Virus record (IMG/VR): IMGVR_UViG_3300020179_000035
Span: 1 to 58,843 of that record
From: a virus
Reading direction: 5' to 3' (one strand)
DNA length: 58,843 bases
Positions 1 through 58,843 of this stretch are shown here, piece by piece (the stretch's first letter is position 1; every line of letters begins with the position of its first letter). The position numbers and the translations under genes were made by a program. The notes beneath the pieces were generated by a model, which was not told where the DNA came from, did no database searches, and worked only from the letters and a program-made list of their open reading frames with translations.

Positions 1-10
1 GAGAATAATC

Positions 11-289
11 ATGTCTCAAAACAACATGGTAAACTTTATCACCCTGACAGACCTTGACGCAAACAAGGTCGAAATTAACCCCGCATTCATCGTTATGATG
101 AAGCGAGATAGTTATAACCCACAAGAGAATGTTGAAATGCCCATGAGTATAGTCTATTTATCAAATGGATATTCACTTTATGCTCAGGAAACTCCAGAGC
201 AGATTGCTCAGCTGCAAATCAATGCAGTCGCAAAACTCATGAAGAGTTTCGTCAGTATTGTAGAAGACATGGATGATTATAAAGACTAG
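11..289 (+). CDS. FlbD-like small protein
   Basis: This 92-residue protein has the FlbD-like pattern: a hydrophobic start (FITLTD), a short polar turn, INPAFIVMMKR, then a strand and turn (IVYLSNGYSLYAQETPEQI). FlbD-like domains are small beta-rich proteins first named from flagellar operons and common as orphans in phages. No flagellar context exists here, so the flagellar role should not be transferred. The gene starts only 11 bases into the window and is followed closely by the next gene. Confidence 0.6.
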   Translation: MSQNNMVNFITLTDLDANKVEINPAFIVMMKRDSYNPQENVEMPMSIVYLSNGYSLYAQETPEQIAQLQINAVAKLMKSFVSIVEDMDDYKD

Positions 290-299
290 CGTAAACGCA

Positions 300-527
300 A
301 TGTCTAGTTCTCATAAATGGTTTAATCCTGACGAGAATAGCCGGCGATGCATCTATTGCGATATTCGCTGGCATCCTTCTCGGGATGATGAACTCTGTCA
401 AGCCAACACGAAAGAACACAACATGTACTCACTTAAGGAGTACCTTGATTCGTACCTTGATTCGTACCTCAAATCGTACCTCGATTACGAGGAAAACGAC
501 AAAGAACATCATTCTGACCTGCTATAA
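300..527 (+). CDS. Small Cys-containing protein with a YLDS tandem repeat
   Basis: 75 residues if started at the ATG at 300; an in-frame ATG at 273 overlaps the upstream gene. The N-terminal half has a CIYC motif followed by His residues, which could bind one metal ion. The C-terminal half is built from four 4-residue repeats (YLDS, YLDS, YLKS, YLDY) and ends in an acidic and His tail. No family is recognised. Confidence 0.55.
   Translation: MSSSHKWFNPDENSRRCIYCDIRWHPSRDDELCQANTKEHNMYSLKEYLDSYLDSYLKSYLDYEENDKEHHSDLL
441..488 (+). repeat. 12-bp tandem repeat, four copies, in frame
   Basis: Four consecutive copies of a 12-bp unit (TACCTTGATTCG and variants) lie inside the coding sequence. Because 12 is a multiple of 3, copy-number change would keep the reading frame. 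The last two copies have diverged. Confidence 0.85.
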
Positions 528-528
528 T
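523..528 (+). promoter_or_regulatory. Candidate -10 box for tRNA-Arg
   Basis: A TATAAT hexamer sits 11 bases before the first base of the tRNA, the spacing expected for a -10 element that starts transcription near the mature 5' end. No convincing -35 box was found. Confidence 0.45.
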
Positions 529-539
529 AATATTTCAAA

Positions 540-613
540 GCTTCCGTAGCTCAGTCGGATAGAGCATCGGACTTCTAATCCGCAGGTCGCAAGTTCGAAT
601 CTTGCCGGGAGCA
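540..613 (+). tRNA. tRNA-Arg (anticodon TCT)
   Basis: A full cloverleaf can be drawn. The acceptor arms GCTTCCG and CGGGAGC pair with one G-T. The anticodon loop is CTTCTAA, giving anticodon TCT, and the T arm is GCAAG-TTCGAAT-CTTGC. The base of the anticodon stem has a T-C mismatch. CCA is not encoded. TCT reads AGA/AGG, codons that an AT-rich phage would use more than a GC-rich host. Confidence 0.93.
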
Positions 614-694
614 CTATGGTTTATACAAAGCTTTGGCTTAACCAATATATCTATAATGCCCATTTATCCAATTACAATTATAATAAGGACCCTA

Positions 695-763
695 ATGCAT
701 ATTACTTTCAATATTCCTAATAGCGATGTTAAAATTACTAAAGATATTGTCAGAACTTTTTGA
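695..763 (+). CDS. Possible 22-residue peptide
   Basis: A short frame (MHITFNIPNS...) begins with ATG 5 bases after an AAGGA-type ribosome binding site and ends in TGA. It lies alone in an otherwise gene-free stretch. The only support is the binding site and the open frame, so this could be chance. Confidence 0.3.
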   Translation: MHITFNIPNSDVKITKDIVRTF

Positions 764-781
764 TTTTCAGAAATAAGTTTT

Positions 782-899
782 GACATTTTAAATGTCGGTT
801 GGTCTCTGTGAGGGTACGTTCTCAATCGCCCCCACCGAGAACGCTCATGATCAGAGTTTAGCCTCCTTTTAACGAAGATCATTTTGCGTATTTACGCAA
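782..899 (+). other. Gene-free stretch with several hairpins
   Basis: Between the tRNA and the gene at 954 there are about 340 bases with no clear gene other than a possible 22-residue peptide. Three hairpins are visible: GACATTT/AAATGTC (782-796); a compound stem at 804-856 made of CTCTG/CAGAG, TGAG/CTCA and CGTTCTC/GAGAACG around a C-rich loop; and TTGCGTA/TACGCAA (884-899). No oligo-T run follows, so simple terminators are unlikely. A structured leader or small RNA is possible. Confidence 0.4.
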
Positions 900-953
900 G
901 CAGGGATCAACCGGCAGCTGGTTCATACAAACACATGAATCAGAAAGGCAATT

Positions 954-1202
954 ATGATTGACGATACTATCCTTTTGGAATCAGAATCTTTATTTTATGA
1001 TTCCATTTCTCAAATATCTGACAAGATTCAATTACTGAGTAAATATTCTCATTTAGTAAATTTCAAGTCCAATTCTCAAGCAGATATTAATTTTAGGAAA
1101 ACATTTTGTTCTCTTCTAAAAACTATTTCTAACTTAAATATTAAAACAACAGAACTCTTTGAACTTCTTTGTGAATCTCATCAAAGTGAATACAAATCTT
1201 AA
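954..1202 (+). CDS. Hypothetical helical protein
   Basis: 82 residues, Ser-, Leu- and Lys-rich, predicted by eye to be mainly helical, with no recognisable motif. An AGAAAGG ribosome binding site sits 7 bases before the ATG. A non-coding gap with an imperfect ATATAAAT-type hairpin follows. Confidence 0.6.
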   Translation: MIDDTILLESESLFYDSISQISDKIQLLSKYSHLVNFKSNSQADINFRKTFCSLLKTISNLNIKTTELFELLCESHQSEYKS

Positions 1203-1361
1203 AATTTGTTGAGTGCTAGGATTTATATATCTTTCCATGCTGGCATACATATAAATATATAATTTGTAATCAACCTATATAAATATTACAACAAATTATT
1301 TTATTTTTATTATTATACTTGCAAATTTATACAAGATTATATATCCATTTAAGGAGTATTT

Positions 1362-1607
1362 GTGTCTAAACAACAAGTTATTGAACAATATATTAACACC
1401 ATTGTTGGAGGTACAGTCACTACAGCTGCGCTTGTGCAAGCTACCAAGTGCAGTCTTCCAACTGTGTTGTCATATATTAGAAAAAACCCTTCTCGTTTCG
1501 AGAAAGTTAAGCGTGGAACTTATATTATTCGCGCCAATGTAACATCAAGCAATAATATGGCTCCACAAACACCAAATTCAACCAATCTTCCCCGACACGA
1601 TTGGTAA
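1362..1607 (+). CDS. Small helix-turn-helix DNA-binding protein
   Basis: 81 residues starting at GTG, 5 bases after AAGGAG. Residues 20-55 read like a helix-turn-helix with a short wing: a first helix (TTAALVQATKC), a turn and recognition helix (SLPTVLSYIRKN), then a basic strand (FEKVKRGTYIIR). This matches small winged-helix regulators, and a transcriptional regulator is the likely role. The C-terminal 20 residues look disordered. Confidence 0.6.
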   Translation: MSKQQVIEQYINTIVGGTVTTAALVQATKCSLPTVLSYIRKNPSRFEKVKRGTYIIRANVTSSNNMAPQTPNSTNLPRHDW

Positions 1608-1664
1608 TTCTTTAATATATTCAGTACTATTTGTGTTGTCGTTTTGAATAAACCGACACGCAGG

Positions 1665-1702
1665 AGTGGCTGCGCATAAGCGGGCGGAACCCTTATGCCA
1701 CT
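1665..1702 (+). promoter_or_regulatory. Hairpin ahead of the gene at 1734
   Basis: GCATAAG (1674-1680) pairs with CTTATGC (1692-1698), and AGTG/CACT extends the stem across a bulge. It lies about 30 bases upstream of the ATG at 1734 and has no T-run, so it may be part of a leader RNA and not a terminator. Confidence 0.4.
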
Positions 1703-1733
1703 TCTTCCAGCAATTTGTCCGAAGGAAAACAAC

Positions 1734-1916
1734 ATGACTGATTACTTTGGTTCTAAAGAATTCAAAGAAGATTTTACCAATTTGTTAAAGTCTTTAGTGT
1801 TGATCTCCAAGAGAATTGAAGAACTCACTGATGAAATCAGTGAGGTTAATGATATTCTCCGTACAAATTTTAACAAGGAGAACTCCACTGAAGTTGTTAC
1901 ACCACCTAATCCATGA
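1734..1916 (+). CDS. Hypothetical coiled-coil protein
   Basis: 60 residues from the ATG preceded by GAAGGAAAAC. Leu/Ile residues at heptad spacing (LLKSLVLISKRIEELTDEI) suggest a single coiled coil. A longer frame from 1695 has no ribosome binding site and would run through the hairpin, so the shorter start is preferred. Confidence 0.55.
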   Translation: MTDYFGSKEFKEDFTNLLKSLVLISKRIEELTDEISEVNDILRTNFNKENSTEVVTPPNP

Positions 1917-1922
1917 TATAAT
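1894..1922 (+). promoter_or_regulatory. Promoter for the lysozyme pair
   Basis: TTGTTA (1894-1899), a 17-base spacer and TATAAT (1917-1922) form a near-consensus sigma-70-type promoter; TGA just before the -10 adds an extended -10. It overlaps the end of the upstream gene. Transcription would start near 1929, leaving a leader of about 160 bases before the first lysozyme gene. Confidence 0.65.
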
Positions 1923-1928
1923 AATACA

Positions 1929-2092
1929 CGCCCTAACGGGCACGGGAGACAAATCCCACATGTAACAAGAATACTTGTGAAATGAGGAAAAATTTACCGC
2001 TGCCAGTCAGATAGGCATGTAGACCTTGTTTCGCAACCTGCGATATACGTATTTTGGAAATTCCGGAATACGCTTACCGAAAGGAGCGAACC
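1929..2092 (+). ncRNA. Long structured 5' leader of the lysozyme genes
   Basis: The leader between the promoter and the ATG at 2093 contains GCCC/GGGC, GGG/CCC, ACAAG/CTTGT and a 10-bp CGTATTTTGG/CCGGAATACG hairpin (2048-2072, two G-T pairs) that ends a few bases before the AAAGGAG ribosome binding site. The position suggests control of translation. Actinobacterial cell-wall hydrolase genes are known to be preceded by riboswitches such as the c-di-AMP class, but that consensus is not recognised here. Confidence 0.4.
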
Positions 2093-2647
2093 ATGGATAT
2101 TCGGTTCAAACACATATATCAATACATATTCCAGTATAAACTAAGGTTAGCTTGTGCTTTAGCACTGTTGTTGATTGCAGTTTCGCTGGCTTCTTTTATT
2201 TCAGACAAAGGCGCCAACGAAACACTACAGCCAGTTCTAACAATTCCTGCTACAACTACAACTACAACTACAACCATTTCCCCACAAACTACAACAACAT
2301 TTCCGGATTTATCCGGTGTTGATTTTGTGGCTTTAGCTAGATCAATTTACGGCAAGTGTGGAGAATACCACGATTTGGCCATACAAGTTGGTTGGCCTGA
2401 AGAAGAATGGCCACAACTTCAACAAGTTATTTGGCGTGAATCACGCTGTGTGACTGATGCTTGGAATGGCGCTGATTCTGGTTTAACCCAGATTAATCAT
2501 ATTCATTCAGAATGGTTATCTCAAATGGGATGGTCACATCCTCAGGATATGTTCAATCCAGAATATAACTTAACATTTGCTCTCCGATTATGGCAATCGT
2601 CAGGTTGGAAGCCGTGGAAATATTCTGGTACAACATGGGGTAATTAA
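2093..2647 (+). CDS. Lysozyme/transglycosylase-like protein with membrane anchor and Thr-rich linker
   Basis: 184 residues from the ATG after AAAGGAG. An N-terminal hydrophobic segment (about residues 19-38) is a signal anchor. A poly-Thr linker (about 55-75) follows. The C-terminal 100 residues look like a lytic transglycosylase SLT or lysozyme-like fold, with the likely catalytic Glu in WRESRC, then GLTQIN and a C-terminal helix (NLTFALRLWQ) ending in GWKPW. It would cleave peptidoglycan outside the membrane. Its neighbour is a clear paralogue 2 bases downstream. Host lysis is likely, but secreted Rpf-like wall remodelling is possible too. Confidence 0.72.
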   Translation: MDIRFKHIYQYIFQYKLRLACALALLLIAVSLASFISDKGANETLQPVLTIPATTTTTTTTISPQTTTTFPDLSGVDFVALARSIYGKCGEYHDLAIQVGWPEEEWPQLQQVIWRESRCVTDAWNGADSGLTQINHIHSEWLSQMGWSHPQDMFNPEYNLTFALRLWQSSGWKPWKYSGTTWGN

Positions 2648-2649
2648 TC

Positions 2650-3168
2650 ATGACTAACAACAGGATAGTTTTGATTATTTCCTCATTGATATTATTTACT
2701 GGAATATTCTTTGCATCAGACTCACCCACGTCTGCGCATACTCCAAAAAGTTCATTATTTATTGAGTCAGAGTCAATTGACTATTCTCAAATAAATTGGA
2801 CTGAATTAGCCAGACTTATTTATGGGAGATGTGGCGAATATCACGATCTTGCTATTAAAGCAGGATGGCCAAAATCTCAATGGCCAACTCTTAGCAAAAT
2901 CATGTATCGTGAATCTCGTTGCAATAACTTTGCCATTAATAAGTCTGACCCTAATGGAGGAAGTCGCGGTCTTCTGCAAATTAATGGATATTGGTGCAGA
3001 AAAAATAAGTACAATCCTAACGGTTGGTTGCAACAAAAATCCATTCTTAAAAATTGCGAAGATCTGTTTGACTCATATACCAACCTGCGTGCAGGATGGG
3101 AAATGTGGCAATATAGTCAACACCGCAATCGTTGTGGATGGAAACCATGGGCTACACCGTGTAAGTAA
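2650..3168 (+). CDS. Second lysozyme/transglycosylase-like protein, secreted
   Basis: 172 residues. A signal peptide (hydrophobic residues 6-22, cleavage near SAHT) is followed by the same domain as the upstream gene: shared YG+CGEYHDLAI and W+ESRC-like segments with the catalytic Glu in YRESRC, then GLLQIN and GWKPW. It has extra Cys residues that could form disulphides and lacks the Thr-rich linker. The tandem pair shows a local duplication with one anchored and one freely secreted form. Confidence 0.7.
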   Translation: MTNNRIVLIISSLILFTGIFFASDSPTSAHTPKSSLFIESESIDYSQINWTELARLIYGRCGEYHDLAIKAGWPKSQWPTLSKIMYRESRCNNFAINKSDPNGGSRGLLQINGYWCRKNKYNPNGWLQQKSILKNCEDLFDSYTNLRAGWEMWQYSQHRNRCGWKPWATPCK

Positions 3169-3186
3169 TTAAAACATAGTTTAAAC

Positions 3187-3233
3187 AAAAGACGAGGATG
3201 CTCCTTTTACGGGAATGCTTTTCCTCGTCTTTT
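3187..3233 (+). terminator. Rho-independent terminator after the lysozyme pair
   Basis: AAAAGACGAGGA (3187-3198) pairs perfectly with TCCTCGTCTTTT (3222-3233) around a 23-base loop and ends in a T-run, closing the lysozyme operon. The A-run on the left makes it able to act in both directions. Confidence 0.8.
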
Positions 3234-3272
3234 ACTATATCCAAAAAAACACACAACAATATAAGGAGTAAC

Positions 3273-3734
3273 ATGTTTTCCTTCATGCTAGTTCTTGCCT
3301 TTGCTGCGTCAGCCTTCGAGCTGACTCTTGCATCCAAGTTTCCAGCTTGGCGCCGTGCAGCTAAACGAAACAAGGCTATTAACCTTATTCTTTCAATTTC
3401 TTTATCATTTATTATTGGTCTTATGTTTGGTGCAGCGGGCCTTATTGTTATGACCGCTGCAATCCTTTCTACCATACTTTCTATTCCAGGCTATGCCTTT
3501 CTTGAATGGGCATATGATTCACCTGAAGCACAAAAACATGGTGGAAATCTCATCAAGTATTACTCTGATAAGACCAAGACAGTGACCAAAGACACTCTTC
3601 ATCTTATTTACAAAATTCTTCGAATCATCACCTTTCCTATTTGGGCTTCTCGTTCAATTTTAGAGAAGCTTCGCATGTATACGGAAAAGTATCGTGCTTT
3701 GAAAGCACGTCATCTTTCCCGTACCAAAGCTTGA
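3273..3734 (+). CDS. Membrane protein of unknown function
   Basis: 153 residues from the ATG after AAGGAG; a longer frame from 3198 would run through the terminator. Hydrophobic stretches at about residues 2-18 and 30-65 look like two or three membrane segments, followed by a basic, helical cytoplasmic tail. Its position after the lysozyme genes would fit a lysis accessory or holin-like role, but no holin family is recognised. Confidence 0.55.
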   Translation: MFSFMLVLAFAASAFELTLASKFPAWRRAAKRNKAINLILSISLSFIIGLMFGAAGLIVMTAAILSTILSIPGYAFLEWAYDSPEAQKHGGNLIKYYSDKTKTVTKDTLHLIYKILRIITFPIWASRSILEKLRMYTEKYRALKARHLSRTKA

Positions 3735-3783
3735 TATTCATTTGTTCATACAAAATACAAGAAACTACATTTAAGGGGCTATA

Positions 3784-6366
3784 ATGGAAGAAATTTACAT
3801 ACCTAAATTGCGTCTTCAGTCCGAAACCGGTAACGCTCTCCGAGGAGGAGAGCGTTACCGTTTCGGATTCTATGACGCTGGAGTTCTTCGTCACGTAATT
3901 AATCATGTTTCTGAAGCCGTTGAAGCCTCTACTGGATACAGAGTTTATACTCTTCCCATTCCCAAAAATGAGAAGCAGTATAATTATGCCGTATCCCTTA
4001 TTCACAACCCTAAGGTTCAATATGCACTTGTTGACAAAAGCAAAATTGTCTTTGTCATTTTGGACCATTATACCGGCTGGATGAGCGCTATCAATGAACT
4101 TGGTTTCAACGTTCATTCTGGCGACAAAACCAATAAGCGATTGAAGTCATTCCATCGTCCCACTTTGCTCAATGCGCATTTTGATAATCTCAACATTCGT
4201 TATGTTGAGTCTACCGAATATTCTCGTTATGATTTCCGAACTTCTAACGACGATGTGGCGGTAGCATCTTGGCTTCGTAAGCCTGAAATTCTTGCGCGAT
4301 TGCTAGATGGTGGTTTTGTTATTAGCCGTCGATTGATTCAGGAATCTGTTAAGAACATTCCGTTTCATCTATCCTTGGATAACATGGAAGATCATGATTA
4401 TTATTACGATCCTCGTGTTTACCAACAAATGGTAGATGATTTACTCAGCTCGACAGCTGTCAATGCTCGCCTCATTTTCTCTGACGGACTTCTTAAGGGT
4501 AATGCTTTCATTGCCGATTTGCCCGAAGAAGTTGATGTCATCACTGCACGCGAAAACGTTAAGAAGGAAATCACTTACGACAATGGTTATCGGTTCCTTG
4601 CAGAACCTCAAGGACCAAAGTCTCGAGTGATTACTGATGATCAAACTCTCATCAACCTTCCCAAACTGTTTCGCAAAAGTGATATGGAAATGTGGATTTC
4701 GGAAGAATACAAAAAGTTATTTCAGCAAGCCATTCAAGGTGAACAGCTGACTAACTGGAAGTACATTTACCAACGCAAATGGCAAGATTCCAAAAATCGA
4801 GAGTCTAACGTTGATATAGCCGAAGAGCATGAGGCTCGTGCACGTATGGCCTATGTAGGCTATCGTTGGACTGCTGCTGGATTCAAGATTACTCAATCTC
4901 CTTGGTTGTTTGAAACTATTGCCATCAGTCATGCCAAGCCTTTGCAACAAAAGATTGTTATTCCTTGCTCGGTTTACGAACAGATCATTCCAGAAAGCCT
5001 TGCTCGCATGGCTGGATATGACCTTAATGTTGAAGAGGGCACTATTGTCCGATGCAACGAACTTGGTTGTCATGTTGTGGATGATCTTGATTGGCTCGAA
5101 ATGTATGAGAGCCATGGTGGTATGGATGAGGATGATTTCTTCAAACTCTTCTATCGAACCATGCAAGGCGGAGACTTTGACGGAGAAAAAGTCATCATAG
5201 CTACTCGTTCACCGAACGGCTATGGCGAGTATACCATCTTCCGCTATGTTGAAGGCTCCTGGGCTCCGACATGGCACAAAGCAGATGGTACTCCCATTAT
5301 GTTTCCTGAAATTAACGGTCGTGCATGGCCTACTCGCTTGTCTACTTCGATTTTTTCGAATAAAATTCAGTATACTGGATTGCCTTCAAAATCGTTGCCT
5401 AAAGTCAAGCGAACTGGTCCATACACTCAACAAGATGTCATTCGTGATATCAAAATTGCTATGGCTGGCGGTAATGTCGGTGGATTCGTCAATGCTTCAA
5501 TGGCCCATTCCATGGTTATTGGTAAACATCGACCTATCCAATTGTGCACTTTGGAGACAGCAATCGACAAATGCATTAATCCCGACAACGCCGCAGACGT
5601 CCTTGCTATTGACGAAGAAGCCGAAAAGATGATGCGTGAAGTCGTTACGTCTGGCAAGCCTATTGACATCAATTTTTGGGAAAAGCGTGGAATGAAGCGA
5701 TTTCTAAAGAAAGGCGAAACTGTAGAACTTTATGTTGGTAAAATTTCTCAGTTAAATACTCTATGTGACAAATATTTCAAACGTTACGTAAACAGTATTC
5801 GTGATTGGTCTCAAAAGAATGCACGTCCCGATGAGATCATTCATCATCTTGGCAATCGTCTTCGCCATCATGCTTATCCAGTATTGCGTCAGTTCCGAAT
5901 GAAATTGTACAATACCAATTCTACAGAGGTAACCAAGAGCTCTGGATCTATCCAGAGTTCTTCTTGGGAGCATTTGTATTCCGGTATTGTTAACAAAATC
6001 AATTCATATGAACGAATTCTCGATTCGTATGATTTCGTTATTGCTCTTTATTCGGAATCAATTAAGAATCCAACCTCTAAAGGTAAGATCACTGACCAAA
6101 TTGTAATGAACCGATTGGTTTTTCCGTATCTTGAGGAAGCTCTTCAATATTATGGATTAGCTTATTCTGTTAAACGCGAATTTGTCAAAGATCGTATGAT
6201 TATCGTTAGGGACATTAACAAAAGCTGGCTTTGGAAAAATCTTGATGGCACCGAAGTAGAATACACTAATCCGCTTGACTTTCAACAAGCTCATGCGGAA
6301 CAATCACCTATTCTCTTTGTAAGCCCCAAACCTGTTTCTAGTAAGCTTGAAAAATCGCTGTATTAA
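3784..6366 (+). CDS. Large protein with DFDGE motif, possible single-subunit RNA polymerase-like
   Basis: 860 residues. Near residue 463 is GGDFDGEKVII, close to the DxDGD metal-binding motif of double-psi beta-barrel RNA polymerases (cellular beta prime NADFDGD, YonO and crAss-like phage polymerases, eukaryotic RdRPs). The third Asp is replaced by Glu. Just before it, a segment (EEGTIVRCNELGC) resembles the strand region ahead of that motif. The C-ending codons, a strong terminator after it and its size suggest a well-expressed replication or transcription protein. The second barrel and its Lys residues could not be placed by eye, so the assignment is tentative. Confidence 0.4.
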   Translation: MEEIYIPKLRLQSETGNALRGGERYRFGFYDAGVLRHVINHVSEAVEASTGYRVYTLPIPKNEKQYNYAVSLIHNPKVQYALVDKSKIVFVILDHYTGWMSAINELGFNVHSGDKTNKRLKSFHRPTLLNAHFDNLNIRYVESTEYSRYDFRTSNDDVAVASWLRKPEILARLLDGGFVISRRLIQESVKNIPFHLSLDNMEDHDYYYDPRVYQQMVDDLLSSTAVNARLIFSDGLLKGNAFIADLPEEVDVITARENVKKEITYDNGYRFLAEPQGPKSRVITDDQTLINLPKLFRKSDMEMWISEEYKKLFQQAIQGEQLTNWKYIYQRKWQDSKNRESNVDIAEEHEARARMAYVGYRWTAAGFKITQSPWLFETIAISHAKPLQQKIVIPCSVYEQIIPESLARMAGYDLNVEEGTIVRCNELGCHVVDDLDWLEMYESHGGMDEDDFFKLFYRTMQGGDFDGEKVIIATRSPNGYGEYTIFRYVEGSWAPTWHKADGTPIMFPEINGRAWPTRLSTSIFSNKIQYTGLPSKSLPKVKRTGPYTQQDVIRDIKIAMAGGNVGGFVNASMAHSMVIGKHRPIQLCTLETAIDKCINPDNAADVLAIDEEAEKMMREVVTSGKPIDINFWEKRGMKRFLKKGETVELYVGKISQLNTLCDKYFKRYVNSIRDWSQKNARPDEIIHHLGNRLRHHAYPVLRQFRMKLYNTNSTEVTKSSGSIQSSSWEHLYSGIVNKINSYERILDSYDFVIALYSESIKNPTSKGKITDQIVMNRLVFPYLEEALQYYGLAYSVKREFVKDRMIIVRDINKSWLWKNLDGTEVEYTNPLDFQQAHAEQSPILFVSPKPVSSKLEKSLY
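3820..3867 (+). repeat. 21-bp inverted repeat inside the start of the DFDGE gene
   Basis: The left arm (3820-3841) and right arm (3847-3867) are complementary over 21 pairs with one bulged C, around a 5-base loop GAGGA. It starts 36 bases after the ATG and is read through as coding sequence. In mRNA this would be a very stable hairpin displaying a purine-rich loop. Confidence 0.9.
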
Positions 6367-6380
6367 CAGCGTGTTTATGC

Positions 6381-6425
6381 AAAGGTGTGGGGGGTCAGCC
6401 CTATCTGGCCCCCCACACCTTTTTC
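6381..6425 (+). terminator. Strong Rho-independent terminator
   Basis: AAGGTGTGGGGGG pairs with CCCCCCACACCTT and is followed by TTTTC. A second inner pairing CAG/CTG closes the loop. It lies 15 bases after the stop of the large gene and is one of the strongest stems in the window. Confidence 0.88.
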
Positions 6426-6532
6426 TTTTATACAAAAAAACAACATATTCCATAAATAAGCTATATTAACCTCTCATTTTCTACATATCATATTATACAT
6501 GCCCAGTGGGGCCTTAACCTAGAGGTTTAAAG

Positions 6533-7462
6533 ATGTCTACAGAATTCAATAACAATGAAGACAATGCTCCTGAAGATCTTTTTGATCTTGAGACCAATAT
6601 GACTTCTGAAGATGATACTCTTCCTAATGATCTTGTTCGTCAAGCATTTGACTTCTTCCAGTTCAATCAGCGTATGCTGAACAAAGACGTTCGCAATATG
6701 GAAGTCGATCTTGATCGACGTAGTGCGCGAGAACTTGTCTCGCTGTATTACGACCTTCAAAAAGCTCGTGTTGCTTACAATAATCAGGTCCGTGACTTAG
6801 TTAAAGCCGGCAGTCCGCACGATCTTCTCAGTTATTATTCTCAAATTATTGAGATGCTTGAGAAGTCACTCGTTGCACCTCTTGATCACTTCGGTGATCA
6901 GTTTGCTGTCGGTCGGTGGGCCAAGAGTCAGTATGCCATTGGACCAGTTATCACTGCTGGTCTTGTCGCCCATATTGATATCGCCAAAGCACCCACTGCT
7001 GGAGCTATCTGGCGTTTTGCTGGTCTCGATCCTACCATCAAGTGGGAAAAGAATCAAAAGCGTCCCTACAACGCACAGTTGAAAACGCTTACATGGAAAA
7101 TTGGTCAGAGCTTCATGAAGTTCTCCAATAAAGATCAGTGCTTCTATGGCCACCTGTACAAACAGGATAAGGCTCGCCGTATTGAAAAGAATGAGAATGG
7201 CGATTATGCAGAATTTGCCAAGCATCTTCTCGCTACCAAGAATTGGAAACCCAGTCCTGCTAAAACTTGTCTGCAGGGGGGAATGCTTCCTCCTGGTCAG
7301 ATTGATGCACAAGCACGACGTTTGGCAGCCAAGATCTTCCTGAGCCACTACCATGCAGTGGCATATCAGGCACATTATGGCACTCCTGCTCCTCGGCCAT
7401 ACATCATTCAACATGGTGGACACGTTCACGAGATTGCTATTCCCAACAATCCGTTTGCGTAA
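6533..7462 (+). CDS. IS110-like Transposase_20-domain protein, apparently domesticated
   Basis: 309 residues. Residues about 140-230 match the C-terminal domain of IS110 transposases (Transposase_20): an HhH-like GPVITAGLVAHI, then FAGLDPTI, and a helical block with LTWKIGQSF, where IS110 enzymes carry their serine. The N-terminal half is acidic and then coiled coil; the DEDD/RuvC-like domain of real IS110 transposases is not seen. There are no flanking repeats suggesting a live element. It sits between two strong terminators and directly before the 37-bp array. A DNA-binding or recombination role is inferred. Confidence 0.5.
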   Translation: MSTEFNNNEDNAPEDLFDLETNMTSEDDTLPNDLVRQAFDFFQFNQRMLNKDVRNMEVDLDRRSARELVSLYYDLQKARVAYNNQVRDLVKAGSPHDLLSYYSQIIEMLEKSLVAPLDHFGDQFAVGRWAKSQYAIGPVITAGLVAHIDIAKAPTAGAIWRFAGLDPTIKWEKNQKRPYNAQLKTLTWKIGQSFMKFSNKDQCFYGHLYKQDKARRIEKNENGDYAEFAKHLLATKNWKPSPAKTCLQGGMLPPGQIDAQARRLAAKIFLSHYHAVAYQAHYGTPAPRPYIIQHGGHVHEIAIPNNPFA

Positions 7463-7486
7463 TTCGCAAATAAGTAATGTTTGTTG

Positions 7487-7533
7487 CCGGAGTATATCCA
7501 GAAATCTGGGTATACTCCGGTATACAAATTTTT
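7487..7533 (+). terminator. Terminator hairpin
   Basis: CCGGAGTATATCCAG pairs with CTGGGTATACTCCGG (15 bp, one G-T) around AAAT; a T-run follows after 8 bases. It closes the IS110-like gene and separates it from the repeat array. Confidence 0.75.
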
Positions 7534-7560
7534 ATAATAAACTTTAAATCACTCGCTTCG

Positions 7561-7959
7561 AATTGTAACAGAGTTCGCGAATGAATCATTCGTACAGATT
7601 AGTAACACGGACCGTGAATGAATCAAGACAATTAATTAGTAACAGAGCCGGCAAATGAATCACCATCCTCGATTAGTAACATTCGCTGAGAATGAATCAA
7701 GGTCTCCGATTAGTAACACCTTCAACGAATGAATCAACAAACATGATTAGTAACATGATGTTTGAATGAATCATGGAGAACAATTAGTTTCACCGCATAG
7801 GAATGAATCAGAAGTTGTGATTAGTAACACTAAGAACGAATGAATCAAGATCCAGGATTTGTAACACATCCCCAGAATGAATCATACGCACAAATTTGTA
7901 ACATAGGCGCAGAATGAATCATCGACAACAATTAGTAACACTGTTTTGTCAATGAATTA
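7561..7959 (+). repeat. 37-bp periodic array of two alternating boxes with variable 9-base spacers
   Basis: Eleven units start at 7561, 7598, 7635, 7672, 7709, 7746, 7783, 7820, 7857, 7894 and 7931, exactly 37 bases apart. Each has box A (consensus ATTAGTAACA), 9 variable bases, box B (AATGAATCA) and 9 variable bases; the last A-B gap is 10. Box A variants are AATTGTAACA, ATTTGTAACA and ATTAGTTTCA; box B is invariant except in the last unit. No frame is open across it. The boxes alternate about every 18.5 bases. It could be an iteron-type origin or a partition site for the ParB-like protein encoded 1.1 kb away. Confidence 0.95.
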
Positions 7960-7992
7960 AAAAAATAAATTATAAATTTTAGGGACTAAATT

Positions 7993-8601
7993 ATGGAACA
8001 ATATCTTAAAAAAATTTCTCCTTCTACTCAAAAACTTATTGTTGATCATCTTAATGAAACAGTTTTACCGCATATGATCATTAATCCTCGTGGTTCTGCC
8101 AAAGGTCGTCGCCAAATATGGATTGAAACAGCAACTCCTATTCAGCCTTCTGCCAAGTTCCATGTTGGTTTTCAGGATGATCGTTTATTCAATTATATTA
8201 AGAAACTTGCTCCGGAAGGATTTACTCCCGAAACTATTTTAGTTACTAAAGGCGGAGTTATTCGTCGGCATCGTGACGCCAGTACATTGTCTTGGAAGGG
8301 CATGTCTATTAATCTTGGATCTGTTACTTGGTATTATGAACGCAATTACCCTAATTATTTTTGGTCACCTGTTGATCACGAAACCATTCCTCCTGGACGG
8401 TGGGATTTAACAGGTGGAGAAGTCTTTATGTTCAATACCAAAAATGCTCATTGGGTTGAAAATGCACACCCTGAGCGTTGGGGCATTAATGTCTGGATGA
8501 TCTCCGATAATGCTCGTTCAAAATACGAGGAATTCTTATCTCAACGAATTGCTGGAACACTTTCTGAAGAACAGCTTAATTTTAAAAATGCAGGATATTA
8601 A
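7993..8601 (+). CDS. 2OG-Fe(II) oxygenase-like protein
   Basis: 202 residues with a double-stranded beta-helix pattern: HRD (His93, Asp95), a central strand, then NAHWVENA (His153) and ERWGINVW (Arg162). This is the HxD...H plus Arg arrangement of iron/2-oxoglutarate oxygenases, close to the aspartyl/asparaginyl hydroxylase-like types found in phages. It would hydroxylate an unknown protein, nucleic acid or small molecule. The start follows the array by 33 bases, with only a weak binding site (AGGGACTAAATT). Confidence 0.6.
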   Translation: MEQYLKKISPSTQKLIVDHLNETVLPHMIINPRGSAKGRRQIWIETATPIQPSAKFHVGFQDDRLFNYIKKLAPEGFTPETILVTKGGVIRRHRDASTLSWKGMSINLGSVTWYYERNYPNYFWSPVDHETIPPGRWDLTGGEVFMFNTKNAHWVENAHPERWGINVWMISDNARSKYEEFLSQRIAGTLSEEQLNFKNAGY

Positions 8602-8629
8602 TATTAGATATTTTTAGAAAGGAGCCACT

Positions 8630-9019
8630 TTGTCAAAATTATCTCAAGCTTTTCTAAATTGTCACGTAGTGCAATACGTCAATAATACAAATGATCTTAT
8701 TGATGTATACAGTTTACAGCCTTTAGTTGAGATAACTAATCGTTATGGTGGTAAATTTCTTTCTATTCCAAATGGAACTATTTACGGTCATCGTTTGATT
8801 TCTCCTGCCACTCATGTAGGAGTTATAGATCTTTACGATGAAAACGATCCTATTCTTATATACGGTTTTTCTTTTTCTAATACTCTTCCGAAAACCTATA
8901 ATGTTGTGTCGGTTGATAAATATTACATTATTTTCAAACGTTATGTAACTAATTTTAATTTAATTATTTCTGAATATAGCAGTTTTTCTCAACAATACCG
9001 TTCAGATATTGTCAAATAA
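8630..9019 (+). CDS. Hypothetical beta-rich protein
   Basis: 129 residues starting at TTG, 5 bases after GAAAGGAG; no ATG fits. Alternating hydrophobic and polar residues suggest a beta-rich fold. No family is recognised. It lies between the oxygenase and the ParB-like gene in the same direction. Confidence 0.6.
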   Translation: MSKLSQAFLNCHVVQYVNNTNDLIDVYSLQPLVEITNRYGGKFLSIPNGTIYGHRLISPATHVGVIDLYDENDPILIYGFSFSNTLPKTYNVVSVDKYYIIFKRYVTNFNLIISEYSSFSQQYRSDIVK

Positions 9020-9049
9020 TTTCGTAATATTCAAAAAGGAACATTCGTT

Positions 9050-10072
9050 ATGAATAAGCCAATTAAACTAAATATTCAAAAAATTACTCCTACACCTTCG
9101 GTCACTAGAAAAACCAGAAAGGTCAAGGAAATTTCCGTTAATACTACTACTAAGCGTACCGCAAAAACTAAGTCTGTTGAAATTGACTCCGACGAAAATT
9201 TTGATACCGAGCTTGATCAATACGCTAATGTTGATATCACAGCTTATCTTCCTACTAATGCTAGCAAGCTTGATTCAAAGGTTTACCCTCGTGACATCCA
9301 TATTGATCATTCTTACCAAAGACAAACCAATCTTGCTAGGGTTAATCAAATTGTAAGAAATTTTACTCCTAACGCTATTGGCACTGTTTATTTGTCTATG
9401 CGTGACGATAGTACTCTTCACATCATCGACGGTGCTCATCGACTCCTTGCTTTGCGTAAGCTCGGTCTTGATGATTATCCCATCAATGCCCAGGTTTTCT
9501 TTGGCTTGACTCCCAAAGAAGAAGCTGAGTTGTTTGTCATTATGAACGAAGCTCGTGTAAAGCCTCGTCGTCATGAACTTCATAAAGCTTCTGTTACAGC
9601 ACAAGATCCTTTAGCAATAGAGATTGATAATATTATTACTTCTCTTGGTCTTGTTCTTGTTGACGTTCCATTAGATAATCATGTTCGTGCAGTCAAAACT
9701 GTTTACACTCTTTACGCTAAAATGAACAAGCGTTCATTTATCAATTTGTTTAAAGTGTTGAAGTCGGCTAACGGTTCTTCTTGTGACTCATTTTGTGTTC
9801 AATATCTCGTTGCTGTAGCTGTTATACTAATTAAGTATCCTACTGTTGATATTGAACGTTTGATTCATGTTATTTCAAAAATGGGTCATCCTAAAGTTGT
9901 CATTGGCAATCTTACAGCTTCTGCCGGTGGAAAAATTACACTTTTGCAAATGCAGCTTGCTATTGCTAGCGTAATTGTTGACAACTATAATTCTCGCTTA
10001 CGTAATGCTAGGCTTGATAAAACATATATTATTACTTCCAATTACAAAACCTACTTAAATCCTGTTGTTTAA
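9050..10072 (+). CDS. ParB-like protein
   Basis: 340 residues. A basic, Thr-rich N terminus is followed by the ParB N-terminal (ParB/Srx) fold: IHIDHSYQR near residue 85, then IIDGAHRLLALR (about residues 125-136), the counterpart of the DGxHR nucleotide-binding motif, and a helical region with FVIMNEARVKPRRHE. The C-terminal part is helical and could bind DNA. ParB-like proteins partition DNA or act as nucleases or CTP switches. No ParA is seen. A ParB-like gene also names the PRTRC gene set, other members of which occur at 19.8-25.7 kb. Confidence 0.65.
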   Translation: MNKPIKLNIQKITPTPSVTRKTRKVKEISVNTTTKRTAKTKSVEIDSDENFDTELDQYANVDITAYLPTNASKLDSKVYPRDIHIDHSYQRQTNLARVNQIVRNFTPNAIGTVYLSMRDDSTLHIIDGAHRLLALRKLGLDDYPINAQVFFGLTPKEEAELFVIMNEARVKPRRHELHKASVTAQDPLAIEIDNIITSLGLVLVDVPLDNHVRAVKTVYTLYAKMNKRSFINLFKVLKSANGSSCDSFCVQYLVAVAVILIKYPTVDIERLIHVISKMGHPKVVIGNLTASAGGKITLLQMQLAIASVIVDNYNSRLRNARLDKTYIITSNYKTYLNPVV

Positions 10073-10132
10073 TTTAAATTTGCATACACGAACTTTACCT
10101 ACTCAATCTGGTTGTTAGTTACTAACCACACA

Positions 10133-10277
10133 GACGAGTTTGTCCGTTCTCGTCAAAAACGGACTTTACCTACGGAGTACGGGATGTCCTAGCCAAAAGT
10201 CTAGCAAACACGCTGAGTAATAGAAGCAATCCGCAGACGCTGTGCTTTAGTAGATGGTTCGACTCCATCTAGCTCCA
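10133..10277 (+). ncRNA. Pseudoknot followed by tRNA-like 3' end (tmRNA-like)
   Basis: A gene-free stretch (10073-10411) holds an H-type pseudoknot: GACGAG (10133-10138) with CTCGTC (10149-10154), and GTCCG (10142-10146) with CGGAC (10160-10164). Further on is a perfect T arm GATGG-TTCGACT-CCATC (10253-10269) followed by TAGCTCC and A, as at the 3' end of a tRNA or tmRNA. Bacterial tmRNAs contain pseudoknots and often end in AGCTCCA. A 5' acceptor strand is only partly matched (GGAG at 10174) and no tag reading frame or 5' tmRNA consensus was found, so this is tmRNA-like at best. A copy of a host gene end used for integration is an alternative. Confidence 0.45.
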
Positions 10278-10411
10278 CTTATTTTTGCAATAGACAAACG
10301 GCCCGCTCAAAATTGTTGAAATTCTCTTTAGTTCAATCAAAGTTTTAAAACAAATTCATTTGAATTGCTTTCTCAAAACGAAATAATTATTCAAAAACGA
10401 AAGGAAAATTT

Positions 10412-10762
10412 ATGAATATTTCTCTTAATCGAGATTGGATATCCTTTTTAAATTCTTCTTCCTATGATCTTTCTACTCATAATTATTTTACCACTTTACA
10501 AAATGACTTTTGTGATGTGATTATTCCAGAGAAAAAAACTCTTATTTATAAGTTTGGCAAAGTTTCTCGTAAATTTATTTCTTTTTTTCAAAAATCAGAA
10601 ACTAAAGCAACAGCACTGCTTACTTACTGGGCACTTGAAACCGTTTTGTTTGGGGCTATTATGATTGCAGCCGCAAACATTTATTCATTTCTTGCTGCTC
10701 TATTTCTTTATTCTTACGGTACTTATGCTATTTTTAGTGCCATTAATACATTTGCGAAATAA
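10412..10762 (+). CDS. Membrane protein of unknown function
   Basis: 116 residues preceded by AAAGGAAA. The N-terminal 70 residues are soluble; residues about 72-112 hold two hydrophobic segments separated by a short turn (around AANIYSFLAAL). No family is recognised. Confidence 0.6.
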   Translation: MNISLNRDWISFLNSSSYDLSTHNYFTTLQNDFCDVIIPEKKTLIYKFGKVSRKFISFFQKSETKATALLTYWALETVLFGAIMIAAANIYSFLAALFLYSYGTYAIFSAINTFAK

Positions 10763-10767
10763 TTAAT

Positions 10768-11364
10768 ATGGCTTATGATCTAACTAAAATTAAAGAAGAA
10801 TGTTTTATCATTGATGAAGAAATTAATATTATTCAAAATGTATTGATGGAAACTTCATCACGTGGAGCAAAATATCATCCAACAATAACCTTTTTTCAAG
10901 ACGGTAAAACTCGTCAAGTAGCTGTTACGATACTATCTCAACCTACTTTTAGTGAAACACTAATTCGTATTGCTGAAACGTTACATCTTTATCCATGTTT
11001 ACGTTCTAGTTGTGCTGTCGTTTCTCTTGATTCTACTATTCAAAATACTGATAATCAGTCTTTTGATTGTCTGCAAATTTTTCTAATTTCTGAATATCAA
11101 GGTTATATTATACAGCTTCCTTATACTAAGAATCAAGATAATACTATTCTTTGGCATACTGATCAATTTCAAACTGAAAATCTTTTATCCACAAATTTTG
11201 ATGGTTTGACCAAAGATATGATTAATCTTTTTTTTACGTTTACCCATCTAAACGCTCCCACCTATACGGCCCACGAATGTTTATCTTATCTTAGTTATTC
11301 TGGGGCAGGTATAGCAGTTTTTGATTCTTTGAAAATTGCATATTACGATGCAGTTTATCAATAA
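10768..11364 (+). CDS. Hypothetical protein
   Basis: 198 residues, 5 bases after the previous stop, so probably cotranslated. Mixed alpha/beta composition with several scattered Cys residues. No motif is recognised. Confidence 0.6.
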   Translation: MAYDLTKIKEECFIIDEEINIIQNVLMETSSRGAKYHPTITFFQDGKTRQVAVTILSQPTFSETLIRIAETLHLYPCLRSSCAVVSLDSTIQNTDNQSFDCLQIFLISEYQGYIIQLPYTKNQDNTILWHTDQFQTENLLSTNFDGLTKDMINLFFTFTHLNAPTYTAHECLSYLSYSGAGIAVFDSLKIAYYDAVYQ

Positions 11365-11389
11365 TATAAACAAATAATATATAAAAAGA

Positions 11390-11435
11390 ATTAGTAACAT
11401 CCTTAGGGAATGAATCAAAAAAGACAATTACTAAC
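11390..11435 (+). repeat. Isolated copy of the 37-bp array unit
   Basis: ATTAGTAACA (11390-11399), 9 bases, AATGAATCA (11409-11417), 9 bases, ATTACTAAC (11427-11435). Boxes, order and 37-base spacing equal those of the main array 3.4 kb upstream. It lies between a stop codon and a small gene. Confidence 0.9.
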
Positions 11436-11450
11436 GATGCAGTAAGTGCT

Positions 11451-11618
11451 ATGGAAAATAAAAATATTAAATATATTGCTGCCAAAAAGTGCAGTGCAAC
11501 AAAATATCAAATTCCTCATATAATAAAATCATATGTTATTATAGATCAGGAATTTGAAAATCGGATTAAAGATCTAATGGAATCCGAATATTATTTAACG
11601 GAATTAGAATTTAGTTGA
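11451..11618 (+). CDS. Hypothetical 55-residue protein
   Basis: ATG to TGA with a basic N-terminal half (AAKKCSATKYQIPH) and an acidic C terminus. It starts 16 bases after the isolated repeat unit, a position where a protein binding that unit could repress it. The binding site is weak. Confidence 0.45.
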   Translation: MENKNIKYIAAKKCSATKYQIPHIIKSYVIIDQEFENRIKDLMESEYYLTELEFS

Positions 11619-11635
11619 ACTGTAGGAAAAACAAT

Positions 11636-13309
11636 ATGTTGCAACTTAGACCATATCAGCAAGAAGCATTGGATTCTATTGTTTCTTTTGCTGATAAAGG
11701 AATAGTTCGTCAGCTTGTTGTTCTTCCTACCGGTTCAGGTAAAACTGTTATCTTTTCCCATCTTCCGCAGTTCAAACAAAAAAGCCTCCCTATGCTTGTT
11801 TTGGCCCATAGAGAAGAGCTTCTTCACCAAGCTAAAGATAAAATAGCCTGGTCCAATCCTGATATTTCTATTGAAATTGAACAAGGTGATAATCATGCGG
11901 GATACTCCGATGTCGTTATAGCTAGTGTCCCTACTCTTGGTAGATCTCAGTCTACGCGCATAGAAAAATATTCTAGAGATTATTTTAAATCTATAATTAT
12001 TGATGAAGCTCATCACGCTGCAGCTCCATCGTATAGACGTATTATAGATTATTTTTCTCCAGAATTTATTCTTGGTGTAACTGCTACGCCTCAGCGTAGT
12101 GACAATGTTAGGCTTACCGATATTTTTCATGAAATAGTTTATTATAAAACTATTCAAGATTTAATTGAAGACGGATACCTATCTCCTTTGATAGGATATA
12201 GAGTCCAAACCCAAACAGATATTTCAGGAGTAGAAACAAATGACGGAGACTACGTTCAATCCCAACTTCAAGATGTTATTGATAATCCTAATCGTAATGC
12301 TACCATTGTTGCTGCTTATAATGATTTGGTTCCTAATGCGAAAGCCATTGTTTTCGCTGCCGGCATTCAGCACGCAAACAACCTGGCCTTATCCTTTGGG
12401 CAAGCGAAAATAGCTACAGAGGTAATCTTAGGTGATACTGACTCAGATGCTCGTAGAGATATTTTGGCGCGTTTTGCTAGCGGTCAAACACGTGTTCTCA
12501 TCAATGTCGGCGTACTTACGGAAGGATTCGACGAACCTTCCGTAGAAGCAATTTTACTTGCTAGACCTACCCGCTCTACATTGTTGTATACTCAAATTGT
12601 AGGCAGAGGTACTAGAATTTATGAAGGAAAACCACATTGTGCAATTTTAGATTTCGCTGATACCACGAGGGGCAAAAAACCAATTGGTTTACCTTCCCTC
12701 CTCGGTCTTCCACCAGATTTTGATCTACAAGGTCAATCTCTTACAGATGTTGCAACTAAATATAAAGAGCTTGAAGATTATTGCCCTGGTGAAGCTGTAC
12801 GTGTTTTATATCCTAATGATATAGAACTTGCGTATAAACGCATTGATCTTTTTATGCCACCTCCTCCCAATGAGTTTGTTCAACAATATTCTAAATTTGT
12901 TTGGGCTGAAGTAGCAGAAAATGATTATCATCTTGGTGTAGATAATTATAATTCTCTCAGAATTTATATTGATACATTAGGTAGGTGGACTGTTGAGCAT
13001 AGACTTCGTAATTCTCATGAATTGAAAGTAACTCTTCTCGGTCACCCAGAAGATATGCGAGACGCTTTTGTTCGTAGTGACAAATGGATTATGAAAAGAT
13101 TTGATACTAAACTCATTAATTCTGATGCAGCCTGGAGATCTGATGGCCCAACTGATGCGCAAAGAAAACTTCTTAAGCGCATTGGTGTACCTATTACCTC
13201 AGATATGACTAAAGGCACAGCTTCTCAAATTATTAGTAAATATTATGAATCCAATCCTCGCCCTGCGTGGCTGAATAATAAAATCAAATATTCACGATCT
13301 AAGTGGTAA
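11636..13309 (+). CDS. Superfamily 2 DNA/RNA helicase
   Basis: 557 residues from the ATG at 11636; a TTG 21 bases earlier is possible. Motif I is PTGSGKT (near residue 34), Ia is LAHREEL, II is DEAH (IIDEAHHAA), III is GVTATPQR, and motif VI is QIVGRGTR. This is the layout of SF2 helicases of the type-III restriction/DEAD family (UvrB- and SSL2-like). The C-terminal 200 residues have no recognised domain and may give specificity. It would unwind nucleic acid in phage replication, repair or transcription. Confidence 0.9.
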   Translation: MLQLRPYQQEALDSIVSFADKGIVRQLVVLPTGSGKTVIFSHLPQFKQKSLPMLVLAHREELLHQAKDKIAWSNPDISIEIEQGDNHAGYSDVVIASVPTLGRSQSTRIEKYSRDYFKSIIIDEAHHAAAPSYRRIIDYFSPEFILGVTATPQRSDNVRLTDIFHEIVYYKTIQDLIEDGYLSPLIGYRVQTQTDISGVETNDGDYVQSQLQDVIDNPNRNATIVAAYNDLVPNAKAIVFAAGIQHANNLALSFGQAKIATEVILGDTDSDARRDILARFASGQTRVLINVGVLTEGFDEPSVEAILLARPTRSTLLYTQIVGRGTRIYEGKPHCAILDFADTTRGKKPIGLPSLLGLPPDFDLQGQSLTDVATKYKELEDYCPGEAVRVLYPNDIELAYKRIDLFMPPPPNEFVQQYSKFVWAEVAENDYHLGVDNYNSLRIYIDTLGRWTVEHRLRNSHELKVTLLGHPEDMRDAFVRSDKWIMKRFDTKLINSDAAWRSDGPTDAQRKLLKRIGVPITSDMTKGTASQIISKYYESNPRPAWLNNKIKYSRSKW

Positions 13310-13311
13310 TC

Positions 13312-13320
13312 TGATATAAT
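13312..13320 (+). promoter_or_regulatory. Extended -10 for leaderless expression
   Basis: TGATATAAT ends 7 bases before the ATG at 13328, so transcription would begin at or near the start codon. No ribosome binding site lies between. Leaderless mRNAs are common in actinobacteria. Confidence 0.5.
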
Positions 13321-13327
13321 AGAACCC

Positions 13328-13801
13328 ATGTCAAAATCTGTAAATTATTATTCTCGTCAAGTAAAAAACCCTTATACTGATTATCATTTTATTGATGATA
13401 CTCTCAGTAACAATGATATTTCTTTTTTATCTGCTACTACTAAGATTGCTACAACGTCCCAATATCGTTTCCGCATTGCTGCTATGATTGTCAAATCCGG
13501 TAGAGTATTGGGCGCTGATGTTAATGTTCCTAAAATATCACCAAGTACACCCCCTAACAGAGTGAGCACTCATGCGGAAATTCGCGTTCTCAAAAACACA
13601 CGTAACGTACGAGGAGCGACTTTGTATGTTGCTCGTTTACGTTCAGAGAATATTCCTGCTTTAGCAAGACCATGTTCTTGGTGCATGCAACAAATTGCTA
13701 AAGCAGGAATATCGCGAGTTGTTTTTACAACCAATGATGGCGTAGGTTCTTCCTTTTATACCGATATGATTACTTGGAAGAATCTTTCTTATGATTCTTA
13801 A
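13328..13801 (+). CDS. Cytidine/deoxycytidylate deaminase-like protein
   Basis: 157 residues with the zinc-deaminase signature HAE (His82, Glu84) and PCSWC (Cys116, Cys119). These bind the catalytic zinc and Glu is the proton shuttle. Family members deaminate free cytidine, dCMP, or bases in nucleic acid; the substrate cannot be told here. In phages the enzyme commonly supplies dUMP for dTMP synthesis. The C terminus overlaps the next gene by 11 bases. Confidence 0.75.
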   Translation: MSKSVNYYSRQVKNPYTDYHFIDDTLSNNDISFLSATTKIATTSQYRFRIAAMIVKSGRVLGADVNVPKISPSTPPNRVSTHAEIRVLKNTRNVRGATLYVARLRSENIPALARPCSWCMQQIAKAGISRVVFTTNDGVGSSFYTDMITWKNLSYDS

Positions 13802-14237
13802 TCAACCTCATATTATGATTTCACCAGAATTTTATGATAATTCTGGTAAGGTGAAATCTTTACATATATCTCCGTTGATTAATCAAACTCCTTCTATCAT
13901 GTATGATACATACGACAACGCTATATCGTATGTATTCTCTTCTAATAAAGTACAAATCTTACATCCACATCCGGATTTTTTAATCTGTTTTGATCCTCTT
14001 TTGCAATATTCTTTTCGTTATTCCAATTATGTTGCCACTCAATTGTTAAGATATTCTTTTTCTACATATTTTGGAGCGACTGTCAACGATGCTGTATACG
14101 GTGATATACTTATTTTTGGTTCTTTTAATTATAAAACACAGTTTCATGATAATTATTTTCATTCTGTCCCGTATCATATAGTTGAACAGGTCACAAGAAT
14201 ATATGAAAATTCCGCAAAATATTCCACGCACATCTAA
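13791..14237 (+). CDS. Hypothetical protein
   Basis: 148 residues, starting within the deaminase gene, rich in Tyr, Phe, Ser and His. No motif is recognised. Likely translationally coupled to the deaminase. Confidence 0.55.
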   Translation: MILNQPHIMISPEFYDNSGKVKSLHISPLINQTPSIMYDTYDNAISYVFSSNKVQILHPHPDFLICFDPLLQYSFRYSNYVATQLLRYSFSTYFGATVNDAVYGDILIFGSFNYKTQFHDNYFHSVPYHIVEQVTRIYENSAKYSTHI

Positions 14238-14376
14238 CAAAACTAAGCAATGTGTTGATTGTTCTGTAAAAGGTAAAGAAGTTTATTTTTCTAACAGATT
14301 TAAGAAAAATCTTTGTTTAAATTGTTTAACTAAAAATCTTCTTATTCAAATACGCCAAACTAAAAAGATTGATTAG
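14203..14376 (+). CDS. Small zinc-ribbon-like protein
   Basis: 57 residues with CVDC and, 22 residues later, CLNC, a typical pair of zinc knuckles in a basic protein. It overlaps the previous gene by 35 bases in another frame. A TTG at 14182 is an alternative start. Confidence 0.5.
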   Translation: MKIPQNIPRTSNKTKQCVDCSVKGKEVYFSNRFKKNLCLNCLTKNLLIQIRQTKKID

Positions 14377-14400
14377 TACAATCAAAAACAAGGGAGGGGG

Positions 14401-14428
14401 TTGTAGCAAATAATATAATATATATAAT
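14401..14428 (+). promoter_or_regulatory. Candidate promoter
   Basis: TTGTAG (14401-14406), a 16-base spacer and TATAAT (14423-14428) lie 15 bases before the ATG at 14444, with AAAGGG between. This may drive the small gene and the tRNA cluster that follows. Confidence 0.45.
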
Positions 14429-14443
14429 GTAAAGGGAAATAAT

Positions 14444-14668
14444 ATGTCACTTGCAGTAATCATTGGCTCAGAAATCGAAGATATTAATAATATCGAAAAT
14501 ACTATTGAGCTTTTAAAATTTACAAAGAACATTGTTTCTGACAGTGTTCTGTCCATGCCTAACAATAATAATATTGATTCAGAAAAGTTGGATAGCATTA
14601 TTACTTGGTATACTGGTATCCATAATCTTCTTACAGACCCTAGTTCATTTCCTACACACGAAGAATAA
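14444..14668 (+). CDS. Hypothetical small protein
   Basis: 74 residues, acidic and helical, with no recognised family. AAAGGGAAAT precedes the ATG. It is the first gene of the tRNA-rich segment. Confidence 0.55.
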   Translation: MSLAVIIGSEIEDINNIENTIELLKFTKNIVSDSVLSMPNNNNIDSEKLDSIITWYTGIHNLLTDPSSFPTHEE

Positions 14669-14689
14669 AATAAGGGTTTCAAGGGTCTT

Positions 14690-14762
14690 GGGCCTGTAGC
14701 CCAACGGCAGAGGCAGAGGACTTAAAATCCTTCCAGTGTGGGTTCGAAACCCACCAGGCCCA
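14690..14762 (+). tRNA. tRNA with TAA anticodon (Leu), short variable loop
   Basis: Complete 73-base cloverleaf: acceptor GGGCCTG/CAGGCCC, anticodon stem GAGGA/TCCTT, loop CTTAAAA (anticodon TAA), T arm GTGGG-TTCGAAA-CCCAC. The variable loop is only 5 bases, whereas normal bacterial tRNA-Leu has a long variable arm. CCA is not encoded. Confidence 0.92.
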
Positions 14763-14764
14763 CA

Positions 14765-14802
14765 GGATGGCAGGTTTCTACTCCTTCGGAAACCTGTCAT
14801 CC
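14765..14802 (+). terminator. Hairpin between two tRNA genes
   Basis: GGATGGCAGGTTTC pairs with GAAACCTGTCATCC over 14 positions (one G-T) around a 10-base loop. It fills almost all of the 44-base gap between the two tRNAs and may guide processing. There is no T-run, so termination is doubtful. Confidence 0.5.
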
Positions 14803-14806
14803 GCCT

Positions 14807-14879
14807 GCCTCTTTAGCTCAGTTGGTAGAGCAGTGGACTTTTAATCCATTGGTCGCAGGTTCAAATCCTGCAGGAGGCA
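14807..14879 (+). tRNA. tRNA-Lys (anticodon TTT)
   Basis: Acceptor GCCTCTT/AGGAGGC, D arm GCTC/GAGC, anticodon loop CTTTTAA, T arm GCAGG-TTCAAAT-CCTGC. All stems pair. TTT reads AAA, the usual Lys codon in this AT-rich sequence. Confidence 0.95.
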
Positions 14880-14881
14880 CT

Positions 14882-15061
14882 ATGAAACCTAAACAATTTA
14901 TTGATTTACCAGAAAATAAACAAAAAATGCTAATTAAAAAAGCTTTTGATTATTTATGTCAAGAAGGTCTTGTCCCTTATGGTGTACAAACCGGTGATGA
15001 TTGTACTTGGGACACTTATGATCCAGCTGTTGAATTAGCAGCAGAATGGTATGAAGAATAG
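14882..15061 (+). CDS. Hypothetical small protein
   Basis: 59 residues; the ATG lies 2 bases after the tRNA-Lys end, so transcript processing would leave little leader. Acidic C terminus. A longer frame would run through the tRNAs and is rejected. No family is recognised. Confidence 0.5.
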   Translation: MKPKQFIDLPENKQKMLIKKAFDYLCQEGLVPYGVQTGDDCTWDTYDPAVELAAEWYEE

Positions 15062-15072
15062 GAGTTATTCTT

Positions 15073-15276
15073 ATGAAAGTTAAAGTTAATTTAGATCTTG
15101 TTATGCATATTCCTGGTGAATTCCAAGATGATGATTTAGCTGTCAAGCTTATTGATAGAGTTCTTCGTGACCAACTTTATGTTGGAGTAGAGTTTGATGA
15201 TAATGATATGGACGATGTTCTTCCTGTTGAAGAACTTCACATTAGAATGTATAAACCATTAGCAGGGAAACTTTAA
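15073..15276 (+). CDS. Hypothetical acidic protein
   Basis: 67 residues, strongly acidic in the middle (FDDNDMDD). TAGGAG precedes the ATG. No family is recognised. Confidence 0.55.
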   Translation: MKVKVNLDLVMHIPGEFQDDDLAVKLIDRVLRDQLYVGVEFDDNDMDDVLPVEELHIRMYKPLAGKL

Positions 15277-15306
15277 TTACATACAGAGACATGGAAATCG
15301 TATATT

Positions 15307-15380
15307 GGGGCGGTAGCTCAGTTGGTTAGAGCAGGGGACTCATAATCCCTGGGTCGCGGGTTCAATTCCTGCCCGCCCCA
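15307..15380 (+). tRNA. tRNA with CAT anticodon (probably elongator Met)
   Basis: Acceptor GGGGCGG/CCGCCCC, anticodon stem GGGGA/TCCCT, loop CTCATAA, T arm GCGGG-TTCAATT-CCTGC. The acceptor and anticodon stems resemble actinobacterial elongator tRNA-Met. A modified Ile (lysidine) tRNA cannot be excluded. It lacks the initiator-type 1-72 mismatch. Confidence 0.92.
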
Positions 15381-15645
15381 CTGAATGCTGTCGCAATTAA
15401 ACATAAACTTGATATAGATTAATTTCATACCGAGATACGAAATCTATTATCATGCGCAATCAATTTCATAACGCGTTGCTTAAATTGTAACAGGATTTAT
15501 AATTTTGGAAACATAATCAATCATGAGTTGACTGGTACTGTTGCATACAATAGTACCAACAAATGAAATTAATAGTTCATTAGATAACTCAAAGTGAATC
15601 TATTATTCAATAGGTCAAACTAGGGTATTGTATTATATTTCCTGG
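15381..15645 (+). other. Gene-free stretch with inverted repeats
   Basis: No gene is seen from 15381 to 15755. ATTAATTTCAT (15418-15428) recurs inverted as ATGAAATTAAT (15563-15573). A 10-bp hairpin GGTACTGTTG/CAATAGTACC with loop CATA lies at 15534-15557. An AATTGTAACA identical to the first box of the 37-bp array lies at 15484-15493, but without box B. Confidence 0.6.
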
Positions 15646-15736
15646 CTATTACACAATACGTAAAATTTTTTATAGACACGAAAGGCACCGTGGGTGAAGT
15701 AGTGTCTATAAAAACCTGTAGTGTTTGTTGTAATAG
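15646..15736 (+). ncRNA. Candidate structured RNA
   Basis: An outer pairing CTATTACA (15646-15653) with TGTAATAG (15729-15736) encloses a perfect 13-bp stem TTTTTATAGACAC-type (15667-15679) with its complement (15702-15714). The inner 22-base loop has a further short CACC/GGTG pairing. It ends about 10 bases before the AGGAG site of a 36-residue gene. It may be a leader regulator or a small RNA. Confidence 0.5.
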
Positions 15737-15755
15737 TCAAAAACTAGGAGATAAA

Positions 15756-15866
15756 ATGTCACTTGCTAAATTTAGAAAAGTATTTAAAGGTCATAAAAAA
15801 CCTGATCCTCCTTCAACTAAGGTTTTTCCTGAAAATACTGATCAAAAAAAACAAGGTGACAAATAG
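15756..15866 (+). CDS. Hypothetical 36-residue basic peptide
   Basis: ATG follows CTAGGAGATAAA. The peptide (MSLAKFRKVFKGHKK...) is basic with Pro and ends 7 bases before tRNA-Thr. No function is known; the good ribosome binding site supports it. Confidence 0.5.
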   Translation: MSLAKFRKVFKGHKKPDPPSTKVFPENTDQKKQGDK

Positions 15867-15873
15867 TCTCCTA

Positions 15874-15945
15874 GCCGAATTAGCTCAGTGGTAGAGCAAC
15901 CGCCTTGTAAGCGGTAGGTCCTCAGTTCAATCCTGAGATTCGGCT
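15874..15945 (+). tRNA. tRNA-Thr (anticodon TGT)
   Basis: Acceptor GCCGAAT/ATTCGGC, anticodon stem ACCGC/GCGGT, loop CTTGTAA, T arm CTCAG-TTCAATC-CTGAG. All stems are perfect. CCA is not encoded. Confidence 0.95.
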
Positions 15946-16065
15946 CCATGACAGTAGCCAATTTGCCTCAGTTCCCATAACTGGGGGGACGTGAAATCGT
16001 GTATAATGTTGGTGGACCCATATCTCCTCACGACTACTGTCACCTTATTTTGAAAGGTTAATAAA

Positions 16066-16488
16066 ATGAAGAAAATTATTTTTTTTACTCTTCTTTTAGT
16101 TTCTTGTATTTTTACTGCTTCTTGCGGTGCTAACAAATCTACAGATGAAACAATGCCACCTCTCACTACTGATCTGGATCGTGCATCTGATCAAACTGTC
16201 CTAATAACACAACCAATTATAACTTCTCCGTGGACTCATCGCAATGAAGCTTATTTAGATTATGTTTGGCAAAACGCCGATGTTCCTATCAGTGTTCTTG
16301 ACTTTAATCTTATGAGCTATGCAGAAATATGGTGCGATTTTATGCGTCGTGGAATGTCAAAAACTAATCTTCTTAATTGGATAAATGAAATGGCAACAGA
16401 TCAAGAAGAAATTGATCTATGGCTTGTTACTGCTGAAGCTTCATCAATATTTGTTTGTTCTGATCAAGGATACAAATGGAATCCTTAA
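16066..16488 (+). CDS. Lipoprotein of unknown function
   Basis: 140 residues. The N terminus is a lipoprotein signal: KK, a hydrophobic core, and lipobox TASC with Cys20 as the acylated residue. The rest is soluble and acidic, with WCDFM and two further Cys. It should be displayed on the outer face of the membrane, where superinfection exclusion or wall-related roles are possible. The upstream 120 bases hold TGACAGTAG/CTACTGTCA inverted repeats and a TATAAT box. Confidence 0.65.
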   Translation: MKKIIFFTLLLVSCIFTASCGANKSTDETMPPLTTDLDRASDQTVLITQPIITSPWTHRNEAYLDYVWQNADVPISVLDFNLMSYAEIWCDFMRRGMSKTNLLNWINEMATDQEEIDLWLVTAEASSIFVCSDQGYKWNP

Positions 16489-16688
16489 TCGAATCAACCC
16501 GCTATAAACGAACCATTTCTTGGTTAGCTAACTATATCAAAACTAATCCTAACGCTGATATGCATTTTCGTACTATTTGTTCTGTTCTCAGACAAGAAAA
16601 AAATTATTATATTAAGTGTGTATTGTTAGACAATAAATATTTATACGGTTCATTTTTGGCTGCAGCTAGGGAAAGTATTAAAGAATGA
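16476..16688 (+). CDS. Hypothetical protein
   Basis: 70 residues, overlapping the lipoprotein gene by 13 bases and the next gene by 4. Likely helical. No family is recognised. Confidence 0.5.
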   Translation: MESLIESTRYKRTISWLANYIKTNPNADMHFRTICSVLRQEKNYYIKCVLLDNKYLYGSFLAAARESIKE

Positions 16689-16942
16689 TTATTGTTACGG
16701 ACAATCCAAATCACGCTGCAATCCTTTCTCATCGTAAGCCTGGTTATTTAGTTATGAAAGATAATTCTGTTATTAAATTTGACGAACTTTTATATTTTAA
16801 TGACAATACAGAATGGATTGACCAGCAACCACCTTTTTATTATTATTGGAATAAAGCTGAAAATTTTCGTTCTGGAGTTTCTGTTTCCAATGTTCGATAT
16901 ATCTACTTTAAAGATGATCGAATATCCGAGGCTAGCATATAA
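16685..16942 (+). CDS. Hypothetical protein
   Basis: 85 residues starting with an ATGA overlap with the previous stop. Aromatic-rich and beta-like (FYYYWNKAENF). No family is recognised. Confidence 0.55.
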   Translation: MIIVTDNPNHAAILSHRKPGYLVMKDNSVIKFDELLYFNDNTEWIDQQPPFYYYWNKAENFRSGVSVSNVRYIYFKDDRISEASI

Positions 16943-16953
16943 ATTATTTGCTA

Positions 16954-17025
16954 GCCCTCGTCGTCTACTGGTTAAGACCCGACTCTTATAAAGTCGTTAA
17001 GGTGGTTCAATTCCACCCGGGGGTA
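16954..17025 (+). tRNA. tRNA-Ile (anticodon TAT)
   Basis: Acceptor GCCCTCG/CGGGGGT with G-T pairs at two positions, D arm GTCT/AGAC, anticodon stem CGACT/AGTCG, loop CTTATAA, T arm GGTGG-TTCAATT-CCACC. TAT reads ATA, a rare codon in many hosts. The 5' end can also pair with the end of the upstream gene (GCTAGCA/TGCTAGC). Confidence 0.88.
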
Positions 17026-17027
17026 CA

Positions 17028-17291
17028 ATGAATCCTTTACAATATTTTGATGAAGAATATTCTTCATTTGAAAAATCTATTAATACTGTTCTTTCTATTT
17101 TGATGCAATCTCATGACATATACGCAAAGATACAGACCATACAAAAAAGAATAAAAGCTGTTGATGAAAATAGCAAGCTTTCATTTCATGAAATGTCTTG
17201 TTTTTTAGATGATTTATCTCTTTTATCATCTTTGTCTTCCGAACTTTTATCTTCTATAGAAAAAATTAAATCTTCAATAGTTTTTAGATAG
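17028..17291 (+). CDS. Hypothetical coiled-coil protein
   Basis: 87 residues with long amphipathic helices rich in Leu, Ser and Lys. The ATG lies 2 bases after tRNA-Ile. No family is recognised. Confidence 0.5.
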   Translation: MNPLQYFDEEYSSFEKSINTVLSILMQSHDIYAKIQTIQKRIKAVDENSKLSFHEMSCFLDDLSLLSSLSSELLSSIEKIKSSIVFR

Positions 17292-17298
17292 GAATTTA

Positions 17299-17748
17299 AT
17301 GAATTCTAATCCTGTTTCCCGTAGAAGTTTGCCTAAAAATATTGCTGACATTTACGATTCTTTTACCGATTTAACTTCTAAATGGAGAGAAAATGCTTTA
17401 TGTAAAAATAGCGTTCTTTCTATGGAAGATTTCTTTTCTATCAATAGTGATAAAAAATCTGTCTATTCAGCTTCAAAAGCTATATCAATGTGTAATTCTT
17501 GTCCCGTTCAAGTTGAATGCCTACATGAATCTATGAAATATAATTACGATGGCGTTTGGGGTGGGACACTATATCGTCAACGTATATATTTCATTAGAAA
17601 CTATCTCAATAATGATCTTGCTAATCTGACTATGGAAAAAGCTAAAGAGTTCGTTCAAATGGCCAAAATCCAAAATCTTACACTTTTTAAAATTAAACGT
17701 AAATATCGCAGAAAGGCTGTACAGAAAGATGACTTACTTTCGCAATGA
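17299..17748 (+). CDS. WhiB-family Fe-S transcription regulator
   Basis: 149 residues. Four Cys in the WhiB pattern (Cys35, Cys65, Cys68, Cys74; the CNSC and ECL parts are typical) would bind a 4Fe-4S cluster; MEDFF lies between. GVWGGT (85-90) is the family's hallmark turn, followed by a basic region. WhiB proteins bind the sigma factor and are confined to actinobacteria and their phages. It may reprogram host transcription or block superinfection. This is the best single host indicator in the window. Confidence 0.88.
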   Translation: MNSNPVSRRSLPKNIADIYDSFTDLTSKWRENALCKNSVLSMEDFFSINSDKKSVYSASKAISMCNSCPVQVECLHESMKYNYDGVWGGTLYRQRIYFIRNYLNNDLANLTMEKAKEFVQMAKIQNLTLFKIKRKYRRKAVQKDDLLSQ

Positions 17749-18505
17749 CGATGATCTCTTTGATTATGACCCAGAGACAGATACCGATACAGAAGAAAGT
17801 GTTTCTGATTCACCTCAATCAGAACAACACTTTTCATCATCCTCGAACAAAAACAAAACTTTAGAAGATTTCATTTCTTCTGCTAAAGAATTCATAAATG
17901 AAATATCTTCAACTGAAATTTCTGCAATTGATGAGCGAAAGGTAAAACTTGCTACTAGTTTCCATGATGCTACTGCATTATATCATGAAAAAGTTCAAAC
18001 TCCTGCTTACACTAAATCAGTAAGTATTGTTCTAAATACTTTGACTAATGGAGACTTTACTAAAATTCTAATGTTCAATCATAAAGAAGCTCTTATTCTT
18101 CAAAGACTTCGTTATTTATCTATGATGAATAAAATTTTTTCTCAGTCAAATTTAGATCAAAGCGTTATTAAGGAACTCTTTGAATTTATGAATGTAGAAT
18201 ATTCCGTTGAACATGTGCAAATATTTTATTCTTCTTCTGTCAATATTTCTCGTTTTTGTTTAAATCTTGATAGACTTATATACAAATATTTGGGTGAAAA
18301 ACTTAATCTTCCCATTAAACAAGAATTGCTTGATGACACTTATATAAACGAACCAGATAAGTTTTTTGCTCAGCTTAATACTTCTGTTGTTGACGATTAT
18401 GCATCTCAATCATATGGTTCTCTTTATGCTGAAATGGCAAATGATGGTATTTTGCAAGGTCTTTCTAATATTTATAATATACCATTCAATTATAAGGCTA
18501 ATTGA
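17729..18505 (+). CDS. Hypothetical protein
   Basis: 258 residues, overlapping the WhiB gene by 20 bases. The N-terminal 45 residues are acidic and Ser-rich, probably disordered; the rest is helical. No family is recognised. Its stop overlaps the start of the M50-like gene. Confidence 0.6.
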   Translation: MTYFRNDDDLFDYDPETDTDTEESVSDSPQSEQHFSSSSNKNKTLEDFISSAKEFINEISSTEISAIDERKVKLATSFHDATALYHEKVQTPAYTKSVSIVLNTLTNGDFTKILMFNHKEALILQRLRYLSMMNKIFSQSNLDQSVIKELFEFMNVEYSVEHVQIFYSSSVNISRFCLNLDRLIYKYLGEKLNLPIKQELLDDTYINEPDKFFAQLNTSVVDDYASQSYGSLYAEMANDGILQGLSNIYNIPFNYKAN

Positions 18506-18966
18506 TGAAAAAAATAAAGCTTATTTTTCGTAAAGTTCCTAAAATTACATGGACTATATTTACTGCTTCCGCAGTGGCAGCAGTTAATTATTCTATAATT
18601 CACAGTTCATTTGTATTTTTCGCCATGCTTGTTTTATTTACTCATGAAATAGCTCATTATTTTATGGCCAAAAAGCTTGGTTCCAACCCATCTTTTCCTC
18701 TTTTTATACCACTGCCATTATTTGCTATAGCCTTTACTAGGGTTCCAGGTTTATCCAATGAGTCACAAATAAAAGTAGCCCTTTCGGGTCCTCTTGTAGG
18801 ATTTTTAACTGCTTTTGTTTTATTTCTTTTAAATATTATTTTTAACTTCACTACTACAATAGGTCTCGCTGTATTAGCTATCGGTGAACTCTTTTTCAAT
18901 TTTATGGGAACTGATGGCGCAAAATACCGAACCGCAAAAAGGAATATTGCATTATGCATCTCTTAA
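18505..18966 (+). CDS. M50 site-2-protease-like membrane protein
   Basis: 153 residues. HEIAH (47-51) in a hydrophobic segment is the zinc site of M50 proteases, and a later NFMGTDGAK segment sits where these enzymes have their third ligand (DG). SGPLVGF in between matches the family's second conserved helix. Four or so membrane segments are seen. Site-2 proteases cut membrane-bound regulators inside the bilayer. A phage-encoded copy next to a WhiB protein might alter host signalling. The start is the ATG overlapping the previous TGA. Confidence 0.65.
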   Translation: MKKIKLIFRKVPKITWTIFTASAVAAVNYSIIHSSFVFFAMLVLFTHEIAHYFMAKKLGSNPSFPLFIPLPLFAIAFTRVPGLSNESQIKVALSGPLVGFLTAFVLFLLNIIFNFTTTIGLAVLAIGELFFNFMGTDGAKYRTAKRNIALCIS

Positions 18967-19163
18967 TACTTCCCTTTATTTTAGCTGGTGTAAGTGCTAA
19001 GGTCATTAATAATAGACTGAAAAACAAAACCCCAGAAAAACAAATTGATATTATATTGGCTAGTTTCTTTACCACAGTAACACCACAACACTTTGGGGAA
19101 TTCAATGAAAATATCCAAAATTCAAATAAAACATCAAGAAGAAAGAGACAAAATACGCACTAA
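18954..19163 (+). CDS. Hypothetical protein with N-terminal hydrophobic segment
   Basis: 69 residues, overlapping the protease gene by 13 bases. Hydrophobic residues 2-16, then a basic and polar tail. The last 59 bases overlap the next gene. No family is recognised. Confidence 0.4.
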   Translation: MHLLILPFILAGVSAKVINNRLKNKTPEKQIDIILASFFTTVTPQHFGEFNENIQNSNKTSRRKRQNTH

Positions 19164-19365
19164 AATATCTAACTTTTTGGAAAATTCTTATTTTGACATA
19201 CAGAGTCTCACTCCGGGAGCTGCAATAGACGAACAGTATTTGGCTAGGGTACTTACAAAGTTAGCGATAGGATCTGCCACTGTATGGTGGTCTATACTAG
19301 AAATCAAAGATTTTATTGTTCTTCGTAAACTCACTAAAGGAGTTAAACGTGACATATCCCAATAA
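19105..19365 (+). CDS. Hypothetical helical protein
   Basis: 86 residues from the ATG at 19105, preceded by GGGGAATTCA. Basic helical N terminus and an amphipathic middle. It overlaps the genes on both sides. Confidence 0.5.
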   Translation: MKISKIQIKHQEERDKIRTKISNFLENSYFDIQSLTPGAAIDEQYLARVLTKLAIGSATVWWSILEIKDFIVLRKLTKGVKRDISQ

Positions 19366-19753
19366 TCTTCCGCCATCTTCTAAAATCGCTATGGACAATT
19401 TCAACTTTTCTTTCTCAATGGCTAATAAAGCTAGTGTTGAAATACAAAAATCTTATGATGCCATTTCAGAAAGAATTCAAGCTATCGTAGAATCTGAAAA
19501 GTTTTATGTTTCTGGCATTCCTGTTCTCAAAAATATTCTTATGCTTGGCGGCACTAAGAATGATCTTAAAAAACTAGCCAAAGCTTTATCTCGTTTGGCG
19601 GATCTTGTTGATGTCCATGAAACTCTTGAAGGCAAAATGAGTCTTGTTAAAGTTATTAATGATGATCCTCATTGGTTTGCTTGGGCTTTTGGTGATTTTT
19701 CCAAAGACGTTGATGTGGGCATTGACAAGATTTTTAAAGAATTAGACAATTAA
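19349..19753 (+). CDS. Hypothetical helical protein
   Basis: 134 residues starting at GTG, 6 bases after AAAGGAG; the upstream in-frame codons lack a site. It is helical throughout, with no motif. It is the last gene before the conjugation-like cassette. Confidence 0.55.
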   Translation: MTYPNNLPPSSKIAMDNFNFSFSMANKASVEIQKSYDAISERIQAIVESEKFYVSGIPVLKNILMLGGTKNDLKKLAKALSRLADLVDVHETLEGKMSLVKVINDDPHWFAWAFGDFSKDVDVGIDKIFKELDN

Positions 19754-19773
19754 ATTTATTTAAGGATTAAACA

Positions 19774-21207
19774 ATGAGCAATGTACAATATTCTTTTGTT
19801 TCAACAGAAGAAGGGCATCTTACTTTTCGTTCTTCTGTTAATTCTTTTGGTCTAGACCATGTTACTGATAAGGACATGGTTTCTTTTTATACATCTTTCT
19901 CTAATTATGCCTACATTGATACTGGATTGATGCCTGTTGATGGTTCAGGTTTATTAGCTCTTCGTTCCGCTGGCAATCATACCCAAATTGTTTATCAACA
20001 TAAACCAGGTATGTATTATATTAACTGGGGTTCGCATGAGGGTGACAAGGATGCTGTTAAGTATTATGTTGCTCAACCTTATCGCATTGTTATTGCCGAC
20101 CTTGTAGATGGAAACATTTACGGTGCAAGAACATTCTATACACCAATTCCTGTCACTTATCCTGATATACCACTCTATCACGTTAATCTTCCAAATATTA
20201 ATTGCAAAGGGTATCGTGGCAATGCAGTAGGCTGGATTTGTTTGTACCATACTGAAGATATAACAAATTATCCTTTTGGAGAAAAGCTTGCCAAAGTTCT
20301 TGATCGTTGTTCTGGTACTGAAGCTTACAACGATATTAATATGAATGAAACTGATGGTCCTCGTTTCTATTCCGAAAACGAAAAACCAAGTTTTCTTCAT
20401 GATCCTTTTGAATGGCAAGAATATTCTCATAAGTATGGATATGAATGGACTCTTGATCCCGACCTATGGATCCCTGTTTTAGTTAAAAATCGCGACGATC
20501 AAGGCAAACACGATTATAGTGGTCAGCCATTAACTTTGGCTGATGCTATTACTGGTAATTATTCTGTTTATTATTCCGATACTGTCATACCCAAACCTGT
20601 TAATCAAATACTTCGCTCTGACTATTCTCTTCCTTCTTCTAAAGTTTTTGCTTGGTTTAAACAAGCTTACAATTCTTCTACCACTCAATCTCCTGTTATT
20701 AATGTCATTGAAAAATCTCAAACTATTAAAGTAGATCAAAGCAATGCCCAACCAGTATTTGTACCAGAAGAAGATGTATCAGAAGAAGATGTATGGTACT
20801 GTGACAACTGTCAAGAAACCTTTTCAGTTCATGATTGTACTCCAAATACCACATATCATTCTGCCTTTATTTGCGCTCATTGCTTTGAAGATAAATACGT
20901 TTATGCTTTAAATACTAACGATTATCATCATGCCGAATCTGAAAATATGTTGTGGTTAGCTATTTCGGATGCTTGGATCTATCTTCCCAAGGCATCTCCT
21001 GAAACCTACAAATATTGTAGCGATTGTGATACTGGTATCTATATAACTCACCAAAAATTTGATGAATTCCATATGGCTCCCAAAGAAGCAGATTTACCTG
21101 AAACTTGTCTTTCTTGTTATGAACAATTTCAAGCTCAACAACATAACTATGAAAATTCTTTAATAGCTTTAGATGAAACGCCAGAAGAAAATACAACGCC
21201 TTTTTGA
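19774..21207 (+). CDS. E2-like / PRTRC protein B-like protein with C-terminal zinc ribbons
   Basis: 477 residues. The N-terminal 200 residues show the pattern of PRTRC protein B, a prokaryotic E2 (ubiquitin-conjugating) relative: TGLMPVDGSGLLAL (50-63), a later strand pair, NLPN (138-141) and then GWICLY with Cys156 where an E2 has its active-site Cys. The C-terminal part has two Cys-rich modules: Cys343/346 with Cys367/370 and Cys415/418 with Cys445/448, each able to bind zinc. It is directly before the JAMM, E1 and ubiquitin-like genes in the same direction. The E2 fold is a family-pattern inference. Confidence 0.5.
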   Translation: MSNVQYSFVSTEEGHLTFRSSVNSFGLDHVTDKDMVSFYTSFSNYAYIDTGLMPVDGSGLLALRSAGNHTQIVYQHKPGMYYINWGSHEGDKDAVKYYVAQPYRIVIADLVDGNIYGARTFYTPIPVTYPDIPLYHVNLPNINCKGYRGNAVGWICLYHTEDITNYPFGEKLAKVLDRCSGTEAYNDINMNETDGPRFYSENEKPSFLHDPFEWQEYSHKYGYEWTLDPDLWIPVLVKNRDDQGKHDYSGQPLTLADAITGNYSVYYSDTVIPKPVNQILRSDYSLPSSKVFAWFKQAYNSSTTQSPVINVIEKSQTIKVDQSNAQPVFVPEEDVSEEDVWYCDNCQETFSVHDCTPNTTYHSAFICAHCFEDKYVYALNTNDYHHAESENMLWLAISDAWIYLPKASPETYKYCSDCDTGIYITHQKFDEFHMAPKEADLPETCLSCYEQFQAQQHNYENSLIALDETPEENTTPF

Positions 21208-21260
21208 TATGACAAACATAAATATACAAATAATTAAAATATTAATATTTAGGAGAAATA

Positions 21261-22964
21261 ATGTCTGAACAACTAGCTCTTCCTCTTGAGCAAAACGAAG
21301 AAGAATATCTTACATTGGAAGATCTTAATCCTCTTTGGATTACTCCTGATGGTCTTCCAACTTTTATGGCAGATAGATCTGACATTTGTGAATGTATTGA
21401 GTCTTTTGGTTTTAGCATTTATTATATTATTGCTAACGAAGCAAAAGAAATTAAGCCTACAAATACTTCTTCTCACTACACTGGTACTGTTACATACAAT
21501 AATACCAATAAAACAGCTGCCATAACTCCTGTTCCTGTTATCGTTAGGTCTTCTCAAATCTATCGTGTTGTTAACAATTTTGTTGGTCGTTCTGTTGCGG
21601 CTGTTCGCCCAGAACTTACAAGCGATTTTGTTGATATGGAAGAGGAGGCTATTTACAACATGCCTCCAATTCCTTATATTCTCATTGAAAAGCTTGATCA
21701 ATTCTTTAGACTTGTTGAAGCTCAACATGGTACAGAATCTATCGTGATGCTTACATTTGACCAAGACAAACAGGAATCTGACGGCTGGGGCATACTTGTT
21801 CCCGATCAGTCCAATACTTCTGTTCACTGCAATTACGATCCAGACAGTATCGCTCAGATTAAACCCGACAATGTCCTCATTGTTGGCTCTGCGCATAGTC
21901 ATCCTGGAATGAGCGCTTATGCTTCTGGGACTGATCATGCAGATCAAGCTGATTTTGATGGTATTCACATTACTTTTGGCTGGCAAAAATCTGTAAACAA
22001 CGGTGCAACTCAATATTATATTGAAATGCAAATGGCTGGAAAAGCTTACAAGCTTGATCCAGAAGATGTTTTTGAAGGTTACAATATTGATAGGGCCCCA
22101 GATCCTGAAGTTGTAGGATGGACTGATAAAGTAAAAAAAGTCAACCCCCCCAGTACGGGGGGTACAGTAACGGCAGTTCCTGGGCAACCTCTGCCCCAAC
22201 CCCAGGCTCCTATTCAGGCTACTACGGTGGGTGGACCCAGTAGTAAAAAGCTTACTGGTTATATCAATTATTCCTCTCATATGTTAAATATTATAGATGA
22301 GACTATAAGTTATGAACACAAAGCTATTCTTGTTTGCGAAGTAACTCCTGCAAATGATAAAACTAAGTTTCATTGTCCATCTTGCTTTTCTTATCTTCCT
22401 ATCAGTTCTATAACTCGTGATTATTGTTGTTCTTTTTGTGACGTTCCCTTGTGTCTTCCGGACACTTCAATAGATCAAATAGTTTATGATATATCTAAAT
22501 ATTGTGAAGAAAGAAATATTTCTCAAGACGCTGTTTTATATATGCTCACTAAAGATATTCAAAATGAATACATGATTTTGAGACTTACTCCAGAGCTAAT
22601 TACTGATTATCTTGATTATCAATGGCCAAAAAATAATTCTCCTATTAATGATGAACAGCTTACTCTTTGTTGTTCTCAAACTAAAGATCAATGTTTTTGT
22701 GAAGTTCAAATTCTAACTATGGATACTTTTGATTTTGATAATTTTATGGGGAATTCTGATGTTTATTCACAACATTCTGATTGCTGGAAATGTGAGCATT
22801 ATTACACAGCTCACTGCCCTAGATACATAGATCTTGTAACCACTTTTATGTCTTCTCCTGACAAGAAAGAACCAAAGCAATATTCTGAAACTATTGTTTC
22901 AGACGGTTGTGCATATTATAAAGACATATATGCATATGAAAGAGATACATATGAACCCCACTGA
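21261..22964 (+). CDS. JAMM/JAB metallopeptidase with Cys-rich C terminus
   Basis: 567 residues. The catalytic core lies at about residues 138-260: Glu159, then HSHP (His212, His214) and S-x-x-D (Ser222, Asp225), the JAMM zinc motif of ubiquitin-like deconjugating enzymes, including PRTRC protein A. The N-terminal 130 residues are unassigned. The C-terminal half has two Cys clusters (CPSC...CSFC near residue 370 and a CWKC-type cluster near 510) that look like zinc sites. It would process the precursor or remove the ubiquitin-like protein encoded downstream. AGGAGA precedes the ATG. Confidence 0.8.
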   Translation: MSEQLALPLEQNEEEYLTLEDLNPLWITPDGLPTFMADRSDICECIESFGFSIYYIIANEAKEIKPTNTSSHYTGTVTYNNTNKTAAITPVPVIVRSSQIYRVVNNFVGRSVAAVRPELTSDFVDMEEEAIYNMPPIPYILIEKLDQFFRLVEAQHGTESIVMLTFDQDKQESDGWGILVPDQSNTSVHCNYDPDSIAQIKPDNVLIVGSAHSHPGMSAYASGTDHADQADFDGIHITFGWQKSVNNGATQYYIEMQMAGKAYKLDPEDVFEGYNIDRAPDPEVVGWTDKVKKVNPPSTGGTVTAVPGQPLPQPQAPIQATTVGGPSSKKLTGYINYSSHMLNIIDETISYEHKAILVCEVTPANDKTKFHCPSCFSYLPISSITRDYCCSFCDVPLCLPDTSIDQIVYDISKYCEERNISQDAVLYMLTKDIQNEYMILRLTPELITDYLDYQWPKNNSPINDEQLTLCCSQTKDQCFCEVQILTMDTFDFDNFMGNSDVYSQHSDCWKCEHYYTAHCPRYIDLVTTFMSSPDKKEPKQYSETIVSDGCAYYKDIYAYERDTYEPH

Positions 22965-23715
22965 TTCCAAACGTTTCATTCTTGTTGGCGCTGGAGGAAT
23001 CGGCACTTGGCTTGCCGCTGGTCTTGTTCGCCTTCTTGAATGGAAGTTTCCCAATTCTGCTCTTATCATTGTAGATGGCGATACTTACGAAGAAAAAAAC
23101 AAAGAGCGTCAAGATTTTACTAAGCTCGGCAATAAAGCCGTTGTCAAAGCTACAGAATTAGTTCCACAATTTCCCAAAACTACAATTATCCCCGTTGCTA
23201 AATGGGTTGTTGATGATAATTTTTCTGGAATTGCGGACGAACAAAGTCCTAAAATTAAAGCTAGTGATCTTATCAGAGAAAACGATGTTATTTTTGCTGT
23301 AGTTGACAATTTTGCTGCAAGAAAAATACTTTTTGATGCCGCAACAAAACTTAATAACGTTGACGTTTTTACAGGCGGAAACGACGATGCTTTATTTGGT
23401 TCTATTTATCATTATCAGAAACGCGATGGCGTAGAGATTACTGTTCATCCAGCTGAATTTCATCCAGAATATCATAATCCTCCAGATAAAAATCCTGGTG
23501 AACTCAGCTGCCAACAGCGTTCTCAAATTGAAGGCGGAACACAGCTTCTTGCTACTAATATGGCGGTTGCATCTTTTATTCTGGGTAGGGTTCAGAAAAT
23601 TATAGTGTCCAATCAGAGTCCGGAAGAAACAGAAATTTTCTTCGATCTGGGCATAGGCAAATCTGAGCCGTACAACAGAATGCATTCATCCCTGAATGAA
23701 ACAATTACAGTATAA
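22951..23715 (+). CDS. ThiF/E1-like adenylating enzyme
   Basis: 254 residues from the ATG at 22951, overlapping the JAMM gene by 14 bases. The Rossmann motif is GAGGIG (13-18), followed by VDGDTYEEKN and ERQ (52-54), the E1/ThiF nucleotide motif, and VVDN (117-120). GELSCQQR holds Cys187, a candidate for the thioester or transfer Cys. Such enzymes adenylate the C-terminal Gly of a ubiquitin-like or sulfur-carrier protein. The PRTRC ThiF protein has this size. The adjacent ubiquitin-like gene makes the pairing convincing. Confidence 0.85.
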   Translation: MNPTDSKRFILVGAGGIGTWLAAGLVRLLEWKFPNSALIIVDGDTYEEKNKERQDFTKLGNKAVVKATELVPQFPKTTIIPVAKWVVDDNFSGIADEQSPKIKASDLIRENDVIFAVVDNFAARKILFDAATKLNNVDVFTGGNDDALFGSIYHYQKRDGVEITVHPAEFHPEYHNPPDKNPGELSCQQRSQIEGGTQLLATNMAVASFILGRVQKIIVSNQSPEETEIFFDLGIGKSEPYNRMHSSLNETITV

Positions 23716-23716
23716 T
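23711..23716 (+). promoter_or_regulatory. Candidate -10 of the ubiquitin-like gene
   Basis: TATAAT overlaps the stop region of the E1 gene and lies 20 bases before the ATG, with AGGAG between. No good -35 is seen. Confidence 0.4.
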
Positions 23717-23736
23717 ATAAAATAGGAGATATTACA

Positions 23737-23991
23737 ATGGAAACCTCAAGTAGCAGTGAAGGACAGCCAAGCCGTTCTTCCGGTATGGCCAATATTCGTT
23801 ATGGCGTTTACAATCAGCCTAGCAATATTGCCGGTAAGTCAATCAAGGAAGTTCGTGAGCAATTCAGCAAGATTTGGGGAATCCCCAATGATGCTGTCGC
23901 ATACTGTGGCAAAGATAAGCTTGACGAGAACGCAGTAATTCAACCTGGTCAGAACGTCGAATTTCACCGTCGTGCTGGCGAGAAGGGCTGA
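23737..23991 (+). CDS. Ubiquitin-like protein (PRTRC protein C-like)
   Basis: 84 residues. A 16-residue Ser-rich, probably flexible N terminus precedes a beta-grasp-sized domain of about 67 residues. It ends FHRRAGEKG: the terminal Gly after a basic and aromatic strand matches PRTRC protein C, which ends similarly in RRA...GxKG, and no residues follow the Gly, so no maturation is needed. It could be conjugated by the E1 and E2-like proteins. Its codons end in C or G more than its neighbours', suggesting high expression. It sits between its own -10 box and a strong terminator. Confidence 0.7.
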   Translation: METSSSSEGQPSRSSGMANIRYGVYNQPSNIAGKSIKEVREQFSKIWGIPNDAVAYCGKDKLDENAVIQPGQNVEFHRRAGEKG

Positions 23992-24002
23992 TTACTCATA
24001 TA

Positions 24003-24068
24003 CGAACAGTTGTTTCTAACACTGTTCGGTAGGGGGAGGATACTCTTTATGGGTATCCTCCCCCTCTC
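24003..24068 (+). terminator. Double hairpin terminator after the ubiquitin-like gene
   Basis: First hairpin: CGAACAGT/ACTGTTCG (24003-24028). Second: GGGGGAGGATAC with GTATCCTCCCCC (24032-24064), followed by TCTCATTT. The pair lies in the 128-base gap between the ubiquitin-like and AAA genes. Confidence 0.8.
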
Positions 24069-24119
24069 ATTTACTTCATTATTTAAAAATCCTACAACTA
24101 ATATTACGGTGATAAGATA

Positions 24120-25724
24120 ATGTTTGACAAAATTAAACTGGGATGTCCCAATCTTTGGCTTCAGTCTTCTGATTTTTCAAGGGTTACTGACATTATTACA
24201 TCTACTATTTCTCGCAATTTTTACACTATGGATTTTGTCAATGGATTTTCTAAGTTTGTTGATGGACAATGGAAACAAATTCTTGTACCTAATCCTGCTT
24301 ACCCTGAAATGGCCACTGATTCACATATAATCACTTTTGATCCTCAAGTCGCTCTACATTATCTTACTACAGACAAAACTATTACTCGTTCTACATATAT
24401 TATTAATGTACCTTCATCTCCGGCTGATTCCATTACACCTTATTCTTCTATTCTTTACCATTTCAAATCTCTTTATCGCACAGCCTTTTGGGCAGACGAT
24501 ATAGCAGCAATGCCTTTGCAGTTTATTTTTATTTCTGCTCTCGAATGCCCAGAAGATTTTGTTCATTTGTTTACTGTTCTAGAAGATTCTTATCCAACTC
24601 CGCAAGAACTTTCTACAATCGTTACTCATATTAATGAATCAGCTCATGACCGTCTTATTACTGGCACTACAGTAAAAGAGATTGTTAACGCTGGTATCGG
24701 CCTTTCCGAATCCCAGTTTATTGATCTGTGCCTAATGTCCGTTGTCAATAATTCTAAAATTGATCCCAAGTATATTTATGATGTCAAAATGGCTAATATA
24801 AAGAAGAATGGTATTCTTGAAATACTTAAGCCTACCATATCTTTTTCTGATATTGGCGGTCTTGATAATATTAAGGATATCATTCGTCGTACTGCTGTTT
24901 TGCGTAAAGATCAACATCGTGCAATTTCTTTTGATGTAGTGCCAATCAGAAGACTTCTTATGGTTGGTGTTCCTGGTACTGGCAAATCTGCTATTTGTCA
25001 AGCTACTGCTAAAGAACTCAATCTTGATCTTGCACGCACTGGCATTAGCCAAGTTATGAATTCTTTCATTGGCCAATCAGAGGCCAATATGCGTGCAGTC
25101 TTTAAGCAGATCAGAGCCATGTCTCCTTTGTGCGTATGGATTGACGAGTTTGGTCGCGATCTTTCAGGTGGCACAAGTTCTTCTCATGTCGACGGTGGCA
25201 CAACTGATCGTGTTCACGGTGAGTTTTTGACTGGTCTCCAAGAACTTCCTGAAGACACATTTTTGTTGTGTGCTGCGAACTCTCTTGATTCTCTGAAACC
25301 AGAAATGCTTCGTGCTGACCGATTTGACAAAATTATGTTTGTTGGTTTACCTTCTTTTAGTGAACGCAAACATATTTTTCAAATTCATCTTTCTAAAATT
25401 GATACAGATCATTCTTTTGATTATGATGCTATCGCTGATGCAACTCAGTACATGACTGGTGCTGAGATAGTCTCTTTGATTAAAGAAACTAAATTTTATG
25501 TTGTTTCTGAATCTTTGAGACCTATCGAAACAAATGATATTCTTACTTATGCTTCTAAAATTAAAAATATTATTTGGATGAAACATCATGAAACGGTTGT
25601 CTCAATGTACAAATATGCGTTGGAACAGTGGGATTGGGCATCCACAGAACAAATGAACGATGCTACAATAATACTATCCAAAACTTCAACGCAAAAACAA
25701 TCAACATCCGTAACATGGAAATAA
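24120..25724 (+). CDS. AAA+ ATPase (Ycf46/Cdc48-like)
   Basis: 534 residues. The N-terminal 240 residues are unassigned. The AAA domain starts with FSDIGGLDNIK, as in Ycf46 and Cdc48 modules. Walker A is GVPGTGKS (283-290), Walker B VWIDE (339-343), and the arginine region is LRADRFD. The C-terminal small domain follows. AAA ATPases of this class unfold or remodel proteins. In the cassette it could act like Cdc48 on conjugated proteins, which is inference. Its start follows a terminator, so it may be transcribed separately. Confidence 0.8.
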   Translation: MFDKIKLGCPNLWLQSSDFSRVTDIITSTISRNFYTMDFVNGFSKFVDGQWKQILVPNPAYPEMATDSHIITFDPQVALHYLTTDKTITRSTYIINVPSSPADSITPYSSILYHFKSLYRTAFWADDIAAMPLQFIFISALECPEDFVHLFTVLEDSYPTPQELSTIVTHINESAHDRLITGTTVKEIVNAGIGLSESQFIDLCLMSVVNNSKIDPKYIYDVKMANIKKNGILEILKPTISFSDIGGLDNIKDIIRRTAVLRKDQHRAISFDVVPIRRLLMVGVPGTGKSAICQATAKELNLDLARTGISQVMNSFIGQSEANMRAVFKQIRAMSPLCVWIDEFGRDLSGGTSSSHVDGGTTDRVHGEFLTGLQELPEDTFLLCAANSLDSLKPEMLRADRFDKIMFVGLPSFSERKHIFQIHLSKIDTDHSFDYDAIADATQYMTGAEIVSLIKETKFYVVSESLRPIETNDILTYASKIKNIIWMKHHETVVSMYKYALEQWDWASTEQMNDATIILSKTSTQKQSTSVTWK

Positions 25725-25736
25725 AAAGGGGAAACA

Positions 25737-26378
25737 GTGACTAACAATGCTTATGATAATGTGGAAGATTTTTTATCTTCTATAGACGATGATGGTTCTC
25801 CTATTGAAACTATGAAGAATTCTGATAACAAAGAATTTCATCAGGAGCTTTATAAGAAATGGTTTAGATCTAAAACTCAATCTGGCTTCTTAGCTATTCG
25901 CCCTTGGCATCAAGCTTTGAAGATGAAAATCGATATTGGTAAAACATCTCCGGAAGGCAAACTTGTTAGTAGTACCGCTGTTTTTGTTGATTCCATTGAC
26001 TTCTCTGCTTATCTTAAATCCATTACTACGGAAAATGCTGTAAACAATTATCCTAAAAACGACAAAATGGGCATTCCTACTGACGAAGGTTTTGTTTCTT
26101 ATGGTGGCGCCGTCATTGATGGTAAGCCTATATCTAGAATATTTAAAGCCCATTATTGGCAGTTTGCAGAAACATATGACGCTACTGCTTTTGTTTGGAA
26201 GTGTGGCCACTTTGCTGCACGCAAATCTGATAGTGGTGCCTTTATTCCCGATATGAAATCACCTTTATCTGTAGATCAAATTAAGGTAACTCGTCAAGAT
26301 ATCTGTTCTATCTCTTATCTTATGAATTTATCTTTAATTTCTTATGTTGCAAATACTCAAGATTGGTATGAAATATGA
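25737..26378 (+). CDS. Hypothetical protein downstream of the AAA gene
   Basis: 213 residues from GTG, 6 bases after AAAGGGG. Acidic N terminus, then a mixed domain with FKAHYWQF and KCGHFA. No family is recognised. It is close behind the AAA gene and likely cotranscribed. Confidence 0.6.
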   Translation: MTNNAYDNVEDFLSSIDDDGSPIETMKNSDNKEFHQELYKKWFRSKTQSGFLAIRPWHQALKMKIDIGKTSPEGKLVSSTAVFVDSIDFSAYLKSITTENAVNNYPKNDKMGIPTDEGFVSYGGAVIDGKPISRIFKAHYWQFAETYDATAFVWKCGHFAARKSDSGAFIPDMKSPLSVDQIKVTRQDICSISYLMNLSLISYVANTQDWYEI

Positions 26379-26761
26379 CGGATAGTAGCGAATATCTTGA
26401 CAAAACCACTGCAGATTTTCTTACAAAATTTTTTCAAGATATTATAAACGGTTTAGCAGTTCAGATTGAAGATCGTCTTAAAACTGTAGAAACAGCTATT
26501 GAAGGCATTGAAAAGCAAGTTGCTACACTTGTTCTTAGTTATGGGGAACAGGCAGTTTTTACCGAAGCTTTGGTTGGTCAGATTGCTTTTGCCACCGACG
26601 AAGCACGTAAAGCCTTTCATGAAACTTTGCAGCAATCGCGCAAACAAATGCTAGAGGTAATGCAAAATGCATCAAAAGGAATCTTGGCTGACGAAAATCC
26701 TAGAGTTGCCTCAGCCGTTAACAACTTGGCTACAGAAAAGTTATTTGATACAAACTCCTGA
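26375..26761 (+). CDS. Hypothetical coiled-coil protein
   Basis: 128 residues, with an ATGA overlap with the previous stop. Long helices with Glu, Ala and Lys at heptad spacing. No family is recognised. Confidence 0.55.
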   Translation: MTDSSEYLDKTTADFLTKFFQDIINGLAVQIEDRLKTVETAIEGIEKQVATLVLSYGEQAVFTEALVGQIAFATDEARKAFHETLQQSRKQMLEVMQNASKGILADENPRVASAVNNLATEKLFDTNS

Positions 26762-26954
26762 TTTTTCTTGCGTTTTATTCGTAGATAATTATTCTGAAGT
26801 TTTATTGAAGAATTTAACTTATCTTAGTCAAATATATCCTTTAGCTAAATCTTTGTATCCAACAATTACGTCTTTGCACGTAGCTTCAACTACTCTTCAA
26901 GAGTTTATAAAAACTGGTAAAATTGAAATATATTCCATAGAGGTGAATTTATGA
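26745..26954 (+). CDS. Hypothetical small protein
   Basis: About 69 residues if started at the TTG near 26745, which overlaps the previous gene by 17 bases; an ATG at 26667 would overlap by 95. Mixed alpha/beta, no motif. The start is uncertain. Confidence 0.45.
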   Translation: MIQTPDFSCVLFVDNYSEVLLKNLTYLSQIYPLAKSLYPTITSLHVASTTLQEFIKTGKIEIYSIEVNL

Positions 26955-27493
26955 CTGTGGTGCAACGCTTTGAAAATACAACACATTTATATAATTATTT
27001 TGTGTCTTCTCTTTCGTCTAATAATTTTGTAAAACTAAATCAAGACAATGTGCAACTTTTCGCTGAGACATATTCTCTTCATTCTTCTATTATTAATGAA
27101 GTTTCCCAGTCTCCTTATAATTTCTATCTTTATACTTCTTCTAAAACTTCTTATCGTAAGAATGTTCATCCATATTTACCTAACGTTCTTTACAAAAGAT
27201 TTTTTAATAGTCTAAAGATATTCAATATTATACGTGAAGCTTCTTCTTCAATGGTTCTTATTCACATGTTGCCTTTTAGTGAAGAACTATTTGATTCCAT
27301 CAACAATTCTTCTAATTTAGATAATATCAAAGTGCTTAATCAGATTATTGACAATTTTTCTAATGTATCTGCTGATAATCAGTATTACATTGATTATATT
27401 AAAACTTTAGAAGCAAAATGTTTAGAACTTCAAAATTTAAACTCTAATCTTTTGGATCAAATTCAAAATTTTAAACTGACTACTTGGTACTGA
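26951..27493 (+). CDS. Hypothetical protein
   Basis: 180 residues with an ATGA overlap upstream. Ser-, Asn- and Tyr-rich and probably helical, ending in a leucine-rich coiled coil (LEAKCLELQNLNSNLLDQI). No family is recognised. Confidence 0.5.
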   Translation: MTVVQRFENTTHLYNYFVSSLSSNNFVKLNQDNVQLFAETYSLHSSIINEVSQSPYNFYLYTSSKTSYRKNVHPYLPNVLYKRFFNSLKIFNIIREASSSMVLIHMLPFSEELFDSINNSSNLDNIKVLNQIIDNFSNVSADNQYYIDYIKTLEAKCLELQNLNSNLLDQIQNFKLTTWY

Positions 27494-27498
27494 ATATT

Positions 27499-28587
27499 AT
27501 GTCTGATGATTCTTTTACTTTTGATAGTTTTTCATTTGTAAATAATTTTAATAATTTTAACGATATTATTTTTAAACAAGATTCTAATTTAAGTTTAGAA
27601 GAATTTTTTGCCGATTTCAAAAAAACAGTTTCTAAACTTACAAAAGAAAGTTTGATAGAAAAGGTAAATACTGACATGTCCAATTACCCAATTGTTCCTG
27701 TTTCCTCGGATCAATACAAGGCAGTTATATACCCACATATGTCACCTGAAGGTAAACCCTTACATTTCAATTTATATATTAATCATGATCCTTCATTACC
27801 TTCTGATATTGTTGTTATAGACTACTTAAATTCTGGTGAATTGTTTTGTAATCTTTCTCAAATTAATCTTCAAAACACTCGTCCTTTACTTCAAAATCTA
27901 TATGCCAGATATTTAAGTTCACCTGAATTTGTTAATGACACCCATCCAATAGGATACACATCTACTATGATACCTTCCGCTGTAACATGTGTTTCTCCTG
28001 TAAATTCTGATTCTATAGCTTGGTCTTTTCCTCTGGCTAAACTTTTTGATTATACTCATGTTTCAAAGGATATTCCGGTTTGCCAGTATTACACTCATCA
28101 ATCATTGGACGATTCTGTTCCAGTTATTATTTCTTCTAAATATAAATACGCTAATGTAATTCCCGGCAATCATATGTGTTCTCATCCATCTGTGTCTCAG
28201 AATCCTTATAGTTGTTCATTTTTTACTTTTTTCTCAAATTGTTCTATGTATTCTCCGTCCCAACAAGAAATATTATTTAAAACTGTGACATCACCTAATT
28301 CTTCGTCCACTCTTGATTTTGTGTTAACTTACTCTCTTACTTCTTCGGGTAACCATATGTTCGTTTTAACGAATCAAACTATTGGTGAAGACGTTAATGT
28401 ATTAGTTTATCCTCAAACTTATTCTTATGATAAATGTTTAGAAGAAGCCACTTCAATATATAATCAATATATTGAACCGTATTCTTCTACTCTTTGCGTT
28501 ATTTCTGAAAACCAAAAAATTAGTTCTTCTGATTCAACAAAATATGTAGAAAAAGAAAGTTATATTACATCTCTCTTGGTAGGTTGA
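27499..28587 (+). CDS. Ser/Tyr-rich protein, possibly related to the two that follow
   Basis: 362 residues from the ATG at 27499. It is Ser-, Tyr-, Asn- and Pro-rich like the next two proteins, and contains VVIDYLNSGELFCNLS near residue 105, a candidate match to the NxxxxGxxC part of their E2-like motif. The similarity is weak and no family is assigned. It ends 1 base before the next gene. Confidence 0.5.
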   Translation: MSDDSFTFDSFSFVNNFNNFNDIIFKQDSNLSLEEFFADFKKTVSKLTKESLIEKVNTDMSNYPIVPVSSDQYKAVIYPHMSPEGKPLHFNLYINHDPSLPSDIVVIDYLNSGELFCNLSQINLQNTRPLLQNLYARYLSSPEFVNDTHPIGYTSTMIPSAVTCVSPVNSDSIAWSFPLAKLFDYTHVSKDIPVCQYYTHQSLDDSVPVIISSKYKYANVIPGNHMCSHPSVSQNPYSCSFFTFFSNCSMYSPSQQEILFKTVTSPNSSSTLDFVLTYSLTSSGNHMFVLTNQTIGEDVNVLVYPQTYSYDKCLEEATSIYNQYIEPYSSTLCVISENQKISSSDSTKYVEKESYITSLLVG

Positions 28588-28588
28588 A

Positions 28589-30226
28589 ATGTATTTAGAT
28601 AATCAACATTTTACTAGTGAACAATCTTTTCTGAATTCAGATTCTTTTATTACTTATTCAATAAATTATTCTAATTCTAACATTGATCCTTTATTGGAAT
28701 ATTCTCGTTATGCACTAATTCTTTCAAGAAAAAATTTTATTCATCCTAGCACTTTAGATCTTTTTAAAGAAAAATATACTGCTTGCGATCCTGTTGTTCT
28801 TAACAATATAGATGAAATATTTTCTAAAGCTTTAGATCCTCACAAGTATAATGATAATTATAATGACGATACAGGCTATCATTATTCTCCTCCGTATGTA
28901 TTTTCTTCTGAAGCTTCTATTCTTTCCTCTATATCTATTGAAAACCTTGCGAATATTCATGCTAAATCTTTACAATCTTCTGTTCCTACCTCAACTTACC
29001 CCGTAGCAACAAGGTATGTTTCCTCTAATGGAACGCTGTTTATTGAGCGTCCGCCATTTCAGGCTACCATAGATTACAAACCTGGTAATGCTTCAACTAA
29101 AAAGGCAAAGTTGCCTTCCAAAACCGTATGGATACCTTGGACTATTTATGTATTTAATCCAAATTATCCAGGTGGATCTCAACACATGTATTTTTCCTAT
29201 AAATCTTTGACTTCTATGTCAGATAGTTATTATCCTACTTATCTTCCAAATACTCATACTGATGGAAGAATATGCTATTCTAATAGTTTATCTACTCTTC
29301 CTATTCTCAGTTCTGATATTACTCCTGATTCTATGTATTCTTACATGATCAATGAGTTTTTTGCTGGTTCTTGGAATTCTGATCTTGTGAATCCCTGGTA
29401 CTATATGTTTTATGAAAGACTTAGAAATCATATAAAATATTATGAGTATTCTGATCTGGATAAAGAAGAATTTTCATATCGTATGCCTCTTTTGTTCAAA
29501 TTATTTCATCCTTCTCCTGAAATAATGCAACAAGCTGAACTTAACAAGATTCAGAAAATTTGGCAATATTATAATGAAAATATTCCTTCTAGGTTCTTTT
29601 ATGATTTGCCGTCAGATTTATTTCACTATTCTCTTTTGTCTTTATTATCTACTTTTTCTCTTAAAGAAATTCTTTCTGTTCAAGAAGAAGTACATTTGAT
29701 CTACCAAGACGTAGAACTTAAAGGTACAAATTCTATTTTTAATAATTTTCATAATTATCTTAATTTTAAACCTAAATCTTTTGAAGAGATATCTACGCTA
29801 AATACACATTTGCGTACAACAACACTTGTGTCTTCCCATGTTCGTGAGATTGTCAACTTAGCGTGTGCTGAAAATTCTCTTTTTTCTGAATTTGATTATA
29901 ACAAACTTGACAGACAAATTATTGCTGTTAATGTTCCTCCTTCAAACACTCCATTCAATCATCTTTCATATCATGCAAGAAATACAGTTTATTTTAATTC
30001 AATTAATGAACTTCCATTTGCTCCATCTTTTGTTATACCTATATATAATGTTGACAATTCGCAATCTTATTACCTAATTCCTTCTTCTGATATCTCTGTT
30101 GAACAACTTTATCTAGAAATGCTTAAAGTATATATAGATAATAGTCATTATTTTCCTTGTCAATCTACTCCTTTTTATGAAATCTTTCCTTTAAGAAGTG
30201 ACATTTTATCTCTTAGTCAAGGATGA
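28589..30226 (+). CDS. Large protein with E2/PRTRC-B-like motifs
   Basis: 545 residues. Residues 148-235 carry the ordered motifs ERPP (153-156), WIPWTIYV (181-188), YLPN (218-221) and GRIC with Cys229. PRTRC protein B-like E2 relatives have a comparable order: a PP motif, a hydrophobic strand, then LPN-like and G-x-C. The rest is Tyr/Ser-rich with no recognised domain. Cys229 is a candidate active site. It overlaps the next gene by 4 bases. Confidence 0.45.
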   Translation: MYLDNQHFTSEQSFLNSDSFITYSINYSNSNIDPLLEYSRYALILSRKNFIHPSTLDLFKEKYTACDPVVLNNIDEIFSKALDPHKYNDNYNDDTGYHYSPPYVFSSEASILSSISIENLANIHAKSLQSSVPTSTYPVATRYVSSNGTLFIERPPFQATIDYKPGNASTKKAKLPSKTVWIPWTIYVFNPNYPGGSQHMYFSYKSLTSMSDSYYPTYLPNTHTDGRICYSNSLSTLPILSSDITPDSMYSYMINEFFAGSWNSDLVNPWYYMFYERLRNHIKYYEYSDLDKEEFSYRMPLLFKLFHPSPEIMQQAELNKIQKIWQYYNENIPSRFFYDLPSDLFHYSLLSLLSTFSLKEILSVQEEVHLIYQDVELKGTNSIFNNFHNYLNFKPKSFEEISTLNTHLRTTTLVSSHVREIVNLACAENSLFSEFDYNKLDRQIIAVNVPPSNTPFNHLSYHARNTVYFNSINELPFAPSFVIPIYNVDNSQSYYLIPSSDISVEQLYLEMLKVYIDNSHYFPCQSTPFYEIFPLRSDILSLSQG

Positions 30227-31380
30227 GTATGCAAAATTTTAATTATCTTTCATTTACCCCTTATGGTTGCCTTATCAGACATCCTCTATATGATGATGAA
30301 ATATTTGTTTCTAATTCAAACAATTATCTTACCGTTAACGGATCTCAAACTGAAATTCCTGAACGTATAGTTAATCCTATTATTAATTATTTTAATTCTC
30401 TTTCTAGTAAATCTACTATTCAAGCTGACACCGGTATACTCCCACCCGGATTAATTCATGTGGATAATCAATATGTTATTTTTGAACGTCCACCGACTTA
30501 TCAAAATATACAGTTAATTCCAGCAACACTAGAACACATTGACGAAAAATCCTATAAAAAGTATATATTTAGACTTCCAATTCCCTGGACCGTATATTTC
30601 GTTTCATATTCCATTTACAATGGTGCCTATTACCCGTATCGTATAGCCATGTACTTCATGGCTAATTCTTTACAAGGATCAGCTTTAGATTCTCATCGGT
30701 TATATTTGCCACCTTTAGTTAATTTTTATAACAATTCTACTTTATGTAATCCTATGTTTGATAGCATGGATGAAGTAACTCGTTATGAAAATAATGTTTC
30801 TGGCGTTATCAACGCTGCTTATAATTGGATTTGGAACACTGGATCAAACCTTGATTTGACCACCAATATTGTTGAGTGTATTATTCAAGGTAATCAAAAT
30901 TCTTATTTTCCATCTTCTCATCCCTTTCATATTAATAATATTGGTTTGTCAAATTACGCTATTTCTTCACATTCTTATTATATTGAATTCCCTTATATAG
31001 CTCGTGCTTTTCAAAATTGGGAAAAAATATCTATAGATCAAATATCTTCAATTTCCTGGCCTAATCCTTGCACTTGTGAGCAGGTTCACCATCACATACA
31101 TAATATAGGTACTTCAATGCTTCTTGATTATTTTCGAGATCATGATATAGATCCTCTTTCGGTTGCTCTTTCCCCAGAAGAGTCTGAAGAAACTGGTAAT
31201 CTGTATCATTATAATGAGTTCGCTTATTATAATTATCTTCGCAAATTACAATCTCCTCCACTTTATTTTAATCAAGCAGCTGAAACATTTGCATCCAATA
31301 CTCAAGTCACTTTTCAGGATGCTCTTTCTCTTGACAAAATCATTTCAAATGTTTTTTTAACTCTTTCTTCTCTTCTATGA
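30223..31380 (+). CDS. Second large protein with E2/PRTRC-B-like motifs
   Basis: 385 residues, overlapping the previous gene by 4 bases. The same ordered motifs occur: LPPGLIHVDNQYVIFERPP (73-91), PWTVYF (121-126), YLPP (161-164) and, 11 residues on, Cys175. The first motif is close to the LPP...PP segment known in PRTRC protein B. Outside these motifs the two proteins have diverged. The C-terminal part is acidic. Confidence 0.45.
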   Translation: MSMQNFNYLSFTPYGCLIRHPLYDDEIFVSNSNNYLTVNGSQTEIPERIVNPIINYFNSLSSKSTIQADTGILPPGLIHVDNQYVIFERPPTYQNIQLIPATLEHIDEKSYKKYIFRLPIPWTVYFVSYSIYNGAYYPYRIAMYFMANSLQGSALDSHRLYLPPLVNFYNNSTLCNPMFDSMDEVTRYENNVSGVINAAYNWIWNTGSNLDLTTNIVECIIQGNQNSYFPSSHPFHINNIGLSNYAISSHSYYIEFPYIARAFQNWEKISIDQISSISWPNPCTCEQVHHHIHNIGTSMLLDYFRDHDIDPLSVALSPEESEETGNLYHYNEFAYYNYLRKLQSPPLYFNQAAETFASNTQVTFQDALSLDKIISNVFLTLSSLL

Positions 31381-31444
31381 CTTGAATTATTCCTTATTTT
31401 TTGCTACTATATATTTGTATAAACATAAATAAAGGTAGAAAAAA

Positions 31445-31741
31445 TTGACTAAAATAAATACTTCAGAACCAATTTTTACGAGATCTGATGTTGCTCAAAT
31501 TCTTAATGTTACAACTCTTACTGTTTCCAATAGAGAAAGAAGCAAAAAGTATCCTCTTCCTCGTAGAGATTTAAATAATTATAGAATATACACTTTAAAT
31601 GATGTGTTTAATCTTCAACTAATTACATACAACCACATCGACCCTAAGCCCATTATATCTATACTGTATGATAAGGGCTATAGTGACATAAAAGTGCTCG
31701 GTCAAATGATTGACACTGCCCTCTCGAAAAGAGTCAAATAA
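31445..31741 (+). CDS. MerR-like helix-turn-helix regulator
   Basis: 98 residues starting at TTG, 6 bases after AAAGGTAG. SDVAQILNVTTLTVSNRE is a helix-turn-helix, followed by a wing-like LPRRDLNNYRIYTLNDVF, as in MerR-type DNA-binding domains and excisionases. The C-terminal helix could dimerise. A regulator role is likely; excisionase is the alternative, but no integrase is seen. A tentative -10 TATAAA lies upstream. Confidence 0.6.
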   Translation: MTKINTSEPIFTRSDVAQILNVTTLTVSNRERSKKYPLPRRDLNNYRIYTLNDVFNLQLITYNHIDPKPIISILYDKGYSDIKVLGQMIDTALSKRVK

Positions 31742-31977
31742 TGCAAGAAAATGATAATTCTAATTATTCACTCATAGATGAAAAGTCTGATTATGTCCCT
31801 ACTGATATAATTATGGATCTAAAGTCTGGTATTTACAATTTATTTGTGTCTATGGTTAATCATAATATTATGAACCATGGTCCAGAAAAAGCTGTACCAA
31901 TATCAGTTAATTATCTCAAAGCAATTATACATCACTTTGAGGAAGCTATACAAACCAATGAACAGGAGCAATTATGA
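31741..31977 (+). CDS. Hypothetical helical protein
   Basis: 78 residues, starting on the last base of the previous stop (TAATG). Acidic N terminus and two helices. It overlaps the SSB gene by 4 bases, so the three genes are probably cotranslated. Confidence 0.55.
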   Translation: MQENDNSNYSLIDEKSDYVPTDIIMDLKSGIYNLFVSMVNHNIMNHGPEKAVPISVNYLKAIIHHFEEAIQTNEQEQL

Positions 31978-32399
31978 TAGACCCCAATAACCTTATTAAC
32001 ATTACTGGAGGACTGGTCGCTGACCCAGAACTCGTTAACGGAAAAATACTTAAGATCAGAATAGGAGTTGATTATTCAGGTTCTGATAAGGATACTGAAA
32101 ACAATTCAGGTTATTTTGACGTAGTTTATTATCTCAAAGATGCTTCTGGATTTGTTAGCAAAAATGCCAATTTTGTTGCTAGCCAACTTGATCAAGCAAA
32201 GCTAAAAAAGGGTTCTACAATTTCTATTGTAGGACGTCTTGTGCAAGAACGTTGGAAGCAAGACGATCAATCTCGTTCAAGAATAGTTATAGTTGCTGAA
32301 CATCTTACTTACTCTGGCAGAGCCCCCAAGACCTCTTCAGATGCAGCACCCAAAGCTTCAGCTCCTCAAAGTAGTACGTCAGTTCCCTCGAGCTTCTAA
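31974..32399 (+). CDS. ssb: Single-stranded DNA-binding protein-like
   Basis: 141 residues. The first 105 residues follow the OB-fold pattern of SSB: ITGGLVADPEL, then strands with FDVVYYLKD, a helix with ASQL, KKGSTISIVGRLVQERW and VIVAEHLTY. The tail is Ser/Ala/Pro-rich and ends in SSF, close to the hydrophobic SSB tip. It would coat ssDNA in phage replication. Confidence 0.75.
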   Translation: MIDPNNLINITGGLVADPELVNGKILKIRIGVDYSGSDKDTENNSGYFDVVYYLKDASGFVSKNANFVASQLDQAKLKKGSTISIVGRLVQERWKQDDQSRSRIVIVAEHLTYSGRAPKTSSDAAPKASAPQSSTSVPSSF

Positions 32400-33133
32400 T
32401 GGAAGATTTCGATGAGCTAGATCTTCAAAAGCTTATCGAAAGTGCATTAGCCCAAAATCCAAATCAACATCCATTTGGGGGCTCGGAAACGTATCTCGGA
32501 CTTGCTGAAACAGATATTTTATCTACGATTTATTCTCGTTTAGAAAATAAATTGACAATATCTGAAATAACTCAATTATTTCATAATATTCGTGTAGATA
32601 TTTTGTCTAGAAAAATTTCTACAAATATTAGAGATCTTCATACAGTTACTAAAAATTGTAGAAGATGCAATATTGATTCTGCCCCTGAGCTTCCAAAATG
32701 GAATGTTGAAAATCCAGATGTCGCTATAGTTATAGATTCTCCATCTATTTCTTCTGAAGCAGTTACTTTAATGATTAATGCCTTCAAAGATTCTGGATTT
32801 TCTTCAAATCAATTATGTTTAACATATGTCAACAGATGTCCTCTCAAAAGAAAGTATGATGAACAAGAAATTATTAATTGTTCTCCATATCTTCATTTAG
32901 AACTTCAACTGTTAAATCCTAAGTTGATTTTGTGTCTTGGTGCTACGCCCGCTTCTATTCTTTTTGGTTCTCCAATAAAAATCAAAGAGTTAAGAGGAAA
33001 AATTAACTGGTTAGGTTACTGGCCAATACTTGTAACGTATTCTCCAATGTATATACTAAAGTCTGGTGGGACTACACCGGAACATTTTTCTATTGACATA
33101 AAACAAGCTTATGATTTTATTCATAAGCGGTAA
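32399..33133 (+). CDS. Uracil-DNA glycosylase superfamily-like protein
   Basis: 244 residues, overlapping the SSB stop by 1 base. Motifs resemble family-4 UDG: CRRC (near residue 86), VNRCPLKR, INCSPYLHLELQLLNPKLILCLGA and LRGKI, then VTYSPMYILKSGG where family 4 has tyHPsyll. The first motif (normally GEAPG) is degenerate and the HPS-type catalytic segment reads YSPMY, so activity may be altered or lost. Association with the SSB gene suggests DNA repair or replication. Confidence 0.65.
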   Translation: MEDFDELDLQKLIESALAQNPNQHPFGGSETYLGLAETDILSTIYSRLENKLTISEITQLFHNIRVDILSRKISTNIRDLHTVTKNCRRCNIDSAPELPKWNVENPDVAIVIDSPSISSEAVTLMINAFKDSGFSSNQLCLTYVNRCPLKRKYDEQEIINCSPYLHLELQLLNPKLILCLGATPASILFGSPIKIKELRGKINWLGYWPILVTYSPMYILKSGGTTPEHFSIDIKQAYDFIHKR

Positions 33134-33141
33134 GGCAAACA

Positions 33142-33513
33142 ATGACTGACATATGGAGTACCTCACCGATATCTGAATTGACCGATGATGATCTTAAATC
33201 TTTTCAAGAAATAGTTTTGCGTCATGTCAAAAACAAACCTTGTACTTCTGAAGAAAAAACTATACTTTTCAATAATCTTGATTTATGGCTTTTTTGTCTT
33301 CGCAATCTTCGTAAAGAATTAGAACTTCAGCTAACTCAATTCAAAGTTAATACTAAAGCTGAAATTAAAATTATGCGAAATAATTATGCTTCTCAAGATC
33401 AAATTGAAGAATATATTATTGAAGAAAGTCAATGGAGAAATAATGCTATAAAGTTTCTTACAGCTATTGAGCGTAAAACTTTATATGTAAAACTTATGAT
33501 TTCTTCAGAGTAA
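33142..33513 (+). CDS. Hypothetical helical protein
   Basis: 123 residues, mostly amphipathic helices with many Lys and Glu, so a coiled coil is likely. It follows the UDG-like gene closely. No family is recognised. Confidence 0.55.
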   Translation: MTDIWSTSPISELTDDDLKSFQEIVLRHVKNKPCTSEEKTILFNNLDLWLFCLRNLRKELELQLTQFKVNTKAEIKIMRNNYASQDQIEEYIIEESQWRNNAIKFLTAIERKTLYVKLMISSE

Positions 33514-33517
33514 AATA

Positions 33518-33985
33518 ATGATAGATCCTTTAATAAAGACACTACATACAGTTCATCTCGTTGAATCTGATATAGATGAAGAGGATTCTCATGCACATCT
33601 TCAGTATAATTATTTAAACAATTATTTGTATTATAAATATAGTGCTCCAGATGTATATACTTTTGATGAAATTGATAAAATGTCTTCTGAATTTTGTTTA
33701 TTTTTTGGCAAAGTTAAAGACAAAAATAACCAATACATTCATTCTCCTATACCTCTTTTTACCTTTCGTTATCTGATGTTGGAAGATGGATCTTATTCTT
33801 CATACTATGCTGTTAAGAAAAAAGAGGGTTATGTTGTTGAAGGTTTTTCTTGGTCAAATGGTTTAACATATCAAGTTCGTCAAGATGTTAAAACTATTAA
33901 TGGTGAATATGTTACTCCTTTTGAAATATATCAAAGAATTTTGTATGTTGATCATATAACTAAAACTCTTCACAACTACCCTTAG
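33518..33985 (+). CDS. Hypothetical protein
   Basis: 155 residues, Tyr-rich with an acidic N-terminal section. Four bases separate it from the previous stop. No family is recognised. Confidence 0.55.
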   Translation: MIDPLIKTLHTVHLVESDIDEEDSHAHLQYNYLNNYLYYKYSAPDVYTFDEIDKMSSEFCLFFGKVKDKNNQYIHSPIPLFTFRYLMLEDGSYSSYYAVKKKEGYVVEGFSWSNGLTYQVRQDVKTINGEYVTPFEIYQRILYVDHITKTLHNYP

Positions 33986-33993
33986 GATTTTTC

Positions 33994-34290
33994 ATGGCTA
34001 TTTATACACAACAATCTAAAGACAGTTCTTTTATAAAATCAGTTGCCTGGAATTCTAAATCCATGATTTTAATTGTAAATTTTAAAAGTGGTTCTGTTTG
34101 GGCTTATTACAGAGTCCCTAAGAAAGTTTATCAATCTTTAATATCTTCTTCATCTATGGGTAATTATTTTAATATATCTATAAGAGACATTTATTCTTGT
34201 GAAAGACTATCTTTTGCATCTGAAAATTCAGGGTCGGTGAGCATTGGGCAAAAAGCGGAGCAAAAAGAGGAAATTGAATTACAAGAATAA
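33994..34290 (+). CDS. KTSC-domain protein
   Basis: 98 residues. Residues 9-70 match the KTSC domain: SSFIKSVAWNSKSMILIV, FKSGSVWAYYRVPKKVYQSL and GNYFNISIRDIYSC. This small domain is found in phage and bacterial proteins that include RNA-related enzymes; its function is poorly known. The tail is polar. Confidence 0.72.
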   Translation: MAIYTQQSKDSSFIKSVAWNSKSMILIVNFKSGSVWAYYRVPKKVYQSLISSSSMGNYFNISIRDIYSCERLSFASENSGSVSIGQKAEQKEEIELQE

Positions 34291-34311
34291 TTGTTCTATT
34301 TCTTTAAATTT

Positions 34312-34416
34312 CAGTACTTCTCATGAAATTCATGATATAGCAGTACTTGTTTTTGGCACAACTCATTATATAAATTATGATTCTTTGACAAAAACTCGCT
34401 AGTTTAATGGTATAAT
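34312..34416 (+). promoter_or_regulatory. Promoter with palindromic operator-like site
   Basis: A 15-base palindrome TCATGAAATTCATGA (34321-34335) is flanked by two direct copies of CAGTACTT (34312-34319 and 34341-34348). TTGACA (34385-34390) and an extended TGGTATAAT (-10 at 34411-34416) follow, with a long 20-base spacer. The gene at 34452 follows with AGGAG. A repressor site is a reasonable reading. Confidence 0.5.
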
Positions 34417-34451
34417 ATATTTTTACAGCTATATTAACCCAGGAGATCAAT

Positions 34452-34817
34452 ATGTCAAAGAAAATTGAAACATCCCAATTTTCTGCTCAAATACCGCCTA
34501 CTCTTGATAAGTCAAAACAAAAAAAAGTTAAATCTCTTGTTAAAAAAGAAAAATTAAAACCATTAATAAAAAATGCTCCTGTTTATCATATTGTTTGGAG
34601 AGATGCTTTTTCCGAAACTGATGAGTGGCATGATTGTTCCTCAATAGAATCAGGAGATTATATTTGTCATACGATTGGATATCTTATTTCTGATAATTCA
34701 AAACCTAATTATTATACTATAGCTTCTACTGTTACTATAGATGATCATTTTTGTATGGTGATTAATATACCTAAAGCTATGATAATATCAAAGGAAAAAA
34801 TATCTTTTCCTCGTTAA
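34452..34817 (+). CDS. Hypothetical protein
   Basis: 121 residues: a basic, Lys-rich N terminus (KSKQKKVKSLVKKEKLK) then a globular domain with a VWRDAFSETDEWHDCSSI pattern, a common phage protein layout of unknown role. AGGAGA precedes the start. Confidence 0.6.
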   Translation: MSKKIETSQFSAQIPPTLDKSKQKKVKSLVKKEKLKPLIKNAPVYHIVWRDAFSETDEWHDCSSIESGDYICHTIGYLISDNSKPNYYTIASTVTIDDHFCMVINIPKAMIISKEKISFPR

Positions 34818-34830
34818 TTAAAGGATCTTT

Positions 34831-35205
34831 ATGGAGGAAGAACTTATTTGCAAGTCTTGCTCTTCTACCTGGAAAAGAACAAGACTTCGTGGGAGAAAGC
34901 CGTTATTATGCCCTGCATGCTCCTCTCTTCAATCTCATCAGCTGATTGCCAATCAATCTGTTAAATCTTTTATTTCTCAGTCTTCTGTTACATCGTCTGA
35001 CTTATCTGTGTCCAAAATACACGCTCAACTTCACCCTAAACCAGCAAATTATCAAGAGTTACAACAATCTACTAAGAATGGTTCTACTTGGAAATGTCCT
35101 GGTTGTGGTTATGTTCTTAAAATGTTTATTTCATTGATTGCGCCTCCAACGCATCGTTGCACTCCAGATACTGTTACTCTTAAGGTTATGCAAAGAATTG
35201 ATTAA
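34831..35205 (+). CDS. Zinc-ribbon protein
   Basis: 124 residues. CKSC (7-10) with CPAC (28-31) forms one zinc ribbon, and CPGC near residue 90 with a later Cys forms a second partial one. A Ser-rich linker separates them. A nucleic-acid-binding role is possible. Confidence 0.55.
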   Translation: MEEELICKSCSSTWKRTRLRGRKPLLCPACSSLQSHQLIANQSVKSFISQSSVTSSDLSVSKIHAQLHPKPANYQELQQSTKNGSTWKCPGCGYVLKMFISLIAPPTHRCTPDTVTLKVMQRID

Positions 35206-35223
35206 ACAAATTAAAGGACGAAC

Positions 35224-35373
35224 ATGCCACAAAATTTTTTATCAAAGATTAAATTGTTTTTGAAAAAATTAGTGAGAGCTATCAAAGAATTTCAACAAAT
35301 TCTTAAACTTTTTGAAATGATAATTTCTTTAATATTATTTTATATTACTAAAAAAAAACTTACTTTTTCTTAA
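35224..35373 (+). CDS. Small basic membrane-associated peptide
   Basis: 49 residues after AAAGGACGAAC. A basic amphipathic N-terminal half is followed by a hydrophobic segment (MIISLILFYI) and a lysine-rich end. It could be membrane-associated. It ends 7 bases before tRNA-Asn. Confidence 0.45.
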   Translation: MPQNFLSKIKLFLKKLVRAIKEFQQILKLFEMIISLILFYITKKKLTFS

Positions 35374-35379
35374 ATTTAT

Positions 35380-35452
35380 TCCGAGATAGCTCAGTTGGCA
35401 GAGCAGCTGACTGTTAATCAGCGGGTCGCAGGTTCGAGCCCTGCTCTCGGAG
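35380..35452 (+). tRNA. tRNA-Asn (anticodon GTT)
   Basis: Acceptor TCCGAGA/TCTCGGA, D arm GCTC/GAGC, anticodon stem GCTGA/TCAGC, loop CTGTTAA, T arm GCAGG-TTCGAGC-CCTGC, all paired. CCA is not encoded. Confidence 0.95.
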
Positions 35453-35475
35453 CATTTACTGTAGGAGAAATAATT

Positions 35476-35952
35476 ATGGGTATGGATGTTTATGGTAAGA
35501 AACCTAAGAAAAAACAGGGAGAATATTTTCGTAATAATGTTTGGTATTGGCACCCTTTATGGGATTACTGCTGTTTTGTAGACGATTCTCTTATAGAAAA
35601 AGTTCCATATGCTCACAGTAATAGTGGCGATGGTTTGGGTGCAGTACAATCTCGTAAATTGGGTTTTAAGTTATTACAAACAATTAGAGATGGTTCGGCA
35701 GAACTATATGTAAAAAATTATTATGATCATGTGCAATCTTTGGAAAAAGAACCTTGCTTTTGCACTAAAATTCAATATATTTCTACCGATCTTCATGATC
35801 CAAATGAATCTAATTCTCCTAATAAAGACTGTAAAATTTGCCAGGGATCTGGATTAGTAGATAATTTTCTTAATCATTATCATATAACAGTAGATAACAT
35901 AAAACTATTTGCAGAATTTCTTCTTGATTGCGGAGGATTCTCAATATGTTGA
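35476..35952 (+). CDS. Conserved phage protein with Cys motifs
   Basis: 158 residues from the ATG after AGGAGAAAT; in-frame codons upstream lie in the tRNA. It begins MGMDVYGKKPKKKQGEYFR and continues with WYWHPLW, a start shared by proteins in many phages with no known role. Later CFC and CKICQGSG (Cys-x-x-Cys then G-x-G) resemble half of a DnaJ-type zinc knuckle. Confidence 0.65.
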   Translation: MGMDVYGKKPKKKQGEYFRNNVWYWHPLWDYCCFVDDSLIEKVPYAHSNSGDGLGAVQSRKLGFKLLQTIRDGSAELYVKNYYDHVQSLEKEPCFCTKIQYISTDLHDPNESNSPNKDCKICQGSGLVDNFLNHYHITVDNIKLFAEFLLDCGGFSIC

Positions 35953-36200
35953 ATCCGCCAATATGTCCGCGTTGTCTAGGTTATATTCCAAGTAATGCTT
36001 TTGCCGGTGAATATCCAGGAGCTATATCTCGCATAGATAATAAAACTGAGATATGTTCAGACTGCGGTACAGAAGAATCAATATTAGCTTTAATTGAACG
36101 CAAACAATGGCCTATTATTATTTACGAACATCCTGCGACAATTGATGCTAAAGAACGAGTTAAAACAAGACTCATGATGGAGGTCAATGCTTGTGGCTAA
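35946..36200 (+). CDS. Small zinc-binding phage protein
   Basis: 84 residues with CPRC near the start and CSDC 39 residues later. The segment PGAISRIDNKTEICSDCG is typical of a small protein family seen in actinophages, function unknown. It overlaps the previous stop by 7 bases. Confidence 0.6.
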   Translation: MLNPPICPRCLGYIPSNAFAGEYPGAISRIDNKTEICSDCGTEESILALIERKQWPIIIYEHPATIDAKERVKTRLMMEVNACG

Positions 36201-36300
36201 AAACGCTGATAAATTTTATTTATTTGTATTTTTGACATCCATAGCTTTGTTATTGTCTATAATTGGTGTCCGTATAACTACTGCAATTAGGGAGTATTAA
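36187..36300 (+). CDS. Single-pass membrane peptide
   Basis: 37 residues with one membrane segment (residues 10-29). GGAGG lies 4 bases before the ATG; a GTG two codons later has better spacing. It overlaps both neighbours. Confidence 0.5.
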   Translation: MLVAKNADKFYLFVFLTSIALLLSIIGVRITTAIREY

Positions 36301-36611
36301 TGGACTATTTAGCCATGAAACAAGCAATCATAAACGCGTTGACACATAAGGTTTCTGTCTTAGAAAAGAATAATGAACACTATTTTGTTCAAATAGAAGA
36401 TTCTAATTTGATTATGAATGCCCTAGCAAGTGCTCTCCAGTTAGCGCTTGATTCTTACGAAAATGGTCATCTTTTAACTGATGACGATATTGCCTATTCT
36501 CGCGAGGTACTTAAGATATATTCACGATATCATAATGATCTTCCTACAGTAGATAAAGTTACCGATCTTCATAATCAAATAGTTAAATTAGTTAGCAGAT
36601 ACAATGACTGA
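36300..36611 (+). CDS. Hypothetical helical protein
   Basis: 103 residues; ATG shares its A with the previous stop TAA. Helical with heptad-like Leu spacing. No family is recognised. Confidence 0.55.
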   Translation: MDYLAMKQAIINALTHKVSVLEKNNEHYFVQIEDSNLIMNALASALQLALDSYENGHLLTDDDIAYSREVLKIYSRYHNDLPTVDKVTDLHNQIVKLVSRYND

Positions 36612-36843
36612 TGACATCATAGCTCGACTGCGAGATGCTGCCTGCATTAGTTGCTACGAGTGCACTTGTGGTTATTGTGAGATTCTAGCCGAAGCTGTTG
36701 ACGAAATTAAGCGACTACGAACCGACCTTGACAAGTGGAAGTGTATTTCTGATAACTTATACGATTGGACAACAGATGTCCTCCGTTTATACATTAACGC
36801 ACCATCAATCAAAGCATACCGACGAGAAGTGCATGATAACTAA
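36604..36843 (+). CDS. Small Cys-rich protein
   Basis: 79 residues, with CISCYECTCGYC at residues 14-25, five Cys that could bind one or two metals. The rest is helical with a charged surface. Many phages have short proteins of this kind; role unknown. Confidence 0.55.
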   Translation: MTDDIIARLRDAACISCYECTCGYCEILAEAVDEIKRLRTDLDKWKCISDNLYDWTTDVLRLYINAPSIKAYRREVHDN

Positions 36844-37675
36844 CCTAATCAAATTCCATATGTTTATATTAATTTTTTTTATTAGTTTATTTTTCTATTT
36901 TTTTTTCACATCAAACGTTTTGGCTTATAATTTTACTTTAAATAATTCTCAAAAAGTATGTGTTACTTCTGGATCAAATACACCACCTTCTCAAGGAACT
37001 CTTTATTGGGTTAATTATTCTAATCCTCCTGCAAATCCAGCTTACACATATATTTCTTTAGATTCTTGGGATTCTTTATCAATTGATCAAAAGTTTTATA
37101 TCAAACCTTCTTGGACTTTTATTTTTTCTGGAAATTGTAGTTCTTTAAATGTTACTTATGTATTTTCGGATAACAGTCCTTCTACTACTATTTTTCAATC
37201 TATCCCTTCTACTACTGTCATTCCCTTTATTCCTTCTACTACTATTTTTCAATCTATTCCTCCTTTTACTACCATCCCTAATCTTACTCCTACTACAGAA
37301 ATTTTGTTGCCTCCAGTTTCTAGTGTAGAACCTTCTATTCCAACTACTGATACAATTGTTGACAACGAAAAACAAAAGTCTGTCCCTGTTGCCAATACTT
37401 TACCTAATTATAATAAAGTTACTACTACCATTTTTGAATCTACAACTACATTAGCTTATCATTCTGATACGACTCTTACTGATCAAAAAGATCAATCAAA
37501 AATTTTACCTCTTGATGATCAACCTAGTCAATATGATCCAAAATATGTTGCTCTATACGCACTTATAGCTTTTCTTGTATTTCTTTTACTTAATAATTTT
37601 ATTAAATATACCCAAATTTATAAGTATGGCCATGAAACTTGGCCTCAAAGAATATGGAGGGTTTTTTTCAAGTGA
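36833..37675 (+). CDS. Secreted Thr/Pro/Ser-rich protein with C-terminal membrane anchor
   Basis: 280 residues from the ATG at 36833. The N terminus is a hydrophobic signal ([16 protein letters not shown]), followed by a Cys-containing domain and then about 100 residues rich in Thr, Ser, Pro and Ile with IPSTT-type repeats. A C-terminal membrane segment ([13 protein letters not shown]) and basic tail follow. It may be a surface stalk. It overlaps the collagen-like gene by 4 bases (GTGA). Confidence 0.6.
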
Positions 37676-38832
37676 AAAAAATTTATAAGATACCTTTATT
37701 ATTTATAGTAATTTTTTTGTTCGTTTCAATATCTTATGTTAAAGCTTCTAATACAAATTCAACGCCAACTTCTGTTTTTATACCTATTGCTCCAACAAGA
37801 ATATTAGACACTCGTTCTTCTTACAAAGTTGGTTCTCTTGACGGTTCTTCTAGTCCATATATTCTTCAGGTTTCTGGATCAATATCTATTCCTCAATCTA
37901 ATGTTCAAACTATCGTTCCGTTAAATAGTTATGCAGTTTCCTTAAATTTAACGGCTACTCAAACTCAAGCTAATAATTTTGGTGGATACATTACAGTATA
38001 TCCTTGCGGCGAAAGACCCGATGTTTCTAATATAAATTTTATTAACGATCAAACAATAGCCAACTCTGTTTCGGTCCCACTATCTGAATCTGGGAGTATT
38101 TGCATATATGTTTATGGAAGATCTCACATACTTATAGACATTGCTGGATATTATCAAGTTATATCTTTTACTGGAGGTCAACTTGTTAGGGGTCCAGCGG
38201 GTCCATCAGGTCCACAAGGTCCAGCAGGTGCTACGGGAGCTACTGGTGCAACTGGTGCAACTGGTCCTACTGGCCCAACAGGGGCTACAGGTGCAACCGG
38301 ACCGACTGGCCCGACAGGAGCAACGGGAGCAACAGGGGCGCAAGGACTTCAGGGCCCAACTGGACCACAAGGTTTACAGGGTTTACCCGGCCCTCAAGGT
38401 CCCGCTGGAAATAGTTATACAGTAATGCCTATTTTAGCTCAAACGTACAGTAATTCTTATTATGACATATTAACTTTTAATGCTTCCTCCGATCAAATAA
38501 TTCTTGGAGTTAAGTGTCAAAAAGATCTTGGTAGTGATATCGTAAGACATTATGTCAGAACATCTACACCAACTAATTCAATTATACAAGGCTATTATTT
38601 ATCCAATCGATTTACATATAACAATTCTTCTGCATCGGGCTCTGTTCTCCACGGTATAAACGCTTTTCCTGGTTCAAATAAAGAAATAGCTATTTGGAAC
38701 GGTGGAGAGACATCTTACGATGGTCACTATGAAATTCATATTATGACTCAAACTAATTTTATAGAAATACAATTATTTGTTCAAATTACTTCAAATAATT
38801 GTAAATATTCTGTTGCTTATACAGTTTCTTAA
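37672..38832 (+). CDS. Secreted collagen-like protein with actinobacterial surface domain
   Basis: 386 residues starting at GTG after GGAGGG. A signal peptide is followed by a domain of about 130 residues with [18 protein letters not shown] and [12 protein letters not shown], a pattern found in secreted proteins of actinobacteria. Then come about 26 Gly-x-y repeats ([13 protein letters not shown]...) and a C-terminal beta-rich domain of about 130 residues. It is likely exported from infected cells or is a virion part. The host-like domain suggests gene exchange with the host. Confidence 0.65.
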
Positions 38833-38893
38833 TGTTAATTAATTATACTAAACTTATAAATTTATAGTCCATACAATGATTGAGGATGTTACC

Positions 38894-39154
38894 ATGACCA
38901 ACAGAGACACTTATGATATTGAGCAATATCAAAAAGAGCAAGCTCTTACAGGAACCAATATACAAATTGCCACGCTAGTCCAGGCAATGATGGAAGCTGA
39001 GCCATGTCTTTTCTATAATAAAGAAGAAAACCTTATGGCAAATCGCCTTGCCGAAACCCGCGGTGTCGGAGAACAGATAGACATAACCCAGCAATATAAC
39101 AATCTTTATGCATTTCGTGGAGCTCACCCTGAGTATCCATCTACACAGAAGTGA
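38894..39154 (+). CDS. Hypothetical protein
   Basis: 86 residues from the ATG at 38894, 7 bases after GAGGA; an ATG at 38876 is possible. Soluble, helical and acidic. Codons end in C or G more often than in the region before it. No family is recognised. Confidence 0.55.
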   Translation: MTNRDTYDIEQYQKEQALTGTNIQIATLVQAMMEAEPCLFYNKEENLMANRLAETRGVGEQIDITQQYNNLYAFRGAHPEYPSTQK

Positions 39155-39164
39155 GAAAAATTTA

Positions 39165-39365
39165 ATGAAATCTAGAAAGACACTTTTTATTACAACGCTT
39201 CTTGCCGCCGCAGTCAGCCTTGGAGTCAGTGTCGGTTTGTATTTTTCAAACAACGCATCAGAAACCGACAGACTCAACGGCATTTTTGTCGGCGTATGGG
39301 TCCCGTCTATTCTTGCTCTCGGTAGCTTTGTTATCAACGCATCTTCGTCAGAAGGCAAGAAGTAA
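39165..39365 (+). CDS. Two-segment membrane protein
   Basis: 66 residues with two membrane segments (about residues 6-26 and 39-59) and a short polar link. Size and topology fit class II holins, but other small phage membrane proteins look alike. The next gene begins immediately after its stop. Confidence 0.55.
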   Translation: MKSRKTLFITTLLAAAVSLGVSVGLYFSNNASETDRLNGIFVGVWVPSILALGSFVINASSSEGKK

Positions 39366-39566
39366 ATGTCGCAAGTTTCGTTGTTTATTTTTGGCTCGAT
39401 AATCTTCTTTATCGCCGTATACGGAGCATTTGTTTACTTGGTTCAACAAGCCAAGGAATGGGGCCAACGGGACTCCTACGAAAATTCTCAAAGTTCTTTC
39501 TATTATGCTGATTCTAAAGGAACTATTTCTAAATCTACCCATAACGAGCCGTTGAAGCATTACTGA
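39366..39566 (+). CDS. Single-segment membrane protein
   Basis: 66 residues; the ATG directly follows the previous TAA. A membrane segment at residues 5-27 is followed by a polar tail. With its neighbour it may form a small membrane pair. Confidence 0.5.
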   Translation: MSQVSLFIFGSIIFFIAVYGAFVYLVQQAKEWGQRDSYENSQSSFYYADSKGTISKSTHNEPLKHY

Positions 39567-39604
39567 TCAATACAAATCTAAATAAATTTTTTCTAGGAGA
39601 AATA

Positions 39605-39826
39605 ATGTTTCGTGAACCTATTGAAGAACCAGAGTATATTGCTCCCACAAAGGATAAGTTTGACGAGCATGATTTGCTAGACGATGTTTCTCGTAAGTGG
39701 GGTCCGTATGGCGCTCATGCTGATTTAGTTAAATTTATGATTAGCGAAATTTATTTTCTTAGAGAAAAAATTAAAGACCTAGAATCTGAAAAAGAATCTT
39801 GGCAAAGATTGTATGCATCAAAATGA
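39605..39826 (+). CDS. Hypothetical protein
   Basis: 73 residues after AGGAGA. A charged N terminus is followed by a helical C-terminal half ending in a coiled-coil-like segment (LREKIKDLESEKESWQ). No family is recognised. Confidence 0.55.
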   Translation: MFREPIEEPEYIAPTKDKFDEHDLLDDVSRKWGPYGAHADLVKFMISEIYFLREKIKDLESEKESWQRLYASK

Positions 39827-39854
39827 AAAATAATAATAAAAATAGGAGATATTT

Positions 39855-39962
39855 ATGAGCTTTTTTGCCGGATTCTTTTTCGGTACAACTATAGTACTTG
39901 TTAATATTTTTCTTATTAAGTACTTTTTAAACAAAGATATTTTTACATCTGGTAAAAAATGA
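39855..39962 (+). CDS. Single-pass membrane peptide
   Basis: 35 residues after AGGAGATATTT. A hydrophobic stretch (residues 3-22) is followed by a Lys-rich tail. It overlaps the next gene by 4 bases (ATGA). Confidence 0.5.
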   Translation: MSFFAGFFFGTTIVLVNIFLIKYFLNKDIFTSGKK

Positions 39963-40135
39963 AAGTATACAAAGATCCTGCAGAAGAAGCCGCTGCTAAA
40001 GCAAATGAACAAATAAAACAAGAACGAATTGCTTATCACTACACAATGGCTCCCCTTCAAGATATCAATGATACTCTTAAAGATATCAAATTGTTGTTAA
40101 ACGATATTCTGGTACTTTTAAAAAAACGAGTTTAA
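39959..40135 (+). CDS. Hypothetical 58-residue helical protein
   Basis: Begins on the ATGA overlap with the previous gene. It is charged and helical with leucine-rich spacing near the C terminus (IKLLLNDILVLLKK), consistent with an amphipathic helix. No family is recognised. Confidence 0.5.
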   Translation: MKVYKDPAEEAAAKANEQIKQERIAYHYTMAPLQDINDTLKDIKLLLNDILVLLKKRV

Positions 40136-40182
40136 TTTATTATTACAACTATAAAACAACATAATTCATTAAGGAGAAAATA

Positions 40183-40524
40183 ATGGCTATGCGCCCAAGC
40201 GTTGAGACTCAGATAGAAACAAACCCACGCAAGTTTGCCATAACTGAGCCAACTAAATTACTCACCCGTATTAACGGTGAGCCACCCATTGGTAGCGGCA
40301 AAGGTCGCCGTCGTAATCCAATAATTACAAACATTTACAATGAGTTGATAACTAATCGTAATGTTTGGTTCCATGTTAATATACCAATTACCTCAAAGCA
40401 GCAGCTTGCTTCAATACGTATGTCGCTTTATTTTCGTGCTAAGAAAGATAATTTGACTTTGTCAACATCTTCTCTTTACAATGAAAAGATTAAGATGTTT
40501 GATCTGTGGGTTCTTTTGGCCTAA
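40183..40524 (+). CDS. Hypothetical basic protein
   Basis: 113 residues after AAGGAG. Basic and probably DNA- or protein-binding, with KGRRRNP and a later WFHVNIPI segment. A shared family is not recognised. Confidence 0.55.
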   Translation: MAMRPSVETQIETNPRKFAITEPTKLLTRINGEPPIGSGKGRRRNPIITNIYNELITNRNVWFHVNIPITSKQQLASIRMSLYFRAKKDNLTLSTSSLYNEKIKMFDLWVLLA

Positions 40525-40567
40525 TTCATTACTATTTTCTTTGAATTTCTAAATTCAGGGAAGATAA

Positions 40568-40780
40568 ATGACTAAATATTTAGTTAGCGTTACAAGGACA
40601 CTCGCTATAGAAGCTCAAACACTTAAAGAGGCTACAACGATGTCCTTGTACGCTACCTATTATCCAGAATATCTTAATGGTATTGAAAATTTATACTGTG
40701 ACGTAAAGGTATTGTCAAATGAAAATCAATCCATTTCAAACTTTTCAAATTGGCCAGAGAATAAAAGCAATACAGATTAA
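40568..40780 (+). CDS. Hypothetical protein
   Basis: 70 residues following AGGGAAGATAA. Mixed composition with no motif. Its end overlaps the DUF4314-like gene by 62 bases in another frame. Confidence 0.5.
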   Translation: MTKYLVSVTRTLAIEAQTLKEATTMSLYATYYPEYLNGIENLYCDVKVLSNENQSISNFSNWPENKSNTD

Positions 40781-40940
40781 TGATCCGTACACCAAAATTC
40801 AATCTGGAGAACACGGAACAATTAATTTTATTGATGATTTTAATACTATACATGTTAATTGGGATTCTGGGTCAACATTGGGAGTTATTCCAGAAATTGA
40901 TGAATTTGAAATCATAGCTCATCAAACTCAAACATTATGA
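40719..40940 (+). CDS. DUF4314-like protein
   Basis: 73 residues. GQRIKAIQINDPYTKIQSG, then GTINFIDDFNTIHVNWDSG and the later LGVIP match DUF4314, a small beta-barrel domain seen in phages and plasmids with unknown function. It overlaps the previous gene by 62 bases, an unusually long overlap, so one of the two starts may be further downstream. Confidence 0.65.
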   Translation: MKINPFQTFQIGQRIKAIQINDPYTKIQSGEHGTINFIDDFNTIHVNWDSGSTLGVIPEIDEFEIIAHQTQTL

Positions 40941-40975
40941 TATAATATTATTATCTTTATATAAAGGATTATATT

Positions 40976-41101
40976 ATGATAGCGCAGCAATCACCAACTA
41001 TATTTAGTATTGTTTTTACTTTTGTTGCTATTCTTGTTACTTCCGGTGTTGTAATAAAAGTATTATCCCTTTTCTTTAGAGAGGATATTGATGATGATTG
41101 A
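40976..41101 (+). CDS. Single-pass membrane peptide
   Basis: 41 residues after AAAGGATT, with one hydrophobic segment (residues 9-32) and an acidic end. An extended -10-like TGATATAAT lies just upstream. It overlaps the next gene by 11 bases. Confidence 0.5.
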   Translation: MIAQQSPTIFSIVFTFVAILVTSGVVIKVLSLFFREDIDDD

Positions 41102-41168
41102 TCTTATTATTGGTATGGGAATTGCTTCTTTTGTTATATTAATTGTCCAATTTGTTAAAATAACATAA
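41091..41168 (+). CDS. Possible 25-residue membrane peptide
   Basis: A short hydrophobic frame (MMIDLIIGMG...) preceded by GAGG. It is open only for 25 residues, so it may be chance; the ribosome binding site and position inside a run of such genes support it. Confidence 0.4.
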   Translation: MMIDLIIGMGIASFVILIVQFVKIT

Positions 41169-41293
41169 TATATTTTTAAAAAATAGACCTTAGATCGGGG
41201 CCCCACGATATATACTAATTAATATGGTGATATTCACTTTTTTGGTACACTAAGTTACTATAAATGACAGTTTACTGTTTTTAAAGGACTTTT

Positions 41294-41620
41294 ATGCCCG
41301 GTTTTGGACAAAGCTACCTATCGAGAGCTGGTATGAGAATGGTGGCTGCATTCCAGGACACGTTGTCCCCTGGGGGCCAAGGCGGGAGAGCCATTCATCA
41401 GTTTTTGGATCAAACAACCGGACAATCTCGGAAAATGCCAAGAAGCTCTATAAGCCCCAATACTATGATGACAAGGACTCCACGTGGTCGCGGAGGCATG
41501 TTCGGCTCTACAACCACTTATGATAACCCTAACTTCCTAAAGACAGACATAAATAGGGGCCTTTTTGGAATGGGTGGTCGCAGCAGTTCTCTGCAAATTC
41601 GCAGACCCCCTATGGACTAA
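41294..41620 (+). CDS. Gly/Arg-rich protein
   Basis: 108 residues, rich in Gly, Arg, Ser, Met and Pro, probably disordered. AAAGGACTTTT precedes the ATG. It is the last plus-strand gene and its codon use differs from the AT-rich genes around it. The 125 bases upstream hold a GGGGCCCC palindrome and a short ACAGT/ACTGT repeat. Function is unknown. Confidence 0.6.
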   Translation: MPGFGQSYLSRAGMRMVAAFQDTLSPGGQGGRAIHQFLDQTTGQSRKMPRSSISPNTMMTRTPRGRGGMFGSTTTYDNPNFLKTDINRGLFGMGGRSSSLQIRRPPMD

Positions 41621-41671
41621 ATCTCTATATAGGGTAAAATTAGAAAAAAATTTTGAGGCCTATTTTCATTT

Positions 41672-42457
41672 TTAGAAAATGTTTAAATCCTTGAATCGTT
41701 GATCAATCTGATCCGAGTATTGAGTAGAGATCTCTACCACGTAATGCTGTATGAGATGATTCTTTTGTCTCTGCGCTGTAGAAGGATTAATGTGCTGTTT
41801 ATACAATAACTTTTTAATATGATAAAATTTTGTATCTAAAAATGTTCTGACAACTAGCTCGTAGTCATCAGCGATTTCATATTTAGCATTGTGCCCGCCT
41901 AGTTTATGATAGACATTTGATCTCCATGCTCTAACATGATTTGGAGCAGAAACAATATGTTTCATAGTTGTAGGATTTATTTCCGGCGAAGACATAACCC
42001 ATACTTCATATTCTTGCGACCAATATTCCGAACCATATCCAAATGCCCAACCCTTAGGATATACGCCTGACTGTCCATCGGGTAAAATCTCGCACCAATC
42101 TGAGTAGACGAAACCTACCTCAGGATTGTCTCGGAATGCCCCGTTAATCTCTTCCAGAGCGTCTGCAGTAAGCTCATCGTCATGATCTAGCTCAACAAGT
42201 ATATCTCCCTCTGCAAGCATAAATCCACGTCTCTTATTGCGACCTATGTTGCCTGAATGAACATGACTTTTATACATCTGAATTTTATATCTTTCATCTG
42301 CACAAAAGCCATAGACTTGATGCCATACATTGTCATTGGTTGAATCATCTATTATGATCCATTCCCAATCTTTAAATGTTTGAGCTTTTAGAGAAGCCCA
42401 TGTACGAGAAAATACATTCTTATCTGTATTATACGTAGGTGTTATTATTGAAATCAT
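41672..42457 (-). CDS. Family 2 glycosyltransferase
   Basis: 261 residues. ISIITPTYN at the start, IIDDST (acidic metal/nucleotide site), then DHDDEL as the DxD-type motif and YSDW match the GT-A fold of GT2. It would transfer a sugar to a phage or host surface molecule. It overlaps the membrane protein gene upstream by 4 bases, the end of the minus-strand operon. The target is unknown. Confidence 0.85.
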   Translation of the reverse strand: MISIITPTYNTDKNVFSRTWASLKAQTFKDWEWIIIDDSTNDNVWHQVYGFCADERYKIQMYKSHVHSGNIGRNKRRGFMLAEGDILVELDHDDELTADALEEINGAFRDNPEVGFVYSDWCEILPDGQSGVYPKGWAFGYGSEYWSQEYEVWVMSSPEINPTTMKHIVSAPNHVRAWRSNVYHKLGGHNAKYEIADDYELVVRTFLDTKFYHIKKLLYKQHINPSTAQRQKNHLIQHYVVEISTQYSDQIDQRFKDLNIF

Positions 42458-42750
42458 ACGAAATGCTTAATTATTGCTGCGCTTGCTAGAAAAACCCATA
42501 GAACATTAAATAATATAATTGTTGGCAGTGTTTTTTTAGTAGAAGACCATATTAAACTTAGGCTTGACGCAATAGCAAAAATATATAACCACCACCATTG
42601 TTTGCCAAATAAAAGTCCTGGAAATATAATAGCTATCTTTGTTGCAAAACCCCAAGCTTCAACTGAATTTGGTTTAGTCCAATAAGATTTATTTGACATT
42701 TGTTTTATGGCATCTATGACTTTATAGAAAAATATTTTAATTTGATTCAT
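42454..42750 (-). CDS. Small membrane protein
   Basis: 98 residues with a polar N terminus and three likely membrane segments (roughly residues 33-48, 51-66 and 75-96). It sits directly before the glycosyltransferase and may anchor it or move its substrate; this is inference. Confidence 0.55.
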   Translation of the reverse strand: MNQIKIFFYKVIDAIKQMSNKSYWTKPNSVEAWGFATKIAIIFPGLLFGKQWWWLYIFAIASSLSLIWSSTKKTLPTIILFNVLWVFLASAAIIKHFV

Positions 42751-42756
42751 ATCTTT

Positions 42757-43392
42757 TTACTGTTCTCTATATGTTTTCGATAAGTATTTGTATATTTTTC
42801 CTTGATGTTGTTTGCGATCATTAACTATTATATCTTGATACTCTACACCTTTAGTGAAATACCAGTGATCTGGTTCGGCAAAATGAAAAAATATCATTTC
42901 AACTTCGTTATTTGCTGGATCAGGAAATTTATTTCGCCAATGATATTGATCTTCTCCGTAATAACATACAGCTTGATTTGGTTCCAGAATAAATTCTTTA
43001 TTATTTATATAGATTGGCCAATTTGTTTTGTATGATATGCACAAATCAATTGTATAAGTACAGGCATTATCATCGACATGATAAGGTAGATTAGCTCTTG
43101 TTCCATGATACATTGAGTACACACAGTATGTAGGAACTAAACTATTAGAATTAAATATACTTTTAGCCATGTTGGTAAGAAGCAATTGTTCTTCTGAGAG
43201 GAACTCCTCATCAGGAATACTATATCTTCCTAAACCTGAATTGTATTCTAATAATGAATTATTTTTTTTATAAATAATTCTATTTTTTAATTCAAGAAAT
43301 TTTTCCTCTGAAAAGACATTGTTTAAAATAAATGGTTCGGGTCTTACGGTCAGCATTCTATTTGTATAATAATCATAAACTTTATTTGTCAT
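42757..43392 (-). CDS. 2OG-Fe(II) oxygenase-like protein
   Basis: About 211 residues from the ATG; a GTG 18 bases upstream is an alternative start. The jelly-roll pattern has HVDD (HxD: His and Asp about 105-107), a strand, then a conserved QYHWRNKF with the distal His. These are the iron ligands of 2OG oxygenases. A clear Arg for 2-oxoglutarate was not placed. One of three such genes in this island. Confidence 0.6.
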   Translation of the reverse strand: MTNKVYDYYTNRMLTVRPEPFILNNVFSEEKFLELKNRIIYKKNNSLLEYNSGLGRYSIPDEEFLSEEQLLLTNMAKSIFNSNSLVPTYCVYSMYHGTRANLPYHVDDNACTYTIDLCISYKTNWPIYINNKEFILEPNQAVCYYGEDQYHWRNKFPDPANNEVEMIFFHFAEPDHWYFTKGVEYQDIIVNDRKQHQGKIYKYLSKTYREQ

Positions 43393-44089
43393 TACATTTC
43401 TTTTTTTCACTAACCTGAGTTTCAGTTTCTATTATTTGATTATCGAATTGGTTATTATTATCTTTTATAGTTTGTATAAAAGTTGATATAATCCATTTGT
43501 CGCCCGATATTGGCACGCAACCCTGATGTGGATAGGTCCAATGTGTGGGGAATAAACATATTGAACCAGCTTTTGCTGGAACTTTCAACTCATGTTCCCT
43601 AAAGTATGTTTCCCCGCCCATTTCAACATCGTTTAAATAAATGATTGCAGCCAACACTCTGTCTTTTGTGGTGGGAGTATGATCCATACCACCATCAATA
43701 TGCTCTCGATAATATCCAACTCCCTTTTTGTATTCCTGTACTCTAAATCCAGTATCTTGAATATTAACCCAGTCCCATAACCATCTAAACTCTTCTCTAT
43801 ATTTTGCTATAGATAAAAATAATTTTTCAACTATTGCGTTTTCGCAAGTATCTAACTTATCTGTTGGTAAATTATACTCAACAAGTGTATGGTGAGACCA
43901 ATTTATATCCATGCTATTTTTAATAGAAGTTAAGACACCACTAATAGTAGGACCAGGAGAAGCCATTATGTTGTAATACTTTTTTAACTCACTTAATGTT
44001 AAGTTACATATTTCTTTATCTATAGCATTTTCTGCAACCATTATTGCGGCAGATCTACCAGCTGGCCAATGAAAACTTATATTACTCAT
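43382..44089 (-). CDS. P4H-type 2OG-Fe(II) oxygenase
   Basis: 235 residues from the ATG after AAAGGA. YYREHIDGG gives HxD (His130, Asp132 in this numbering); AAIIYLNDVEMGGET is the typical P4H central motif, and FPTHWTYPHQG holds the distal His (188), followed by a Lys that takes the role of the 2OG-binding residue. Prolyl 4-hydroxylase-type enzymes hydroxylate Pro in collagen-like repeats, and a 750-residue collagen-like fibre is encoded upstream. That link is inference. Confidence 0.8.
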   Translation of the reverse strand: MSNISFHWPAGRSAAIMVAENAIDKEICNLTLSELKKYYNIMASPGPTISGVLTSIKNSMDINWSHHTLVEYNLPTDKLDTCENAIVEKLFLSIAKYREEFRWLWDWVNIQDTGFRVQEYKKGVGYYREHIDGGMDHTPTTKDRVLAAIIYLNDVEMGGETYFREHELKVPAKAGSICLFPTHWTYPHQGCVPISGDKWIISTFIQTIKDNNNQFDNQIIETETQVSEKKKCNDK

Positions 44090-44104
44090 TATCATCCTTT
44101 TGGT

Positions 44105-44356
44105 TTAACTATTTAAAAGTTTTTCGTAAGCGTTTAATACTTGTTTTAATCTTTTTTCAACAATAGTTTTCCAAGAATCGCCTAAAGCTTCGTTGCCAGA
44201 AAAAGTTGGTTGCCAAGTAAATTTGCCATCAACTACCTCTAATGATTCTGGATCTATGCCAACCATTATAGCAGCTGAATATATTTCTAGCTCCAACTTT
44301 TTACGAGCACTTGACCTTAGTGCTGCTTTCTCATTGCTGGATAATATGAAGTCCAT
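44105..44356 (-). CDS. Hypothetical small helical protein
   Basis: 83 residues. N-terminal helices with AARK-type charge, then GIDPESLEVVDG and a C-terminal helical coil. Similar in size to two other small proteins in the island, at 47316 and 48164, but no clear common family. Confidence 0.5.
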   Translation of the reverse strand: MDFILSSNEKAALRSSARKKLELEIYSAAIMVGIDPESLEVVDGKFTWQPTFSGNEALGDSWKTIVEKRLKQVLNAYEKLLNS

Positions 44357-44365
44357 CTTTTACTC

Positions 44366-45175
44366 CTAGTTTCTATTAAAAATTTTATTTAAAAAAGTTT
44401 TCTTTTCATTATCAATAGATTCATCAAGTTGTCTTTGAAGTTTTTTGTATTTACTTTTCTGTCTTTTTGGCATAAAAGGGCCACCAAAACCTCTATACTG
44501 CAATAGGTTATAGGCTATACTATCCCCCCATAATATGTCTAAAGACTTTTGTCTCTTAAAGGGAATGACGTGCCACATAGGTGTTCCCATTTCTATTTCA
44601 AATGGTTGATCTGTTAGAATATTCATAACAATATGTGCGTTATGATAATAGTCAGTATTAACTACGGCTGGTAACATAGTATAATTTGGGTTGGGATTCC
44701 ATAATGGTGGAAGAAATAGCGAAGACCATCCTGGAGCTGTTTTTGTTAACCATGGATTAATTACTTTGACATAATTAGCTTTTTCAATTTTTCTAACTTT
44801 TGTAACTGGACATTCTCCAGTTTGTCCATAGCTAAACTTTTCTATTCCAAAATTGCCCATATCTGTTGAAAGATCAAATTGACCCTCCCAAAATTTATGG
44901 TCAACTGATGGCCTAAACATTAATTTAGCCCAGAGTGGAATAGTGAATCCAGTTGCAATATAATCAGAAGTTCCAGAACAACGTTTTAGGCTACCCTCTT
45001 CTCCACTAAGTTGTTTCCACCAATCTGGCCAATTACCAAGATTTTGGTATGGCCTACATTCATCGTCCATTAATTGTGGGACATGAGGCGTCAATAATAC
45101 TTGGCCTTCTTTAATTTTTGGAATATCATTAAATACTTTTGGACTAACTATTTGCAATTTTTCTGAGTTCTTCAC
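44366..45175 (-). CDS. Conserved phage protein near the halogenase
   Basis: 269 residues if started at GTG at 45175, which overlaps the halogenase gene by 32 bases; a later TTG start is possible. Trp- and Pro-rich segments such as WSSLFLPPLWNPNPNY and a C-terminal basic region. It resembles DUF6065-type phage proteins, but the match is by eye and uncertain. Its role may be linked to the halogenase. Confidence 0.5.
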   Translation of the reverse strand: MKNSEKLQIVSPKVFNDIPKIKEGQVLLTPHVPQLMDDECRPYQNLGNWPDWWKQLSGEEGSLKRCSGTSDYIATGFTIPLWAKLMFRPSVDHKFWEGQFDLSTDMGNFGIEKFSYGQTGECPVTKVRKIEKANYVKVINPWLTKTAPGWSSLFLPPLWNPNPNYTMLPAVVNTDYYHNAHIVMNILTDQPFEIEMGTPMWHVIPFKRQKSLDILWGDSIAYNLLQYRGFGGPFMPKRQKSKYKKLQRQLDESIDNEKKTFLNKIFNRN

Positions 45176-46619
45176 CGTGATCTACCAACTTTTGACTAAG
45201 TAGTTGTTTTGCTATATTGTTTATATCTTTAATTCCCGGATATCTGGCACTATAAGCATCTAATTGAATTGATGCTATTTCTGGGTTAAGAACACCTTGA
45301 CCCTGAGCTACGTGCCATAAATGTCCTGCCGCAAAAAGCTCATATCCAGTAGATGGAACATCATGTACTTCTGGACACCTAATATTCCAAAGTTGCAAAA
45401 GATGTTCAAGAAGTTCTGGTTTTTCTGCTGATTGTTGCGCCAACCACATATCAGTATCTTTTCTATCAGAGATATAATGTAATGATATCATACATAATAT
45501 GTTATTCATAATGGAATCCATTATTCTATGATATTCTTTTATGCCATATGTTCTATCCTCGGAAAATGTCGGCAAATACGAGCACAAAAGCCTAGCCTGT
45601 TGAATTGTTGTTGATATAGAAGTGGCTTCCAGCGGCTCAACAAAACTTGCAGCCAGTCCAACAGCAATACAATTATTCTTCCATGTTTCTTTAAAATATC
45701 CAGAAGTAAAATCAATTACTTTAGATGGTTCAACTTCAAAACCATGTATTATAGAGGCTTCCCGTATAGCTTGTAGGGATGAACAGTAATCAGAAGAAAA
45801 CACATATCCATTACCTCTACGATTTAACGTGGGTATTTCCCACATCCAACCATTACTTAACGCCCGTGCTCTTGTATACGGTTTAATTTTTCCAGATGGA
45901 TCTGATTGAGTTGGGAAGGCAATTGCCTTATCACAAGGCAAATATTTTCTATATGGAATAAATGTTTGATCAGCAATTTTGCTAAGAATTTTTCTATGGA
46001 ATCCTGTAGCATCTATGAAAAAATCACCCACAATATTTTTCTGAGATGCTTTTAACAAAACACTTTCTATATATCCATTCTCCGAAACGGATACATCGCT
46101 TACTTCATCGTCAATAAAAGTTATTCCTTTTTCTTGAGATATTTGCGTAAGATACTGATTTAATTTAAATGTATCAAAATGGTATTGGTTAGACCCATAA
46201 TGTGTTTTTTCACCAAGATCAATAATCTTATCTTCTATTATTCCGCGCCAAGAATAAGTGTTTGTTAATAGCCTATTGTTTTCTAAGGCCGTTGCGTATC
46301 CAGCCCAAAAACTTCCAAATTGAACACCAGTTCCACCAACACTATGGAAATAATCAGGAGTATGATTCGTCCAATTTTCATATCTAATTCCATATTTATG
46401 GGTAATGTCTACATTTTTAATCATATCATGAGGATGAATGCCGACTAGATCTTGAAATATGCGCCAATGCTCAGTAGAGCCTTCTCCTACGCCTATGATT
46501 CCTATTTTATTTGATGATATATTTATAATATTATATTTTTTAAAATAAGATTTCAATATTAAGCCAGTAACCAATCCGGCCGTTCCAGATCCTACAATTA
46601 TTATTTTTTTTTCATTCAT
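45144..46619 (-). CDS. Flavin-dependent tryptophan halogenase-like protein
   Basis: 491 residues. GSGTAG near the N terminus binds FAD. GVGEGSTEHW and THKYGIRYENW follow, with the Lys in THK placed like the catalytic Lys of PrnA-type halogenases. GWMWEIP is the halogenase signature WxWxIP, and SFVEPLEATSI matches the C-terminal FAD region. Such enzymes chlorinate or brominate Trp or other aromatic groups using a flavin reductase. The substrate here is unknown. It overlaps the upstream gene by 4 bases. Confidence 0.88.
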   Translation of the reverse strand: MNEKKIIIVGSGTAGLVTGLILKSYFKKYNIINISSNKIGIIGVGEGSTEHWRIFQDLVGIHPHDMIKNVDITHKYGIRYENWTNHTPDYFHSVGGTGVQFGSFWAGYATALENNRLLTNTYSWRGIIEDKIIDLGEKTHYGSNQYHFDTFKLNQYLTQISQEKGITFIDDEVSDVSVSENGYIESVLLKASQKNIVGDFFIDATGFHRKILSKIADQTFIPYRKYLPCDKAIAFPTQSDPSGKIKPYTRARALSNGWMWEIPTLNRRGNGYVFSSDYCSSLQAIREASIIHGFEVEPSKVIDFTSGYFKETWKNNCIAVGLAASFVEPLEATSISTTIQQARLLCSYLPTFSEDRTYGIKEYHRIMDSIMNNILCMISLHYISDRKDTDMWLAQQSAEKPELLEHLLQLWNIRCPEVHDVPSTGYELFAAGHLWHVAQGQGVLNPEIASIQLDAYSARYPGIKDINNIAKQLLSQKLVDHGEELRKIANS

Positions 46620-47323
46620 TTTTTCAATACCAATGTAAATCCTGTTAGGATAGGAATGTGAAAAGTGTACATGTCCTCACGCTCAGTTAGTGACATTAGG
46701 TACTGAGTCCAAGTATGCCCGGTGCCTCTTTGGTAGACTTTGTGAAAATCATTAACATTCCATAAACACATTAAGCCATTTGGGGCTATTTTTGCCCAAA
46801 GATTGTCAACTAAAGATAGATCATGGCTAAATATTTCAAAGTCTATAAAGATTAAATCATAAAACTTATTTAATGAAGAAGTTTCAATGTCTTGCATTAG
46901 GACGATATTGCTGCTGTCAATAGACTGATTTAAATACTTTTCTAAGTAATCCAAATGAATTGTATTTACATAATCAATATTTGGAACAATATTTTTTATT
47001 TCAGCCATAACCAAATGGCATATAGTTCCACATAAAGCAGTGTTTGGATTCTTAAGTCTAGTTACAAACTCAGCCAAAGAGCGAACAAATAGTTCTGCGT
47101 CTAATCCAGAGCTATTATCATGACACAGGTTACCAAGAACAGCCGAATGCCAGTTTAGTTGTTGCGACATACCTCTTGCTTCATTACTTCTGTCGACACC
47201 AGTTTGGATTTCACTATTTAAAACAGTATTAAATGAGTCCCGCAAAGATTGGTGTGATAATTCACAACTTTTAGTTTTTGAATAAATATTAGATACTTCT
47301 GGATTAGCATAGTTTTCAGACAT
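46616..47323 (-). CDS. Methyltransferase-like protein
   Basis: 235 residues. The C-terminal half has the Rossmann-type pattern of class I methyltransferases (YDLIFIDFEIF and WAKIAPNGLMCLWNV). The Gly-rich motif I is not clear, so SAM binding may be lost. It is operonic with the halogenase, 4-base overlap. Confidence 0.45.
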   Translation of the reverse strand: MSENYANPEVSNIYSKTKSCELSHQSLRDSFNTVLNSEIQTGVDRSNEARGMSQQLNWHSAVLGNLCHDNSSGLDAELFVRSLAEFVTRLKNPNTALCGTICHLVMAEIKNIVPNIDYVNTIHLDYLEKYLNQSIDSSNIVLMQDIETSSLNKFYDLIFIDFEIFSHDLSLVDNLWAKIAPNGLMCLWNVNDFHKVYQRGTGHTWTQYLMSLTEREDMYTFHIPILTGFTLVLKK

Positions 47324-47558
47324 TTTCTAATCTCCATTTTAATACAGTATATATATACCAGAGTCTTCTAAGGCTTTGCTGCAAATTAAGAAGTTCAGCG
47401 TCGTTGTAGTTATTCTGACCATAAACATTTACCGACATACTTAATAAGTCAGTAATGGTATATTCATTTAAGTTTTCCGTTTGACCACCAATAAGTATTA
47501 TTGATTCACATAATTTAGTATAAATATATTCAAAATCTTTTTGTAAATTATATCCCAT
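47316..47558 (-). CDS. Hypothetical small protein
   Basis: 80 residues, helical, with a Tyr-rich middle and an acidic start. It overlaps the methyltransferase-like gene by 8 bases. No family is recognised. Confidence 0.5.
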   Translation of the reverse strand: MGYNLQKDFEYIYTKLCESIILIGGQTENLNEYTITDLLSMSVNVYGQNNYNDAELLNLQQSLRRLWYIYTVLKWRLENV

Positions 47559-47571
47559 TATACAGCCTCAA

Positions 47572-48162
47572 TTATCTAAACCATGTGACTAGCGAATATT
47601 TAACTGTACTATCGTTTTCTCCAACAGGTTCTGCAATGTGAGCGTATGGAAAATTGGATGGAAAAATAATAACATTTCCAGCTTTTGGTTTAATTGAAAC
47701 ATTAAATTTAGGGAAAACAAGATTTCCACCACTAAAACCATCATTAAGAAAAGCAACTAAACTTAAAGTCCTAGAATTTACTGATGCATGGTCGTGATGA
47801 GCTTCGTATTCAGCTCCCCCGGAATATTTTAGAACCCTATAACCCTCGTCCGCCTCTAGTTCAATTTCAAAATAATTTCTATAATCCCAGACCAATGGAT
47901 CTATTTTTGACCATATAGATTTCCATTCTTCAGCCAATGGTTTTACTCTTTCTATTTTAATATCTTCTGTAGAAAGAGGTTCCAATTCACATCCAACAGA
48001 TGTTCTAACATCTGATATCTGAGCATTGCCGACCCTAGATCTCTGCCAAGATAAATATCCCCATGGTTCGTTGCATTCTTTTTCCAAGAGTTCAATAAAA
48101 TTATTGGCGTTAAAAATATTTTCATACTCAACTATACATGTTGCATGCTGTACAAATTTCAT
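47572..48162 (-). CDS. P4H-type 2OG-Fe(II) oxygenase
   Basis: 196 residues from the ATG; a TTG 9 bases upstream is possible. The motif HHDH provides HxD, FLNDGFSGGNLVFP is the central P4H pattern, FPYAHIAEP holds the distal His, and Lys or Arg in KYSLVTWF follows. It is the best jelly-roll match of the three in the island. The substrate is unknown; fibre proteins are candidates. Confidence 0.78.
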   Translation of the reverse strand: MKFVQHATCIVEYENIFNANNFIELLEKECNEPWGYLSWQRSRVGNAQISDVRTSVGCELEPLSTEDIKIERVKPLAEEWKSIWSKIDPLVWDYRNYFEIELEADEGYRVLKYSGGAEYEAHHDHASVNSRTLSLVAFLNDGFSGGNLVFPKFNVSIKPKAGNVIIFPSNFPYAHIAEPVGENDSTVKYSLVTWFR

Positions 48163-48163
48163 A

Positions 48164-48412
48164 TTAGCCAATTAATCCTGACTTTATTTCTTCCATCTTT
48201 TCAATAACTGACATTATATTGGTATATTGTTCTCTTAGATAAGAGAATTTTTCTATAATATCTACATTTGGATCAAAATTATTTACATCGATATTTTCTG
48301 GCACTAAATCAGCATCGATTAGTATTGTCCATAACTGCTCTTTTAGTGAACCAATTCTTGATTCAACAATTTGCAGTTTTCTTTCTGAACTAATTGAGTT
48401 AAAAAAAGACAT
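48164..48412 (-). CDS. Hypothetical coiled-coil protein
   Basis: 82 residues with a long helix at each end and an acidic DVNNFDPNVD linker. It lies directly upstream of the oxygenase at 47572. Small helical proteins of this size may act as fibre or enzyme chaperones, but no family is seen. AAGGAG precedes the ATG. Confidence 0.5.
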   Translation of the reverse strand: MSFFNSISSERKLQIVESRIGSLKEQLWTILIDADLVPENIDVNNFDPNVDIIEKFSYLREQYTNIMSVIEKMEEIKSGLIG

Positions 48413-48455
48413 TTCTTCTCCTTAATATTTGTATTCAATTATATCATAATTATTT

Positions 48456-50198
48456 TTATATATCAATCACTTTGGAATAGTTCGAGTGACCAAATTGATT
48501 AGCTGCATTAAAATTACTTGAATTTCTAGTAACTAATATTATACCACCAGTGCTTCCAGTTGCGCCTGTGTCCCCTGGATTTGCGGTACCGCCTGTTCCT
48601 CCAGTATAGTTGGCATTTGTGGCGTTGTGAGTCGGAACGCCGCCTCTATTGCTTGTAACGGCTCCACTTGAATGATTTACTGTGGCTGCGGTGTGCGGAT
48701 GTGAACCGGAATTATGGCCAGATGGATGAGGGTTTCCTGCTCCTGGATTGGGTCCCGTGCTCCCTGCCGGATGATGATGATGGCCACCATGATGATGGTG
48801 ATTACCATGATGCCCATGTGAGGTATGGGTTGGAAAGTTGTGAGTATCTTTTGCGGTATGTGGTAGATTTTTGCCGGAACCACTAGGGTGATTGGCACCA
48901 GGATGGTGCGCAAGACCAGTGTGGTAATGTCCATCACCAGCACTTGTGTGCATATGACCGCTATGATTTGATGCTGGGTTATTGGGAAAAGCAGCGTGCC
49001 CGTGATGGTATGGGTGATGTCCTGCATTATGATTTCCGGAATGATGACCGTGACCAGGATGATGATGATGATTGCCGTGATTGCAGTCGCATGCGTGATT
49101 GCCGTTATGATTGGATAATTGATGGCCAAACAATTGTGTATTATTAGTAGTATGAGGTACATGCACAGCGTTAGAATTTCCGTTATGTGTAGAAATTCTA
49201 TGACCATTTACACCATGAGGGTGAGCACCATTCCCTGCATTATGGTGATGTGGACCATAGTGGGCTATTATATTTGGAACAAATGGGCCAGTTCTATTGG
49301 CGTTTTGATGGGCATTATGGTGAGTGTGACCATGGTGATTGGATGCCGGATGGTAGCCTTGAGTAATATGAACCACCGCATTGTGTGGGTGAGCGGGAAC
49401 GTTTCCGTCTGGATGCGGATGTGTTCCAGCATTGTGGCCAGATGGATGAGGGTTGCCTGCCCCAGGGTTGGGTCCAGTGCTTCCCGCCGGATGGGGAAAA
49501 TGTCCACCAGTATGATATCCTGTGATATTTGGTGCAGGATTTCCTTGTGTAGCTGGATTTCCTGCGCTTCCAGCAAATCCATAGCTGACTATAGTCCCAT
49601 TGCCAGAAATGTTTTTAGCCAAAACAATAACCAGTCCACCACCAGGACCTCCTGCACCACCAGTTCCAGCCGTAGCTGCATTACCCGTTCCACCAGCAGC
49701 GCCGACTGTATTGGAATGACCAGGATAATTACCAGCAGTTGCCGCCGTAACATTTCCACTTGAACCAGCTACCCCAAGTGAGCCTGCGCCTATTTTTGTT
49801 ACTGTACCAGCCGAAGTAATAAACCACCCCGATACAGCGTCGTCCATATCATGCATATCTGTTGCAGATAAGGCGTCAGTGCTTGTGCCCCACGCTTTTG
49901 CTGGGTTTAATGCATTTTGTCTTCCGGCTACTGTACCAGAACCATCGGCAACAGTCGCAGCAGAAGCTGTTGGCATTCCAAATGTTCCATCGTTAGTTAA
50001 CGTTCCGTTAACAAAAACTCTAAAACCATTTGTAAATAATGTTGCTCCAAAGTTTATTGTTAGATTTGTGTAGTACATATCTTTAGTTAGATATGTGGTG
50101 CCACTAGATATGGTTACAGAACCGTCGGTGCCCTCTCCAAAAATTGAATCGTCACGCTGTGCAATTGTTTTATTTATCCTTTTGATTCTACCAGCCAT
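48456..50198 (-). CDS. Adhesin/tail-fibre protein with His-rich insert
   Basis: 580 residues. The N-terminal 200 residues parallel the next gene: DGSVTI, YLTKDMYYTNLTI, FRVFVNG and glycine-rich GGAGGPGGGLVIV. About residues 230-520 are extremely rich in His, Gly, Asn and Pro (HPHG, NHHGHTHHN types). The C terminus resumes with GGIILVTRN. A block PAGSTGPNPGAGNPHPSGHN occurs twice, about 220 residues apart. The protein probably binds receptor or metal at the virion tip. The polyglycine flanks recall T-even gp38-type adhesins. Confidence 0.6.
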   Translation of the reverse strand: MAGRIKRINKTIAQRDDSIFGEGTDGSVTISSGTTYLTKDMYYTNLTINFGATLFTNGFRVFVNGTLTNDGTFGMPTASAATVADGSGTVAGRQNALNPAKAWGTSTDALSATDMHDMDDAVSGWFITSAGTVTKIGAGSLGVAGSSGNVTAATAGNYPGHSNTVGAAGGTGNAATAGTGGAGGPGGGLVIVLAKNISGNGTIVSYGFAGSAGNPATQGNPAPNITGYHTGGHFPHPAGSTGPNPGAGNPHPSGHNAGTHPHPDGNVPAHPHNAVVHITQGYHPASNHHGHTHHNAHQNANRTGPFVPNIIAHYGPHHHNAGNGAHPHGVNGHRISTHNGNSNAVHVPHTTNNTQLFGHQLSNHNGNHACDCNHGNHHHHPGHGHHSGNHNAGHHPYHHGHAAFPNNPASNHSGHMHTSAGDGHYHTGLAHHPGANHPSGSGKNLPHTAKDTHNFPTHTSHGHHGNHHHHGGHHHHPAGSTGPNPGAGNPHPSGHNSGSHPHTAATVNHSSGAVTSNRGGVPTHNATNANYTGGTGGTANPGDTGATGSTGGIILVTRNSSNFNAANQFGHSNYSKVIDI

Positions 50199-50200
50199 AA

Positions 50201-50977
50201 TTATGCCACCTGTGAATAAATAACTGTTCCAGCAGCGCAGCTAGTTCCGCCGGTAACATCAGTTGACACTCCAGAATTTATTGTTGCTGCGGATGAAATG
50301 ACAATAATAACACCACCGCCACCGCCGCCCGCACCTGTTGTGCCAGGAGCTTTAATGTATCCAGTACCACTAGAAACACCAATAAATCTAGCTGTTAATA
50401 TTACAACTCCGCCTCCAGCTCCAGCGGTACCTCCAGCACCGCCTTTTAAAAAAGTTGGCGTTGTCGATGTGCCCGTAATAGAATATCCCTTTACTGATTG
50501 GAATGGCTGTTTATAATAATCTGTTCCACCAGTTGCTGCTGTTGGAGCAGTTGCTGTCTGTGAAGCGCTAGATCCACCAAGACTATGTGTTACAGCGGTC
50601 GACGTTGCCCCACCTTGCTGTATGGATCCAGCCGTAGAAAAACCTGTAGTAAAACCAATGATAGAATCACTGCCGAATGTTAATAAATTCTGTACAAAAA
50701 TTCTATAACCAGCTGGATTTAAACGCACGTTTGCCGATAAGGTTAAATTATAACAATATATATCCCTAGTCATTGTATAGACCGAAGAAGATGGAACCAT
50801 TGATAAAATAGTGCTTGAGCCATCAAATGTTACCGATCCATCTGCGGCAGACCCATAGATTGAGTCAGGGACATCCACTAAGTTCGCCATAGTAAGTAGG
50901 TCAGAATATGTGGACGAAGTACTGCCAACAAAACTAATTCCTGTTGTAGTATTATTTGCCCTAATAAACTTCCCCAT
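50201..50977 (-). CDS. Adhesin/tail-fibre protein, Gly-rich paralogue
   Basis: 258 residues. It shares DGSVTFDG, YTMTRDIYCYNLTL and YRIFVQNLLTF with the larger protein, and two glycine-rich segments (GGAGGTAGAGGGVVIL and TGAGGGGGGVIIVI) where the larger one has its His-rich insert between equivalents. It is probably the same fold without the insert. Placed next to the fibre genes. Confidence 0.6.
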   Translation of the reverse strand: MGKFIRANNTTTGISFVGSTSSTYSDLLTMANLVDVPDSIYGSAADGSVTFDGSSTILSMVPSSSVYTMTRDIYCYNLTLSANVRLNPAGYRIFVQNLLTFGSDSIIGFTTGFSTAGSIQQGGATSTAVTHSLGGSSASQTATAPTAATGGTDYYKQPFQSVKGYSITGTSTTPTFLKGGAGGTAGAGGGVVILTARFIGVSSGTGYIKAPGTTGAGGGGGGVIIVISSAATINSGVSTDVTGGTSCAAGTVIYSQVA

Positions 50978-50982
50978 AGATA

Positions 50983-51357
50983 TCAGTACTCTTCATAGCC
51001 ATTTATTATATAGTTAACTGTAGTTGCACTTGCTTTACCGCGAATTTTATCCGAATAGGTATCACCAGCTGTATTATCACTATTTGTTAATACAAGAGAT
51101 GTTGATAAAGTAACTGTTTCATTTGCCGCTAAGGCAAGAGCATTTATAAAAACATGATCGGTGGCGACAGCAACATTTTTTGGTTTTAAAAAAAGAGTAA
51201 CAGTAGCTGCAGACGCTGCTGTATTGCATAATATAATTTCTTTAATAACAGTAGTTGTAGTATATCCAGTGTTTCTTGGGACAGTATATAAATCCTCTGC
51301 TGTATCAGCTACAGCAAAATTGTCAGGACCAGATAAACGCTTTTGCGTTAATGGCAT
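50983..51357 (-). CDS. Phage structural protein, beta-sandwich-like
   Basis: 124 residues. Alternating beta strands with Ala/Thr/Val, such as [14 protein letters not shown], typical of phage fibre or baseplate beta-sandwich domains. GGAGG precedes the ATG, which overlaps the collagen-like gene's stop. Confidence 0.55.
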
Positions 51358-53609
51358 TATAAAACCTCCATAATAAATTTAATCATATTATTTCGTACTT
51401 GTTTGGAATTAATCCATACGGATCCATTATACATTAAATGGTCACCATTCGCTACAGAAGTTATAGTAACATCAGATAAATCATCTAACGGTCCAGTTGG
51501 ACCACTTGGTCCCTGTGCTCCTTGTGCACCCTGTGCGCCCTGTGCTCCAGTTGCTCCAGTAGAACCCTGTGGTCCGGTATTTCCCTGTGGACCCGTTGCG
51601 CCTTGTGGACCCGTCGCTCCCTGTGCGCCTGTCGCACCCTGTGCACCCTGAGGACCAGTTGCCCCAGTCGCACCAGTATCACCCGTGGCTCCCGTGGCTC
51701 CCTGTGAGCCAGTTGCCCCTTGCGGACCCTGTGGCCCTGCTGCTCCCTGAGGACCTGTGGCTCCTTGGGGTCCTGCATCGCCCTGAGCGCCCTGAGGGCC
51801 GGTTGAACCCTGGGGTCCTTGCGCACCAGTTGCTCCCGTCGCACCCTGAGCACCCGTTGATCCCTGTGGTCCCACATCACCCTGTGGTCCTTGTGCACCA
51901 GTTGCGCCGGTTGCCCCTTGGGCACCTGTCGCACCTTGCGGTCCCTGTGCCCCCGTTGCTCCGGTTGCCCCCTGTGCACCCGTAGCACCAGCGTCTCCTT
52001 GTGGACCCTGCGCGCCCGTTGCACCCTGCGCGCCCGTTGCACCTTGAGCACCAGTAGCACCCTGTGCCCCCTGCGCCCCCTGTGCCCCTACATCTCCAGT
52101 TCTGGCAAACGTAATGATGACGTCATCGTTGTTTGCGAATGGTGTAGTGCTTGAGCCTGTAACAAACGACGACGAAACGCGAAAGAATCCGGTTTCTTCA
52201 GTTATTGAAGAAATGGTGAATAGGGCAAATGCCGACGAATCACCTTTTTTAGAAACACGGAAGTGACCCTTAATTGTGCTCGTAGAGTCATCAATTGTCC
52301 TTAGGTATGACTGAATGTCCGTTGAGTTGTCATCAACATCATCAATAATTAGTTCAGTCGATGTATCAAGGGGTGAATTATTAAACTTTAGTTTTCCTGC
52401 ACCGGGGTCAGTTTGTGCGGTATTTGAATCAAAGGTGTAGTCAAATGTAATTCCGCCAAAGTTGCCCTGAGCACCCTGTGGACCCTGTGAGCCTGTTGCC
52501 CCCTGTGCTCCAGTTGAGCCTTGTGCTCCGGTGGCCCCCTGAGGGCCAGCATCTCCCTGAGGACCAGTTGCTCCTTGTGCGCCGGGATTTCCTTGTGGAC
52601 CAGTTGCTCCTTGAGCGCCGGTAGCGCCCTGAGGTCCGATGTCGCCTTGTGCGCCGGTTGCTCCCTGTGAACCCTGTGCCCCCGTAGCGCCCTGAGGACC
52701 GGTTGCTCCCTGTGCACCCGTAGCGCCCGTAGAGCCTTGTGGACCAGCACCCCCCTGCGGTCCTGTCGCCCCCTGTGTTCCTTGAGGACCCTGAGGTCCT
52801 GTATCCCCTTGGGGACCAGTTGCTCCTTGTGGACCAGTAGAACCCTGAGGTCCCTGAGAGCCCTGAGGACCCTGAGCACCCTGTGCGCCCTGAGGACCGG
52901 TTGCTCCCTGTGCCCCCTGAGGACCCTGGGGACCAGTTGCCCCCTGTGGTCCTGTGTCTCCTTGTGGCCCAGTTGCCCCTTGCGGTCCTTGAGCACCAGT
53001 GGCACCAGTTGAGCCTTGTGGCCCTGTTGCTCCCTGTGCTCCGGTGGCCCCTTGTGCTCCAGTGGCTCCCTGAGGGCCTTGAGCGCCCGTAGCGCCCACA
53101 TCGCCCTGAGGACCGGTCGCGCCCGTGGCGCCGGTAGCACCCTGTGCTCCGGTTGCCCCCTGTGGTCCGGCCGCCCCCTGTGCTCCGGTGGCACCCTGTG
53201 GTCCAGTGTCTCCCTGTGGGCCCTGTGTGCCCGTAGCGCCCTGAGAACCGGCCGCCCCCTGTGCTCCCTGAGGACCCTGCGCCCCCTGAGGACCAGTTGC
53301 TGTCGTGGGTTTGAATTTTGTACCGTCAAATACTAGGGCCTGGTTGCTTGTTGCGCCCGTCGTATCTACCTCAATATCATCGACAAAGAGTGCAGCAGCC
53401 TTAAAGGTGTCGTCGGTTTTGAGGACGTCGGCACTGTCGCGATAGAGATTAGTATCCGCAGCACCGCTTCCTGGTCCCCAAACTAAACGGCCACCCGCCT
53501 GTACCTGGAGGCGAGCATAGGTATCTGCGTCAACGAAAACGGTAATGGCATCAGAACCGGCAGACGATAACTGCCGTATCGTTATGGGAACGGTAAATTT
53601 CTGTGCCAC
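51357..53609 (-). CDS. Collagen-like tail fibre protein
   Basis: 750 residues starting at GTG after a GAGG site. The N-terminal 100 residues form a fibre-base domain. Two long stretches of Gly-x-y triplets (mainly [12 protein letters not shown] and GPQGAT) flank a beta domain of about 130 residues (FDYTFDSN to IITFART). A short C-terminal domain ([14 protein letters not shown]) follows. Such repeats make a collagen triple helix in phage tail fibres. Hydroxylation by the nearby P4H-like enzymes would stabilise it, as a hypothesis. Higher GC than the genes to the left. Confidence 0.85.
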
Positions 53610-53651
53610 GACCTCAATCGCTTCCTATTCGCGGCCCCTCAAGGCCCTTTA

Positions 53652-55322
53652 TCAACCGACTACAACGATTGTGTAATCATTTACGGAAATTGACCCCAAG
53701 AGAACCACAGATATGGTGTTTCCATTTGAGCGCGTTACGTCACCAATAACAGTTGCTCCGGTGTTCACTTCATAAATCTGCACGTTGACGTCAGTTGTTC
53801 CGAAGTTATGCGTAACCGTAGTGGTCGATGTTCCGCTTACTGATGCTGCGCAACCTTGTTTTGCGACTCGCGCAAGAGATGGGGTGCTGGTTGTGCGACC
53901 AGTTGATTCGCCTGATGCTGAAGCAAGGTTCGTTCTAGCCCCAGATTCAGTCGCCGCACCAGTGCCACCATGAGTGACCGCAATGGCCGTGCCGTTCCAT
54001 GTCCCCGCAGAAATTGTTCCGACTGTAGTGATTGAATCATCACCAGTATATGTTCCCCCAGCAACTGTTGCCAGGGTTGCGTTGTAGGCCTGTACGTCAG
54101 TGCCGATAGCAAGACCAAGCGTGGTGCGCATGTCTGATGTGGTTGAATCGTCAAGGAGCGTTCGTGCTGTCGCCGTTAGGTCGGCCAATGCGGCGGTGCC
54201 CGAGCCGGTGAAGTAGGGCATTTTGTTTGCCGCTGATGTTAGGCCAGCAAGTGCGGTAAGTTCGGCATCGTGCGCCTGAACATCTGTGCCAATCGCAAGG
54301 CCAAGATTGGACCTCGCCGTTGAGGCACTGGTGGCGCCCGTACCACCGCTTGCAATCGCGATTGCCGTGCCGTTCCATACACCGGTTGTAATGGTGCCCA
54401 GTGTCGTGATGGTTGACTGTCCAACATATGTTGAAGCAATATCAATTGTGTCGGCGTTAACGGTGATTCTGTCAGCCGTACCAACTACATCAAGAGTATT
54501 GCCATTTTTTGTTAGACCCGCACCAGCAGTTATTTGTCCGGCACCGGAAAACTGTGCGAATACCAGGGGGGTCGTTCCCAGAGTAATTGTGTCGTTCGTA
54601 GTCAGGACAAAGCCCGCATCACCATTTACAGTACCCTCGGTGACAAAGGTGAACATTCCTGCAGTTACTTCGGCAGAAGTATCCGCGTCATCGGCGCGAC
54701 TTGGGGAACCGGACGCGGCAACTACGTAAATTCCGTTTTCGGATGCACTGTCCTGGTTCTTTACGAGGACTCTGTTCCCGGTTGCAAGCACTACGCCATC
54801 AATCGTGTCGCCATTTTCCAGCCCTGAAGAAAGCGTGATTGCCTCCGTTGTAGCAACACGAACTGACGCCTTGACATCTAGGCCAGACCTTGCTGCGTCT
54901 ACATAGGCCTTGGTCGCAGCATGCCCAGCCTCGGTTGGTGTGGCAACACTAAGATTTCCGTTCGCATCTCGTTTGGCAATCTTGCTGGCAGTCGCCGCAT
55001 CTGTCGCATCATTGATGGCATTCCAGAACGACGCTGGCAACAAACCCGCACTGTCTGTATCAGCAAGATTGAGTGTCAGCGAAACGGTACCGTTTGATTC
55101 ACTAACAGTTAGGGCATCGGTGTGCGCGCCACCAGCCGAGATGGTGTGGGGGAGCGAACGCCATGCACCGTTGGCGTAAACTTTGATGGTATCAGTCGTG
55201 CTCTGATAGATGAGACGGCCTTCGAAGTTGCCCGAACCAGGGTCACTGGCAACAACCTCAAATGTCGCATTGATAAGTTGATTCTGATTGAGGTCAATAT
55301 TTGTTAGGAATTTTTGGGCCAT
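53652..55322 (-). CDS. Tail fibre protein with GGTGA/NLGL repeats
   Basis: 556 residues beginning MAQKF like the collagen-like protein. GTWNGTAIA, GGTGAxxA and [12 protein letters not shown] occur repeatedly in the C-terminal half, a repeat common in phage fibre proteins. The N terminus may attach to the baseplate. AAGGAAT precedes the ATG. Confidence 0.72.
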
Positions 55323-55331
55323 TTTTATTCC

Positions 55332-55670
55332 TTAAGTTAAGTAGGCAAAACCAGAAAATGGTGCACTAAATAATACCCTAACTTGGGTATTTGATAAATA
55401 TTGTACCTCACCAAAAACCACCGTACCCGCAGAATCAACAACTGTTACGCTTGGCTTTCCACCAAGCGTGTGGGTAATCGTCCAGGTCGACGATACGGTG
55501 CCTTGGGTATGAACATGTCGGCGAGTAACGCCCTGTGATATTGACCCCGTTGCTACAGTAACGGAGTTTGTTACTGTTTGAATAGTGACGAGGTTCTGGT
55601 CTTCTTGATTAACGGTTACGGTATTTGGCGTATCCTGTTGAATGTTGACAGTATTGGGTATGCCGCTCAT
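55332..55670 (-). CDS. Small tail/baseplate protein
   Basis: 112 residues. The C-terminal 60 residues (HVHTQGTVSSTWTI, GKPSVTVVDSAG, VLFSAPFSGFAYL) match a beta domain frequent in phage tail proteins. The start overlaps the previous gene's TGA (ATGA). Confidence 0.65.
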   Translation of the reverse strand: MSGIPNTVNIQQDTPNTVTVNQEDQNLVTIQTVTNSVTVATGSISQGVTRRHVHTQGTVSSTWTITHTLGGKPSVTVVDSAGTVVFGEVQYLSNTQVRVLFSAPFSGFAYLT

Positions 55671-56035
55671 CTGGTAACCTCGGGCAGCAGCGTGAATGTG
55701 CCCTTTATGAGTTTTGACACATCGCCGGATGAACTAATAATTTCCAGGTCATAAACACCGCTAGTTTCAAGTGCTGCTGTCTCTGCAGAGGTCATCCTGA
55801 CTGTGGCTTCACCATTCACGGCATCCGTATATTCGATGCCATTATTCTCGGTTGTCAATTCAATCATGACCGCTGTTGACTCTATTGTACGACGTATTTG
55901 CATACGCGCCGTATAGTCAGTAAAATCCCAAGGGAGCATCACTGATGCATCATCGGGGTCGGGGTATTCGACGGTAATAATTCGGCTGAAAGTAGAGCCC
56001 TGTTCGCAAGTTATATTATAAATACCAGCAAGCAT
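55667..56035 (-). CDS. Baseplate-like tail protein
   Basis: 122 residues. Pattern of phage baseplate/upper-fibre N-terminal domains: YNITCEQGSTFSRIITV, then PWDFTDYTARMQIR and a later SGVYDLEI. It likely links fibres to the baseplate. GGAGGAGAG precedes the ATG. Confidence 0.6.
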   Translation of the reverse strand: MLAGIYNITCEQGSTFSRIITVEYPDPDDASVMLPWDFTDYTARMQIRRTIESTAVMIELTTENNGIEYTDAVNGEATVRMTSAETAALETSGVYDLEIISSSGDVSKLIKGTFTLLPEVTR

Positions 56036-56098
56036 GGTTCACTCTCCTCCAACATCACTCAATATTGTAGTTGAGTTGGGTATGTCCTGGCAGGACTA

Positions 56099-56314
56099 TC
56101 AGAGGATGGAGCCAGAGTCCTTATTGGGGCCGACTTTCTTCAGTCCGAATGCAGCGGCAACAACGGCCACAGCAGCAACTGCGCCAACCTTTAGGTTGTC
56201 GGCATTTGTGAGTGCATCGAAGTCTGATCCAGCCTCAACCCAAACGCCCACATATGCAGCAACAAATGCTGTTACTGCACGCTCTGCGGTATCTTTAATG
56301 AATTTAGTTGACAT
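56099..56314 (-). CDS. Holin-like membrane protein
   Basis: 71 residues from the ATG after GGAGG; an ATG 12 bases earlier is less likely. FIKDTAERAVTAFVAAYVG is close to the start of r1t-type phage holins, and a second hydrophobic segment (AAVAVVAAAFGL) follows. Two membrane segments fit a class II holin. It lies among the fibre genes, as in many tailed phages. Confidence 0.6.
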   Translation of the reverse strand: MSTKFIKDTAERAVTAFVAAYVGVWVEAGSDFDALTNADNLKVGAVAAVAVVAAAFGLKKVGPNKDSGSIL

Positions 56315-56355
56315 AACTACCTCCATAAATATTATACATTAATGAGTGCGATAAT

Positions 56356-58116
56356 CTAGGAGATACTCCCGCCAACTGTCTGGTGGCCCTCAACGTAAAA
56401 ATTTCGTGCCCTAAATGCGAAAGTCCCTGGTGCTGAACAGTTACTCTGGTATTGACCCCAGCCGGTACCATTGACGGCAACTTTTGCTTTTTTTTCGCTG
56501 ATGTCGCTTCCACCCATATAGACACCATAGGAACGCTCTCCTGCGGTAAAGTTTGGCGGAGGATTATAGTCCAACCCCCCTTCTGAGAACGCAATCCCAA
56601 ATAGGGATGACCAGCCACTGGGTGTTCCTCCGTTCAAGATCTCCCATTGCGTGTTTCGTGTTGAAGAGTTGAGGTTTGCAAGACCGCCGTCTGCTTCTCG
56701 GTGTGTTAGTAGTTCGGCAAACTCACAATTGATCGTATTGATAAATTTGTACCCCACCTCACTGTCGGTTGATGGTGAAGACGGTAGCGTCAAGACCACA
56801 TTACCGATATCGGTTGTCCCACATGTTCCCTGAAGTGCAATAACTTTTTCTGTATAATCAGCTGACGCTGGATATCTCCAAGCAACGTTCTTCTTTGGTG
56901 TTACGAAACTCCTGGTATTGCTGTTCCCGGAGTTAGCAAAAATTCTATTGGTGACATAGGCATATATTGAATATGTTTGGTTAAAACTTAGCCCAGCAAC
57001 AGACCATACCCATTTGCCACCAGACGATGTTGCGGAATATGTGCCAACACCAGAAATGACTAATGTGGCTGAGGTGCTATATGTCGGTTGCGTCATTTCG
57101 AGCTGTGCGGTTGTTGAGTTTGCATTCATGCCGCTCTGCCAGTTAAGTGTTCCGACAGTAGGTGTCAATGGGTCCAGCTGTTTGCTGCTACTGGCCCCAT
57201 AGGTTCCGACGGTTCCTGTTGTTGCTGAAACTGCGGCAACCTCAACTGTGAAAAATTCATCCGCCCCAACACCAACTGCAACTGTTTTTGACGTTTCTGC
57301 CGCCGTGAGTGTTCCAGAGTTGACGAGATGCCCTGAAGAGTTTTTTGTTTGCCATTTATAGCTAGCAATCGCATAGGTTCCACCTGTTGGTGTTGATCTA
57401 GTGAACGTGGCCTGGGTGGTGTTGACGCTATTGACTGTTACGCTTGGCGCGAGGTATGCCTTCTCAACATCGGTTGATGTCGTCGCAGTACCTGCCGTAC
57501 CAGCTAAACCGGATGTTGCAGAAACTGCTCGAACTTCGACCGTATGTGCGGCATTATGCACCAGACCAGTGATTATGTAGTCGGTGCTAGGCGACATAGG
57601 TGTTGTTGTAAACCCTGATGTCAGCTCAGTTGCACCACGATACAGACGGTACTGATAGTAGGATACCGCATAGGTCCCGCCACTGGAAGCCGCGAAGCTC
57701 CACTTTAGTTTGGTAGCATTTAGTGGATCGACGTCAGAATCAAGCTGAGTCAATGTTACGACTGGAGCGCTATTTGCTACTTCGGCAGAAGTTGTGGCGC
57801 TAGCTGAACTTGATGCCGGACCAGACTGTCCCGTTACATCAACTCCGCGCATTGTTATCGAGTGGGCGGTTGATGGTATGAGTCCACTAATTGTGAATGA
57901 TGTTGCGGAACCACTAATCGATCCAGTGTACGCGGCACCATTTAAACTGTATTCAAAGTAAGAGATCGTAAATGAACCGGTTACTGCAGTAAAATTCACA
58001 ACAACCGTAGTTGGGGTTACGCTTGTACTATTGATAGTTGGTGCACCCGGTGGCATGCCACTGGTGAGCCCCAAACCGCGTGCAGCAGTTGCGCCGAAAG
58101 AAGCAAACAGGGGCAT
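56356..58116 (-). CDS. Tail protein with fibronectin type III-like repeats
   Basis: 586 residues from the ATG that immediately follows the upstream stop (TAATATG). Three or more Fn3-type repeats occur: PTVVVNFTAVTGSFTISYFEYS, then a segment with KLKWSFAASSG, and ATFTRSTPTGGTYAIASYKW; each carries the Trp/Tyr core. A C-terminal beta domain follows. Fn3 repeats are common in phage tail proteins binding surface carbohydrates. Confidence 0.7.
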   Translation of the reverse strand: MPLFASFGATAARGLGLTSGMPPGAPTINSTSVTPTTVVVNFTAVTGSFTISYFEYSLNGAAYTGSISGSATSFTISGLIPSTAHSITMRGVDVTGQSGPASSSASATTSAEVANSAPVVTLTQLDSDVDPLNATKLKWSFAASSGGTYAVSYYQYRLYRGATELTSGFTTTPMSPSTDYIITGLVHNAAHTVEVRAVSATSGLAGTAGTATTSTDVEKAYLAPSVTVNSVNTTQATFTRSTPTGGTYAIASYKWQTKNSSGHLVNSGTLTAAETSKTVAVGVGADEFFTVEVAAVSATTGTVGTYGASSSKQLDPLTPTVGTLNWQSGMNANSTTAQLEMTQPTYSTSATLVISGVGTYSATSSGGKWVWSVAGLSFNQTYSIYAYVTNRIFANSGNSNTRSFVTPKKNVAWRYPASADYTEKVIALQGTCGTTDIGNVVLTLPSSPSTDSEVGYKFINTINCEFAELLTHREADGGLANLNSSTRNTQWEILNGGTPSGWSSLFGIAFSEGGLDYNPPPNFTAGERSYGVYMGGSDISEKKAKVAVNGTGWGQYQSNCSAPGTFAFRARNFYVEGHQTVGGSIS

Positions 58117-58117
58117 A

Positions 58118-58843
58118 TTAGGTAGCAAACCTAGTTCTAGAGGCGAAAACCGTATAATTATCCGCAGTAGTGCGTACAATTGTGTAGGTATATGCGTCTG
58201 TTCCCGCACTGGTGTTTGTGGTTCCGGGAGTAATGCCACCCTGCCATAACGTAGTTACACTTGATGCGCTAGTGATGGTGATCGAACTTGAATACCCCGC
58301 GCTTGATCCAACTTTTACTATGACAACTATTGTTACAGCTCGTCCATCAGCGCCGAGAAGCGTGTTGATGTTTGCATTTGTAAAAGTTGGCGTCCATGTG
58401 GTGGTAACTGCTGTAGATGGATTGTAAAAGAAAGCAGTGGAGCTAGTTGGATCAAGCGACAACACACCAGAAGGCGATGACGTAGAGTAGCTCCACTGCT
58501 CTATTGCTCTACTCAGAACAGATTGGTTAATTGTTGAGGTGGAAAGAGTAGCGGAGTTGATTACTGGTGATGTTAGGGTTTTATTTGTGAGGGTTTGAGT
58601 TGCGGTAGGCGTCACTGCTTCTGCCCAAACGACGGCCGAAGCGGTACTTGAGAGAAAGTAACCGTTTGTGCCATTAAGTATTTTGTCAACGGTGACCGCA
58701 TCGTCGGCCAGTCCTACAGTTGCTACCTGTCCCCATTTGAGACCTGGGCCTACCGTGCTGTCGGCAATAAGAACAGTACCGTTTGTGCCCACCGGAAGCG
58801 CGACAACTTCTCCGGCCCCCACTGTGGGGTCAAAGGTTGCCAA
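58118..58843 (-). CDS. Partial tail-fibre protein
   Basis: At least 241 residues, cut at the window edge; the TTG at the edge is probably not the real start. TLTNKTLTSPVIN is a typical phage fibre motif, followed by a beta-rich C-terminal domain. It is the first gene seen of this minus-strand run. Confidence 0.6.
   Translation of the reverse strand: MATFDPTVGAGEVVALPVGTNGTVLIADSTVGPGLKWGQVATVGLADDAVTVDKILNGTNGYFLSSTASAVVWAEAVTPTATQTLTNKTLTSPVINSATLSTSTINQSVLSRAIEQWSYSTSSPSGVLSLDPTSSTAFFYNPSTAVTTTWTPTFTNANINTLLGADGRAVTIVVIVKVGSSAGYSSSITITSASSVTTLWQGGITPGTTNTSAGTDAYTYTIVRTTADNYTVFASRTRFAT

Follow-up and report, generated by a model that had tools for sequence, protein, structure and literature searches.

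Type 6d operons, described by Iyer, Burroughs and Aravind in 2006, were predicted to encode a Ub-like protein, a JAB, an E1, and an E2 (PMC1779556), and they seem to correspond to the PRTRC A/B/C/ThiF proteins. The Pfam families of their proteins are PF14460, PF14454, and PF14464. The same logic of ubiquitin-like protein (Ubl), E1, E2, and JAMM protease is found in the BilABCD (bacterial ISG15-like) and Bub operons, which serve, or are presumed to serve, in bacterial immunity, whereas the cassette described here is virus-borne. Its Ubl also differs from BilA, which has two Ub domains, and PADLOC models gave no Bil identity, with weak E1-E2 matches for the E1 only. The tail-assembly proteins TAPI (Ub-like) and TAPK (JAB + NlpC/P60) of lambda/T1 likewise bring a Ub-like protein and a JAB together in a phage, but they come without E1 or E2 and are linked to tail genes, whereas our locus has a full predicted cascade away from the tail genes. 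In the Bacillus jumbo phage vB_BauM_KLEB27-3 (OM634661, L080), gp194-gp196 form a row of E2-like protein (PF14460), PRTRC_A-like JAB, and ThiF; the E2(PF14460)-JAB-E1 row is shared by the B. velezensis plasmid pAD3 (NZ_AP024502, L082), which may be a phage-plasmid. Both differ from our locus in their E1, which belongs to another clade, and in a row without a confirmed Ubl gene. Our survey of the open literature, whose coverage was partial and could have missed an earlier mention, turned up no paper on Ubl conjugation encoded by a phage.

Genomic setting of the cassette

The window, as we call the whole 58,843-nucleotide stretch of DNA analyzed here, comes from an IMG/VR virus record (IMGVR_UViG_3300020179_000035). 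A 179.6-kb viral contig matched its positions 1-50726 (~50.7 kb) at 99.8-99.99% identity, and a terminase scored above the Pfam cut-off in 10 of 12 large contigs of the E1/Ubl family (11 window-type contigs and a 527-kb contig). Together with the gene content of the window, which includes tail-fibre, helicase, SSB-like, uracil-DNA-glycosylase (UDG), and WhiB genes and seven tRNA genes, these data indicate that the source is a large phage. The WhiB gene suggests that its host is probably an actinobacterium. Across the GC-rich collagen-like tail-fibre region (50727-58843), the 179.6-kb contig diverged, with 95% identity over 2.4 kb and no match beyond that in the stretches fetched.

Five genes in one direction had been reported at 19774-25724, and all five ORFs were found there, on the + strand and tightly packed, with a 14-nt overlap between the JAB and E1 genes and a 21-nt gap between the E1 and Ubl genes; this adjacent order was kept across the loci of relatives. 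The limits given to the cassette proved too narrow, since the block runs on to about 31380. Its predicted features are as follows.

19774..21207, + strand: B477 (477 aa), divergent putative E2-like domain (residues ~1-290), then C-terminal zinc ribbons (4 CxxC); conserved in 38/41 loci
21261..22964, + strand: JAMM/JAB metalloprotease with C-terminal zinc ribbons (3 CxxC); PF14464 (Prok-JAB), E 8.8e-6, above the Pfam cut-off
22951..23715 (ATG 22951), + strand: E1/ThiF-like activating enzyme, 254 aa, catalytic Cys in GELSCQ; PF00899, E 3.8e-12
23737..23991, + strand: Ubl modifier, 84 aa, C-terminal EFHRRAGEKG; AlphaFold2 beta-grasp model, Foldseek, conserved tail
24120..25724, + strand: single-ring AAA ATPase with a Cdc48/PAN/FtsH-like domain; PF00004, E 1.2e-23, AAA_lid_3; phrog_8638, E 2e-66
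25737..26378, + strand: O213, conserved protein always directly after the AAA gene; 41/41 loci, 77% mean column identity
28589..30226, + strand: O545, second E2-like protein, Asn221-x7-Cys229; PRTRC_B-family HMM, E 8e-7
30223..31380, + strand: O385, third E2-like protein, Asn167-x7-Cys175; PRTRC_B-family HMM, E 1e-6

The cassette lies in a + strand arm with the helicase, SSB-like, UDG, WhiB, and tRNA genes, and the tail genes lie elsewhere, leaving the role in virion assembly suggested by the initial annotation without support. In promoter scans, the real sequence performed no better than shuffled sequences. Elsewhere in the window, a transposase-like protein was encoded within the phage genome at 6533-7462 (phrog_4285, E 3.5e-39). 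A tryptophan-halogenase-like protein (phrog_2928, E 4e-95) was found within 42757-48171 on the - strand beside several 2-oxoglutarate/Fe(II) oxygenase-like proteins, tailoring enzymes that are unusual for a phage.

The modifier, its activating enzyme, and the JAMM protease

The Ubl had no match in Pfam. Its AlphaFold2 model (pLDDT 78), built from an alignment of 28 relatives, showed the order beta-beta-alpha-beta-beta-beta, and ubiquitin, SUMO1, and NEDD8 were its top PDB matches in Foldseek (best E, 6e-5). The best 50 PDB matches listed were all ubiquitin, ubiquitin variants, or ubiquitin-family proteins and complexes (SUMO1, NEDD8, and FAT10). The beta-grasp fold, set beforehand as a check on the 84-residue protein, was thus recovered. 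The tail EFHRRAGEKG was invariant in 8 window-type rows, two rows of another alignment carried RRSGEKG, and the pattern EF(h/l)(R/K)x(A/S)GxKG was near universal among relatives. PRTRC protein C ends in FVRAAGAKG plus three residues, a tail similar to the FHRRAGEKG of the window Ubl, as pointed out earlier. The window Ubl should need no maturation, because its C-terminus is already Gly. Some relatives carry a tail past this Gly (SL, NI, or C), and a single 319-aa ORF of another locus (L134:7707-8666) carries two Ubl domains in tandem, of which the second ends in AGRKG, as a possible poly-Ubl precursor; the JAMM protease would therefore have something to cut.

The E1 was the most conserved protein of the cassette. 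Its GxGGxG, D-x-D, NxxRQ, Lys, Asp, and Cys were invariant in 12 proteins including PRTRC ThiF, which confirms the adenylation motifs and Cys read initially, and the E1 aligned with PRTRC ThiF in HHalign (E 1.4e-9, 96%). A scan of bacterial host genomes with the E1 alignment revealed no close copy there. The JAMM motifs noted before (HSHP and S-x-x-D) were equally sound: the zinc-site residues E159, H212, S213, H214, S222, and D225, with the spacing H212-S-H214-x7-S222-x2-D225, did not vary across 14 diverse homologues, which came from window-type phages, other phages, and plasmids and included a true PRTRC_A. The N-terminal region of the protein diverged, and the alignment contained no conserved Trp at the place matching the JAB-N domain, which has a conserved Arg and Trp in type 6d (PMC1779556). 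In plasmids of Alicyclobacillus (L076:4973-5911) and Rubrobacter (L081:4761-5771), a JAB has a Ubl-like domain ending in ...KKGA fused in front of it (Prok_Ub, E 6e-4, for L076), perhaps a self-cleaved Ubl-JAB precursor.

E2-like proteins

The 477-residue protein had been read as E2/PRTRC-B-like, and this reading held only in part. B477 matched nothing in Pfam, NCBIfam, or other family models, and it had no direct profile match to PRTRC_B. An E2 fold had been set beforehand as a check, and its model found no fold match in the PDB; in BFVD, significant E values were obtained with uncharacterised phage proteins only. What connects it to E2s are profile links through intermediates, in single HHalign comparisons with O385 (E 1.2e-5) and with two tandem E2-like proteins from the 527-kb phage (E 1.1e-6), a pair that itself reached the PRTRC_B group at E 3e-7 to 6e-8 in profile comparison. 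A strong B477-PRTRC_B profile value was discarded as circular, as L031 rows were present in both alignments. The candidate active-site residue of B477 is Cys156 in GWICLY, and an insert changes the spacing between Asn and Cys in this protein.

O545 and O385 were found by a PRTRC_B-family profile while the second phage clade described below was being scanned. In E2 enzymes, the HPN...Cys spacing equals Asn-x7-Cys (UbcH5, N77/C85; Ubc9, N85/C93). This signature was present in 17/17 O385 members and 16/18 O545 members, and at or near the equivalent place in 8/9 PRTRC_B-family proteins. C229 of O545 was invariant in 18 homologues (motif PN-x-Y-x-DGRIC), as were N167 and C175 of O385 in 17 homologues (motif P-x-x-NFY-x-NG-x-LC). 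Single HHalign comparisons linked O385 to PRTRC_B (E 9.6e-8, 94%), O545 to PRTRC_B (E 8.5e-5), and O385 to O545 (E 1.6e-18), with controls against unrelated families (AAA, JAB, and O213) at E >=0.05 throughout. PF14460 (Prok-E2_D) was weakly reached by 5/17 O385 members. Type 6d E2s have a conserved helical His downstream of the Cys (PMC1779556), and no invariant His followed the Cys in the O385 or O545 alignments (17 and 18 relatives). All four alignments used to search PDB sequences gave no usable match. O545 and O385 are, judged by these profiles and motifs, better E2 candidates than B477, and we conclude that the window encodes two good and one doubtful predicted E2-like proteins. Directly before the O545/O385 pair lies the gene for a Cys-rich, fast-evolving protein of 367 aa (O367, 27484-28587) that some relatives also keep; it matched no known family, and inspection by eye gave no sign of an E2 relation.

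Conservation across phages

Scanning with alignments of the E1 and the Ubl identified 41 Ubl loci on 40 viral contigs of 13-268 kb. The order B477-JAB-E1-UBL-AAA-O213 was kept in these loci, save three cut by contig ends: E1, Ubl, AAA, and O213 were in order in all 41, with B477 missing from three. Compared with the relative L005, dN/dS was 0.025 for E1, 0.047 for Ubl, 0.07 for AAA, and 0.11 for JAB; the values for the E2-like proteins were 0.13 (B477), 0.22 (O385), and 0.44 (O545). Ranges were 0.025-0.04 for E1, 0.05-0.16 for Ubl, and 0.44-0.65 for O545. The conserved core is under strong purifying selection while the E2-like proteins change fast, and the order kept over 40 contigs together with low dN/dS indicates that the arrangement is not due to chance. 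One contig (IMGVR_UViG_3300042868_009074, 267766 b; L046, L055) bears two diverged whole cassettes ~215 kb apart, reflecting duplication, co-assembly, or a chimera.

The curated models closest to the AAA ATPase were CDC48/PAN/FtsH, with scores far under the cut-offs, and its aromatic pore loop SFIGQSE is kept. The protein, including its own N-terminal domain, is related to the AAA of Corndogvirus mycobacteriophages (L015:7824-9602, over 89% of its length). No Ubl set was found near the Corndogvirus gene, and for this reason the AAA ATPase may have a different job.

A broader E1 profile yielded at least 178 related viral contigs as candidates, of which 80 were kept and 66 loci (L085-L150) examined. 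In this second clade (e.g., L099:3503-12659 and L032:3939-16638), JAB-E1-Ubl was contiguous in 65/66 loci and E2-JAB-E1-Ubl in 59/66, usually followed by another ThiF-like protein. Downstream, 59/66 loci had a gene bearing the NADFDGD motif of RNA polymerase beta-prime, which Pfam confirmed in L032 (beta too) and three large contigs, making a link between Ubl conjugation and phage transcription possible. A search of the 527-kb contig and of the 11 large window-type contigs found no multi-subunit RNA polymerase. Overall, about a hundred or more large viral contigs carried what appears to be a complete Ubl-tagging kit, with the gene order kept.

Relationship to PRTRC and type 6d operons

The set had been described as PRTRC-type, and as a statement of membership this did not survive comparison with curated models. 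In NCBIfam, E1 scored 25.3 bits against TIGR03736 (PRTRC ThiF; cut-off, 144.75) and JAB 20.1 bits against TIGR03735 (PRTRC A; cut-off, 101.8), and the PRTRC B and C models matched neither B477 nor UBL. Comparison with a Paraburkholderia set showed no PRTRC D/E/F or adjacent ParB among the cassette neighbours. In the E1 tree, both phage clades and the 527-kb phage grouped together (support, 98/96) apart from PRTRC and from Firmicute plasmid/phage E1s, and a placement inside the PRTRC clade was not found. PRTRC membership was rejected on these three grounds. The wider proposal, that a phage carries a ubiquitin-like conjugation set (Ubl, E1, E2-like, and JAMM) related to PRTRC A/B/C/ThiF, is upheld at the level of sequence.

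The likeness to type 6d consists of a small Ub-like protein ending in Gly, a JAMM-motif JAB adjoining an E1 without rhodanese, E2-like proteins with a conserved Cys (O385 and O545, by profile and Asn-x7-Cys), and the same catalytic residues. The phage cassette departs from type 6d in its order, E2-JAB-E1-Ubl, where the Ubl follows E1; in its three E2-like proteins; in the zinc ribbons that JAB and B477 carry; in an AAA ATPase and O213 that stand in place of PRTRC D/E/F/ParB; in an E1 that belongs to a separate clade; and in E2-like proteins that lack the helical His. Because it combines 6d architecture with exclusion from PRTRC by curated models, the cassette is, on sequence grounds, a new phage-borne variant and a sister lineage of type 6d (E1-E2-Ubl-JAB) operons.

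Proposed mechanism and alternative explanations

The cassette is probably a phage-encoded, reversible Ubl protein-conjugation system. Gene identity, conserved motifs, the beta-grasp fold of the Ubl, linkage, and purifying selection were all established computationally. The reading draws on catalytic residues of E1 and JAMM that are invariant across phages, plasmids, and PRTRC; on the Ubl fold and its near-universal ...AGxKG tail; on the E2 signature and E2-family profile matches with clean controls; on the order kept in both clades with low E1/Ubl dN/dS; on the tandem and tailed Ubls of relatives as material for JAMM cleavage; on an AAA gene, with an aromatic pore loop, that adjoins the UBL gene in 41/41 loci; and on a 6d-like architecture. 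It is weakened by B477, tied to E2s through intermediates, without a PDB match and with altered Asn-Cys spacing, by the non-conserved 6d His, by the Corndogvirus AAA without a Ubl set, and by a window Ubl whose terminal Gly leaves nothing to mature; that no E3 or protease partner was seen with the cassette also counts against it.

From these data we infer a thioester relay, isopeptide transfer, and a role for the AAA ATPase. The E1 would adenylate the C-terminal Gly84 of the Ubl and then load the Ubl onto its own invariant Cys, from which one or more E2-like proteins would accept it (Cys229 of O545, Cys175 of O385, and perhaps Cys156 of B477). Once charged, these would pass the Ubl to lysines of phage or host proteins, with partner choice probably aided by the zinc ribbons on the E2-like and JAB proteins. 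The JAMM protease would mature tailed or tandem Ubl precursors in relatives and strip the Ubl from targets. In the weakest step, the AAA ATPase may pull on or extract Ubl-tagged proteins as Cdc48 does. The replication-type neighbours here and the RNA polymerase adjacency in the second clade point away from virion assembly and towards a role in controlling replication or transcription, and our guess is that the substrates would be the machinery for these two processes, from the early to the middle stage of infection.

Several features would also fit a sulfur-carrier system, in which the E1 would thiocarboxylate the Ubl (as for ThiS/MoaD/Urm1), the sulfur would be donated to, e.g., tRNA or a metabolite, and JAMM would trim the Ubl: distant phage Ubls were best matched by ThiS and TGS in Pfam, ThiF/MoeB models matched the E1, and the phage has tRNA genes. 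We regard this as unlikely given the dedicated E2-like proteins with their conserved Asn-x7-Cys, and no rhodanese, cysteine desulfurase, or thiolation enzyme was seen near the cassette; moreover, the pairing of a JAB with an E2 is typical of conjugation operons (PMC1779556). An equally doubtful explanation is counter-defence, whereby mimicry would sequester or inactivate host Bil/CBASS/Bub Ubl systems with no cascade of the phage's own. Host Ubl systems are anti-phage (PMC10097602) or regulated as immune operons (PMC13373217), and the E2-like proteins evolve fast, as in conflict (see O545). However, an inert mimic would hardly keep all E1 and JAMM catalytic residues with E1 the most conserved protein, and carriage by many large-phage lineages suggests a core role.

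Least probable, and disfavoured, is a plain PRTRC cassette taken from a plasmid and doing whatever job PRTRC may have in plasmid maintenance. PRTRC_A and PRTRC_ThiF are the closest NCBIfam models, the Ubl tails are alike, and the window has a ParB-like gene at 9050-10072; yet this gene is ~10 kb from the cassette, every PRTRC model scored far under its cut-off, the D/E/F genes are absent, and the phage E1s form their own clade. Beyond the reversible conjugation system preferred here, a broader reading that we hold tentatively is that a full viral counterpart of ubiquitin, with one E1, a Ubl, a DUB, and several E2s that evolve rapidly, operates in large phages. It would be coupled to a Cdc48-like unfoldase in the window clade or to the RNA polymerase locus of the phage itself in the second clade and, during infection, would tag host or phage machinery and remodel it.

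Implications

Our findings suggest that bacterial viruses may have their own ubiquitin-like signalling during infection. Bacterial Ubl conjugation is known chiefly from anti-phage defence or from an unexplained plasmid cassette, and here the same chemistry would be on the side of the virus, where each E1 is accompanied by several E2-like proteins, an arrangement also seen in eukaryotes. The phage cassettes make the function of the 6d/PRTRC operons, a long-standing question, testable in an infection setting, and such small, self-contained E1/E2/Ubl/DUB sets would be useful for studying the origin of the ubiquitin system.

Follow-up and report, generated by a model that had tools for sequence, protein, structure and literature searches.

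A conserved phage operon of halogenase and 2OG oxygenase genes linked to a glycine-rich adhesin: a putative adhesin-maturation cassette

In the viral DNA analysed here (the window, 58 843 nucleotides; IMG/VR record IMGVR_UViG_3300020179_000035), a minus-strand operon at 41672–48412 encodes a flavin-dependent halogenase (HAL), two P4H-type oxygenases, a third oxygenase-like protein with an HxD...H triad, a methyltransferase-fold protein (mt235), a putative dUTPase-fold/DUF6065 protein (here DUF269), small proteins and a GT2 glycosyltransferase, and we regard it as fairly probable that this operon serves as a maturation cassette for the glycine-rich adhesin of the phage itself. The enzymes would probably decorate the tip with which the phage grips its host rather than metabolites of the cell; both the modification and the residues that would carry it are predicted from sequence. 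This reading is favoured because a search with the N-terminal domain of the adhesin alone recovered the cassette, the linkage surviving rearrangement, because an independent lineage of T4-like cyanophages repeats the halogenase–adhesin pattern, because a DUF269 homologue adjoins glycine-rich adhesins in haloviruses, and because the oxygenases combine P4H kinship and intact triads with a proline-enriched candidate substrate. The earlier note on this DNA had proposed the decoration of virion fibres; its general idea is the best-supported reading, whereas its suggestion that P4H enzymes act on collagen is not supported.

The halogenase, oxygenase and methyltransferase-like genes reported in that note for the minus strand of 43382–48162 were all found there by ORF translation and profile searches; the glycosyltransferase (41672–42457, minus strand) and the collagen-like fibre (51357–53609, minus strand) are also present, but lie outside that interval. 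From the glycosyltransferase to the collagen gene, neighbouring genes overlap or are separated by at most 13 nt, the single exception being a 43-nt gap ahead of the operon. This gap is spanned by a sigma70-like promoter match on the minus strand (48438–48466; TTGATA-17-TATAAT with TG before the −10 element, 11/12 matches), which is a consensus match only, of a kind observed 54 times in the region against 37.5 expected. The first operon gene, on the minus strand like all those that follow, encodes the small conserved protein s82 (48164–48412), which sits between the adhesin and the oxygenase P4Hb in most relatives; s80 (47316–47558) likewise keeps its place in the operon order, and s83 (44105–44356) also sits between DUF269 and the oxygenase P4Ha in closer relatives. 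At the far end are a recurrent 98-residue membrane-like protein (42454–42750), with hydrophobic stretches in its translation, and the GT2 glycosyltransferase (PF00535, E = 2.6e-19), found mainly in closer relatives. Among the operon genes and the neighbours inspected, an untargeted look recognised no RiPP precursor with a leader and no protease or exporter. The same gene order is found in dozens of viral contigs, with halogenase identity down to about 44%, and chance is excluded by this recurrence; conservation of the set in relatives, on which the earlier note had made its proposal depend, is strong.

Both P4H-type 2OG-Fe(II) oxygenases score above the PF13640 gathering threshold and retain the HxD...H triad, as had been claimed. 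P4Hb (199 residues; 47572–48171, minus strand) matches PF13640 with E = 1.8e-13 and PDB entry 3itq with 3e-10, and its triad H125/D127/H178 is kept in at least 92% of alignment rows; for P4Ha (237 residues; 43382–44095, minus strand) the corresponding values are 1.6e-11 and 1.4e-6, with H132/D134/H190 kept in at least 93%. The third protein, OXC (217 residues; 42757–43410, minus strand), is oxygenase-like: it matches phrog_2954 (3.1e-15), and its triad H111/D113/H157 is kept in 97–100% of 33 rows, with no Pfam match and no significant match in a PDB search. The 'ferrochelatase' label of phrog_2954 finds no support in its motifs. For mt235 (235 residues; 46616–47323, minus strand), the predicted model (AF2 pLDDT 82.9) and Foldseek matches of the SafC/TrmR/COMT class (4e-9) support a Rossmann methyltransferase fold, but a Pfam search gave no convincing family, and the G-x-G of the glycine-rich SAM motif was not seen by eye at strand 95–99 in a 19-row alignment, which makes methyltransferase activity doubtful on sequence grounds. 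DUF269 (269 residues; 44366–45175, minus strand; phrog_7084; AF2 pLDDT 92.7) has no Pfam match itself, whereas 11 of 55 family members match DUF6065 and seven match dUTPase; the top Foldseek PDB matches of its model are dUTPases (8e-5, TM by target about 0.5–0.7). In the stretches around 14 bacterial DUF6065 genes no halogenase HMM match was found.

The proposed substrate is a putative adhesin of 580 residues (48456–50198, minus strand; 17% Gly, 13% His), for which no PHROG or Pfam family was found. It has the Gly-rich blocks, the place in a tail-fibre cluster and the varying tip of polyglycine-rich phage adhesins, and it carries 18 HxH motifs. Its N-terminal domain is shared with a paired, short paralogous glycine-rich protein (258 residues; 50201–50977, minus strand; 0.4% His), which is found together with the long protein in almost every relative, and with halovirus glycine-rich adhesins, which the domain HMM matches at 1e-9 and which a DUF269 homologue adjoins. 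Upstream of the pair lies a conserved 124-residue protein (50983–51357, minus strand), and many relatives have a gene for about 120 residues at the same place. The His-rich insert (residues 229–509; 48672–49514, minus strand) evolves fast: it is 49% identical to that of a sister phage, against 92% for the N-terminal domain, 82% for the C-terminus and 85% for HAL. Across the adhesin family the inserts contain 21.5% His and are enriched in Pro in 44 of 46 cases. Trp is low in the adhesin overall and is not enriched in the inserts; Tyr is only mildly enriched (29 of 46) and is much higher in loci that lack HAL. Neither residue can be singled out as the halogenation site by enrichment, and the halogenated residue is left unnamed for this reason.

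When the N-terminal domain alone was used as the query, 58 dereplicated adhesin clusters with enough flanking sequence were obtained, 50 of which had 2OG and DUF269 genes nearby, 46 of these with HAL as well. The cassette lies downstream of the adhesin in 41 clusters, upstream in four and inverted in one. All 50 clusters with 2OG and DUF269 genes have a His tract, and the eight that lack 2OG genes have none (Fisher 5e-10 if kinship is ignored); on the adhesin tree this association is clustered, two label changes sufficing to explain it, so that the value is not independent evidence and rests on few independent events. Loci without HAL keep His tracts that are shorter and Tyr-rich, and halogenation is thus not required for the tract. 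Synteny of this kind falls short of proof that the enzymes act on the adhesin.

A second lineage shows a comparable arrangement. Twenty phage records, corresponding to about ten cyanophages, match the Gly/His adhesin of Syn10, and all have a halogenase just downstream, followed in most by oxygenase-type genes; the neighbourhood was read for Syn10, S-RIM44, P-TIM40, S-CREM1, S-SZBM1, S-WAM1, P-RSM6, Sf-FR1 and Sf-CH3, and the halogenase position was taken from the annotation for Sf-FP1 and syn9. For S-CREM1, mass spectrometry of virions is available (PMC9964418). The cyanophage adhesins belong to a different family from that of the window, but are likewise Gly-rich; Syn10-type adhesins have three or four near-invariant His across 14 sequences, and several have modest His, with 4–7 per 60 residues. 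An arrangement that counts against the pattern occurs in HTVC008M, where the halogenase gene neighbours those for terminase and neck proteins and the majority of 2OG genes are elsewhere. The window phage is probably an actinobacteriophage, as indicated by WhiB. T4-like ancestry finds no support: of 15 relatives' records scanned, the major capsid protein gp23 was positive only in G014 and G015 and was absent from 13, including records of 179–194 kb.

HAL (491 residues; 45144–46619, minus strand) belongs to the PF04820 superfamily (E = 1.4e-100, 337.8 bits; phrog_2928, 3.7e-95), and the intact motifs claimed for it are all present: the FAD motif GxGxxG as GSGTAG at 10–15, WxWxIP as WMWEIP at 258–263, and the catalytic K75 and E331, kept in 100 and 98%, respectively, of 66 dereplicated rows. 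According to the published reading (PMC9964418, PMC3037559, PMC10452541), such genes would serve auxiliary metabolism, in which HAL, a homologue of Trp halogenases, would produce a metabolite such as halogenated tryptophan, and 2OG enzymes would shift host nitrogen metabolism or repair DNA. We consider this unlikely here, as it leaves unexplained the constant linkage to two Gly-rich adhesin families, in three arrangements around one of them. Moreover, the profile alignment of HAL to PrnA and RebH ends at residue 406–410 or so, leaving unaligned the C-terminal part, which in enzymes of that type holds the free amino acid, but is nearly full-length to 9luq (reaching 468) and 6y1w (444); this difference would be expected if free Trp were not the substrate. 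The halogenated Trp named in the earlier note likewise finds no support, given the unaligned C-terminal part, the scarcity of Trp in the adhesin and its lack of enrichment in the insert.

Genes that change receptors are often found near tail genes, and the presence of GT2 and a small hydrophobic protein at the operon end would suit a role at the host surface, in which the enzymes and the glycosyltransferase alter envelope molecules and so block superinfection or change receptors. Such a role appears decidedly improbable, since a glycosyltransferase gene was detected at no more than 20 of the 87 loci whereas the 2OG, HAL and DUF269 genes track the adhesin.

The 750-residue collagen-like fibre is encoded upstream in the same block, and with P4Ha and P4Hb being P4H-like it invites the idea that these enzymes hydroxylate its Pro and that the halogenase modifies its Trp. 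Collagen P4H hydroxylates Pro in the Y position. The fibre has Pro at X in 45 triplets and at Y in one, and across loci 368 X-Pro stand against two Y-Pro in 1161 triplets, so that the Y-Pro substrate that would always accompany a collagen P4H system is all but missing. Long collagen (at least 15 contiguous Gly-X-Y triplets) is found in just 17 of 43 dereplicated operon loci; within the flanks examined, the operon is kept in phages without collagen, and the fibre is not a constant partner of the operon. The fibre gene also recombines independently: 51525–55208 is 99% shared with phages in which HAL identity is only 69%. Collagen was rejected as the P4H substrate on its distribution and its proline position, and this reading as a whole is very improbable. 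Least probable of all is hitch-hiking, in which insertions are simply tolerated at the end of a fibre module and the cassette does a job unrelated to its neighbour: fibre modules here are mosaic, and adhesins with and without the operon fall into a small number of distinct groups in the tree, but the linkage persists upstream, downstream and inverted as other neighbours change, and is repeated in T4-like phages.

If the operon matures the adhesin, the enzymes would act on newly made adhesin during infection, ahead of virion assembly. The 2OG enzymes would hydroxylate side chains in the His/Pro/Asn-rich insert, Pro being the most likely from P4H kinship; HAL would halogenate a side chain in the insert or elsewhere on the adhesin; and DUF269 may bind the adhesin or gather the enzymes. 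Through these products the phage would adjust how a quickly varying tip binds its receptor or metals, or how stable it is.

There is a real, if tentative, case that at least two phage lineages possess dedicated post-translational tailoring of receptor-binding proteins by a halogenase, 2OG hydroxylases and a dUTPase-fold helper. Viral halogenases and the many 2OG oxygenases of aquatic phages have so far been assigned to metabolism or repair; in the papers covered, which included few subscription papers and no preprints, no natural target was found named for either, and no statement of phage fibre hydroxylation or halogenation was found. Gene linkage provides a concrete and testable target, the adhesin of the phage itself, together with cultured phages that carry the combination. 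Were the tailoring real, it would remodel a His-rich, possibly metal-binding polyglycine tip, so that the virus could recognise its host with chemistry outside the standard twenty amino acids. It would also explain what VirX1 and many so far unexplained cyanophage 2OG genes do in nature, and host recognition by aquatic phages would use enzyme-made side chains that are invisible to sequence-based prediction of host range.

Among known systems, VirX1 of cyanophage Syn10 (PDB entry 6qgm) is, like HAL, a viral flavin-dependent halogenase and is homologous to it (3.7e-35), although several Trp halogenases give HAL better scores than VirX1 does. VirX1 is able to iodinate small aromatics supplied to it, and the part of the source available names no natural substrate (PMC8407142). 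At its locus, a run of 2OG-type genes accompanies a second halogenase, Gly-rich adhesins and a DUF269 homologue (7.9e-21), in a lineage different from that of the window phage. The Bacillus prolyl 4-hydroxylase (3itq/5hv0) is the best PDB match of P4Ha and P4Hb and shares their triad, but the collagen next to these enzymes is almost devoid of Y-position Pro. A precedent for a flavin-dependent halogenase modifying a ribosomal peptide is the RiPP brominase SrpI, which acts on proteusin peptides (PMC10858898); in contrast, the operon has no recognised leader peptide or peptide natural-product cluster, and what would be modified is a large virion protein. The T4 gp37 needle is a His-rich host-recognition tip with HxH iron sites, comparable to the HxH-bearing adhesin in this respect but without demonstrated sequence kinship; as modification goes unmentioned for gp37 in the portion of the source available (PMC6957217), His-rich tips can exist alone. 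Finally, the adhesin of Salmonella phage S16 and the 'glycine-rich adhesin' of Hardygib1 resemble the 580-residue adhesin in having Gly-rich blocks within a tail-fibre cluster; the latter differs in its long insert rich in His and in the enzyme cassette linked to its gene.

The operon block of this linear IMG/VR virus record (58,843 bases) comprises eleven genes on the minus strand (41672–48412), the junctions of which overlap or span at most 13 nt, and a 43-nt gap separates its start from the fibre genes ahead of it. Pfam matches were obtained for the halogenase (HAL), two P4H-type 2OG oxygenases (P4Ha and P4Hb, the top PDB match of each being a Bacillus prolyl 4-hydroxylase) and the GT2 protein (GT), while a third oxygenase-like protein, OXC (42757–43410, minus strand), has a conserved HxD...H and no Pfam match. 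Since the catalytic residues are 92–100% retained in the alignments of HAL (66 rows), P4Ha (57), P4Hb (80) and OXC (33), all four enzymes are predicted to be active. The observation of the earlier note, which had placed a halogenase, two P4H-type oxygenases and further genes in a minus-strand operon behind fibre genes, is confirmed. The best explanation, which we favour with moderate confidence, is that the operon is a maturation cassette modifying the phage's own glycine-rich adhesin (580 residues; 48456–50198, minus strand). The observed basis is the intact catalytic motifs, the conserved linkage, a variable His/Pro-rich insert and recurrence in a second lineage.

A halogenase search of viral contigs gave 140 relatives, of which 80 were retained, and two other scans added few loci. 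At HAL identities of 44–100% the order adhesin–s82–P4Hb–(s80–mt235)–HAL–DUF269–(s83)–P4Ha–OXC–mem98–GT recurs, with parts missing or exchanged in some relatives; s80, s82 and s83 are small proteins and mem98 is hydrophobic. The model of mt235 is O-methyltransferase-like, but its alignment shows no recognisable SAM motif of the usual kind. In the viral contigs L076, L077 and L081, four halogenase-like ORFs lie almost consecutively, adjoining very Gly-rich proteins.

Directly upstream of the operon are two paralogous Gly-rich proteins sharing one N-domain: a short form, mostly of 230–280 residues with at most 2% His, and a long form carrying the His-rich insert. When the N-domain alone was used as a query, 58 clusters at 70% identity had at least 3.5 kb upstream and at least 5 kb downstream. 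The 2OG genes and DUF269 occur in 50 of these, 46 of them with HAL, and the cassette lies downstream of the adhesin in 41 clusters, upstream in four and inverted in one, the other four having no HAL. A His tract (at least seven His per 60-residue window) is present in all 50, and the eight clusters without 2OG genes, two of which are haloviruses possessing DUF269, reach at most four. Sampling was non-random because the set includes loci originally found via the halogenase search, and on the adhesin-domain tree only two changes are needed to part the 2OG-bearing clusters from the rest, so that these statistics rest on few independent events. The phages L208, L225, L243 and L244 lack a halogenase but carry the adhesin and 2OG genes together with DUF269 in two copies; Tyr is very abundant in the short His tract of these phages (e.g. 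HYHYNHYHPP).

In HAL-containing clusters the insert holds 21.5% His versus 0.9% elsewhere, and is enriched in Pro in 44 of 46 clusters and in Asn in 34 of 46; Tyr content peaks in loci without HAL. Compared with the sister phage L004, the insert is 49% identical, against 92% for the N-domain, 82% for the C-terminus and 85% for HAL, and this far faster divergence suggests a receptor-contacting region.

Homologues of DUF269, a 269-residue protein, match DUF6065 (11 of 55) or dUTPase (7 of 55), and its model (pLDDT 92.7) resembles dUTPases. Homologues also adjoin glycine-rich adhesins in haloviruses, as in the haloarchaeal tailed viruses L093 (8833–9669) and L094 (8833–9714), where the homologue faces the adhesin genes; no halogenase was seen near the halovirus homologues within the stretch examined. 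We infer that DUF269 may be an adhesin-linked helper.

An analogous set recurs in an independent lineage, the cyanophages. In Syn10, the source of the halogenase VirX1, the VirX1 gene shares one block with genes for Gly-rich proteins, another halogenase and a homologue of DUF269, as well as several consecutive 2OG-type genes. A protein search with the Syn10 adhesin CPUG_00135 returned 20 records, representing about ten phages. In all of the adhesin neighbourhoods examined (Syn10, S-RIM44, P-TIM40, S-CREM1, S-SZBM1, S-WAM1, P-RSM6, Sf-FR1 and Sf-CH3) a halogenase lies one or two genes downstream of the adhesins, and the genes after it are of oxygenase type or unannotated; in Sf-FP1 and syn9, the annotation at the DUF269 match includes a halogenase. 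No DUF269 homologue was among the matches listed for S-SZBM1, S-WAM1 and P-RSM6. Three or four His are near-invariant in this adhesin type (14 sequences), which the actinophage adhesin HMM does not match, and the association therefore spans two different adhesin families. In the pelagiphage HTVC008M (L090, 3031–5904 and 9986–11380), five 2OG- or ferrochelatase-labelled genes run after tail-region genes, and the halogenase sits between terminase subunits.

The window phage is probably an actinobacteriophage, as a WhiB-family gene (PF02467; 17383–17583) is present in 12 of 13 records tested (counting the window) but in only a single control genome of 14, itself an actinobacterium, and as T4 gp23 was not found in the 13 records nearest the window phage. 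Two halogenase-bearing records are gp23-positive; the record of L077 contains gp23. An AAA ATPase (24120–25724) resembles its mycobacteriophage counterpart. Seven tRNA genes lie within 540–35453, and an ORF called at 35395 has its start within the last of them.

In the proposed mechanism, the adhesin would be the substrate of the operon enzymes, hydroxylated by the 2OG enzymes and halogenated by HAL, with DUF269 assisting. The profile alignment of HAL to PrnA/RebH ends at about residue 410 and reaches 444–468 for 6y1w and 9luq, which agrees with, but does not prove, a substrate other than free Trp. The general idea of fibre decoration in the earlier note is supported, but its details, a collagen-like P4H substrate and halogenated Trp, are not, Trp not being enriched in the insert. 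The collagen-like gene at 51357–53609 looks like a recombination point: the match to a near-identical 179.6-kb phage (99.3%) ends within it at 53168, and 51525–55208 is common at 99% to three phages whose halogenases are only 69% identical. A further ORF with collagen repeats (PF01391) lies at 37639–38832.

No paper proposing adhesin modification was found in the literature searched, which did not include preprints. Published work links cyanophage halogenases to the chemistry of tryptophan or of antibiotics or to metabolites of the host, and 2OG genes to nitrogen metabolism, DNA repair or general protein modification (PMC9964418, PMC3037559, PMC10452541). A flavin brominase acting on a peptide is already known (PMC10858898).
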